Below are positions 1-64,000 of a stretch of DNA of 64,000 bases, one piece after another (positions within the stretch are counted from its first letter, which is position 1; each line of letters starts with the position of its first letter). Origin of the DNA: Tubulanus polymorphus. Its lineage: Eukaryota; Nemertea; Palaeonemertea; Tubulaniformes; Tubulanidae. A model generated the notes under the pieces. The model was not told the DNA's origin and ran no database searches. It was given only the letters and a program-made list of their open reading frames with translations. The stretch is taken from positions 1,803,001 through 1,867,000 of the forward strand of contig NC_134025.1 in the NCBI RefSeq assembly GCF_964204645.1, in the 5' to 3' direction. A program made the translations under genes and the position numbers.

Positions 1-111
1 TTTTTCTTGTGGGGTCTCAACAACTAAATCAGGGTGGCGTAGGCATGGTAACAATGTTCAAATCCAAGAAACTTGACAAAATGGAGGATTTTCTCTCTCA
101 TTCAACTGGAC

Positions 112-693
112 TTAACCCTTTCGCTGCGTACACGCTTGCACCGCCCCCTACGTAAGGTATTTTCCGAAAAATTCGATTTTTTTCAAATTGTTTTTAACCC
201 CGATTTTTCGCGTTTTTATCGAAGATTATGATGTTATTTAGTGAAAATCAGTAAAAAATCATACCAACAGCCTTTTCTGTAGGGGGGGGGGCGTGTTGGG
301 GGGGTCAGGATGGGTTAAAAATTTTTTTTTTTCAGTTTTTCACCCAAGTGCCTATCTCAGTCTTTGGTGATTGATGCTACGGTGTGGATGAAAGAAATTC
401 AATTGATATGGGATATCCTTTTCCGCTGGTAGAGGTACGTAAGTGGGGAGCCATCTCAATCCCGCGCAAATTACCATGTGCTCAACAGGCTGACAGCACC
501 AACTACTGACGCATTTTCGCCATCTGTTGTTTAGAAAGCTAACTATCTTGTCTTACATGCGTTTCCATACTGTTTGCTGTGTACGCGTTCGAGTTATAAA
601 TCAATAGGTGCATGACGTTTCTACAACGTCATACGCACAGCAAGTGTCACTCATATGACGTTTCCAAAACGTCACAAGTAGCGAAAGGGTTAA
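112..693. mobile_element. piggyBac-type MITE with TTAA target-site duplication
   Basis: A 574-bp body (116-689) is bounded by TTAA at 112-115 and 690-693. The ends are inverted: the left begins CCCTTTCGCTGCGT and the right ends AGTAGCGAAAGGG, sharing CCCTTTCGCT. A TTAA duplication next to termini starting CCC is the signature of the piggyBac superfamily. No transposase reading frame is present, so this is a non-autonomous copy. Just inside the right end lie two short palindromes, TGACGTT/AACGTCA (about 613-631) and TGACGTTT/AAACGTCA (about 657-675), each with a CRE-like core. The left half contains a G run near 283-303. It lies downstream of CDC5L. Confidence 0.75.
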
Positions 694-1636
694 GGAGTCT
701 TTTTGCCAATCCATCTAATTGGTACAGAACTGGAAATATATCGGATATTCAGTTGTTGTTCGCGATTTTTGGCATTCTGTTAAGACATAAATGAGGTATG
801 TACCCCAAAAAGTAAGCAAAATATCCCAGAAAAACAGGTCTCATCAATTAATAAATAGACATTAATAACTTAAGTAAAGAAAGTAGACACTACATTTTGC
901 GGATGTTTTTGATCAGTTCTCTGTGAACTGTGCATAGATTTCAACAAACCGAATGAAAATTGAAATGATTTATAAATTCTTTTGAAATACTTACACTATG
1001 ATTTATGGATATAAACGCTTAGAATTATGATCTAATTTTGTCGATATAGCCTCACTCTTTTCACTATCTAGGGCTCGCAATGGCTGCCGCGTATCAGTCA
1101 CTTGCCAGGGCGGGTTTCTATGTCCGCTCCGTAATCCGATTACAACTGTCAGCCGCGCTTGCCAGGGCAAGTGTTGCGGGAGCGATCTACGTTTTATGAA
1201 AAATATTACTATAACTCCTCATTCTGATTTATTGTTGTAAAGAATTGAACTTTTGCTTATGAGATTAGTTTTATGTATGTATATGTCTCATTATCTGCCT
1301 TCTGTATACCTGAACTTGGCAGTCGCTAATAATTCAAATACACTACAGTAATTCAAACTGTTGAAAAATTCAGAACGTAAATTTCAGAAAAATGGTTTAA
1401 TCCAGTCTGAACGATCCACAGGTTACCGATAACGAACCACAAATATCAACAATGAATATCGGAATAGTACGAATAAAATCAGTGTTTTATTTACAGATTC
1501 AACCATTCATTTTCCAAACATAGAGCGACGATAACTATAAGCAATGATTTAATCAGCTATTCAGTGTGATTAGATATATAAATTATCAATTTAAACATGA
1601 TGACAGATAGTTATAGATCATTGTAGGAAATAATAA
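694..1636 (-). other. CDC5L 3' UTR and downstream flank
   Basis: No gene is visible here. On the minus strand this follows the CDC5L stop. An AATAAA-type signal in minus orientation is at 1486-1491, which would give a 3' UTR of roughly 160-170 nt. A short GC-richer stretch at 1070-1195 holds two copies of CTTGCCAGGGC, but I see no further structure. Confidence 0.5.
1486..1491 (-). terminator. Likely CDC5L polyadenylation signal
   Basis: AATAAA on the minus strand, about 150 nt past the CDC5L stop codon at 1637. It is the nearest canonical signal downstream of the stop. Cleavage would fall about 15-30 nt further on (near 1460-1470). Confidence 0.5.
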
Positions 1637-8133
<6,497 letters not shown>

Positions 8134-8544
8134 TGTGTCGGGTTAAGTGAAATCTAATTTTTCAAAATAAAAAAAAAACTTTTGCGATCCCAAACGATAG
8201 CTGGAATCAACACTACGTGGCAGCACTGTAGTTCAACGGGTCGTCCCTAAAATCCGGTTATGGCTTCGTGTAAGACCAATCGTTCACCAATAATACGTCA
8301 TAAGTCGATATATATTTCTGATAGATGACGATTGTGATATATGGTTCATTGAGATATTTTCCAACCAGAATTTTGATGGTTCAGCCAAATTCGAATAGCT
8401 ATTCGTTTATTAGTTTCCTTAACTGGAAATGGGAATTCCATACGCACTGTCTATTGGCATTTACCAAATGCGGTTCCTGGTCCTAACTGATCGCAGAAAT
8501 TCAATATACAAACACTGAACACAAGAGGTTTCGTCATTTCAATA
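8134..8544. promoter_or_regulatory. CDC5L 5' flank / GDAP2 3' flank
   Basis: About 400 bp separate the CDC5L start from the GDAP2 polyadenylation signal, so the CDC5L promoter must lie here or inside the GDAP2 3' UTR. I see no TATA box at a convincing distance. GTGGCAGCACTGTA (about 8218-8231) recurs just upstream of the ENOPH1 start (about 25958-25971). This is inference from spacing. Confidence 0.4.
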
Positions 8545-8550
8545 TTTATT
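8545..8550 (-). terminator. Likely GDAP2 polyadenylation signal
   Basis: AATAAA on the minus strand, about 605 nt past the GDAP2 stop codon at 9156. The interval 8551-9155 has no other gene and is read as the 3' UTR. Confidence 0.5.
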
Positions 8551-9155
8551 AGACTTGTACAAAAATCACAATCGATATTCATTCCTACACAATGACACTG
8601 TCCCAGAACACAAGAAATGAATCAACCTACTACTGAAACTTGGGACAATAAAATTATATATCTTTTAAAAACCAAAAACAAATAAATTTCCATAAGAACC
8701 AGTAATTACTATTTTGGCAGAACAGAAGGAAATGAGATGAAACAAATGTTTTGATCAAAACAGGTGACTAGAAACAGATAGTTTATAATCTGGCATCGCA
8801 ACAGTCAAGATGCTCACTACGATTTATACCTGCATATTACAATTGAAATAAACATCATTTGTATTAATTACACCTGTAATACATTAGTAAATAAGAAGAA
8901 TCTCAAAGCGCATGCATGTTCTATACAAATAAACTTTCAAAAAAACCCGATCTTGAGCACAAATATTTTTCGACGGATGTGTGCAACAATGCGGACAAGG
9001 TTTCACAGAAAAACTATTTTCCATCGGTTTTAATCGATTCACAGAACATCATACGATCGATCGAACCGATTTCTTCAGTTATCGCACGGAGAATATTGAG
9101 CACTTATCACATACTGGGCACTAAAACATTGCTTGTTTTCTTACGCTGATCCACA

Positions 9156-12100
9156 TCATAGGTCATCGTGAAGATCAGCTTCAGTCGGCATATAATATCT
9201 TGTACCATTTATCTACACATAAAAACAATCATCATTTAAATCAATCTAAATGATTTTGAGGCGCTCACTCTATTTGGATACTTGTCCTTTTTAACAGTAT
9301 GTCCGGTATACAATCTACATTGTATACCGGTACTGAACATATGAATTGATTATTGATCAACAAGAGCACAATTCAATGAAAAGGACAAACTGTTAAAAAG
9401 GACAAGGATCCAAATAGAGTGAGCGCCTCATAGCCGAGGTGAGAGTTGAGTAAATTTGGAAATTTCATTGCCTTTTGATGCAATTTCCAGGCACATTTAA
9501 GGAGAATAGGCTCAACTCTTAAGCAGCAGACTGCTGCTCTATTAGTTACACGTGGTAAAATTGCTCCCCAAAATTGGCGTTTTTCAAAAGGCTACAGGAA
9601 AATTGCAATCGGAGCACATGCTTCGATCCGGCAGTCTATACTTACATTGAAATCATGATCCATCACAAATGGCGGAAGATCCAACTGATCTGGGTTGATT
9701 TTTGTATAAAGTTCCTCTACACCACGCACCGTGTGAACCTTGTTTTTGATATTCGGAGCGGTAAACGTTGTGAAAAACCACGTGAGAACCTATCAATAGT
9801 AAAAATATATCACCGCAGTCTAGAAATACAGAAATAATTCAGAGGAGAAATAGAATATTAATATGCGCTTACCTTGGACCACACAGAACAATGCAAGAGG
9901 TAAAATGCCTTCAAATTGCGCTTGTATCTAAAAATACATGTTGATTGTATTAAAAATATGTACTAAATGGTGTTAATCATCAGAAATAGGATTCAATATT
10001 ACAAGTAATACCTCTCATCGACGATCTGATAAACCTCTTTCAGGAAGCCGAGAGCTGGCTGATTATCTTTAGTAGTCAATGAATGAGCATACACAACTAC
10101 GTAACGCTCATTAACAATTTGATCCATTACGTGTATTAAATAGAGAAGAGCCTGAAAGAAAGATTGTTTCATTAAAGCCATTAATGAACATGTTTGACTG
10201 AAACTCTCATTAGATCAATCTTTATTTACCTTTTCTAGATTAACGTTATTATAGGGAAAGTGTTTAGCTATAAACACAATGACCGGGCATCCATTTTTAT
10301 CAACACCCGAATGATAGAAACACCTTAGACTAACTATTTCTGACAGATCTTCCTGGCGAGCTCTCCTTACTAATCTTCCATATCTAAAATATCATATTTG
10401 CATACTTCAGTAAACTTGGCCTTATTTTAGTGTTGGGACCGGATAGCCAGATATGGATGTGGGTAGTTTTTTCAAATAAGCCTACGGTATGTGAAATTCA
10501 AAGACTATTAATCGGTTTGGGATACATAAGAAATCCAACAATGATTTCAGCAAACGATGTTAACTTCTTGAGTAAACGATTACATATTTAGAGCTATGTT
10601 TCAGCTATAGACTTATAGCCAGAATCAATATTTTATAAATACCTGCGAACATCAGCGATGTGTTCAGCTTCTATTGTTGTTTTTCCGTGTATCCTCTGTC
10701 GCCTTTCACTATCGTGATCACCTTCCATTTTAGCGAATGAATGTTCTCCAACTGATACTGACATATTCAATAATTCGTGAATCGCGACTTCATCCTGTGG
10801 TTCGTCTAACTCTGATTTAGGACTGTCTCTTGTATCACCATTTTCTGTAATATTTACAAAAATCGATGAAATTTTCTCAATGATTTCATCTACCGGTAGA
10901 TAATTCAGTAATTTTAAACTTGCTTGAGATGAGCGGATTATCAGCAATTCTAATCTGTCTTTCCGGAATCACAGGCTCGCCGATATCATTGCCGATTGAT
11001 TTTGGCAAAACTGCCGCCGCAAATTGTTCCTCCCTTTCATTTCGAGGGAAATACAGCGGTAAAAGTTTCCGATAGTCAGCCTTAAATTAGGATTAAACAA
11101 ACAAATAATTTCTATAACCTAGGAAGTTTTCATTTAGATGTATTAGAGACGGTGTTAATAATAGAAGATTTTGTTTATAATGTTAATATCATACCTCTTC
11201 TAATTCTGTACAAATAAACACAACTTTCTCCACAATATCTCTATTTCTTTCCAGGAATCTCCTCACAGTTCCTGTCAGAAAAAATACATAATGAAATATA
11301 CAATAATAATAATAATAATAATATATTTTCTAATAATAATATATTTTCTTATATAGCGCAGATCTAAGAAATAATCGCTGCGCTTCACAATGTAAAACAC
11401 AATACAAAATACACAGAAAATTGTTAAAATTACATAAGTTGGGTATACATGCATAATAAAACAATACATAGTAGGTTTTAAGAGTAGGTTTGGCTAAAAA
11501 GGTATGTCTTAAGATTACGTTTAAAAATGTCAACAGATGCACTTTCTTTCAAAGATATTGGAAGTTTGTTCCAGAGGATTGGACTAATACATTTAAAAGT
11601 TCATTTGAAAGATACAGCGAGAATTAATATATTCATTGAAAGAATGAAGGCTTACGTAAGGCTATGTGAGTTCCATCTTGAGGGGGATAATTCCTCCTTA
11701 ATGAATGTATACACGAGATACCAATAGTTCTTATTTCATGTTCTCTACAATAACAGAACAACATCAGTTATTTGTATCTGCTATCAATTTGTAATAAAAA
11801 AAAAAGTTCATGCGAATTACGTATAGCGATGATGATTCAAGATCGTGATTTAACAAGAGAAAGTACAAGTGACCTACTTGACGAGTTGCATGACGTTTCT
11901 ATAGCAGTTAAACAGAGCGCTCTCAGCAGCCGTGCAGTATTTAGTGTTATAACGAGGACCAACTGTATGTATTACATAACGCGAAATCAAATTATATCCT
12001 TTCGTTAATTTGGCTTCACCGGTTTTACAAACTGAAAAATAAAAATTGAAATTAACCTTCGCAAAGATTGGAGAAAATTGATGAGAAAACGAATGAAGTT

Positions 12101-12722
12101 TTCAATACCTCTGATATCTCGTTTTATTTCAGTGATCAGTTCAGGACCAGCTTTGATAAATATTTTCTCTGATATCGGATTACGATCGGTTAATGATTCA
12201 TTTGTAGGATTCACTAACGCGATAACGTTCAGCCTCGTTTGATCCCCGGTCCTAAAAATAAAATAATCATGTAAAACATCCAGTAAAACATCCAGTATCA
12301 GCTCATGTTTTGGTCACCCATCCCCAAGACCATTGAAGGCAGTGTTTGCTTAGGCCCCATCTTCACAAAAAATAACTATCATTTTCTAGTCCTCAAAATC
12401 AATTTAGCCTATGATAATCTGAAATTAAATTGATTCAAGAGTTTAATCTTTTCACGGAACGAGACCCAATTATAAAAACGTTTTAACTCTGAAATCCAAT
12501 CAATTTCTTCATGCCCCATACATACCACAGGCAAACAGTTTTATTTAACTGGTTATCACATGTAAATGGTGACTGAGTCCAATATCTATTTTCAGGTATG
12601 TGGATATATTCTGGTATTTCAGTTTCAGCCCATGTTTGTAGACCATTGATATCGATCACCTCTGATGGAGCGCCAAGTGGCTCTGGAGGTACGTCTACAA
12701 CGCCGCTGTTCAATGGATCCAT
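9156..12722 (-). CDS. GDAP2: Ganglioside-induced differentiation-associated protein 2 (macro + CRAL-TRIO)
   Basis: Twelve exons join in phase: 12526-12722, 12109-12251, 11878-12031, 11656-11744, 11195-11271, 10924-11080, 10643-10844, 10230-10383, 10012-10151, 9873-9927, 9646-9789, 9156-9212. They encode 522 aa (human 497). An N-terminal macro domain (about residues 55-230) shows ALVNPTNESLTDRNPISEKI and the IHTVGPRYN strand. GDAP2 macro domains are reported not to bind ADP-ribose efficiently. A linker with the conserved HSFAKMEGDHD precedes a C-terminal CRAL-TRIO/Sec14-like domain with YHSGVDKNGCPVIVF, LLYLIHVMDQ and WFFTTFTAPNIKNKV. The likely role is lysosomal/membrane-associated stress response, known only for vertebrate and fly orthologues. 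The exon 6-7 junction requires a GC-AG intron. Intron 11 holds a MITE. CDC5L lies next on the same strand. Confidence 0.95.
9257..9430. mobile_element. Compact MITE with 48-bp inverted ends and a palindromic core (GDAP2 intron 11)
   Basis: A 174-bp element. The left end (9257-9304) and right end (9383-9430) are inverted copies over 48 bp with two mismatches; the outermost bases are TGAGGCGCTCACTC. Just inside the left end is a second perfect hairpin, CCGGTATACAAT/ATTGTATACCGG (about 9304-9331). No reading frame. I cannot assign a superfamily because no clear target duplication is visible. Confidence 0.8.
10845..10923 (-). other. 79-nt GC-AG intron in GDAP2
   Basis: Between exons 6 and 7 the only join that keeps the frame uses the donor CAA|GCAAGT and the acceptor ATTACAG. 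Reading through meets a TGA. The nearest GT (two bases further) gives the wrong phase. GCAAGT is the usual form of a GC donor. The joined protein continues into the conserved HSFAKMEGD segment. Confidence 0.75.
11298..11350. repeat. AT-rich (AAT)n microsatellite in GDAP2 intron 4
   Basis: A run of AAT triplets with ATATTTTCT repeats, in the intron between 11272 and 11655. The rest of that intron is AT-rich without visible structure. Confidence 0.7.
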
Positions 12723-15700
12723 TATTCACTAGATTTTACAAACTGAAACCAGGACAGATAAAAAGTCAAAGACAACAGTGAACAGTCAACAGGTTGGTTT
12801 TGTTTTCAGTTTTGCTGACTGACACTGACAGTGAGTGATTGTTGTTGTTGTTTTTGTGACAATCCGGCAGTTCTCTCGTCCTCTCTCAGTCTCTGTCACG
12901 TGAGGACGTATCAGCAGTGGTGACAGTGACAACTTCATCAATTGACAACTTATCAAACAGCTTTTTGGATGAGATGAATACAAAACAATTACCTGATTAC
13001 AACAATTAGAACACCAATCGTTCCTTACTTATCTCAATCCGACATATTTTCATCATGTGACCGGTTTGATTGAATTGGCTTTCATGAAAACTATGGAAGC
13101 CCTGAGACGACATTGCCAGTTGCTAGTTGCCAGTTGCCAAATGCTTCATGTTTGCTAGCTTTGCTTGTTTGCTTGCTTGAGTTGTCTTCGAAAAGAAAGC
13201 AGGCTCAAATAAGTTTTTTCCCTTACCAATCTTATCCTTAAACAAGCATTTACATGTTAACGCCATTAAAATACTTTGGAAAAAACAGATACTTTTTAAG
13301 ACTGAAAACAAGAAACGAAATTCTTAATATGGACTTTCCTAGATTTAGATGATGATGTACCTTTTAATCCAGTCAAAATTAAAGAAAGACATTTGGGTGT
13401 TTCAAATAATGAGTGATAAGGGTTCAGCTGGGTACAGGCGCGTATTCAACCCGGCAGTGGATGCAGGACGTACGTCCATGATAGTCTGTACCTAATCATA
13501 GTACCTAGCGTCGTTCCACAAACAAAAAACAGTTGTAGGGAACCAGTAATTAGGACAGGTATTCAGACTCTAACGTACATGATAAACTCTGCTGGGTTAA
13601 CCAGGATACATACAAGAGAGGCAGCTAGAGATACAAAAACAAAGAAACTCCATCGACAATCTCCTTGCCTTAGAGGCCGCTGAGGAAACCACCAATTAAG
13701 CATTTAACATGCTAAGAATGCCTGGGTAGACAAATTCGATCGAACTGCATGCAAACCCAGATGGAATTTGGTCAACCTTCCGAACAATGACCAAACAACA
13801 TCCTAAGACGAAAGACCGCAGTCATCAAAAATCTTAATAATTAACAACCATAGGGCCCATAACATAGGGCTGACCGTACCTATAATAGTACGGGACTTTA
13901 GTTTGTGTTACGAGCGTGCGTGAATAGATTCAGTTGAACTGGCGTATAGTAAATTCCATGAGATAATACCCACCCACGATCATTCGACTGTGACCATGTG
14001 AATCTGAAAACACAATCGCGTCAATGTATTACGACATAGGCTACTGAATGAAACATAATGTGATTCATACCTTCCACAGCCAAATCTCCAATAGTTTACC
14101 ACCTAAATTGCAAACCAACCTCCTTGCAGAATGATCTTTCAGGATCGGTTTTGGTTTATTAATGAGAAATATTGTAACAGGCATACTTTCAATATTATGG
14201 AAACTAATGTTCAAAACATGTTTTTTTTAATCAGATGTATTTGCCTTTATCCATCGCTTCCTCGACGGATTTCTTCTCAAGATTCTGATAAAATGGCCAC
14301 CCTGTCCTTGATGTAGACTTAAGGTGCTCATTTTTATGGGACTGTTTGAGTTGGATGACTCCTGACGGTGAACAATCTACGCGCAGTGTCATTTGAACTT
14401 CTAGATATTCCCTGAGATGTTATACTCTCTCATTCGACCCGTAACCCTAAAATCTAGCAATTGAGATTTGGATATATTTGCCTAAATCTGTCCTCGTGGT
14501 GGCTTCAAGCCCCTTATCAGGCATCGGTTTTATTGGTTGTTGAATTTGAGCAGCCATAATTAAGTTAATTTGATATCCTGAACTATCGATATTTTCCTTT
14601 TCGATTTTGTTTACGTTGCTAATTCTTCTTTTCTCGTCAAGGCTTTTGTAGGTGGATAATTTAAGCCTACATGGGTAGGCCTAGTTAGTTGCTTATCTTT
14701 GGTGGTAAGCTTTTTTATAGTCGGATGGGCTTATGTGGTTTGTGAAAATATCCGACCGTGAAACTAAACCACAGTCAGGTTACTGACTGGTAGGCCTACC
14801 TTTCCTGCTTGCCTTACTTTTTTTTTACTTTTTCATTACCGGTGACGTAAAATTAACAGGCCCTGAGAGGATAACCTAATTTTTTCAAACATTTATTACC
14901 CAAGGAGTGTATCACTGCCATCTTTCAGTGGGCCAACGAGTTGTTGTTTGTGAAATCTGGATTCGAACATAATTTGTATTTTGAAGTTTTGAACTATCAA
15001 CTTTGACGTGGAGAAAGTTTTAAAAAATAGAACAATCTACTGTTCGGATAATTATCATTTAATTATCTAGCTCTACCGCTGAAAATGGATCCAATATGAT
15101 TTATAGTATTAGGATACCGGTACAAGACACGAACGACGTAAATTAAGCAAGATAAGTAAACTGTAGGCCTTATGAACAAATACGGGTAGAGTACATCGAT
15201 TAGTTTATGTATTCGCCACAGTATTTAGGGGCAGCACTAGACGATTGAGATTTGACAGAGCTGTGGCATGCGAGCAGGAAATTCATCCGCGATCCTTTTA
15301 TCTGACACTCACAATTAGATATTAGTCAATAACCCTAGGTCGTAAATCTAATTTGTATCTAAAATAAACATTAAAACATCAATCAAAACGGGTTTTCAAC
15401 TGACGTGGACTGAAAATCAATATCGTTCAATAAAATATCTACATTTATGTTTGCATTTGATACTGTAGACTGCGGAATTTCTCCACAATCGTTCAATCGA
15501 GTACTAGTCTTTGACACGATCAGATGGCGTTCTCTCGAGCTCTTCAGCTTTTGCTGTGTTTCCTGGCGATCTTGTGGCGCGGTGTTTTTCGGAGTGGTGG
15601 CGTGGCGCCGGTGGCGGTGGCGGTGGATGGAGTTATGTGTGCGGTGGATGGAGTTGTGTGCGCGGTGGATGGAGTTGTGTGCGCGGTGTGTGCAAGAGGA

Positions 15701-15827
15701 GTGAATGGAGTTTATATGTGTCGTATGAATGTGTGGTATATTTTATATCTTATTTTTTTCATTATTTTTATTATATTTGTTTTTTCATTTTTTTTTCTTT
15801 CATTTCATTCGCCCCCGCCCTCTCAAT
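12723..15827. other. GDAP2 upstream region, no gene seen
   Basis: Immediately upstream of the GDAP2 start is a G/T-rich stretch (12830-12910), presumably promoter or 5' UTR. The remainder has only short open frames without family resemblance. Around 14640-14800 TAGGCCTAC-type sequence occurs in both orientations. At 15600-15700 there is a GTGGATGGAGTTGTGTGCGC triplet repeat that creates artificial Val-Cys-rich frames. I see no supported gene. Confidence 0.5.
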
Positions 15828-16452
15828 CTCAGGGTTTCAACTGGCAGCGGCGGAGTCTGAGTTCACTAATGTGGCCTCTTACCAGCTAGTGCTGGAGTGC
15901 TGGTGATGCGGATGTTACTACGGGGGACCTACAATCAGAATAAGATGGGGGCGGTAGCAATCTTCGACTGAGGGGGCTGTTGGATCTTTAGGTCCCCAGT
16001 TTGGTCCATTCTAGTCTGAATCTGCTGGTTCATTGCCTAAGGCTACCCATTGGCATCTTGCTGATGGGCTCCCCGTTCACCCAGTTTTTCCTCTTGTCAT
16101 CTGGGTGTCGGTTGTCTTAGGTGGTGTGCTCAATTCTCAATTGGGTCCCCAGTTTGGTCCATTCTAGTCTGAATCGGCTGGTTTCTTCGCCTGAGGCTAC
16201 CCATTGGCATCTGGCCGATTGGGCTCCCCGTTCACCCAGTTTTTCTCTCTCATCTGGGTGCCGGTTGTCTTTGGTGTTGATGCTTGAAGATCGGATATCC
16301 CCCGAAGCCGAAGTTGTTCGTCGCTTCCCGTCTTACTCTGATTGCGGGTCCTCCGTAGTAACACCTGTGTCATCAGCACCCCGCCACTAGCTGGGACGAG
16401 GCCACGTTGGAGAACTCCGACTCTGCCGCTGCCAGTTGGAACCCTGAGAACT
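15828..16452. mobile_element. Large inverted-repeat element with an internal tandem duplication
   Basis: The arms 15828-15984 and 16286-16452 are inverted copies of each other (diverged). Matching blocks are CTCTGCCGCTGCCAGTTG on the right against CAACTGGCAGCGGCGGAG on the left, and TACTCTGATTGCGGGTCC against GGACCTACAATCAGAATA. The loop is two direct copies of about 150 bp (about 15985-16135 and 16136-16285) sharing TCCCCAGTTTGGTCCATTCT and GCTCCCCGTTCACCCAGTTT. RNA crossing it would fold into a long hairpin. It could be a fold-back transposon or a decayed composite element. Its base composition is markedly more GC-rich than its surroundings. No recognisable protein is encoded. Confidence 0.65.
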
Positions 16453-18825
16453 GGACTTTGCTGTTATCAGCCAGAAGTTCTGTGCTGACTTCTTTCTCTC
16501 AGGTTAGATCAAATATGATGTAAAGCCGTTAAAACTATGTATTACCAGCGTCTATATGGTTGTACTTCGATTTAAGCCGTGAAACTGTGTAAATTTTATT
16601 TTTCATCCAAGGTTTTTTTCCCCTTCCATCAAAATCTTTCCCAATTTTTCTTGTCGCAGCGGATAAAAACGTCTATTTTGTATTCGTGAACTCTGTAATC
16701 TCGAGCATCTTTTGTGTACTTCAAATACATCGTAAACTCTGTATCTTTGATTTCTGATTCAGATCCCTCATCCTGGCCTTTCATCTTTTTCATCATCCAC
16801 TATCAAAGTTAGATATAGTTGCAAATTCTGTCTTGTTAATTAATAATTATGTACTATTTAATTTCAGCTCATTTTAAGCAAACTTTGGGCAATAGTGGTA
16901 TATCAGGGGTTGATTTTTACTAATTCCAAAATACAGGTGTTTGATTCTCAGAAAAAAGCCTGGCATTAGGAGGGGCTACTGGTTATTTGGTGGTCATTTC
17001 TTACTAGCCTTAAGGCAAAAAAATACAGACATTCTGTTCTAAAAAAAACACTTATCGTGTGGGGAAGAGGTACATGGTTTGGCTGTATATGTACCTAACC
17101 CAGACACGAACGGAGCTGGCATAAATTTGTGACACAATAATAGTTAATACTACTGATGATAGGGGTGGTTATGGGATAATTAAAGCTTTCTCAAACCACA
17201 GTGGTCAGGCTCTGTCTGACAAACATTTTGACTTAATATATAATATGCTCTCTTCATCTTGTCATTTCGCTAACCAGAAGTCGAACTCCGATGGTGGGAA
17301 GTCTGGTGATACCAACATCCGTAATCCGACTCTGGGATTCAGTCCGATGGCACCATTGGACGTTCCAACAACATCATTACCTAGTCAACACGCGGGACAA
17401 ACAACTTAGAGGATGAATGAGGATATAACTAAGGTTAATTACTCATTAAGGTATTACTTAGATATCTACAATTAAGGTAAATTCAATGATGTGAAATTAT
17501 TTTGAATTCAAGTACATTGACATTTAAAATGTAGCTGATACATGTGTATCTGAGCACATTACTTATTTATCTGTATCTAAGTGAACCTATTGTGTCTTCA
17601 TACAGCTGTATTAGTTTTGATACATATTGCCAAAATCATTTAATGCAGATTTACTTCCGATCGAAGGGAGATAAAACAAATCTGTACGTGCACAAATACA
17701 TTCCTGAATTTGGGAGGGGAAATATTTCAATTTCACTGTGTATGTCAGATTGAGAGCCTTATTCTGACAGGATATCCTGAACTTAGGTCTTATTCCTCTT
17801 GCTAATAGCTCTCTTTTACTAACCCCTCTCCTTCAAACTATATTCCAGCATCATGTCTTGCACCGCACCAGGGAGGTCCGGTCATAACAAGGTCTTTTGA
17901 TCCTTATACACAGTGTACTGTAAAAGGGAAATAAAGATTATATTGCAATTCGGGTAAGGGAATTTCTAATTTACCACTAAAAATGTGATTTTATCTTAAG
18001 TTCTGATGAATTCAAATAGTGATGAATTCACCACATCTGAAATTCTACTCGTGTAGGTTTTCAGGCTCCATATAAATATTGTTCGACTGACAATTAATTG
18101 TGGCTAGTATGATTACTAATTAATGGATCGCTTAGATATCAGAAAATTAGTTAGAATTAATTCAATATAACGAATTTAAGTTTATTAAAAATAGCGCAGT
18201 GGATGAGACGACTGTATCGTGCAATGTTGTCTGCGTCTAACTGGGCCACATGTGTGTGGGATCTGTTGAATCAGTTAGATTTTGGGGAATTCTGGGTTCG
18301 TTATTAAGCTAGTTATACATCATAATCATAAGATCATTGTATATATTTTACCAGCAATATTTAAAATTACTGAAATGGATTAGAATACCATTCACTGGGC
18401 ACAGATGTCTGTGGGAAGAATACATATCTCTTAAAAGTTTATTAAGTGGCGATGAAGTTAATTTAATAATACGAACATTGTAAAGCTGGGAATCGAAATG
18501 TATATAGGGGCAATTTTACCAGCAGGTTTGAACTATATGATACTATTAATCAACTAGTCATAAAATGTACAAAATGATCTTCAACCTTGTAATATAGATA
18601 TTCTAAATCTCGATGTATTAAAATAGGCAGTACCCAATCAGACGCTTGCCGGTTCAGACTGGTTGGAAGATTAATTGAATGCACCGGAACCGAATTTCGC
18701 GTTATGTGCTTGTATTTCAAGAAAAGAAAATTTATGTAAAATGGACCGCCGATCACACAACTATATCTGTACTTCGATTTCCGATTTTGAAAAAACTTTA
18801 CACGGAGAAAGCAAAAGTAAAAAAG
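16453..18825. other. Gene-poor interval
   Basis: AT-rich sequence with no family-recognisable frame. An isolated exon-like segment is listed separately at 17279-17410. Near 16503 there is a donor-like CTCAG|GTTAGA. I see no promoter or RNA gene I can support. Confidence 0.4.
17279..17410 (+). other. Possible orphan terminal exon
   Basis: After the acceptor-like TTTCGCTAACCAG comes a frame open to a stop at 17410 that reads KSNSDGGKSGDTNIRNPTLG and then FSPMAPLDVPTTSLPSQHAG, ending in QTT. Its Ser/Pro/Thr-rich composition and more balanced base content differ from the flanks. I do not recognise it. It could be the last exon of an unannotated plus-strand transcript or a chance frame; a matching upstream exon was not found. 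Confidence 0.25.
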
Positions 18826-18980
18826 TAAAACTTAGACAAAATTATCTTAACCTTGTAAACTTTCGGACTATTTACATGAAAAGAAAAGCAAAGAAATGTA
18901 AAATTAGACAAAATTCAAACATTGTAAACTTTCGGACTATTTACACAGAAAAAACAACAAAAGATATGTAAAATTAGACT
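18826..18980 (+). repeat. Two-and-a-bit copies of a ~72-bp tandem repeat
   Basis: The unit begins GTAAAA(C)TTAGACAAAATT and contains GTAAACTTTCGGACTATTTA. It occurs twice, with the start of a third copy, and runs directly into the first module of the exon-intron array that follows. Confidence 0.7.
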
Positions 18981-21830
18981 ACCAACTTAGGAGACCCTCG
19001 CCGATAATGAACCCGGCAATCATAAAAGGTAACTTAATATAGTTTAAATTATTGCGATAAATTCTAAATGAAATACTTTGTCATTACAGGATATCTTCTT
19101 TTAATCATTGCAGCTAAATTTCAACTATAAGAAAAAACCCAGCTTGAGATCAAACACTCGTCCAAAATCGACCAACTGGAACAGCGCACAGCCAACTAGA
19201 ATCAACCAACCAACTTAGATGATCCACGCCGATAACGAATCCAGCAATCATAAAAGGTAACTTAATATAGATGCAATTATTTCGATTCATTCTCAATGAA
19301 AAGTTTTGTGATTACACGATATCTTTGTTTACTCTTCAGCTGAATCCTATCTTCATCAAACTGCCCAGCTTGAGATCAACAACTCATCATATATCTACCG
19401 ATAAGAACAGCCCACAAAACAATCCAAGCTTAAATCAAAGGCATCAATGAACTTAGAACATTTTAACTGATACGGAACTCAGCAAACTTGAAATGTAAGT
19501 TGATATTTTATGGAAATGATAATGATGAATTCTAAATGAAATAATTTGTCATTACAGGCTATCTTCTTTTAATCATAGCAGCTAAATTGCAACTATAAGA
19601 AAAAACCCAGCTTGAGATCAACTACTCTTCCAAAATTGACCAACTGGAACAGCGCCATTTGCCAAATTTTTGTAGTCTCTCCTACTGTAAACAGAGGGCG
19701 CATGGGTCTGCTGGCATAGCCACTGACCTGTATTTACAGGATATCTTTGTTTACTCATTTTAAGCTAAATCCTATCTATATGAAACTGCCGCTCATGAGA
19801 TCAACAACTCGTTTAAAATCTGCCGATTAGAGAACAGCACTCAGAAGGGGCCAATTTGAATTGATCTCAACATCCACCAACCAACGTAGGAGATCCTCGC
19901 CGATAGCGAACAAAGCAATAATAAAAGGTAAGTTGATATACATGAAATTATCTTATATAATAATACCGAATTGTTGTACCGACTGCTCCGTCGTTACTGG
20001 ATGTTTTGCCCTGAAAATTTGCCCGATGGTAGATCTCGACGTCTTTTATCGCTTGGGCATGGTGGTTTCCACGGGCTTTCCACTAGTTACGATTAATTCT
20101 GAATGAAATATTTGTATTTACAGGATATCTTTGTTTACTCTTTCAGCTTTATCCTATCAATGAACCCGCGTTTGAGATCAACAACTCCTTAAAACTCTGC
20201 CGATTAGAGAACAGCGCACAGAAGAGGCATTTAATTACCAAAATCTATGCACCGGTCCACATTGCTGATGTGATATATATCCGGCCATCATTAGTCTTAA
20301 ACAGTGATGAACTAATGCTACTACTACAACAAATAATTAGGCAGTTGGGGTTCGAAACAAATGTCCGAACACACCGAGGATCCAAGCCAATACTGAAACC
20401 AGCAATCGTTAAAGGTAAGTTGATTGACATGGAAATTATGATCAATGCTATATAAAGAATTATGTGAATACAGGATATTTTCATTTCAGTAAAATCTCAT
20501 CTATAGAAATAGGCCATCCTAAGATTAACTACTCAAAAATCTACTGATTAGAAAAGCCAACGGAAGATTCTAACTTGAATTGAACTCATCAACTACCACA
20601 GAAGAGTGCAATCATGAACAGACTACCTAACCGACACTAAACTCAGTTATCACAAATCACATCTATAAGAAAAAGCCCATACTAAGATCAACTAACCTTC
20701 TAGAATCTACTGATTGGAACAGTCGACAGAAGTATGCAACTTGAACTTAGAACTCAACCAACTCCAACTCCTAGCCGACACTAACCCGTTATCTTGAAAG
20801 GTAAATTGATTTACATGGAATTTATAATGATTAATGCTCTATGAAGAATTGTGTATATTGTAAGATATTGTATAATTACAGGATATCTTTTATTCATTTC
20901 AGCTAAATTACATCTATAAGAATATGCCTAAGATTAACTAGTCAAAAATCTACTGATTCGAATAGCCAACAGAATATTCCAACTTGAATTGAATTCATCA
21001 ACTACCACAGAACGAATTTAACTCATGAACCGACTTAGACGATCCTAGCCGATACTAAACTCAGCAATTTTGAAAGGTAAGTTGATTCACATGGAATCTA
21101 TTAACATTAATGCTATATGAAATATTGTGTGAATACAGGATATCTCCTTTTGTGCATTTCAGCTAAATCACATCTATAAGAAAAAGCCCATACTAAGATC
21201 AACTAACCATCTAGAATCTACTGATTAGAACAGACAACAGAAGAATGCACTGAATATTATAATTGAATTTTACTAATCAACCAACTTAGAACACCTAGCC
21301 GACACTTAATCCAGTTATCTTGAAAGGTAAGTTGATTTACATGGAATTTATTATGGTTAATGCTATATGAAAAATTGTGTATATTGTAAGATATTGTATA
21401 ATTACAGGATATCTTCTTTTATTCATTTCAGCTAAATTACATCTATAAGATCTCTGCTCAGCCTAAGAGTGATTAGTGAAAAATATACTGATTCGAATAG
21501 CTAACAGAATATTCCAACTTGAATCATCATCAACTACCTCAGAACGAATTTAACTCATGAACCGACTTAGACAATCCTAGCCGATACTAAACTCAGCAAT
21601 TTTGAAAGGTAAGTTGATTCACATGGAATCTTTTATCATTAATGCTATATGAAATATTGTGTGAATGCAGGATATCTCCTTTTGTGCATTTCAGCTAAAT
21701 CACATCTATAAGAAAAAGCCCATACTAAGGTCAACTAACCATCTAGAATCTACTGATTAGAACAGACAACAGAAGATTCCAACTTGAATTGAAATCATCA
21801 ACTACCACAGAAGAGTCCTACTTGATTTCA
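18981..21830 (+). repeat. Tandem array of exon-intron-like modules
   Basis: A module of about 230 bp (early copies) to 270 bp (late copies) is repeated about nine times. Each has an exon-like part ending AAAG|GTAA(G/C)TT, a 60-90 nt intron-like part containing AATGAAAT or TATGAAAT, and an acceptor ACAG|GATATC followed 20-25 nt later by a second acceptor CAG|CTAAAT. Donors are near 19029, 19257, 19495, 19928, 20415, 20811, 21076, 21328 and 21609. Acceptors are near 19089, 19557, 19739, 20123, 20472, 20880, 21138, 21408 and 21670. The exon-like parts end in related sequence that translates as R(R/G)S.PI.NPAI(I/V)K in several copies. Most copies carry stops in every frame. One copy (20124-20414) is fully open. 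This may be a spliced non-coding transcript or a decayed gene with tandemly duplicated exons. Confidence 0.7.
20124..20414 (+). other. Stop-free, phase-symmetric exon within the module array
   Basis: From ACAG|GATATC to AAAG|GTAAGT this copy is 291 nt long and open throughout when read in phase 1, and it also ends in phase 1. Such 1-1 exons can be duplicated without breaking frame. The peptide includes GYLCLLFQLYPINEPAFEIN, a helix-like NSDELMLLLQQIIRQLGFET and the basic tail RTHRGSKPILKPAIVK. It contains about 100 nt (roughly 20230-20345) absent from the other copies. I do not recognise the protein. A run this long without stops in AT-rich DNA is unlikely by chance, but neighbouring copies have stops, so coding status is unproven. 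Confidence 0.4.
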
Positions 21831-21910
21831 ACTGCATAGGCCTAGAAGTCCAGATGAGAAATTCAGCCAGCAGCGGTTTATCGCCCAATGACAGATTTCT
21901 TCTACAGGTG

Positions 21911-22040
21911 GAGCAGAGACAATGCGTGTGTTATAATCACTTATTCAAGAGCAGCACAGACAATGCGTATCTCATAAACACTTATTCAGGAGCAGCACAG
22001 ACAATGCGTACCTTATAAACACTTGTTCATGAGCAGCAAC
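21911..22040 (+). repeat. Three-copy 41-bp tandem repeat
   Basis: Units start near 21911, 21949 and 21990, with GAGCAGCACAGACAATGCGT followed by ATAAACACTT(A/G)TTCA. It lies directly after the last module of the exon-intron array, where a terminal exon would be expected. AATAAA at about 22161-22166 could end such a transcript. Confidence 0.75.
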
Positions 22041-23929
22041 ATCAGTAGAATATGTAAAGTATTGATTTATTTTGTGTATTACCTTTTTACAAACTAGTCT
22101 GATGTGTAACATGGGTTTCAAAATGCGTCTTAAAATTCACTGTCTATTTGAAGAGACGGAAATAAAGAAATAGTTTTAATGTTGATTAATGAAAATTGAA
22201 GATAGATAATTAGGGCTCTGGGCCTGAGAAGGAACTATTCATATTTGAATATTTCAATAAAATGGCATCCTAATTCTTTCATATTGATTAGGCAAACTGT
22301 TTTCGATTTGTAAACAGATGTGTCATGTCCTTTGTAATGTGACAGAAAGTTCCTTCTTGGAGTCTCATGAAATCTTCACTCCATTAATTGATGGTATTGA
22401 TCGCGTTCAGCGTCACGGTTCGACGTAGGTCCGTTGAAATGTACCTAAATTGAGATATGATATCAACAGGATAGTTCAGATAATCTTCATACTTAGTTAA
22501 ACATAGCTTTGCATCATTTGTAAAAGTGACATAGTTTGGTTTCTTAGAAACCTTGATTCATTTTATATTTCCTAAGAATGAAAATGATTTGCATAGCCTA
22601 AATGTTCAAAGGTAGGAGAGGGGTAGTCAGTTAAACGGTTGCAACTTTTAAATGTAATAAAGGAAGTTGATACCTGATTAGTTTGGACTCCTAAACTCGC
22701 CCAGCAAGTTTATGGGCTTTGAATAAAGATGTTTTGAAAATGATTCCGTGGCCAAAAAGTGGGATCAATATAAACTGGCTACGCCCTTGAATATCATCAC
22801 GTAGTCATCATATCATCACATAGACTATAATGTTTGGCAGTGTTCTGTGTACAAATAATAAGTTTATATACCAAAGTGTTGATGTATTTTTTGATACCAT
22901 AATTTTTTCGAAGGCCTATGAAAGCGATTTGACTAATGAGTAGAATATCTCGATTTTCACATTGAGCTCCCATGTGGATGATCATAGCTAGGTATATGAA
23001 AACTTGTATCTTAGTACATTGTATCCACAGAGGTATAAGAGAGGTATAGCTAGGAATAATGTGATATAAAGGAATAAATGATAATGGCCAGCAATAATTT
23101 TGATCGTTTTAATTCTGTTTATAGCTGTTTTAACTTCTTTCATCGTCATCCATATCATAAGGTTGAGTGGCTTTCAATGATCGCTTAACTCCAAATCGGG
23201 GTGTTTAATGATAAACGATTATTTAGGTGCAGCAGTGAATTTGTAGCACTTTTTTAAAGTGAGCCCATATTTCCACCGGTAAGAAATTCCCGATGATGTA
23301 AATAGTAAAAAATTGTACAAAATACATAGAACATAATCAAAGAAGTAAATAAATAAAAAAAACAATGAATAAAAAATACATAACAAAATAAATATTAAAA
23401 AAAAAAACAAATCATAACTAATAAAAAAATAAACAAAAACGAACAAACAATTAGTTAACTTCCATGATTATACTTACTTAAAATCATAATAAAAAAATAA
23501 ACAAAAACGAACAAACAATTAGTTAACTTCTATAATTATAGGGCCTTCATCATCAGGAATTTTTTTTGAATAACTTAATCTAATCATTAAAGGTTGTTCT
23601 TCACATGGAACAACCTTCTCTAGAGTTTCCCAACCTCTTGAGATCATTTCTGTTGTTGTTTTAAGCATTCTATCGGACAGTTAGTAATAAACAAAACAAA
23701 TAACCATAAACCTTAACTAAACCAAACACACTAAAAAAATATCTGTTTCGATAGAATGCTTCAAATAACTGATGAAAGATCACCCGCCCTTTTACCTATA
23801 GCACACCCTGTCACTGCTGTTACTGTTGATCGTTTTAGGGATAATATCTGGGAGATTTTACATTTTACTTTATTTCAGAAAGAATGTTAAACAGCTATAA
23901 ATGTGATTAGTTATCGATAGTAAAATTAT
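22041..23929. other. Intergenic, no gene seen
   Basis: AT-rich. It contains a direct repeat of ATAAACAAAAACGAACAAAC followed by AATTAGTTAACTTC (23428-23469 and 23494-23531), a short hairpin AAGGTTGTTC/GAACAACCTT near 23591-23618, and an inverted pair AGCATTCTATCG/CGATAGAATGCT (about 23664 and 23748). These look like small transposon remnants. No protein-coding signal. Confidence 0.5.
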
Positions 23930-25790
23930 TGTCATATTTTCAAATAACTTTGTATTAAATGTATCAAATGTACGAACTGATAATGTTTGAAAATCTTAAG
24001 TTAAGACGAGGGACAGCGGAAGCGCGACATTGTAGGTTTTGTCTCTTGTTTAAATGCTTTTATGTTGAACTGTTATTAAAATACAGTCCATTTGTTAACA
24101 AGGTACTTAGATGATAATTCCTCGAGTAAATACCTATCATTTAGCAAGGTGTAATTTTTGTCATGAGAATAAAACGACACATACGTGTTCATTATTCATC
24201 TTAAAATTTTTTGGCTGTTTAGTTAGGTTTATAGCAACCATCAAACTGAGGTTTTATCGAATATAGAGGAGCATTCTTTTCTATAAATAAGGAAATATGA
24301 ACAGTGTTGATTAGTAAATTGTCCTAGCTATGTTTTGATAGCTATTGTCGGTTTTACAATATATGGGGCCCGATTCAAATCTGCACGCGATGCATTCCCG
24401 ATCTTGAAAAGTTATCGAATTCAGTTTAATTGTAGATATCTCAGTGATCTGTTATTTGTAATTTACCTAGATATATGGATAGATGAAATATGATGATACT
24501 CAATATATCTTAATTAAAAAACCTTCAAAATACTTTGCATTAAACGTAACAATGTTGAGAAAATAACATTGATAATGTTCGAAAACCTCAGGCAAGGTTG
24601 GCAAAACTCTAGCTATCTTACTTAAAACTCTAGTTATCTTGTAAAATAATGTTAATGGAAATGAAAAAATAAAGATTGATTAGTTAATCTCAAGCTTTCA
24701 AGATTGAATCTGTAGGTTTTATTAGTTTTAATGCTTTTATGTTGAACTGTTTTTCGAATACAGTTCACTCATTTGTTAACGAGTAACTTACAATTCCTCA
24801 AATACAAAGCAAAGTTTGCGAAATTTCGGTTTTCTTTTAAGAATAATGTTTAATGAAACGAAATTAGAGATTGATTATTTGAGAGAGCGAATTTGTGGAT
24901 TTATGGAGTTTTAATGTTTATATGTTGGAGATATGTTATGTAGTTCTTTGATGATTGATGATACATAAACAGAGTATCTTGAATATCTCTTACATTGTCA
25001 TTTGAAGAGTTGATATGATAAAATGCTTCATATTTCATGAAATAGCCAAATGTCACTTACGCCCAGTGATTTCATGAATGTCAAATTAATAGTCTTAGAC
25101 ATTCAGACTGGTCCCAATTGTCAGTGTTTTATGGATCAAAGTTTACAATTCTTTGTGTTATATTATTATTATCCTATTGATTCAAATTTTCTGAATCAGT
25201 TGTAGTCGAAATGTTTTTGGTGAATAAAAACCTTGAAATACCTTGCAGTAGCAATTGTGATGTTAAAGGCTAGTACGGTAATCTTATTTCTTGGATAAAA
25301 ATAAAGCTAAAAATGATACCTTGTTTTTCCTGATCGGCCAGCTGTCATTTTGTAAATAACAATGAAATTTGTATTCAGTTAATCTCTATAACTGCCGAAA
25401 ATGTTATGGTTAGCTTGATCATGATTTTAAAGTAATACCTATAAGGTAGATAGGCAGCTGGCCGGGTCAACTTTTAAGAGTAAAAATGTAAATCAGATTG
25501 ATTCAACATTAAATCTTACGCTTTCCAGGGTAATTGGCCAGGTTTACCTCTGGTTTTAGTGCGGGGAGCCATGGACTCTAACAGTTTAGAGACCATGGTT
25601 GTTGCCCATAGACATTTCCGTTTAGAGTCTATGGTTGGACCAGGGATGTATAAACTCTAGTTTATAGTTTATGCGTCCATGGTTGGACTGTTTTTGAAAT
25701 ACAGTCCACGTGTTTGAGGAACTTACGTTATAATTCCTCGAGCAAATACCTGGCATTTTGTATAATTATTGTATGATAATAAATATGTTT
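23930..25790. repeat. Three decayed copies of a ~600-700 bp repeat
   Basis: Landmarks recur in order: a (A/C)TTTG(C/T)ATTAAA block (23945, 24533, a weaker one near 25240), then TGCTTTTATGTTGAACTGTT (24054, 24730; partly at 25682), then AATACAGT(C/T)CA and AATTCCTCGAG(T/C)AAATACCT (24117, 25730). The copies are strongly diverged and spaced 585-710 bp apart. The third ends just before the ENOPH1 promoter. MITE family A copy 2 is inserted in the third. Confidence 0.55.
25294..25480. mobile_element. MITE family A, copy 2 (inverted, diverged)
   Basis: Reverse-complemented, this matches the interior and right end of the 2800-3029 element: GTTGACCCGGCC, GCCTATCTACC, ATCATGATCAA and terminal AACAAGGTATCATTTTTAGC. 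The opposite terminal repeat is eroded or missing. Confidence 0.6.
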
Positions 25791-26044
25791 GTTTGAAATT
25801 CTTTATTTTATTCATTAAGTTAATAAACTATTCTGAACTTTGTTAGTTGACCAGTCAGTGGTTTTTTGCAATCCACCTCTTTTTTCAACCCAATATTTCC
25901 ACCAACATTGTCCGGAGACGAGGATGTGCGGAAAACATGATGATGCGATACCGCCAGGTGGCAGCACTGTACGGCAAGAGACGCGTCTTTCTTTGTTATA
26001 ATTTTCGCCGGTTTTATTTTCCATCTGTTTTACTCGTTTTAATA

Positions 26045-28099
26045 ATGGCTGAAGCTGTAGTGAGTCAGAAAAGAAGTATCAGCGAATGTATCGATCATTT
26101 AGAAGGTGTTAAAGTGGTTTTACTCGATATCGAAGGAACGACCACCCCGATTACATTCGTTAAAGTAAGTTCGATTCTACTAAAACTGGTCTGTTCAATA
26201 TCCGCTCAGTTAGTCTGAAAACCAGTCGTTGTTACCGGCTCCCTACAACGGTTGTTTGTAGAACGACGGCTAGGTACTAGACTACCGCTCAGTCTAATCC
26301 AAGTTATTCTATTCATTCGTTTTATTTTATAGGAAAAGCTTTTCCCCTATGTAAAAGAGAATGTCGAAGAATATTTGAATACTCATTACGATGAGGATGA
26401 ATGCCATGAAGATATTAAAGTGCTTCGAGAACAGGTACGTAAAACATTATTAAGCTTGCCACCAACTCACTGAGCCGATGATTAACATATAATGATTAAG
26501 TAACTAATGTCAGAGTAAAATATATGATAGATAAGCCAAGGCCTCCTCTCCAAACCTCATTTGTGAGAAGTTAGTAGTTATGTTTTCAGACATACCTTCT
26601 TTTAGCCTTTGTTACCCCAAGATTGTCTGGTAGGTATCGAGATTATCTCTCCCTAGCCTGTACACAGTCCTGTGTGATTTTATTTGAAGGCTTTGAAAGA
26701 TGAAAAGGAAGAAGTAGAAGGCGTCGTAACAATACCGAATAAAGATTCCGAGAAAGATGAAATTATTAAAAAAGCCGTTGAGAATATTCTATGGCAGATG
26801 TCTCTCGATCGTAAAACAACCGGTCTTAAACAACTTCAAGGTCACATATGGAGGCACGCGTATAAATCAGGAAATATAAAATCTCCGTAAGTATTTTAGA
26901 TTTTAGGACAAATAAGAAAAGTAGTAAGTTTCTCATCATTTCTGATGGTATTGTTTTCTGTGCGATTTTCTCAGAATTTTTTAAATATATTTTGAAATTT
27001 TGAACTGATAAGAAACTAGTTATTTTATTTAGCCTTACTGTGTTTATTGATATTCAGTATTTTGAGAAATTATACATCATTGTTATTTCAGAGTTTACGA
27101 AGACGTTTCAGACGCTATGAAGAAATTAACTAAAACCGATCGGAAAGTTTATATCTATTCATCAGGGAGCGTTGAAGCTCAGAAATTGATATATCGTTAT
27201 TCCGATCAGGGAGATTTAACTGAGGTCAGTACATAGTTCATCAAATATGTGTCCACACAGACTGACCACTTCTCCCTTTGTACTGACAAAATACTCCTCG
27301 TATTATTGGATGTTACACAATCGTCATTCTCTCCAATTCTACTCCAATTCATCGTGATAGCGACCCATCCCTGCTCCAACTGCCCAGGAGTTAGAACACT
27401 GGAGCAATCTCAACGGTCGCGCATGATCCGAGAGGGAAATGAAATATCAATATTAACATCACAGGTTAAGATCTATGATTCTAATTACAGTATCTGTCTG
27501 GTCATTTCGATACAAAAATTGGAGCTAAAGGTGATAAAGAAAGCTACACAAAGATAGTCGAGGAGATTGATTGTAAACCTGAAGAAGCTCTTTTCTTGAC
27601 TGATATTCCTAAAGGTAAGTAAAGCTTTCGATGAACTATGAAGAGTTCGTACCCCGCTGTTTAAATGTTGGTATATTTATAATCACATGGTTCCTACAAA
27701 TCAGGGAATTCCTGATTGCACAGATAATCAGGGAATTCTGACTCATTTCTTGAAAATCGGGGAATTTGTATTTTTGTTTTTGGTGTCTTGTTGGTCTTGC
27801 TAGTGACGAGTGGCACGAGGAACCATTTGATAAGAAACAGTCCCCAATGCGGATATCTTATGATTTGATCGAGGAATTATTGAGCAAGGATTGCCTGATC
27901 TTTTAAGAACCCTGTGTAAGTAGTAAGGTTTTGAAATTAATTTTTATCATCTTATTTTTGTACAGAATGCAAGGCTGCATTAGAAGCAGGACTGAAAGCT
28001 TGTGTCGTTATCCGTCCTGGGAATGCAGAATTAACCGAAGATGAAAAGAAAACCTACAATCAAATCTCTTCTTTTGCAGAGTTATTTCCTGAAAAGTGA
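26045..28099 (+). CDS. ENOPH1: Enolase-phosphatase E1 (methionine salvage)
   Basis: Bifunctional cytosolic enzyme of the methionine salvage pathway. It enolises 2,3-diketo-5-methylthiopentyl-1-phosphate and then removes the phosphate to give the acireductone. Six exons join in phase: 26045-26164, 26333-26434, 26690-26886, 27092-27224, 27491-27614, 27966-28099, giving 269 aa (human 261). It is a HAD-superfamily hydrolase. Motif I is VVLLDIEGTTTPI (residues 24-36; the variant DxExT is normal for this family), motif II is IYSSGS, and the later motif is ALFLTDIPKE. LQGHIWRHAYKSG is the family's cap/substrate segment. I chose the ATG at 26045 because it starts MAEAVVSQKRS; an open frame runs further upstream from 25847 but that part resembles nothing. 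The gene stands alone on the plus strand. Confidence 0.97.
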
Positions 28100-28692
28100 A
28101 TTCATTTTCTGTTTATTACGAGTAATGGAATTACTCTGTAACGATGTAAGACATAATCATTTCATACAATTCACAAACTATTGTATCATCGAGCTAAAGG
28201 TATTGAATTTTTGTTAAAACAGTGATTAGCACGATATCTTGTTTAGCATTCAGGATATTTTGATTTACGATCTTTAAATGTCTAGTGTGACAAGATGAAA
28301 TAATTTTAGAGGTTCAGGGTAATTGAAATGTCGTGCATACAGAAAATGATCAGTGGAATTTAAGATGGCAGCAAAATTCAATGTTGTATCGTGTTAATAA
28401 TATTGTGTTGATTGTTGTATTTATTTGGTACTTTCTGCCACAAGTATTTTGTATCAGGGCATTTTATCTAGGCTGTCTGTCATTAAATCAATGGCTAATT
28501 TCAGTTGAGATGAGTAAATTATTTAGTTGATCTTCCAACCAGATTTTGGTAATGAATTGACTTTTATTCTCCCGGTTATTTTAACCCAATATTTATGGGT
28601 TTCGACAAGTTTTAAACCACCGCAGTTGATTTCCAGCATTATGCATTGTCTCATCGCTGTATTTTTATTACATGTTGTGCTTCGATTTATCG

Positions 28693-28698
28693 AATAAA
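28693..28698 (+). terminator. Likely ENOPH1 polyadenylation signal
   Basis: AATAAA about 590 nt past the ENOPH1 stop, preceded by T-rich sequence. The intervening 28100-28692 has no other gene and is read as the 3' UTR. Confidence 0.5.
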
Positions 28699-29175
28699 AG
28701 TAAATTTGAAAAATATTAGAATCATGTATTTCTTGTTTTTATGATTTGATGGAGTGGTGGTAGAAGTCTATTGTTTGCCAGGCAGTGGAGGAACCTTCAA
28801 ATGTCTTTTTTCCTCATCAGCAGAACGGTTCAAAGATACATTTATCTAATGAAATACCATTCATCATCATCATTTTACAGTTGTATGAGGAATTTTTCCT
28901 TTGGACTTAATTGAATGGTGAGGGCTTGCGTGTGTGTACTTAGTCGCACCAATGTTTGTCAAGGAGGGATTTGAATTGTTCACGTCTCTTATAATTAATC
29001 TATTTTTCTGACTCGAATCCATTCTACCTACCTGTTGCTCTAAAGGATTGATTGCCCGAGAGAGTTCTAATGGACGAATATCGTATGAAAGGGTACAGCT
29101 AATGAACGGTGCAGGTTACACATGACTGGTCGAGTCTCGGGTACAACTTACACTTTCAAACCGAGGTGATCGTAA

Positions 29176-29250
29176 CAATTCAGTAGCGAAGTGGTAAGTA
29201 CGCTAGGTTGTAGTGCTGAAGGTCGTGAGCTCGAAACTTGTGGTGGCCGA
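29176..29250 (+). repeat. tRNA-like SINE head or tRNA pseudogene
   Basis: TAGCGAAGTGGTAAGTACGC resembles a tRNA D-arm/A box. GAGCTCGAAACTTG, about 40 nt later, resembles the T-arm/B box. Spacing fits an internal RNA polymerase III promoter. The acceptor stem cannot be paired cleanly, so a functional tRNA is unlikely; a tRNA-derived SINE fragment fits better. The flanks 28716-29409 otherwise hold no gene. Confidence 0.4.
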
Positions 29251-29409
29251 TTATTTTCCGTCCAATTTTTGATTTTTGATTAAGCTAAAATTACCAAACA
29301 ACAAGGATTCAACATGATGATTTTCGATTACAAAATATTTCGTGGATGAAGTTCTGGATATAGCATTAACGGCATTAGCCTTTATTGTAAACTGAAAAGT
29401 TGATACATT

Positions 29410-30364
29410 TTATTTGCTTTTGTAATCAGAGCAAGGTAAACACGAGTCCCTGTGCGAGTGATGACCCCAACTTCGACCTCCATTTTTGCAACATTCGATG
29501 TAATTAACCAGTACACCATGAAATCCTTTAGCATTTCCATGATGACAGTGATGACCTTTATAACAGAATTTCTCCATTTCTATCACTTCTATTTTAAATA
29601 TAGATCAAAATTGTTTTTATCATTTTTGAAATACTGCTCGAAGATATAGGTGAAATACTGGATTCTAACCTGTTCTACAACCCGCACCGGTCCAACCATC
29701 GCAACATTTATATACGTTCCTGTTTGAATAATCATAAAAAATCTGAATAGAATTACATGGAGAACATAAAATTATGCGAAGATATCGGTTGATGGTAATA
29801 GGGTGTGAATGAACTTTTCAATGAACATACTTGAGAAAAGTACATTGAGGTACATTTGAATCTTTAAATTCTATCCATTGCAACAACAAGGCTTCTATTT
29901 GTTCAATGCCCATATCATCAAATACATGAGAGACTGCCGGGTCGAGATTGAAGCCACCAAGAGTCTGCTGTACATATTCCGAACATCTAACTGTACGTCT
30001 CTCCATCGATGTACAAAACCTTGCAGAAATATATATGTGCGTCAGAACATTTATGTTCTAGCGACCAGTTTTGAATGACTATCACATCCCAAAAGAGTAC
30101 TTTGATGTCCATAAGGCAATATTACTGACACTACCTCGCAGAAATGCACTAATTTTCTTTGTTGACAAAGTAGAAAATGGTATGACTAAAAAGAATTTGA
30201 TGGACATGTACAAGTCTCACACGTCCCCCTGTTATAGGAAACATTAATATCAAATTCACTATTAAGATTGAAATAGGTTAATAGCACATATACTTAGTCT
30301 GTATACAGGGTGTAGTCAGAACAATGAAAATTATCACTCCAATAAACCGACTTGTCCTCTCCAT
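29410..30364 (-). CDS. Small secreted cysteine-rich protein (EMI-like + TB/properdin-N-like)
   Basis: Four exons were inferred by splice-phase matching: 30294-30364, 29831-30019, 29670-29719, 29410-29588, encoding about 162 aa. Residues 1-20 (MERTSRFIGVIIFIVLTTPC) form a plausible signal peptide. Exon 2 is acidic/helical with three cysteines. Exon 3 encodes NVYKCCDGWTGAGCRT, a CC-GW-G-C motif as at the end of EMI domains. Exon 4 holds CYKGHHCHHG, then ECCKNGGRSWG and CLPC before the stop. That cysteine pattern resembles TB domains and the properdin N-terminus. Donors are AA|GTATAT, AA|GTATGT and CAG|GTTAGA. The protein is probably extracellular; its role is unknown. The weakest point is the exon 4 acceptor (AAAATAG). 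No TSP1 or EGF repeats follow, so it is either a short stand-alone gene or a truncated relative of a larger matrix protein. Confidence 0.6.
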
Positions 30365-31190
30365 AATAGTGTATAAAACAATCAAAGAATTATAACGCAA
30401 TGATAGGTATTCAAATTTGAGAGTATTGCCCAGTTGCCCAGTCTGCGCTAGGCACAATCAACAAATAATGTCATAATGATTGGTCAGTTGTGGATTGATC
30501 CATCTGATATATATATATATATGGCAAGAAACATTGATCTATCTGAACATATTGCTGTGACACACCAGATGCTGAATTATACACGTACCGGTACTGTGTC
30601 ATTAGCAGCCGTCATCGTGATGCGATGATCTCGAATTTCGTGGATTATAGAAAAGCAAATTTCCATCAGAACGGAACCAAATTCTACATCATTTGATCTT
30701 AGACACCAAGAACACCTACGAATGGCTTCCCAAGTCTGAGTATACGTGAATAAATTCCATTTCCATCAGTACAGAACCAAATTCAGTCATCTTGGTAAAA
30801 ATGTCTATGAAACTACGAAAAAAAACAAGAATGGCCTCACATCTTCAGAATGAATTCATCAGTACGTTGGGTGTATTTACTGAACTGCCGCTGTTATTCA
30901 GGGAATATGTTGTCGCTGGTCCTCATATCTTCCCAATTGAGGTCAAACATAGGGAGCCGTCAAGGTTGAGCAGGGAACACACAGCGGAATCATTGTCCAA
31001 CTTCATCTCATTCTCGGATCAGCCTCCTCAGTCTGCTGGAGCAAGAACAGATAGAAACGAAAACTATCACATATCTCCAAAAAAGATCAATATGGTTTAT
31101 TTGGCTTGTAGTTTATATACAATTTTTACAGGTTTATTATATAAGTTTAGCACTACTGGTGTATTAAACCAGAAATTGCACAGAACTTGA
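30365..31190. other. Intergenic with an unrecognised 132-codon open frame
   Basis: On the plus strand 30792-31190 is open (MVKMSMKLRKKTRMASHLQN at the start). The sequence looks like no family I know and ends in a hydrophobic stretch. The phrase TTCCATCAG(A/T)ACGGAACCAAATTC-like occurs twice just upstream (about 30661 and 30763), which points to repetitive origin. A TATATA run lies at 30511-30522. I do not call a gene. Confidence 0.25.
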
Positions 31191-34100
31191 TGATCACCAA
31201 ATGACAACTAAACAAATTGTGCAATTTCTACGGAAAAGAAGTTCCACATATTGAGTACGTTTCACGGTTTATCCAATAGAAATTATCATCGAGAGACTAA
31301 TATTGCAGACTTAAACAAATGAATGCTTTTAATGAAATGAAATCTACAAAACTCTGTAGCAAATAAAACCGAGAGCGAACAAAGCATAGCGACGCAAGTG
31401 TCGAAATAATCGAAACAAAATCTAGAATTTACAATTACGAAAGTTTTCTCATAAATGCTATCGTATCGAATAGCTGGAAAAAGTCACCTTGATTAGAGAA
31501 CAGGGAATAACAGGGTTTACAGGGATATACGTGTTATTGTATTACAAAGACACTAAGTATTTTACGTGAATAACAGAGAAACTAAACTCAAATTTGGTTT
31601 GTCGAAATATAAAATGCAATGAGATGTAAAGAACCTAATGAGTTATATCTGAAATACATTAGAATACTATTCATTGTCGCTAATTCTATATACGCAACAA
31701 CGATATAAATACTGCCTGTTCCCACAACAAACATTTTTATATAAAAATATAAATGCATTCAAGTATGCATGCACCTTGAATTCAGGGTATCTTTGCATCA
31801 ATGTATTTCACATGTATTACGGGTACACGGTATGAAAGATTGCGCTATGCCGGTGACAAGAAATCATTATCAACATGAACTTTATTCTTGTAACACGAAA
31901 TTAATCGTATACAGTTAAATTAAGGCAGGGAATTAGATCATCAGGGGCAGATTCAGGGTGACCAGACTCCCTCCCTATTTTTTTCCAAAATACACATTAT
32001 TTCCGGTGATATTGTTTTAGAATTGCTCTAAATGCTCAGAAAATTAGACTTGTTTCATATTTTCTATCTCTATAAGACTTGATGTCTATGAGGCTCGCTG
32101 TGCTGTATGTACCTGTATAAACAACTAGGCCTAGGAAGATTTCGGCCCCCTATTTCAAATCCTGGATCTGCCCTTGATTATTACATTCAATATTTCATTG
32201 TTGTTGCTGATTTCTTGTCCCATTAAGCAGACGTTATAAAATTGTGTTCAGTGTTTTACGAAACATTTTTTGGAAGAGACATTTGACTGACTGAATATAC
32301 ATAGAAAACCCATTACAAGTTCAAGATGACTAAAAACTTACAAAAACTGGTTGACGCCCGACCACCCAAACCAATGAGCAAATAGCTATTATGAAATACT
32401 GATTACATGACGAGTATTCAACCCTACCCACGAAAAAAATCAGTAAATTAGCGAATACCGTTTACAATACTTAGATCCAGCTTGGATTTATTTAACTATG
32501 GCACTAGTTAGTCGTAGTATTTCACTAGAAAAAAAAATGTGTGGTAGGAAAACCTGAATCGTTTGCAAATCTGAAATAATCGTCGTGAATTTTCGCGAAA
32601 ATTTGACTAGAAATGAACGAGTTGAGAGTAAATCATTGTAAAATTTGAAATCATGATTAATCATTCATCAAATCAGTATCTCATCCCATAGTATATTATT
32701 ATTGATAAATGACTAGTCATAGATATTAAAATATAATAGCTACTAGTCTACTGCCATATATATCATCGTCGTGGTTATTCAATTTCTGAACCATCCAACT
32801 TATAAAATGATTCTTAACATTCCAATAAAAGCCATATTATAATTAATACATTAAAGCAAGAGGGAAATTATCATAAATGCCCAACATAGATTAATAGAAT
32901 ACAAATTCATATTCATTTATTGCGAGGCATATTTAAATTAGTTTATCATCACCAACTGGGAAATTCATGAATAAAATGAAGTGCCTATGTATGAGTAGTT
33001 CATTCACTGCGCAAAGAAACGATGAAGAGTTTCAATCTTGAGCAATACAAGAAATACTGTAGAATACACGCGATAATACTGCAACAATCAAATACACAGT
33101 ATTATAATGAATGAACACAGTTGGTTGTAAAACAAACCCGACTATTAGAACAAATTAATGCCATTTTGATTTTTCAACTCAAAATGCTATTGGCAATTTT
33201 CAACACAAAATTGCTGATAACATTTTTTGAGTCAAAAGGTCAAAATCCTCTATTACTTTTTCTTAGTAATTTTGGGTTTTTTCAATTGAATTAGATAATT
33301 CACTTGTCAATGGAAACCAACAATAAGTCGATAGTGTTCAGTTGGTGACGATATCTAAATTATTATAAGCATATCCTTTAAAGGCAACATTCAATAGGTC
33401 ATAGATAATGAAGGTTAATTTACAAACGTAAAATTTTGAAATGGATTTATTTATTGATACGGTAAACTTTTTGTCCCTGATTTCTACTCTGTTTTTCTAG
33501 CGAAAGAATTTCGAACAAATCTAGAAGGTTTTTCCTAAAATATATACGTCGAATATCGAAATCAAGAAATTTAATCTACAAAAATATCTACATCACATGA
33601 TAATATTTCATAATAATTATAATGATAATAATCATAATAATAATAATAATGTCATCATCAGTTACATTAGTTAATTAAATATACAATTACTAAATGTAAT
33701 CTATTTCTAATTCATCGCGAGAACCCTGATGAAATGAGCAAGTCAAGTACATTAAAATCATCAGTTTTTAAATCAAAAAATCATATTTTCTGTTCATTTT
33801 CTTTTTCAATTTTTTTTACAAAAAGGCTGCATAGTAACAACAAAAACAAGTGATACCGACACAGAAACACCGTAACATTGTGCATCCAAATGTTCGCCTC
33901 AGATGTTGAAAGAGATAATCTTAACAAATTAGCCATCCATTTTAGGCCTCGTGCTACAAGTTCTGATTGATTGATTTTTTATGGAAATGTGGATTTTTGT
34001 GGCTTTAACGAGAAAAAACATTGATGACATCGGCATCAAACTGACACTCATTCAATACAAAATTACTTATACTTAATCAATGTGTCGAATTGACACCTCA

Positions 34101-35178
34101 TAAATTTGGCAACATAATTGTATTTAATTGATTCGTAATCCACATTTGGGATCAATTTTCGATCATAAAAATCAAAATTTTCTTTCTACAAAATATCTCA
34201 TCACCCCTAATAATAATAATAATAATAATATTAATAATAATATTAGTACATTCGTTTCATTTTCAATCCATTAAAATCAAAAATCTAATACATTTCATAA
34301 TTTCTACCCAAATCCCTCAAAAATCATAAAAATTCTAATCGACATTCTTTCATTAAATAGACATGAAAAATGGAAGATCTGTATAAGACATGAATCAGTG
34401 TTTATCAAGAGATCCTTCATCCTAGTGACAACATTAGACACATGTAAAAATATCTCACAATACATAAAACTCTTGCAGACGTGAAACTCCCCAGAGATTG
34501 TACAACTAGCGAAACTAAAATCATCAACTCAAAATTTTAATCGTTCTTTTAAAAGGAACTTATTGAGACAAAGCCGGTGAAATCTACCGGTAGATTTAAA
34601 TGCGGTTAATGATGACAGATTTTTGACAATTACCTCGAAAAATTAATACTTTAGATCTATCAAATAGAATTTCATCAAATGCAAATTATCGAACACGAAA
34701 AATTCAAACTAACTATCGAAATCAACAATGAAATAAGTGATATTTTGAGAACTACGTTGTTGTCCAAGATTTCTGATAACCAGCAGTCAATCTGTTCTAA
34801 GAACTTCTTGAAGTAATACACCTCGGTTTACTTCTCCAAGATCTACCGCATTGTTCATTCATTTGACGTAAATGCAAGATTTTCAATGTACAGACAAACA
34901 GACCCCCAGCAGTGTACGCTTAACTAATTCAACAATATTGCACAGTTTTAGTAAAAAAACATCTCCTGGGGTTTCCAAACATCCCCCGGGGTTTTCTATT
35001 CCTACACGTATCTCTGAAACATAGACATGTTCAACAGGGCCTCGAACCCGGAACGGGGTACATAACAAAAACAAATATTCAACCACTGACGACTTCTCCT
35101 ACATGAAATATGAATGTAGTTAAGACTGCAGTTTGCACCATATATGAAAGATAACTGAACATTGTTCGCAAAACGTTG
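31191..35178 (-). other. Probable long FOXN3 3' UTR / intergenic
   Basis: No gene is recognisable on either strand over 4 kb. It follows the FOXN3 stop at 35179 in transcript direction. FOXN3 transcripts in other animals have long 3' UTRs, so part of this is probably UTR. Minus-strand AATAAA signals occur, for example near 31873-31878. Microsatellites (AAT)n are at 33635-33650 and 34206-34230. An inverted pair GAAATTGCACA/TGTGCAATTTC is at about 31172 and 31218. Confidence 0.4.
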
Positions 35179-38100
35179 TTAAGAGGCTGCCTCGACCTTA
35201 TATGGAAGATTATTATTCATAGCCGGGCTGATTGATCGCATCGGTACGATATGAGACGTTTTAATACCGGCTAAATTCAACAACGCGTCAGCGCCCTCTA
35301 CGATCTTCATTTCCTCGTCGTCGCAATACGCCGTGTAGCGTTTCTTCACCGGCAGCGACAGCCGCGACATTTTCTTCACGGTCTGCGGCGGAATGTCGCC
35401 CTCGCCGTCGCTTTCGTTGTAATCGCTCGCATCGCTACGGTAACTATCGTCGGAGCTGTCGATATCGCTCGTGCGGTTGTGGCCGAATTCGTATTCTTCG
35501 TCGATCGATGAAACCGGTGAAACAGGATTCAGACGACTGCGATGACAATCGGTATCACGTATATAACTAGAGGCACTGTACGTATGATCCTCGCTGGGAC
35601 TCGTCGTGAATATCACCGGTGAACCTGGTCTTCTCTTCGGGTACGGCCTATAAACAAACAAACAACAACACTCATCAATAAGATCAGAAGATTTACAAGG
35701 ACCGACTGTCCGATTGCCCGGGACAAGTATATTCTCATCAGGGCGAGTGGGTTATCATCATCACTTGTCCCCCGGGCTAGTGCAATTTTATGTCATAAAA
35801 TTTTTCCCCACTCGATACAACGGATGATAGTGCCACCAATCGGACTGCCTGTGTAGGGCAAGTAGCTTTTGGAGGGGGCAAGAGAAATTCAAGATATGCT
35901 TGCCCCCGGGCAAGTAGCTATCATTCCTTAGATCGGACCCTGATTTATTGAAACTTGAAACCGTAATTGTTCTGGCCGTTCACTAACAGTCTTCATCAGG
36001 TGGAACGATATATAATGTCATATATAATCATATAATATTCCAAGCTGATGATGGCAGTGATGGTTCTATATCTCAATTTATCTGTAACTGACGTGGATTA
36101 GAGTCTCATTTGACTAAAACTGTTCATTTATAAACTGAGCAAGAATACAATTGTTACCAGACAGTGCTGCCATCTTGAGGAACACACTGCCACAAAGAGC
36201 GGCGTTGCAACAATTTTGTTGGCATGATTGATTGCACTTACCAGAATTTTTCACGTAAACCATTGTTATTCAACGGAATCAGAGGCTTCAATCTCGGATC
36301 TGAAAGTAACAAAACATCGACAAGAACTTAAGATTCAAGACCTAATGAGGAACTATACTCATCAAGCAGTATTCAGACATTAACCGTTATCGTATCATCA
36401 CTACGGCATTGTGTTACTAGTTCTCACAGCAAATTAGTTAATGTCAAAGACATAAATGATGTCATAAGAAACAGTTAATGTAACCGGGATAGATTTACGA
36501 TACACATATGACTGAGTCATTAACATACAACACTGCACTACTACTAGTTCATGGCTTCTAGGCACCTTTATCTCTCATACAGGGGCTGTAATTAGTGTAC
36601 AAATTGAGCTGTGTTTCAAACCCTTGTCCACATATACACATTGGGAGGAATGGCCAATATTTGACACCTTTCCATCATGTATTTTGTAAATAGCCCGATA
36701 GAACAACTATTTTTTCAAATGTGGCTGAAGACTTCATAGGATTTTGATAGATCGATCTGAGTGAAGTTCATTGAATGGTCTCGTAATGATTATTACGGGC
36801 TATAATTCATGTGAGGATGACTACTATTTGTTAAGGATGAGTGAATATTTCGACTAATAGTTCTAGAGAGCGACAGTTATCATGCCGTCATGTGATCCCC
36901 GTAAATTTTTCATCCTTGATAAGATAAACAGTTAATCGCTATTGATTCGAGGCAATAACTAGGGGAATAATTCGGCATTTAACCTTCATTAAGCCGACAA
37001 GGATTAAATGACTGTAGATTAATGTATAGCGAATGAACTTACTATCAGAAACGCGGTACATATATTGAGCTGAACCTTTTAGTGATACTAGTGCATTGGC
37101 AACATCGATGTCCGATTCTACAAAAAAAGAAGAGGAAATTCTTATCAACAATTCTTTTAGAATATTATATACTCCATCGAAGATGGACACACCTGGCAGG
37201 CCCAGTGTGACTGATTTAAAGGGAAGTTTGTTTTCATTAAAATGTGATCCTTTTTGACAGATGTCGGTCAATGCTTATAGATGTCACATAGTAATTCTAT
37301 GCTTCCTATAGTTCAATGCCAGTCCTATGTACCTGCAGGCCTATATAACCGGGAGCACATAGGACAAGCATAAAGATTCTGAAAAATCATTTTTCCAAAG
37401 CGGACCTTTTTCAGATTTTGGGTGGTTTGTTGTAACCCCTGTAACACTACAGGCCTGCCTGTTAATTATATCTATGAATTATTGTTTCTCGGTGAATAAA
37501 TCAATATTTAATATTGTCTCGCGTTACAAGTGGCATAAATTTCACCATAAATCTTCACCGCATGGAGTGAAATTTAACAACAGAGTATAATAACGTAACC
37601 CTCACGGCGTATAAGGGTAATTAGCTTACCTGAATTTATCTTTGATTGAGCCAATCTTTTGCTGAGAAATGGGAACAAATCTGTAATACACGAATAAACC
37701 GAGAATTAGGTGAAAATATTCTATTAATATTCAGGGTTGGATTCAGAGTGACGGTTTCTCTTCTTCCATTCTAGAAATCCTAGGTCCTGTTATATAATGA
37801 ACAGTTAGAATAAAGTACACAGCCATTATTATAATAACTGCAGTATGAGGTTAAAGTTTAGTTTGCTGTGACGTTGACTTAAAGCTGAACAAATCAAGTA
37901 AATTTGTTAATTATTGATCGGGTAAAGGGAACTTCCTGCATTCGAGTTACAGCTCTAACAAGTGCTCATATAGAGTCTTTGTCAGCTACAAACAATAAGG
38001 AAATACCGTATACAACATCGAATCAATTATACCATAAACGAGTGACTAGAGATTGATATGAGCGAAGAAAAGGTCTCCACCCGATGATAGCGTGTTAGTT

Positions 38101-41100
38101 TATAGTATCACGCTTACTGTCAATGATTCTATACAAGGCGCTTATAATGAAATCCACGGTGATGACTTACGCAATATTACAGATTTCATCATTTTTTTTC
38201 GAGTTCGAATTACTGCCATAAACACTGACAAAGCAGTCGTCCGTCCTTTATTCAATTTCCGATTTACAACAAAGGCTACTCATAAAAATACAACAAAATG
38301 AGTGGATATTTGATATGAAATCACTTACGTGGTGAAGGTGTATTGAAGTTGATCCGTTGAGACAAAGGCATCGGTTTCGGGCTACTGAAAATAAACAAAG
38401 AAATTTGTTCATCAATCCATTCATCAAAATCCCTGCGCGCAGGATTTTACCCAGCTCGTCGTAGTAAAATTTGACACGTAATTTTAGACGGAAACGTTAT
38501 ATGAGATGTCAGTACGATTGAAGAAGTACAAACTGTTCGGAATTATTTATTAGTTCGATACAAAATTAACGTCAAATGCAACGAAATGTCAACAAAAACG
38601 ACGACACGGCGCGAGACTTTCCGACTTCAAAACATTCTTCGTCTAGAATGGTTACTATGGATACATGGAAAGCTTGATCACAAGTGGCGATGATGGAATA
38701 CTAATCAGATTCACTAAGAAACATAATGAATGTAGTGAGAATGTATCCTGAAATACCGACAGATATATCTCAACCTTCCTCTAACTCTCATCTCTATATA
38801 ACTTATATCTGATATAAATCACTGGAAAAATATCATTCTGTTTGCTTTAAGTTTAAAACGGAAAATACAGCACTTGAAAAAGAAATAAGTCAGAAAATGT
38901 TTCTTCAGGGTAATGATATATTTTTGACGTTTCGACTATATTCTAATAGTCATCTTAGGAATACTAAGGTTACGACATAATCATTCCTGAAGATGACTCT
39001 CAAAACATAGTTGAAACATTGAAAACAAACCATTTAAGTAAATGAGACTTTTTCGGACTCGTTTTCTCTCCAAATTGGGATTTTCAATATTATGAACTGA
39101 GTGTTTCACCGATTGGATCAGGTTTGCCTCGAGATAGAATAAAACATGTCGTCTTATGACGCGAATGATTGAAGATTTCAACGAGAAAAACTGCTACAAA
39201 AACTGAACCATTTGTATTGATGAATTCTAATGTAAAACCAGATCATCCGCACAGAATTACGCTAAGCAATAATAGACACTTTACGTTTGCTGTTAATTTG
39301 ATAAAGTGTGAAGCAATCAGGAATAAGATAGCCACGTTTATAATCAGGAAACCATGGTAACGTATAAACACAAGTAATTACGAATTCAGCCAATAGTGCC
39401 GTAAAAACGAAAGAACCGAACTATGTCAGTTTTGTAGCTGGAAGGCAAGGCGTCAGAGGAGAGAGAGAGAGAGAGAGAGTCAGAGGAGAGAGAGGAGAGA
39501 GGAAGAGACAATCTATCTCTCTTACAGTGATATTGATGTTAGAATAAAATCTATCATCTTATTTAAACCCAATACATTTCATTCAACGCAGGGTTAATCG
39601 GTACACGCCACCTGATACCTGATACCTGATACCTAGTTTAATTGTAAATCAACTAGAAATGATTTTGATTTTTTAGAGCATTTTGAAAGTTTTGGAAGAA
39701 GTTGAGCTCTGTTGAGTAGAAACTACAAGTAGTCGTTGTCAAGTCCGCTTTTTTATCTTCAGAATTCAGAATCTCAATCCAAGAATTTCTGGAGGCATTC
39801 ATAGTGCGCATAAACATTACTCTGATAATCAATTGGAGTAGAAAATCTGGCGGTAATTATCCGAGAAAAACATAACACATGATTAGACACCTATAAGACC
39901 GAGGCTTAAATTCAATTTTCAAGACTAATTGATTTGGAGGTAATTGCGTAAGATGAAAAACTAAGCTAATCACTTTTCAATGAGGTTTAAAAACAATTTC
40001 TTCCCCCTCGATAGCAAACACAATTTGCGTCGGATAATTCTATAAAGTTAAAAGTGTTTTCCGTCCAGGAGAAAAAACCGAGCGTATTTTTATTACTAAA
40101 GGAATTTGATCTAAGTTCAAAGCGAAATTGAAACTATCTTCTATAATTCAGTGTCGCGAATCACTTGCAGCCAACTGTAAATAAACCCGATTCCGGAATC
40201 TGATGTCGAGAAATAAAATAAGAAGTCATTGATTGATCTTTCTTCATCATTTTATCCATTATGGCGCGGAATATTCACATAACAACAAAATAATGACGCA
40301 GCGCTGCGACAAGACCTGGTAGAGCGCGGTACGCGGCGCGCGGCTAGCTGCCGGCAAACATCGCAAAATAATAACAAACGTTTGGTAGTTTCTATGGTAA
40401 CGAGGACTCCGCGGTGCGGGTCCTTACCAAACAAAAGCGGTCACAAAACGTTACACAATTAGCCGACTGATAGTTCTATCACGAACTGAACCCCGTAGAA
40501 ATATTCATCATTTATAAAAATCCTATGATAACAAGTTATCAGAACAACATTTAATGAGCTCGCCCGCTTGACATTGATAGGTGTTACTTTCCACAAACTG
40601 GGTTGAATTTCACTTAAACAGAAAAATACAAATTTAACTAATGATAAACATCAGTTTGATTAGTGACAAAATTTGATAAACCATGAATCAATTTTAGCCA
40701 TAGCTTGAGGTAGTTTGAGGTAGCAGGAGGTAGCAGGGTGTAGCTGGAGGTAACAGGATGAAGCAGGAGGTAGCAGGAGGTAGTTTGAGGTAGCAGGAGG
40801 TAGCTGGAGGTAGCAGGATGTAGCTGGAGGTAGCAGGAGGTTGTTTGATGTAGCAGGAGGTAGCAGGATGTAGCTGGAGGTAACAGGATGAAGCTGGAGG
40901 TAGCAGGAGGTAGTTTGAGGTAGCAGGAGGTAGCTGGAGGTAGCAGGATGTAGCTGGAGGTAGCAGGAGGTTGTTTGATGTAGCAGGAGGTAGCAGGATG
41001 TAGCTGGAGGTAACAGGATGAAGCTGGAGGTAGCAGGAGGTAGTTTGAGGTAGCAGGAGGTAGCAGGATGTAGCTGGAGGTAGCAGGAGGTTGTTTGATG

Positions 41101-44100
41101 TAGCAGGAGGTAGCAGGATGTAGCTGGAGGTAACAGGATGAAGCTGGAGGTAGCAGGAGGTAGTTTAAGGTAGCAGGAGGTAGCAGGAGGTAGTTTGAGG
41201 TAGCAGGATGTAGCAGGATGTAGCTGGAGGTAGCAGGAGGTAGCAGGAGGTAGTGGTCTGGAGTAAGGAATCGTAGAGATGCAAACTATCTATAAAGACA
41301 CTAACCATCAACCCATGCGGCTGTGTTTAAATAGTTTCAATTCGGTAAATTGCAGTTGTTAAGAAGCGCGGAGCAAGATTTCCCATTGGGACAGAAGATT
41401 ACAGTAATGCAAGTGGAGTGTTTTTACCATCAATCTAACATGATTCTATTTGCCTTCGAAACTCGGCGCCGCCGCCGAGTGCCAAGTGCTCGTTCAGTCA
41501 GGTATCAAAAATGAAACCATTCATCGCTGTACGTCACATTTTCTAACAGATGTTCTTATATTTTGACGAGTAAAATGAGTTAATGTCTGACAAGAGAGAT
41601 CTAGAGCGTTTATGGCTATTCTTCGATAAAGAATGTTTTATATCAATTGAAGTTTGAAATAATCGCGGATGCGTTGAAAATAATGAAACAAAAATGAATC
41701 GTCGATATTATTACAACTGCGGTATATAAACTAACCACCTTCGTAACACCAAAAACACTACTTCTATTTCTCATAAAAGTTATTGCTCATTTCTCTTGCT
41801 TCCTGACCATCGCCGAACAGCAATGTCAACACAAACCATCCTTGTTGCTTTTAATGAAGGAAATAGAATGCACAACCCTTGTCTATGAAAATACTGTCGA
41901 GCTTTTCATTTACAAATAGCGAATTAATGGCGCCATAGCATAGCAATTAATGCGTGTTTTATTAGTTCATCGTTTGAACCGTGAAGGTTATTCCTTTAAC
42001 CGTTAACGCAGCTCCTCCTTACGCTAATCGGTATCTAAACGTTTAAGCGGTTTGGTAAAAATGGATGCAGGAAATTTGATACGGTACCGATCAATCAGAC
42101 AAGTCTAAACGACAGTGAGAAGAGGTGAGAGAAGGATACAGCTATTGATTACACGCTACTTTATCAACCGTGTAACAAACCACACGACCGACCGTTTATC
42201 AACGAATCAAACTGATTTCTATTGCTATGATAATCGTTATAAAACATCGGATGAAAGTGAAACGAATGTTTCAGGAATCTGTGATGTTGCAGACGTATTT
42301 CGACGTACAGTCAACAAATCATGCTATTGACCTTTCGCTGTAAAATCAACACATTTTAAAAAGCTTGTACAGACACTGTATAATCACTTACACTAACATA
42401 TTAACCTATATATATCAATAGTTGAAACAAGAAGCACTTATGTAGAGCAATATCTCCTAATATAACCTTCAAGCTAGTATTTTTTAGATTATTTGATCGC
42501 CTATAGAACCAATACATCATGCAACCTGGTGCCGAGTCCATATCTTGGTAACTTACCTATTCAGTGAACTATTGCTATAAGACTGAGTCTGTTGAGGGTT
42601 AGCTAACATCTGTAATTGATGATAAGGGTGGTATGGGGTCTTCCTGAGGGCTTGTAATAGATTCGGTCTATATTCCGGATCTATACACCATAATGAACCT
42701 TTACCAATACTCTGAAAATAACAAACAAACAATAGAGAATTCAACAATGAATCGATTCATTATAATTTACATGTTGAAACAAGTGGATGAGGGGGACGAG
42801 GGGGAGACGAGGGGACCGGGGGGACAGGATGATCAGATGATGGATTCGATGAGTGTTGCACTCGAGGAGATCCATCCGGTGTCGCTAGTGTGCATTCAGA
42901 CAGCTGAGTCCCGGATATCTTTTCAGATTCAATTCAAATTTATTGATAATTTCTCAAATTTTACTAAGATGAATGAAAAAAGTGAGAGATTTGAATGATT
43001 TGTGTTTGATGCACGCGGTATCAGTTCTGGGATGCAGTTAATAAGGGATTATTTTCAATTATATCGTTTGTGTTTACACTTGACACCTCGTCTCTGGCAG
43101 TTGTTTAATCACGGTTCAGTCTCATCTTTGAACAGTTAAAACCGATCAATTATCAACTGCTGAGAAGCCGGTCGCCAGAGATACAACATTGAAAAATAGA
43201 ATTTATTTCAGATGATAAATGAGTTTGTGACAGATATGAACTAACTGAAATCTGATGTCTATATGTATTTATGATTAACGGGACACAGCTGCTGTCCCGC
43301 TGCTGCTGTCCCGCCGCTGTCCCCTGAGACATACACCCAATTAATATCGCTATGGTTACCACGAGTAACATCTGAATTAACAAAATTAAGGAATTTATTT
43401 CAAAATTAAACACTACATAAATCATTTGTGTTCGGGGAAATTATTACTATTAGAGCAACTGAATGAGATAAATGATTTTGGACAAAACGGTCAAATAGTG
43501 TCTCACGTGGAGAAAATTATTTACAAATAAGCAATGTCCACTGTTTGGTTCATTGCCAGGTATAGTGAGTAACTTCATTAGCACCCGTTGCTCGTGGTTC
43601 CTTGGCATCCCTTTTTAAACACTGGTATTATGAAAAATATGATTACTTCATACACCAAGATCGAGCCCCAGGATTTAGCAGTTATTTTGCAATGCAGTGA
43701 GAGGAAGTGGATTTCGAGGTTTTAAAGAGAATTTCGACTCCCTGTTAAAAATCCTGGGGATACCCATGAACCCGATTAACCGCGTTTAAATGATTATTTT
43801 CGAAGATGATAAAAGAGGCAAAATTGCGAAGGTGATTCCAGCTCTGATCAGACATGCATTCTACACCGCGCGTGAAGAACAATGTTACTAATAAATCTTT
43901 GTCAACATATGTGACTCAATCCATAAAGAGGAGACCCTGGTAAGTGACTGGCGTAATAAGAAACATTATAGAAGCTTTTCACTAATAACAAAATGAGAGC
44001 TCAAAATCAAATAAGAATCAAGCATCTCCATGGAAACTAATTAGTGAAATAAATCTCTTGAGGTCAATAGAGGAGGAATGCACTGAAATCAGCGATCCGA

Positions 44101-46313
44101 TCTGATGCGGGTATTTAGACAGTTCACTGAATCATGCAAACATTACTTATAATCTTCTATCATTAACTGAAACATCCAGATATTCTGAACATTTTCATTT
44201 TTTGTGTGTAATTCTATTCGGGCTATGAGTTGGATTGGACAGTAAAAGCGATCGCATAGAGAAGATTTGGCCGGGACCTGGTCCGTGTAAAACCCCACAA
44301 TGATTGCATGACTTTACAAGGTTTATTTGAAAATATTTTGGGTGGTTTCTACCTACCTTCATCTTCAGACTAAAATATCACATTCTAGACTGAAGCAAGG
44401 TGGTACGAACTATCTAAATATTCATATAATTTGATAAACTTTTTAGTCATTCAACTATAGTCAGATTTTAAATTTTTTGTTTCATCACGGATATTGTGAT
44501 CTAAGAACCAGTTAGCATCACACGGAATAATTTGACCCACGCCAAAATCTGGCAATAACTGGGTCAAAAATGCTTACGCGATCACCACTCATCATGGCGC
44601 AGGAAGTGGATATGGTCCACTCTATTGAATCTAACACTCATGGATTGCCGGGATTAACAATAATGGCTTCATCATTAGCTATAAACTAACAGCCGGAATG
44701 TAACATTGTACTCAGCATCCTCATACACAGCACCAACTTCCTATTACTATTTACAAATCAATCAGTAGGAAAAAACTGTGTTTCTATTTAGAGAATAGGG
44801 TCACCAGGTATAAACACCTCCCTATCTCACATACAGTCTTCAAATCAGTTCATTGTAATAATGATGATTAATTATAGATTCGCGATGAATCAGAATCTGA
44901 ATAACTGACAGGCAATCGCTGAGTGTGAACTAACTGCCTGTGGTCAAATATTCATAAAATGCACATCCACAGACAGACATTCCACCGAGAATCGGTTACC
45001 AAATTTTACACTTTTTTTAACCACTGAAAAGAATTTACTATTGGCCAATACAAAATACATGAAATACATATAGATATTTAGAACGTATTTGTCAAAGACC
45101 GTTTTCATATTGAACAACTACAGCTGGTTGAACAGAATGGCAATGATTATAAAACCCCGAGCAACACGAGGCAGACGGCATCTATTCAGCAATTGTAACA
45201 ACAATTTAACGGAAACAGCTGTAGTCATATAGGATCTGTGTGTATGCTGGTAAATATATGTTCTATCATTAGTTAAATATGTCATGTATTCAGCAGGCAA
45301 ATAGATAGCATATTCTATACACACATAGTATTCTATCTCATATTCAAGCTACCTCCAACCACGTAGAAAGCCAAGCCGAGAGACCCTTACTTCGACCCTA
45401 GAACATTTGCTATCCCTATAGAGAAGAATCCTAAAATGATAACTAAAACAATAACAAAAAGTCCGAAAGGAATCCCTTAAGATGACAATTAGAACATAGT
45501 CGAATAAACAACTAGCTCGAGGAATCATTTTCCGACTTTATATTATTTGTTTCGTAATTATATATTCATTATTCAGCTCTATAGATTAACGTCATGATAT
45601 AGTGTTTTATCACTGGTTATCTCAACTTCTACCCTTGTAAAGCCAAGTCAAAAGTGAAACCTAATAGATCTAAATATTACCTGTCCTTTTTCCTTGTCGA
45701 CTTTCTTGAAGCATTTATTTAGTGACAGATTATGCCGTACAGAGTTTTTCCAACCGGTCGGCGCGTTTTGGAAGTACGGAAAGTGAGTTAATATCCAGTT
45801 ATATATATCCTTAACCGGAAGTCTTTTCTGAGGCGAATCCTCGATCGCCATAAAAATAAGACAACTAAAAGAGTACGGAGGTTTACTATTAACGTGTTTG
45901 TGAGGATTGTACGGCACGTGAGGAGGATGTATCTGAGGACCTCCGTTTACAGTTTCCAGATTTCCGTCGGCGTTCTCCTTTTGACACTCGCCGTCGATCG
46001 TATCGGAACTCGGCCCGGCGCCGGGCGCCGCGTTCATGTTTTTTAATAGATCCGAGTCTTGTAACCACGATAAACTCGTCAATTCTTCGTCGTCGTCCAT
46101 ATCTGACGATTTATCTAAACTTATTTCTCCGAAACAGCTTTGACTGAGCGGATCGGTATCGGACCCATCATCGGAATCCATTAATTGTAACGCCTTCGAT
46201 AAAGCGCTTCCCGGGAAACTTTGACTTAAACTATTCACTAAACGTTGTCTCATCGAAGAGTCGCTTTCATCTATCGGTTTTTCCGCTTCCATCGTCGCTT
46301 TTAAATCCTTCAT
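35179..46313 (-). CDS. FOXN3: Forkhead box N3 transcription factor
   Basis: Forkhead transcriptional repressor of the FOXN2/3 (CHES1) group, acting in the nucleus. Seven coding exons join in phase: 45681-46313, 42557-42711, 38329-38384, 37630-37680, 37043-37117, 36242-36299, 35179-35647, giving 498 aa (human FOXN3 490). The acidic N-terminus contains [18 protein letters not shown], like the FOXN3 EDEELTNLNWLHE segment. The forkhead domain spans about residues 142-235: [51 protein letters not shown], then exon 2 [15 protein letters not shown]. The forkhead is split by a 3-kb intron after KEKGQ. The Ser/Asp-rich C-terminus ends with DDEEMK and LLNLAGIK, matching the FOXN3 DDEEMKEAAGSLLHLAGI block. 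FOXN2 is the alternative, but the C-terminal match favours FOXN3. An acceptor TTTTTAG just before the start suggests non-coding 5' exons further upstream. Confidence 0.95.
35700..36240. other. FOXN3 intron 6 with decayed GGGCAAGT repeats
   Basis: Between the last two coding exons, 35710-35930 contains several copies of GGGCAAGTAG or its complement (CACTTGTCCC) in both orientations, suggesting an old fold-back or minisatellite. No other feature. Confidence 0.35.
39348..39361. promoter_or_regulatory. X-box-like palindrome (FOXN3 intron 2)
   Basis: GAAACCATGGTAAC, a near match to the RFX-factor X-box GTTNCCATGGNAAC. Weaker in its left half-site. Confidence 0.35.
39455..39508. repeat. GA-rich microsatellite
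   Basis: A GAGAGA run interrupted by GTCAGAG, in FOXN3 intron 2. Confidence 0.85.
40388..40401. promoter_or_regulatory. X-box (RFX-type) motif, FOXN3 intron 2
   Basis: GTTTCTATGGTAAC matches the X-box consensus in both half-sites. It lies in a GC-richer island (40258-40440) inside the intron, so it may mark an internal enhancer or alternative promoter. Confidence 0.5.
40701..41252. repeat. 10-bp minisatellite, about 55 units, in FOXN3 intron 2
   Basis: Monomers are variants of TAGCAGGAGG, TAGCTGGAGG and TAGTTTGAGG. A higher-order unit of 12-13 monomers is marked by TAACAGGATG at 40751, 40881, 41011 and 41131 (130, 130 and 120 bp apart). Most monomer junctions read GAGGTAG on the plus strand, so FOXN3 pre-mRNA (minus) reads CTACCTC. 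Confidence 0.9.
42712..45680 (-). other. FOXN3 intron 1
   Basis: Intron splitting the forkhead domain. It includes a G-rich purine stretch at 42786-42832 and a GCTGTCCC repeat at 43287-43322. An X-box-like GTTACCACGAGTAAC sits at 43355-43369. No exon-like frame with family resemblance was found in the rest. Confidence 0.5.
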
Positions 46314-49094
46314 TTATATCCTAAAAATATACGACAAAATATAAAACATAATCAATCAGTATTTATCAGTTACGCGGTTCCTCCTCGGAATGAGCAGTGA
46401 ACGGTGTATGAAAGTTTTGAACCCGAGTAGTTTAAGATGAGCCATGAGGGATTGAGCTAAATGTGAAAACAAGTAATACTTGTAGCCGTGAACCAATTCT
46501 ATTAGAATTTATGAGCTTTCGCTTCGAATTCATAGAGAAGCAACTGATTCATCATCAGGTAAATCAGTAAATTAAACGACTTCAGTTTGGATTTGTATAA
46601 AAAAACAATACGGCGACTTCTTAACGCCGCGTCACCCCTTCCTACATCGAGTGAAAGAATTTCATCACACAAAGAACTTTCAAAAAAGTTAAGATACAAC
46701 GGATCAACAGTTTAAACGGATTGAATAATCACAAACCTATCGCTAGATGACGCTTCGTTATCGATATTCCTACAACACGCGATCATTAAAACATACAGAA
46801 TCCACAAAATATAAACATTAAGAACATCGTAAAGAGCAGAGGAGGACCACGAGACAAGACACCATCAGCGGCGGCGGCCTCATTCATTCACTCACTGCCG
46901 CCGTCTGTGAATAATAGCTGGGTCATGTGATCAAACCGTTCTCATGGTGATGGAGTAATTGTTACACGGGCGGTGTATCGAGAATCAACCAGTCATCTGT
47001 TAGTATTCTACCCAAAACTTCTAACTCGCCTGGCTCTATTTCTTTTGTCAATTTCAAAATGAAGCAATCTGCGCCGGTGGTGGATAATAACGTTGACCCA
47101 GCTGTATTGAATTGAATGAGTACAATAGATCGGAGGTTTTTTCTTTCTAGTCGCTTTTGAGAACAATATCGACTCCTGGTATGAAGGGCTACACGTGAAT
47201 TAATCTATTTCATTGTGAACTAATGGAGAAATTATCTCAAACAAAAACCACTGAAATCGTAATAGCTTTTCACATCAAATATTATATAACTAAAGTCCAT
47301 TCTAGCGGCTAATAGTAGCTGGTAAACAGAGGGGGCTGGCACGAAACCAAACCACATTTTGAATATCAAATTTAACCCTACCTTGACTGAGCTGGTATTT
47401 CCTTGAACTGACCAGTAATTGATTAAGGCCAGTATTTATAGTTATCTAAGTTCCATTGTTCATTTAAAGTGGGAGAAAGTTTATTCCACAGTTTTCATAA
47501 GACCACTACAGGGTTATTAGTGCTATTAGTCGAGCAACAGTGACCGCAGACAATTATCAATTACTTCATTACGCCTTCATTAGACTGTCTTTAATCCCTA
47601 TTGTTACTGTTAAGTAATAATAATCCTTGTAAAAACCTTTGTCACAAGTTTGTTTAAGCGTTAACCTTTGATCTAGGATTCTACAATATAAAGTGTGCCA
47701 CCAGTCTGGCACTATGCCCAAATGAATTTGCTAAGTATTTCTTATTTCATAACCATTGGCAATAAATACAAATACAGAAACATCAATGGAATATAGTGTT
47801 TTTTTCTGTAGGAATAGCTTTGGAAAAGAAAGAGAACTTAGTACAAAACAAGGAGAACTAATAAGACATATTACAGATTATATATATATATATACATACA
47901 CAGCCCGAAGGGGCTTATATTTATAGAGCAGAAACTAATATGATTTCTGATTAGTTTTTGATTGTTTGGCTAACTTACTAAGCCAACCTAGAGGCCAAAA
48001 AACGAAACAAACAAGGGCTGTACAACAGCAGAACCTGCGTATATCAGAGCAAAGATACCTCACTGACTGATTGAATTATCACTAGATGTAAGGGTTTCAC
48101 ATAGGAGTTTAACGTACCATGATGTAGAAATGATCTTCCATCCTGATAGAATACATGTACAACGTAAGCAGTAGATATCTATATGTGAGAGAGGGCTGTT
48201 TAGTATATATTGATGGTAAGTATTGCTATAGTAACGTATAAACATTCTCCACCGATCTAAAAATACATCAACAAACCTACCTCCCTCTCACTAACACTGA
48301 CTAATGGAGATAACTCCCCGATTAACTAACTAGATTGTAAAAACAACTGTAGGAAATTAAACATGCAAAAATAACCGCGATGAATGTGTGCAATTATTAT
48401 GAAATTATTCTAAACCAGGAAGTTTTCAAACCAGTAACACAACCTTCTATAGGACAAAGAATAACTGTCAGACCCTGTCAGACAGAGAACAGGATATCTC
48501 TAGTAACATTTCACTCATATAAAAGTAACAATCTCTAAAATCACTAAGCTGGATGGAATGAATATTAGTAACTAGTTGACGATAAGTCAAACATTTCATA
48601 GAAGAACCCGCAATAAGTACAATCAGGGGCCTATTTCTAATGCAATAAAAAAAGGCATATTTAAGAAGTGTATTAAATATTTCGCATTTGAGTGGATGGT
48701 TTGAGATGCATTTTCAAATAGAAAACTTGTTCTTATCCAATCAATTACGTAAGGGAGGTTATATTATTAAGATTCTGTATAACAAGGCAACACTTGAGGG
48801 TGTTGTACTCCCTGGATTCCTGCTTATGAAACTGTACATGTGACTCGGGGAAAAAACTAGCATTGTTTTATCTAAATAGATAAAGTTACTCAATTCATAC
48901 CGATGAACATCAACAATCTCACAACCAATCTCACGTTGAAATTAGAAGATTGAAAGAATCAATCAATTGAAACCCTACGATATTAGCTATACACACACCG
49001 ACTGACACCGGCTGACTGCCCTGCACTGTGCATACACACAACGACTGACACCGGCTGACTGCCCTGCACTGTGCACGTTCCCTTATTCCATTGT

Positions 49095-49129
49095 GTTGCT
49101 TAGCAATGATAAAACTTTACCATGGTAAC
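49095..49129. promoter_or_regulatory. Pair of X-box-like motifs upstream of FOXN3
   Basis: GTTGCTTAGCAAT (49095-49107) and TTTACCATGGTAAC (49116-49129) lie 8 bp apart. Both are inverted half-site pairs of the RFX type. Confidence 0.5.
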
Positions 49130-50177
49130 TGCATGGAATGTTAAATTTGCGCTGAATAGTGGATGTATGAAAATTCCGAAAGATACGTCCAGCCATACGG
49201 TCAATATACAGCGGTACATCCTCACACCTGATCAACCCGTTCCACGCACGGTTAGTGGTAAAAAAACCCTCAATTCTTCAAAGTAGGCAAAAATTCGCAC
49301 CGTGTACCGGCGATCAGTGATATTCCTGAAGTTAATAAACTACATTAGATAATGTAAATTCACTTGGATACATGGATACATTTTTTTTCATTAATATTTC
49401 ACATCAAAGCTTTCAGCGATTTTAGATTTGAGAGAAACTTCACTCACCGAGATCTACCCGTAATTAGTTAAAAATTCTGTGATCATCGAATAAGAACAAA
49501 ATCATCAAACGAGAAAGTTTTAAAATTTTTACAGTCAAATAAACACAGCGCAGTCTCAATGTTCAACCTGATATTCTAATATCAGCAGACACTTCTGTAT
49601 ACCACTCGCTAATTTGGATAATCGACCTACTCTGAGTTCAGACAAGTACCCATTACACATCACTTCTACCAATAGTAGGTCACGATAGTTTTCAAATTGA
49701 TATATATCAACAGATATTGGATGACAAATGAATACAAATTTGTAATCGAAAAAAGTGAAGAATTATTTGTTACGTAACCGGAAAATAATACGTTTGAAAA
49801 ATTATAATTGTGAAAGCCACAAAACAGTCAACAGTTTTATGAACTATCTATCTTGTTTTCCTTTATCAATTTCACCGATTACAAAACCCTGGATTTAAAA
49901 ATTCGCGAAGATTTGCTCGAAGTGCTCCCGTCGAAATCGAATGGCTGATCTTTTTACGCGCTTTGAGATAAGATTACCAGTTTTAATTTAAAGAACTGAT
50001 AAAATGTTAATTACTATTCAGGTACGAGAAGGTAGTAATGTTGCTGTCCATCGCCTGGAGATGTTTCTATGAGAAGTTGGCAGTAACCGGCGAGTAATGG
50101 ATGGATGATACTTAGCTCTAATAGTATAATATAACACAATCTACTACGACTAGACATTTCCAACAATTTAATTACAA

Positions 50178-50191
50178 GTTACCGTGGAAAC
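50178..50191. promoter_or_regulatory. X-box-like motif
   Basis: GTTACCGTGGAAAC, both RFX half-sites present, at the edge of the GC-richer patch 50220-50640. Confidence 0.45.
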
Positions 50192-50509
50192 TTAAGGAAT
50201 AAATTTACGATGATATACGTGTTCTCATCCGGCGGGCAGCGTAGGATCGCGAGCTCGCGGGGATCGACGTGATTTTTTGATTCGCTATTTAACATCCCCA
50301 AACGTGTTCATTACGTATTAGAACAATTTTATGAACAGCAGTCGGTTCGCAAAATATACACTCAATCTAATAAATAGCTATTTGTAAGATTGAAGCGAGC
50401 AATTATAGGTTTAAATTACTTGAAGAGAAAAGTGATTGAATTATCTTCGTTATCGCTTCATATCGGCGCCATCTATCGGACTCGGGAAAAATCGACTCTC
50501 GTAATTTAC

Positions 50510-50523
50510 GTTACCATAGAAAC
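50510..50523. promoter_or_regulatory. X-box (RFX-type) motif
   Basis: GTTACCATAGAAAC fits the X-box consensus fully. It lies within the GC-richer, CpG-containing patch that is a candidate distal FOXN3 promoter. A weaker GTAACCATGACAAC is at 50808-50821. Confidence 0.55.
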
Positions 50524-50997
50524 GAAACAGAGCGCTGTCGATGGAAACTTCGACGGTTCGTAGAAACTATAAACTTTCTCCGAGACGACAACGACGATCG
50601 GTCGTCAACATGAAACAGATTCCGAAACACGTGTCAACATGTTCCCAACTGAAACCAAACGAAACCATCAACAGATAGGGGCAGTTCTACTTGAATTGTG
50701 ATTTTAATATTCTAATGTATCAACAATACTTCCTTCCGCTTTAACTGAACTCACAACATGTGCGCAATAATTTGAAATCTACAGTGGTATCGGCAACATC
50801 TGTTGACGTAACCATGACAACACCTCTAGTGTATGCGCTAAACGCGCCTATATATTTTTTTAACGAGAGAAATGTGTATTTCTAGCGTGTAATGTTAGAG
50901 AAGAGAGAGGATCATGAATGTTGATAAATCAAGAGGAATTTCCTCTGAACTACATATAGTAATAGTCGTTGATATTACACAACTTATATTTAGTCGT

Positions 50998-51000
<3 letters not shown>

Positions 51001-51050
<50 letters not shown>
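51001..51050. repeat. (TA)n microsatellite
   Basis: About 25 uninterrupted TA repeats. A shorter TA run is near 47880-47895. Confidence 0.95.
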
Positions 51051-51053
<3 letters not shown>

Positions 51054-52142
51054 TGTAATATCGATGATAAAACAAACTAAAAGCAGTGTTAGTTCAGTCC
51101 TCCTGCATATATCCCTCACCCGCCCGCCCGTCCCCTCCTACCCTACCGCGTATCATGTATAAATCTGATTACAATTTTCCGGCCCATATCGAGAATCGAA
51201 TCGGCAAATTTTGATTCATTCGATTACGTTTAGTGAGAAAGTGATTGAATAACACGAGAATCTATGATAATAAATCACTGTCGATTCCGGGTAGGGGGAG
51301 GGAGTTGGGGGGGGGAGGATGATAGTATCCGAGCAGAAAATCACTAGCAAGCGTTTTAACAAATGGTTATTTGTTTTATCTTTATTAAACGATGGACGGT
51401 TGGTTTACGGTCGGTCGGTCGCCGACCGGTTAATTGAACTTTCTTTTTATACATAAAGTGGTACGTAAGATTTACATATTGTCTGCACTGTTCACATCTC
51501 TTCAATGGCAACTGATACGTTGATGATGCCCATTTGACTTCAGGTTTCCATGGTGATGTTATCTAGAACAGATATACAGAAGAGAATGACTGGTCCCGGA
51601 CCCGATCCAAGAGAGCGCGCGGAGAAGCGTCTCTGGCAGTCGGTCGACGCATATGGCGTCATTATGCCTGAACAGAAGTAGTTTATCATCTAATACGGTT
51701 ACAACATGTTTACCTAAAACCAATCATTGCAAATACCAAATACCAACAATAGCCGGTATTCTACTGTTGTACGATATCGTCTAATTTTGATAGTCGAGAC
51801 TTCATCAGTTGCCAGTACTTCATCGGAGATATTTTTGATTTAAAATGAACTACGAATTCAGGCATCAGAGGCCAGTTTCTCAACATTAGGCTAATGATAA
51901 CTGGTGAATAAATACCATAGTATCAGTGAACTTTTAATTGTCACTTTATCAAGTATCCACTGTTTAACTTTAACCAACTTTTGAGAAACCGCCAAAATTA
52001 ATACTTTTTCACCATTCTTCAAATTCATGATTGCACAGACCATGATTGCGTGTTCAGAACTTCAAGACATTTTCCAATTTAAGACATTTTATCAGCACAC
52101 ATTCAAAGAGTGAAAAGCCATCATTATAAAAAAAATTGACAA

Positions 52143-52465
52143 GGGTGCAGGTTCCAGGCTGCAGTTGTCCGAAGGGGTACAGGTGCCTGGCTGCAGATTG
52201 TCTGAGGGGTGCAGTTCCTGGCTGCAGATTGTCTGAAGGGGTGCAGGTTCCAGGCTGCAGTTGTCTGAAGGGGTACAGGTGCCTGGCTGCAGATTGTCTG
52301 AGGGGTGCAATTCCTGGCTGCAGATTGTCTGAAGGGGTGCAGGTTCCAGGCTGCAGTTGTCTGAAGGGGCACAGGTACCTGGCTGCAGATTGTCTGAAGG
52401 GGTGCAGGGTCCAGGCTGCAGATTGTCTGAAGGGGGTGCAGAATCCAGGCTGCAGATTGTCAGAA
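52143..52465. repeat. ~33-bp minisatellite, ten units
   Basis: Units follow the pattern GGGTGCAG..CC(A/T)GGCTGCAG(A)TTGTCTGAAG. Triplets of units form a higher-order repeat of about 98 bp. The array is open in several frames on both strands simply because it is repetitive; these frames are not genes. Confidence 0.9.
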
Positions 52466-52611
52466 ACACCTTAGAGAATTGCTCATTAACAATCTAAAGT
52501 TGTAAGGTAATAAACATGTTCAAAGGTACATTATACAATCTCAATACATTCGAGAGATAATCCGATAGCAAAACTCACTGCAGACAACAAGATAATCCAA
52601 CTTGGCTATTT

Positions 52612-52625
52612 GTTTCCATAGAAAC
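52612..52625. promoter_or_regulatory. X-box-like palindrome
   Basis: GTTTCCATAGAAAC, both half-sites intact. Confidence 0.5.
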
Positions 52626-53246
52626 CAAATTTAATCAATTGTCAACAGGACGCAGAAATGAGATAGAATTATGACGGGGTTTAAACTCCAGCTTACCTCT
52701 TCACCAAACTACAATTCTAATTCAATCAACTGCCAATAATTTTGACTATCAAATGACTTTATCCACAAAATGTTAATGAAAACCTCTCCGTAATTATCGG
52801 ATATTAAACCAGATCTCGTTGAGATAATCGAGAAAAGAAGAGAACTTACCACAAAATATTCAGCGTACGAAAACCTATACACGGAACTTCTCATAGGAGG
52901 ATGAGAGACCGCATGCATGCGTGGATATATAGACTCAATATGTTACAACACATAACTCTATAGGCTACGCAAACAGTACCAGCTGCAAATAAATCAGCTG
53001 TCATACAATGAATAAACTAGAAAAACCGACTTCGTAATAATTTTCTCATCCCTGTATCGTATCAGATTCTAATAAAACTGGTATATCGATTATTACAACA
53101 CTATAGCGTGGAATTCAGATGAAAAAAATACTGATAGATAAAAAACCGTAAATATGGAAATAATTCCTGAGTTTTCGCGATGATAGCTGCCACCGCTGAA
53201 TAAAACTGGGTAACATCTGGTGAAGTAAAGATTAGCATCAAATACA

Positions 53247-53260
53247 GTCTCCATAGAGAC
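53247..53260. promoter_or_regulatory. X-box variant palindrome
   Basis: GTCTCCATAGAGAC, a symmetric variant of the X-box with G at the inner half-site position. Confidence 0.35.
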
Positions 53261-53495
53261 CGTGGCAGTTTAAGCCGTACATCAGAGAAAAAAATACTTC
53301 TAACAAACTTTCAGCGACTTTTCAATTGAAAAGAGAAGCCCTTGATCTATTTACATATATTTTGAAAGTTTCAAGACTCATTCAACTTACAGTAGTTACC
53401 TGTAAGTTATCGAGAGAGCGAGAAGGAGAGATATTCTACTTCAGTCCGTGGCCGCATATGATTCATTAACTCAACAAGATTCAACTATTTTATTT

Positions 53496-53509
53496 GTATC
53501 TATGGCAAC
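53496..53509. promoter_or_regulatory. X-box-like motif
   Basis: GTATCTATGGCAAC; the right half-site GGCAAC is the strong RFX half-site. Confidence 0.45.
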
Positions 53510-54018
53510 AGGATAGAATCCCTAAATCATCAGACATCAGCATCCCAAACATCGATACTGCATCACTAGCTGTACTCCATCAACCCCCTGAGATTTATAA
53601 ACCCTGATACAGTGCTGGCTACTTACGTTTACGAGTCATTAGATTAGATATAGGCCTATAACAAATTTCCCATTTCCCGATTACTTAATACGATACTAGA
53701 TTTATACTATCAACTCGTTAAGCCGCTTTATAATTTACTCAAAAATTTCGACGATTAATTAATCGTTTAAAATCCACCATCTATTTGATTTTCATGGTTT
53801 CATCGAACTTCAGTTTGGTTATAACTTATTTGTTTTTTACTTCTAAAACTATCTAATTATATTTAACAGTTTAACTCGTCGAGCCTCTGAATTCATTTAC
53901 GCGTTATTTACTTTGTCAGAATTTATGGATTCACAATGATAGCAGTAGTGAGTGGTTCACCCGACCGAAACAACCATCAAAACTCAGACGCAAAACTAAA
54001 TTCGTGAAATGTGTTTTG

Positions 54019-54032
54019 GTTACCATGGTAAT
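54019..54032. promoter_or_regulatory. X-box (RFX-type) palindrome
   Basis: GTTACCATGGTAAT, a near-perfect 14-bp palindrome matching the consensus. Confidence 0.5.
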
Positions 54033-55710
54033 ACATCACATGATGAGTATTGTGACGATAGAGAGGAATCAGGCATCAGTTTTGATGAAATGATTTCTAT
54101 GTATCATCGCCATTCGTCGCCAATAAGCGGTTATATAGTTACAGCCTCTGGGCTCACAGAGACATTGTATCATTTTACCCAGTAACACTTAAAGTGACAA
54201 CTCGACAAAAAGAAAATAGATTGACAATCGCTAGGAATTACTTTCTCAATTGTGGAACTGATCGCATCAACGGAAAAGTAATCAGTTGTTCATTTACTTA
54301 AGAATAGAAATGATTCGAGCAATTCTACGACCAGTATATAGACATTATACACTAATTACTGAAATGAAGATCTATTTGATTTATCATGATGTGATGTGTT
54401 AGATTTGGTTGTTTTTATAGGCTAATATTTCTCGTTAATAATAGACACAATCAGAAAGAATTAAACACAATCAACAAATTAGAATTGTTAACTTCATTTT
54501 CTACAGTATTTTTAATGTAATTTTTTTTTTCAGTAAGGAATATATGGAAGCGGTCATAACTTCAAACATTTTTTTTCTTAATAACTCGAGCAGAAAACTA
54601 GAAATCCAATAGTTGTAGAAAAGGGAGGCTCCACTCATTGAGGAAGTTCTTAAATTCTTGTTCATCCTCTGTGACTAATACATGCTTTATAATAGAGTAT
54701 CAAAATGTCAGGAACCAATAAACACTTTATAATTGCTTACAATAAACACTATTACTATTCAAGCATGTTTTCACTTTCTTAAGTCGGTCGACCGTAAATA
54801 AAAACTAAAGGTCAAACTACAATTTCTCAACCCTTACACAATATAAAGCTTTATTGAGTCAATAGTTCCATGTTGGGCAATGATGTCATAGTTAGACATT
54901 ATTGAATCTGCCCTCAGTCTTCTTTGCTAGTTCTGACTCTGAGGACAAAAGATACTTTGGGCACCTTTTGAGGTGATCAATATAAAACTAAGAAGTGGAA
55001 TTTGACACATGATTTATAGGTATTTAACACCATTGAAAGCCTGCAATATGATGTCTTGAAGTTAACATTTCAAAACTAAACACCCTATTCAATATGTGAT
55101 CCACAGGGATAATAAATTGTGGGGTACCACTCCCTGGCCCCAGCCACCACGGATTAGCCTACACCATGATTCGATCCTCGCTGGATCATTAGACTGGTCA
55201 GTTGAAAGTGACATGGGGAACAATTAGAAAACTAACTGCCTTAGACCAGTACAAAAACCCACTGTCAACTGTGACCAGTCATAGTCTCATGTCTCGAGAC
55301 TGATCGTCGATAAATCAGTCAACCACACACTACACAGACTCTAAATTACTGTGTGAGGCTTTGGGAAGGTAATTTATTCCCGACAAAAGCCTCCCAGCCA
55401 TTCACGACACCTGAAACTAACTGACCATACCGAATTACCGTGTGTGACTGATAATCGCGGGCTGTTATGCATTGTATAAGAATAAATATACTTACAAAGA
55501 CAATAGTTCAATACAGGAGACACGAGATACATCAAAATAGACGCATTAAAACCACGTGATGACTCTAAACACGTTACCACGTGGCTGTTACAGACTCCTC
55601 CTACTGATAACAGAGGGCGCTACCTGATAGTGATCCTTGTCTATTCCTCAGCTCTGCGGGCTCCTCAATCAATTAAAAACTAAAAGCCAATTCGCGAAAA
55701 TATAAACAAC

Positions 55711-55716
55711 TTTATT
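55711..55716 (-). terminator. Likely DNAJC10 polyadenylation signal
   Basis: AATAAA on the minus strand, about 700 nt past the DNAJC10 stop. The sequence 55717-56416 has no other gene and is read as the 3' UTR. Confidence 0.5.
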
Positions 55717-56416
55717 TCGCCGTTTTTTTGTATGTACATTAACAAATAAATTATACATGGCAAGTTTTTTGAGAGCAATAGCCTCATAGAAATGAAAAAC
55801 AAAATAAATCATACCCTTACCATAAATCAAAAATAAGTAAAAAGTTGATAAAAATTTGCATATAAAGATACTGAAGCCTATTTTTTCGAGGAGCGATATT
55901 AGAAAACATTCACAGCTGATCTGTATAAGTAGCTAAAAATTGTCTAATAAGAAATATATTAAGTAAAGCGGAGGAGAAAGACGACTGTATTTAGTTTGCT
56001 GGCCATAAATAAAAACATGAGATTCTCGATGTATTTGTTCTCTGAACCGGTATCAAGATAAATAGGAGATTTGTAAGCCATAAAGTTAAATTATTTACAG
56101 CAATTCAAATGTATTTCTAAGGTTAGTACATCTGAAAGTTGCTCCTATGCTTGAGGGTACTGTAATTCTATAAGGTTAGCACCAGATTAAAACAGCAGAT
56201 TTTACTACATTAAAACAATATTGTTATTTTTTGATGTCAGTTGATGGAATGTGACAATTATTACACCATTCAATACAATACACTTAACGTCAAGTACTAC
56301 AAATAAGAACTGGCATTTACTATAAAACATTAACTGTGATTTCAAAAATCTTTCCAAAATGATTTTTCCTCTCATCAGATCCTGATTGTGACTCGAATCG
56401 TTTAACATCTCACACA

Positions 56417-59400
56417 TTATAGTTCGTCATGCCCTTGCTGGTACTGAAATAAAAACAAACAACTTACAATAAACAATGCACTACATTTTCCAGGTGCTTT
56501 TGTTCACAGAGATACATGAATTAAAGATTCCCAAGCATGTCATGGATATTCTTGTGAATTTTTCCAAAATGTAACTGGGGTCTTGCTAAGTGAACATAGA
56601 ATCATACTACAAGAACATTTTAGGGTTGACTAGTCAATCAATAAAGGTGAACAATCACTGAAGAAAGTTGTCCCTGGGCAAGCAATTGTGACATACCAGC
56701 ACATGAAGTTTACTGTAAATTTCCTCAATATTTCCAGGATTAGAGGAATTCCTCGAATATTCTCAAATATTTACAAAACTGGAGGAAAAAATGTTTTAAA
56801 TTCCAAAATTTTTTTTCCGATATCCCGGAACCATGCATCATTACACAATCAGTCACAATAGTTTTATAGCCGTTTGTCTGCAGTGATTTTATTACGCAGT
56901 ATTTCTCTGATTTCTAGGATTGAATATCACAGAACACAACGTTCACTTACTTTATTCGGTGTTCTGTGTTTCATGTATCTCAGCAAATAATCACCATCCG
57001 CCTCAACTTCTTCTCCAGCTAAACTCTATAAAATATGAATAAATAACGATGATCTCACATATCTACGCGGTAAATCATTTAAGCTTTGGGAATGAAACGT
57101 ACTTGTAAACCACCCTCGAATTGAACTCCTTGATAGAATCTGATAGTAGGGTAGTATCTAACTGCGGCTTTACGACAAAAATGTGGATATTGATCACAGT
57201 CTATTTTTCCGCAGTTTACTTGACCTTCTAATTCCTAAAATACAAATAAAAGAAATAAATTTGATTCAGAATATATATGATGTAATCCTCTGAAAAGGTT
57301 CCTCAAGCTAATATCATATTCGACCGGATAAAACCACGAGTTTTTATCACTTCTGATCACTTAAAATTCTTTGTTCTGGATTGAATGTATATTTCAGAAT
57401 TTTGTTTTTAACTTTAGTATTCACATAAGAATGTCGTACAAATCGTTGATTAAGATATCAGTTCAAGGAAATTTTGTGGTTTTCTTTCGTAACATGGGAT
57501 TTATATCTATTAAGTTTATTACGTCTTTCATCGAGTCATGATCAGCAATGTCAACCACTGAACAGCTTACCTGTGCAATTCTCTCAAACTCCGGCGCAAA
57601 CATTTGACAATGTCCGCACCACGGAGCGTATAAATCGACCAACCAAGGTATTCTACTTTTTAATACTTTTTCGTCAAAATTATGCGCATTCAGTACATGA
57701 ACTTTACTGGGTAAAAACTCATAAACCCACGATCTTATCGAATTCGAATCACGGAACCAATTCTGGTAATCACTGAAATATAAATAGTATAATATCATTC
57801 AAATTCTTTTTTCTGCTATGACGAACCAAAAACATTGGATGAGTGAGACCTGTGTCAAATTATTCTATATGAATGTTATCTGGTTCAGGACACACCTCAC
57901 TTACCACAGCATCATTTTGATAGCATTTTAGTATTAAATAAGTGATTAACGGGTGAACGCGCGCTCTATTTAGGCATGGGCCAAATTTTACTCGGGTCAG
58001 ATCATGTCCAGTTTGACCCAGCCCAAATCATCTGTGTGACTACTTACTAATATCTATTGGAATCAGTGCTGCCTTGTGGATAGAGACGGATAGTAGGATA
58101 TGATCTAACATTATTAGCTCGACAAAGTGAAGTGTATTTCTGACAATCGACTTGTCCTATCTTAACAGTCTTCGATTCTTTGAACATCTGCAATAAGAAA
58201 TACTCATTTATTGCAACCTGCCAATCGAAAAACAATGTCCTTATAACAGGAATAAAACAGACCTTAGCCAGTCTCCTCCATTCGGGTGCTAACTGCATGC
58301 ATGGTCCACACCACGGAGCAAAGAAGTCAATAACCCAAATATCATTACTGTCTTTATCACCGATTAGTTCCTCAAATGTATCCTCATTGAGGATTGTCAT
58401 AGGAGGATGAAGTGTATCCTGAAATACAAATAAACTTTGGTCTAGTAAAAATCGGTAAAATCCTCACAAAGCGAATATAATTAGGATTGAATGTCTGACC
58501 TGTATAAAGTCTAGAATACGTTCAGCACTTGGTTTCCCGGAATATTTATGCGCAATTGTCTGATTATACAGTAATGTAGTAGGATATGAACGCACATTGT
58601 ACTGCAACAAACAACATCAAATACAATCAATACATTCATAGATTTTTTTGCAAGAAGGGTTTGAAGAAATACATCTGAAAAGATGCAATTTCTGAGAAGA
58701 TGCCTGTCAAATTTGCAGTTTTAATGATTTCTAGGCAGGGGTATAAACGTGAAAGTCCCCCCTAGATACACCTTGGTGTGTGATCTCTGATAAACTACTT
58801 ACATCTCGACAGAGATTCTGATGCACCGTACAATCAACTGTTCCAAACATTACCGTCTTTTCTTCGTTCATTTTAGCAGCTTTACGATATTCAGGTAGTA
58901 ACCGCATACACGGAGGACACCACTGTAAATTTTTAATTCGATTAATACACAAGCAAACCGGGGCAAGATGCTCAATCGGTCCCATAGACAGGTGACTGTC
59001 TAATTCAAACGAAGAAAAATCAACAATATGAAGTGCCGGTAAAACTAATTTAGGAATTCGAGGATGTTTCAGCTCAAATGCTATGAACAATTTTCAAAAA
59101 CAGATTTTTTTCCCTAGAGCACTTGTAACAATGGCTCATAATATCCAAAACTGGTGGACAAACACTACGGTTATAGTTAAATTTCAATTGGTACTATGGC
59201 ATTTATCCGCCGGTTAGCTGTAACCAATTTTTGAGCAACTGGTCCCATAATTATGTATAGGATTCACGTACCGGAGCAAAGAAATCGACGACCCAAGTCT
59301 CTTCACTATGAATGACTCTCCGTGGGAAATCAACAGGTCCGAGAACGACGACTGGTGTGTTAGCGCTGTCTCTAGCGAATGCAGCGATATCATGAGCAGT

Positions 59401-62396
59401 CATACGACCTGCAACAATGGTATAATAATGATTAACATTTCGCTGAATTGAAGAATCACTCATTAGGAACTCTACAGATCACTCATTCCTTGATATTTAC
59501 TGTACAACTATAAACTAGACAAAACATCAAATTGCCTATTTCTGAAAACTGAAGGGGTATTGGGCATCTTGTACAAATCAGAGGAGTTTCAAGCATTGTT
59601 TAGAATGAGATTTCAAGGAATTGATGAGTTGTAGGGATCCTGTTCGTCGTAGCCTTTCGTTGTTTATTAGACTTACCGTGATGTATCTCATAACCTCCTC
59701 CGTGTTTAAAAACGGCAAACGTCGGGAATTTATGAACGTGTAACTCATTACAGGTAGCTCTAGCGCGTGAACAATCAATACGACCAACGTTTAAATCATT
59801 TTGTAACATCGCTGGCAATTTGCGTAATTCTACATCACGCGATTCTCCATCTACAAAATGTATACACCACGATTTGCCGAGTTTGTTCTTCAAACTCAAT
59901 CTCGCTTTCTGAAATATATTAAAAACAACTGATTTTGTAGAAATGATTAAGTTACGCGTGTTATGAATGGAATTTTGATTGTATCGATTCTTTGTTCTAC
60001 CTTAAATTCGGCGTCATTTAATGTTTTAACATCTGGTAATTGTTCGAATACGGCGAATGCAACTTCTTTTGGAATCAGAGACGTGATTTCCTGCAAAAGC
60101 AGAGACAATTCTTAGATGCAAATTTCGTTGATCTAATTAACCAAAAGATCAATTATCTACCTGTCCATGACCCTTCTTCACATTATTACGTTGATAGAAA
60201 TATGTTCCGTGTTCCCGGCCTAATTTATCACACAGAACTTCCTGGTTATTACAGTCAATTGATCCAACATTCACTAAATCTTCCTATAAAACATAATTCA
60301 AGTATTTACTACAAAAAATAATTCATCATATCGTCACGAATTGCTACGTTTCTTTCAACTTACGAGCATTGCGGCTAATTTAAGTAAAGAATTCTTTGAA
60401 AGACAGTCTGAAAATGAAAGGATCCTATTCTAAACTTGTCGAATAAAACGCTTTAATCTGTATCAACTGTAGATTAATGAAACAATCCGAAGACTGATGA
60501 TGATGGCTGTTAGTGAACAGAAAAAACAATGAGTTCACAACATTTTATTCCACCTGAAATCTCAAATTCCATTGCGCAATTTTTTATCTAAAAAAATTCT
60601 AAAATATCTCCCATGTTTTTACAATCAACAGGTAATCAATATTACCTCCGGTATCTGAACAGTACGTGATAAGCCATGGTTTATCTTTCTTATCTTCTTC
60701 GTTCATATTCTTGCCAAAATTACCGGCCCAAAATTCGGTCACTTGCGCGTTGATATTTCTCAAAACGAATTCCAAAAGAGCGTCTTTATCACGTTTACCC
60801 TTGTACTTCTCTCCCTGGAAAACAACGTGCCATTTTTAATGAGAAATTTCTAATAGGATGAACACATATACAATATAGAGATTTGACCGACTTGTGCGCG
60901 GCTAGTTTCTAATTGAATTACCTACCTTCGGATAGAGCATTAATGACGGGTAACCATGGATACCGTTTGTTTGACATATACGCCAATCATCTTCACAATT
61001 GACAGCTCCGATTCGTACAACGCCTTCGAGTTCTTTAGCTAATTCTCTCCACTAGATTAAAAATAATAAGTCAGACGTCTGGAGACAGATTCACGCATCG
61101 TTTTTATGAATTAGCTCGTATTCCCGATGAATCTTACCGTTGAGGCCAAATGATGGCAATGGGAACAAAAAGGTGAATAGAAGTTCACGAACCATATATC
61201 ATCTGTACCCTCAACTGATTGTTCTAAAAAAACATCATATAAAATCTTATTAATCATTTTTATTGCTCAAAGTCATCAGTTTTTTATTGGTACAATGTAG
61301 TAAAATCTAACAAGTTCTGATAAAAACATAAAGCTATCTTCAATGGTTTTAAGGTCATGCGATAGCCCAGTTATTTGTAGAACATGTCAACAGTCAAGTT
61401 GTGCCAAGGTCAAGTAGTTTTAATCAATAAACACTTCTTACCGAAATCAGATGAGCTTAGCGTGATAATTTCCTTATCTTCATCATATATACCTGAAAGT
61501 ATAAACCTTATTGAATATAGACTTATAGGCTTATCATGCTGTAGAGAAAGATTGAGTTTTGGCTTTTTTCCCGCTAGTTTGCTGTGCTTTAGTTTGGAAC
61601 AGTTTGATACTGTAAACTAGTTTGTATCACATCCTATTGCTTAATTGTCTCTTTATGCTGAAATGACAGAAACTTCTAAATGCGGCATTGAAAAGAGAAC
61701 CAGATGATTTGTCTTCTGGAAGAGCACAACTAAAAAGGATCCTAGTACAGAAATGTATATTATCATCACAACATGGACAGAGTTATTGCCTCAATGGTCT
61801 AATTGTGACACATACCAAAATCTTGTTGGTAAAAATTCCAGCTTCGATATTGATTTGTCGGATGATCATCTTTCAAACCTTCCTCGCCGTAAGCGTCATA
61901 CTTTTTACGAAGTTCTGCATCTTTTAAGACCTCGTAAGCGCGATTAATCTTCAGAAACTTATCGTGAGCGGTCGGGTCATTCTATAACGAGTATAAATCA
62001 ACCATTTTAGAGCTACATAGTGACAAAATAATTTGGTTTAATGAAATGATTCCATGAAGCTAGTAGTTTATTCAATTTTTGACTACATCTTAATAAGTCC
62101 TCTTCAAGAATACTGGCTATTTTCTTAAAGTTTAAAAGACGAAATAAACTATTTACTCAAGGAAATTTTATTGTAACAACAGCGTTTTATCAGTGGTTAC
62201 AATTTTTGGTTGATTTTTCAAATGAATGAATTCGACTTACAGGATTTTTATCGGGATGCATTTTGACGGCAAGTTTTTTGAAAGCTCGTCTGATATCGCG
62301 ATTATCCGCATCACGAGCAACGTTTAATAAATCATAGAAATCATCGCCGGCCACCGCCGCAATCACTAGAACCGTTATTATCAAATACAACTTCAT
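56417..62396 (-). CDS. DNAJC10: ER J-domain/thioredoxin disulfide reductase ERdj5
   Basis: ER-lumen reductase that works with BiP and EDEM to reduce disulfides of misfolded proteins for ER-associated degradation. Nineteen exons join in phase: 62241-62396, 61816-61981, 61442-61492, 61138-61223, 60926-61051, 60646-60814, 60364-60407, 60161-60283, 60001-60090, 59677-59908, 59272-59408, 58803-58922, 58500-58601, 58263-58418, 58048-58187, 57571-57772, 57103-57234, 56951-57025, 56417-56443. They give 777 aa (human 793). A signal peptide (1-17) precedes the J domain (about 18-85) with HPD at 47-49. Active thioredoxin motifs are CSHC (144-147), CPPC (462-465), CGPC (571-574) and CGHC (about 685-688). 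Between the first and second are two thioredoxin-like domains without CXXC, as in mammals. The C-terminus HDEL is an ER-retrieval signal, encoded on its own 27-nt last exon. Confidence 0.97.
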
Positions 62397-64000
62397 TCTA
62401 CTGCGTGTTACTGACCACTCATAACTATAAATACAGAAACAATGGATTACGGTAACTCAAAACTGGAAACAGTTAATATTCACACTTAAAAGGGACCAGT
62501 TACAGTCAATGTTTAGATACAAGATTGGTCTAGGCCATGGTTCCATAGTCAAGACGTAAAGTCTAAAGGTTGTCGTGAATCTTTTAAGACTGGTCTCAAA
62601 TTGTTAGATTATCTAGAGAAATAACATCAAACGTCTCAAGTCTTTAAGCAATGACTATGGCTGACCACTTTAGGGCTTTAAAGTCAAGACTGAAACTGGG
62701 TTCACAGTTATACAATTGTGCGTTCAGATTTGACTCTCAAAGAGTTAAATACTTATAAATGAACTGATCTTGATGAAATGATACTTAATCATGTAAGTTG
62801 TAAGTAAAATTTTACCGAGAACAATGGAACTAGGTCCTGAGCCAACCGATCACCTCTAGATCTCTCAATCCATACTAAACCCAGTGTTAACTTTATATTA
62901 TCCTGAACACATTATCTATATACGATTCATCAGTGAACAAAATGTAAAAATCAATAAAATCTGTGGATATCTGATGAAAATATGAAGTTATTCCATGATG
63001 AGATTCTAAGGATCATCATTGCATACACTACAGTGTAGAGGTGCATACACTAGAGTGTAGAGGAGAGAGTTTAAACAAATATAACATATTGATTGAATAA
63101 TTGATTCGATTTCATTAAAGCCTACAGATAAAGTGATCCAGTGTCATTGCCAGAGGAGGTATAATCTAAACAAACGCATATGATAAAAAGAGACAATTGA
63201 TAAATAGAATGTCCTTCTTAGCCTGATTCTAAAAAAAAACTGAAATTCCAAAAAGTGGAGTGGAGTGAAGCTGAGCAGGGGATGAAACGAAATGTGTCAA
63301 TTTAGCTTGCCTTAGACCTACAGTACCAACATGTATATATAAATCAAATTGATAGCACTACAAAACATCAAATATGCATTTAATTAAGAACTTTTGTTTA
63401 AACACGCATTTAATTGACACTGAGTAAACACACTCGAATTGAACTGTCAAATAAAACACTTCCTGGATTTCCAGGAAACAGGAAGTGTCTACGTTATCTC
63501 AAGTTTTACGTCAAAAATCAGCGGATTTCTCAATAATTCGTGGGTTAAAAAAGACGATTGTGTCACAGTTCTCTTACCTAAATCATTCTACTGATAAACA
63601 CATAGAGAAATATTACTAAGACATCAGTAATCGCCAACATTACACGTGGATATCCATACATTCGACGTGGACTTACGCATGCTCATTCCGAGAACCGGTC
63701 TCTAGTAATATCTCGGGATCTCGTGGATTCTCTAGTTATCACGCGAGATGTCTCGAGATTTTCAGACATGTGACTATAAGACGGCGGATGATTGGTTGAT
63801 TGATAAGAGTGTGGTAAACATTAATGGCGCTGTTGCAACTCAGGATTGTTTAGCGCGATGTATGTTGTATGTTTTGATGTATTGAACTGGTGTTTATAGC
63901 GTGTAAGTCTCTATGAGTTTTACTCGTATTTATAGTTCTGAATCTCCTCATTCTAAAAATACCCATAAATTAACTGCAAAACTGTTGTTAATACTAGAAA
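62397..64000. promoter_or_regulatory. DNAJC10 upstream region
   Basis: No further gene is recognisable. In minus orientation two CCACGT cores lie at about 63646-63674 (TCCACGTCG and TCCACGTGT), resembling the CCACG half of ER-stress elements and XBP1/ATF6 sites. CCAAT boxes (ATTGG on plus) lie near 63791. Repeated TCTCG(G/C)GA(G/T) elements lie at 63710-63755. This is the best candidate for the DNAJC10 promoter, which would require a non-coding first exon spliced to the acceptor-like TTTATAG near 62433. Confidence 0.4.
62525..62690. repeat. Diverged relative of the CDC5L-intron repeat
   Basis: Contains TTTTAAGACTGGTCTCAAAT, TTGTTAGATT and AAGCAATGACTATGG, in the same order as the duplicated repeat at 6315-6561. 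Inverted CCATAGTCAAGAC at about 62545 pairs with the downstream GACTATGG. Confidence 0.55.

Follow-up and report, generated by a model that had tools for sequence, protein, structure and literature searches.

A tandem array of short introns at 18981-21830 of the window, by which we mean the whole 64,000-nucleotide stretch of Tubulanus polymorphus DNA that was analysed, is the interior of a dispersed mobile element of about 14.5 kb and not a stand-alone gene. That the array belongs to a mobile element which also occurs at many other sites of the genome is new relative to the original prediction. From the comparison of its copies, we give a probability of roughly 0.6 to the reading that the array is the transcribed central part of a large, protein-less, IS3EU-like DNA transposon whose introns are selected for being spliced.

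Results

Structure of the array

The interval 18981-21830 is a degenerate tandem array with nine splice donors and ten distal acceptors, in order, and corresponds to the tandem array of exon-intron modules that had been predicted there. The first intron bases of the donors are 19029, 19257, 19495, 19928, 20415, 20801, 21077, 21327, and 21609, and the first exon bases of the distal acceptors are 19114, 19340, 19582, 19765, 20147, 20490, 20903, 21163, 21432, and 21695. A proximal ACAG/GATATC motif (the slash marks the splice point) lies upstream of the distal CAG/CTAAAT, at a spacing of 16-25 nt in the window, mostly 24. Measured to the distal acceptor, intron length in the window is 75-105 nt, except for one intron of 219 nt that contains an insertion. 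The parts of the array are as follows.

18583..18980, + strand: candidate first exon and promoter region (predicted), directly before the first donor; pieces of it recur in short and medium relatives
19029..19113, + strand: intron 1, 85 nt, GT to distal AG, from motif positions
19257..19339, + strand: intron 2, 83 nt, proximal AG lost (ACAC)
19495..19581, + strand: intron 3, 87 nt
19763..19764, + strand: distal acceptor AG without its own donor in the window
19928..20146, + strand: intron 4, 219 nt, with an insertion
20415..20489, + strand: intron 5, 75 nt
20801..20902, + strand: intron 6, 102 nt
21077..21162, + strand: intron 7, 86 nt
21327..21431, + strand: intron 8, 105 nt
21609..21694, + strand: intron 9, 86 nt
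21695..22255, + strand: candidate terminal exon, AATAAA motifs after it, with a predicted transcript end

The donor of the unit with acceptor 19765 was likely lost through a deletion in the window copy, since several other copies have extra sequence at this place. A 70-bp repeat at 18797-18979 falls inside the candidate first exon and promoter region, and a 41-bp repeat at 21912-22038 lies within the candidate terminal exon; the first two AATAAA motifs are at about 22161 and 22256. The last two units of the array form a 532-bp dimer copy, in which 20995-21249 and 21527-21781 are 97% identical over 255 nt, whereas most other units are about 60-93% alike. The recent expansion by duplication that had been proposed therefore describes the last dimer, but the array is not simply young.

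The order of donor, proximal, and distal motifs was found again in 16 other element copies examined, occurring once each in three short copies, and is more than chance. When introns shorter than 140 nt with both motifs were counted, each of the three short copies had one, three medium copies had 2, 2, and 3, the long copies had 5-10, and the window had 8. Exons and introns differ sharply in composition, with C at 24% in exons versus 10% in introns and T at 23% versus 41%. The pyrimidine tract is 82% pyrimidine compared to 45% in exon windows, and intron length is less variable than exon length (coefficient of variation 0.10 versus 0.38). Column counts in ten further loci showed no position that fits the animal branch-point consensus well.

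Extent and dispersal of the host element

The copy of the element in the window was delimited by the following features.

13092..25949, + strand: window copy of the element, from colinear similarity with ten other loci; right end missing
13092..13117, + strand: left terminal inverted repeat TATGGAAGCCCTGAGACGACATTGCC, at the sharp left edge

The ends of the element are inverted, TATGGAAGCC...GGCTTCCATA, and are accompanied by 6-bp target duplications. The left edge was sharp in 7 of the 8 loci inspected, the window counted; the motif was not found in locus C10, and C4 and C11 have a common flank before the edge. With up to three mismatches, the 26-base left end occurred at 69 places in the genome and its reversed control at 0. 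The right inverted repeat was found in C5 and C7 only (2 of 9 right-hand stretches examined). The inverted partner of the left end lies 14.85 kb away in C5 and 14.36 kb away in C7, and the inverted repeats align over 53 columns at 85% and 51 columns at 88%, respectively. Both ends were also present in L039, L041, and L043. The 6-bp target duplication is exact in C5 and in these three loci and matches at 5 of 6 positions in C7; in L040 and L042, it could not be made out.

When 806 bases of the array were searched against the genome (267.8 Mb in 77 contigs), at least 126 matches were obtained, the window counted; this is a lower bound since only the best 40 candidates were scored. Ten loci were colinear with the window far past the array, in pieces 70-98% identical. 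The similarity starts at about 13092 in the two loci whose fetched sequence includes an intact left end and ends at 25938-25949 in four loci; the remaining loci run to the edge of the fetched sequence or begin later. The right end, with the right inverted repeat, is missing from the window copy and amounts to about 1.5-2 kb in other copies. Similarity of the window copy to the other loci runs as far as 25949; about 95 bp later comes the start codon of a same-strand gene, which was read as ENOPH1-like. Directly after this truncated end of the element, the open frame 25847-26218 (+) is, by reading, what we take to be the first exon of ENOPH1 (acireductone synthase). Transcripts of the element could run into this gene.

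The ends fit an IS3EU-like element. IS3EU DNA transposons (with GingerRoot) have termini TAYGG..CCRTA, inverted repeats of more than 30 bp, and 6-bp target duplications (PMC10045372, PMC12730594). The termini here are TATGG..CCATA (left in 7 of 8 loci, right in 2 of 9 stretches), which fits TAYGG..CCRTA, and the inverted repeats of 51-53 aligned columns and the 6-bp target duplications agree as well. The assignment is by the ends; no DDD/E transposase of the IS3/IS481 type was found in the window copy by the Pfam scans. The element also differs in its interior, which is about 14 kb long, mostly non-coding, and holds the tandem intron array.

Terminal direct repeats had been considered as the main reading since the left-end sequence recurs near some right ends, but this was dropped once the inverted ends and 6-bp duplications were found. 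In 5 of 8 loci compared (C5, C4, C11, C10, and C8a), the left-end sequence recurs in direct orientation past the end of the window copy; in C8a, the recurrence covers 1.6 kb at 97%. These recurrences were noted in the right-hand stretches L030-L033 and L021. Inside the element, a cluster of direct and inverted repeats occupies 15827-16449 and includes a 153-bp tandem pair (15991-16284). Relatives about 0.8-1 kb long, in which the inner inverted repeat is different (TATGGAAGCCCTGAAACGACATTACG), lie at L041, L043, and further places with the left end; in L041 and L043, the inverted repeat differs after the first 14 bases. These relatives are apparently a small non-autonomous family. The C3 copy (L009, L022; contig 3 near 7306-7310 kb) carries an insertion with long open frames, of 716 codons, that is reverse-transcriptase-like by reading.

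Conservation of the splice letters

A profile built from eight window modules, with the splice letters unmasked, gave 196 module matches in 17 copies. The donor GT was kept in 133/133 rows and the distal acceptor AG in 142/142, compared to 123/142 for the proximal acceptor AG. Among 236 dinucleotides, donor GT and distal AG rank 1 and 2 and the proximal AG ranks 60th; elsewhere in the module, the share of rows that keep the dinucleotide is 27-98% for AG and 50-77% for GT. All aligned GT and distal AG are retained in 17/17 copies, and position +5 of the donor is off consensus in 60/133 rows. Paired acceptors had been predicted for each copy, and this holds for the distal member of the pair but not for the proximal one, which reads ACAC in the second window module. 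The idea that two NAGNAG-like acceptors per module would give many isoforms is weakened because the proximal AG was lost in several lineages, although surviving proximal sites may serve.

The modules were aligned and the divergence of splice signals was compared with that of exon bodies, as the original prediction had proposed. Mean pairwise identity among 18 module representatives, drawn from 110 of the 196 rows, was 0.866 at the donor (-3 to +6), 0.855 at the proximal acceptor (-4 to +6), and 0.876 at the distal acceptor (-4 to +6), whereas the exon parts reached 0.684 and 0.703 and the interior of the intron 0.743. The splice signals are thus better kept and are the parts most alike between modules, as had been claimed. 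Conservation around the proximal site (ACAGGATATC) matches that around the distal site, and under the strictest clustering the ten proximal letters reach 0.840 versus 0.790 for the distal ones. Since these ten letters are as conserved as the distal ones, the proximal region would seem to do something. It may matter for a reason other than acceptor use, for example by contributing to the 3' splice signal.

A second test used ten further loci from the same genome matches that had not been used before and a profile with the splice letters masked, giving 51 rows. Donor GT was found in 39/41 rows (with one GC and one TT), distal AG in 40/40, and proximal AG in 31/40, where rows gapped at the site (two distal, two proximal) are omitted. 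In these loci, 11/231 dinucleotides equal the distal AG and 23/231 are kept at least as well as GT, with a median of 0.73; the donor GT is not outstanding here. When both sets were merged and clustered at 95%, 49 lineages remained, of which 49 have GT, 49 the distal AG, and 40 the proximal AG. A row entered the clustering if its coverage was 60% or more and none of the four splice columns was gapped; the GC and TT donors were excluded for short coverage. The invariant columns (22/242) are not splice letters alone, but only three adjacent column pairs are invariant and two of them are the donor GT and the distal AG.

These counts could also arise with no selection at all, if splice-like letters look fixed since the copies are young and share ancestry. 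The median nearest-neighbour distance of 0.025 points this way, as many rows are near copies and the counts are not independent events, and so do the 22/242 invariant columns at 95% clustering. However, exactly the four letters needed for splicing are invariant while the neighbouring proximal AG varies, and the pattern was seen again in the ten further loci. In the first set, the four splice letters are among 15/238 invariant columns; four named columns would all fall there about once in 100,000 draws, by an arithmetic that ignores relatedness. We therefore regard an absence of selection as improbable. Selection on splicing, which had been predicted, is well supported by the comparison of GT and distal AG across copies. 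A GT donor, an AG acceptor, and a pyrimidine tract are kept in evolution, as for spliceosomal GU-AG introns.

About 6.0 private changes were expected over the four splice columns, but none was seen; 76/247 columns have none either, and this is only a weak sign that selection may continue after insertion. It would also suit a host long non-coding RNA gene that is useful to the host and was captured and spread by the transposon, with selection acting on some copies for the host, and such a gene would have conserved splicing without coding. Against this, the 76/247 columns likewise have no private change, and relatives of this one element, whether short, medium, or long, contain the modules. No copy clearly outside such elements was seen among the part of the 126 places that was checked. 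This origin appears quite unlikely.

Search for protein in the element

No Pfam family was found at E 0.1 in the window element (six-frame translation with X at stops). The longest stop-free stretches are 132 codons in the window element and 144-149 codons in a few relatives; by reading, clearly longer open stretches lie in flanking DNA or in the retroelement-like insertion of the C3 copy. An autonomous partner was not found, as none of the rve and rve_3 matches listed for the genome fell between paired ends when they were compared by eye. The stretch 17125-17406 looked protein-like at first, being open in most of ten copies, but it was rejected as protein: its variable sites number 13, 25, and 22 by codon position, a stop stands at codon 95 in three copies, and C7 has a frame-breaking deletion.

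The original prediction had also allowed for a decayed protein gene, which here would be the remnant of a multi-exon gene of the element whose introns were kept while it was coding and whose exons have since decayed. Introns are usually a mark of coding genes, one frame of exon 20147-20414 runs open for 89 codons, several other exons are open for 21-45 codons from the distal acceptor, and 55/109 exon gaps are multiples of three (counted as rows, not independent events). However, stops occur in every frame in 9/10 window exons, and exon lengths are mixed by remainder modulo 3 (30, 18, and 30 for 0, 1, and 2). Exon identity by codon phase is 0.748, 0.687, and 0.705, a spread reached by 861/2000 permutations, and so gives no codon rhythm. 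When substitution rhythm was scanned along the element, four 500-bp bins reached chi-square 17-21, but in counts that repeat shared ancestral changes. An open reading frame is not kept across the exons, the exception being the one 89-codon window exon. The lack of a Pfam match also stands against a decayed gene, in which the splice sites should have decayed too, and we consider this explanation unlikely.

Search for structured RNA in the introns

A non-coding transcript with short, repeated introns is reminiscent of snoRNA host genes, and a host gene for intronic small RNAs (snoRNA or mirtron) had been among the suggested meanings of the array. No Rfam family reached its gathering score in the window, and the array gave one match far below threshold, at 23.7 bits versus a cut-off of 62. 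In folding, 12 representatives of the 109 introns did no better than shuffled sequences (z -0.8 to 1.6). The introns examined are thus unstructured, no recognisable snoRNA or microRNA was found in them, and a small-RNA host is very improbable.

Discussion

The reading we prefer is that of an element interior with introns selected for being spliced. The modules would be ordinary GU-AG introns, most often of 83-87 or 105 nt, that use the distal TTTCAG/CTAAAT, and the proximal ACAG/GATATC about 24 nt upstream would not be needed as an acceptor. They appear to have multiplied by tandem duplication, with one intron in short relatives and five to ten in long ones. The element would be transcribed on the + strand through the array, and removal of the introns would yield a multiply spliced non-coding RNA. 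The selected trait would be the splicing and not the exon sequence. Because exon sequence is the least kept (0.684, 0.703), the act of splicing is more likely to be useful than the exon RNA as a product. As a guess, repeated splicing might keep the transcript stable and exported, or spare the element from silencing.

Several known systems share parts of this arrangement. Helentrons in oyster are non-autonomous, carry satellite-like central tandem repeats, and disperse short tandem arrays (PMC7492417). The element described here likewise appears to be non-autonomous and disperses a short tandem array; it is of another kind, and in contrast its repeat units each contain an intron whose splice letters are invariant. 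Introners are transposon-derived introns that link non-autonomous DNA transposons with spliceosomal introns (PMC9860276), a link also found here. Unlike introners, which insert to become introns of host genes, the introns here are internal to the element, whose ends, TATGG..CCATA, have no GT..AG at the borders. Host genes of snoRNAs with many short introns also combine a non-coding transcript with repeated introns (PMC11028025), whereas the introns here have no RNA family or stable fold. Among the literature matches listed (open papers, by titles and the starts of abstracts), there was no transposon with a tandem intron array. What is new here is the mobile, apparently non-coding context together with the comparative case for constrained splice letters.

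Non-autonomous DNA transposons are usually thought to require just their ends. Here, an element interior without recognisable protein keeps working-looking introns through many copy lineages. A tentative extension is that such elements form a class of protein-less transposons with splicing itself as cargo, in which a duplicated intron array, under purifying selection on its splice sites, might license the transcript and aid the spread of the element. If the transcript is spliced, the family provides natural replicates with one to about ten introns. It would then offer a direct way to ask whether introns guard a mobile element from silencing or raise RNA output.

Other features of the window

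A Forkhead-like frame, presumably of FOXN type, was read at 45648-46313 on the - strand, and we take 57463-59899 on the - strand to contain several thioredoxin-like (DNAJC10-like) exons, also by reading. Outside the element, short-period tandem arrays with 20-bp and 32-bp units occur at 40701-41253 and 52143-52465, respectively.
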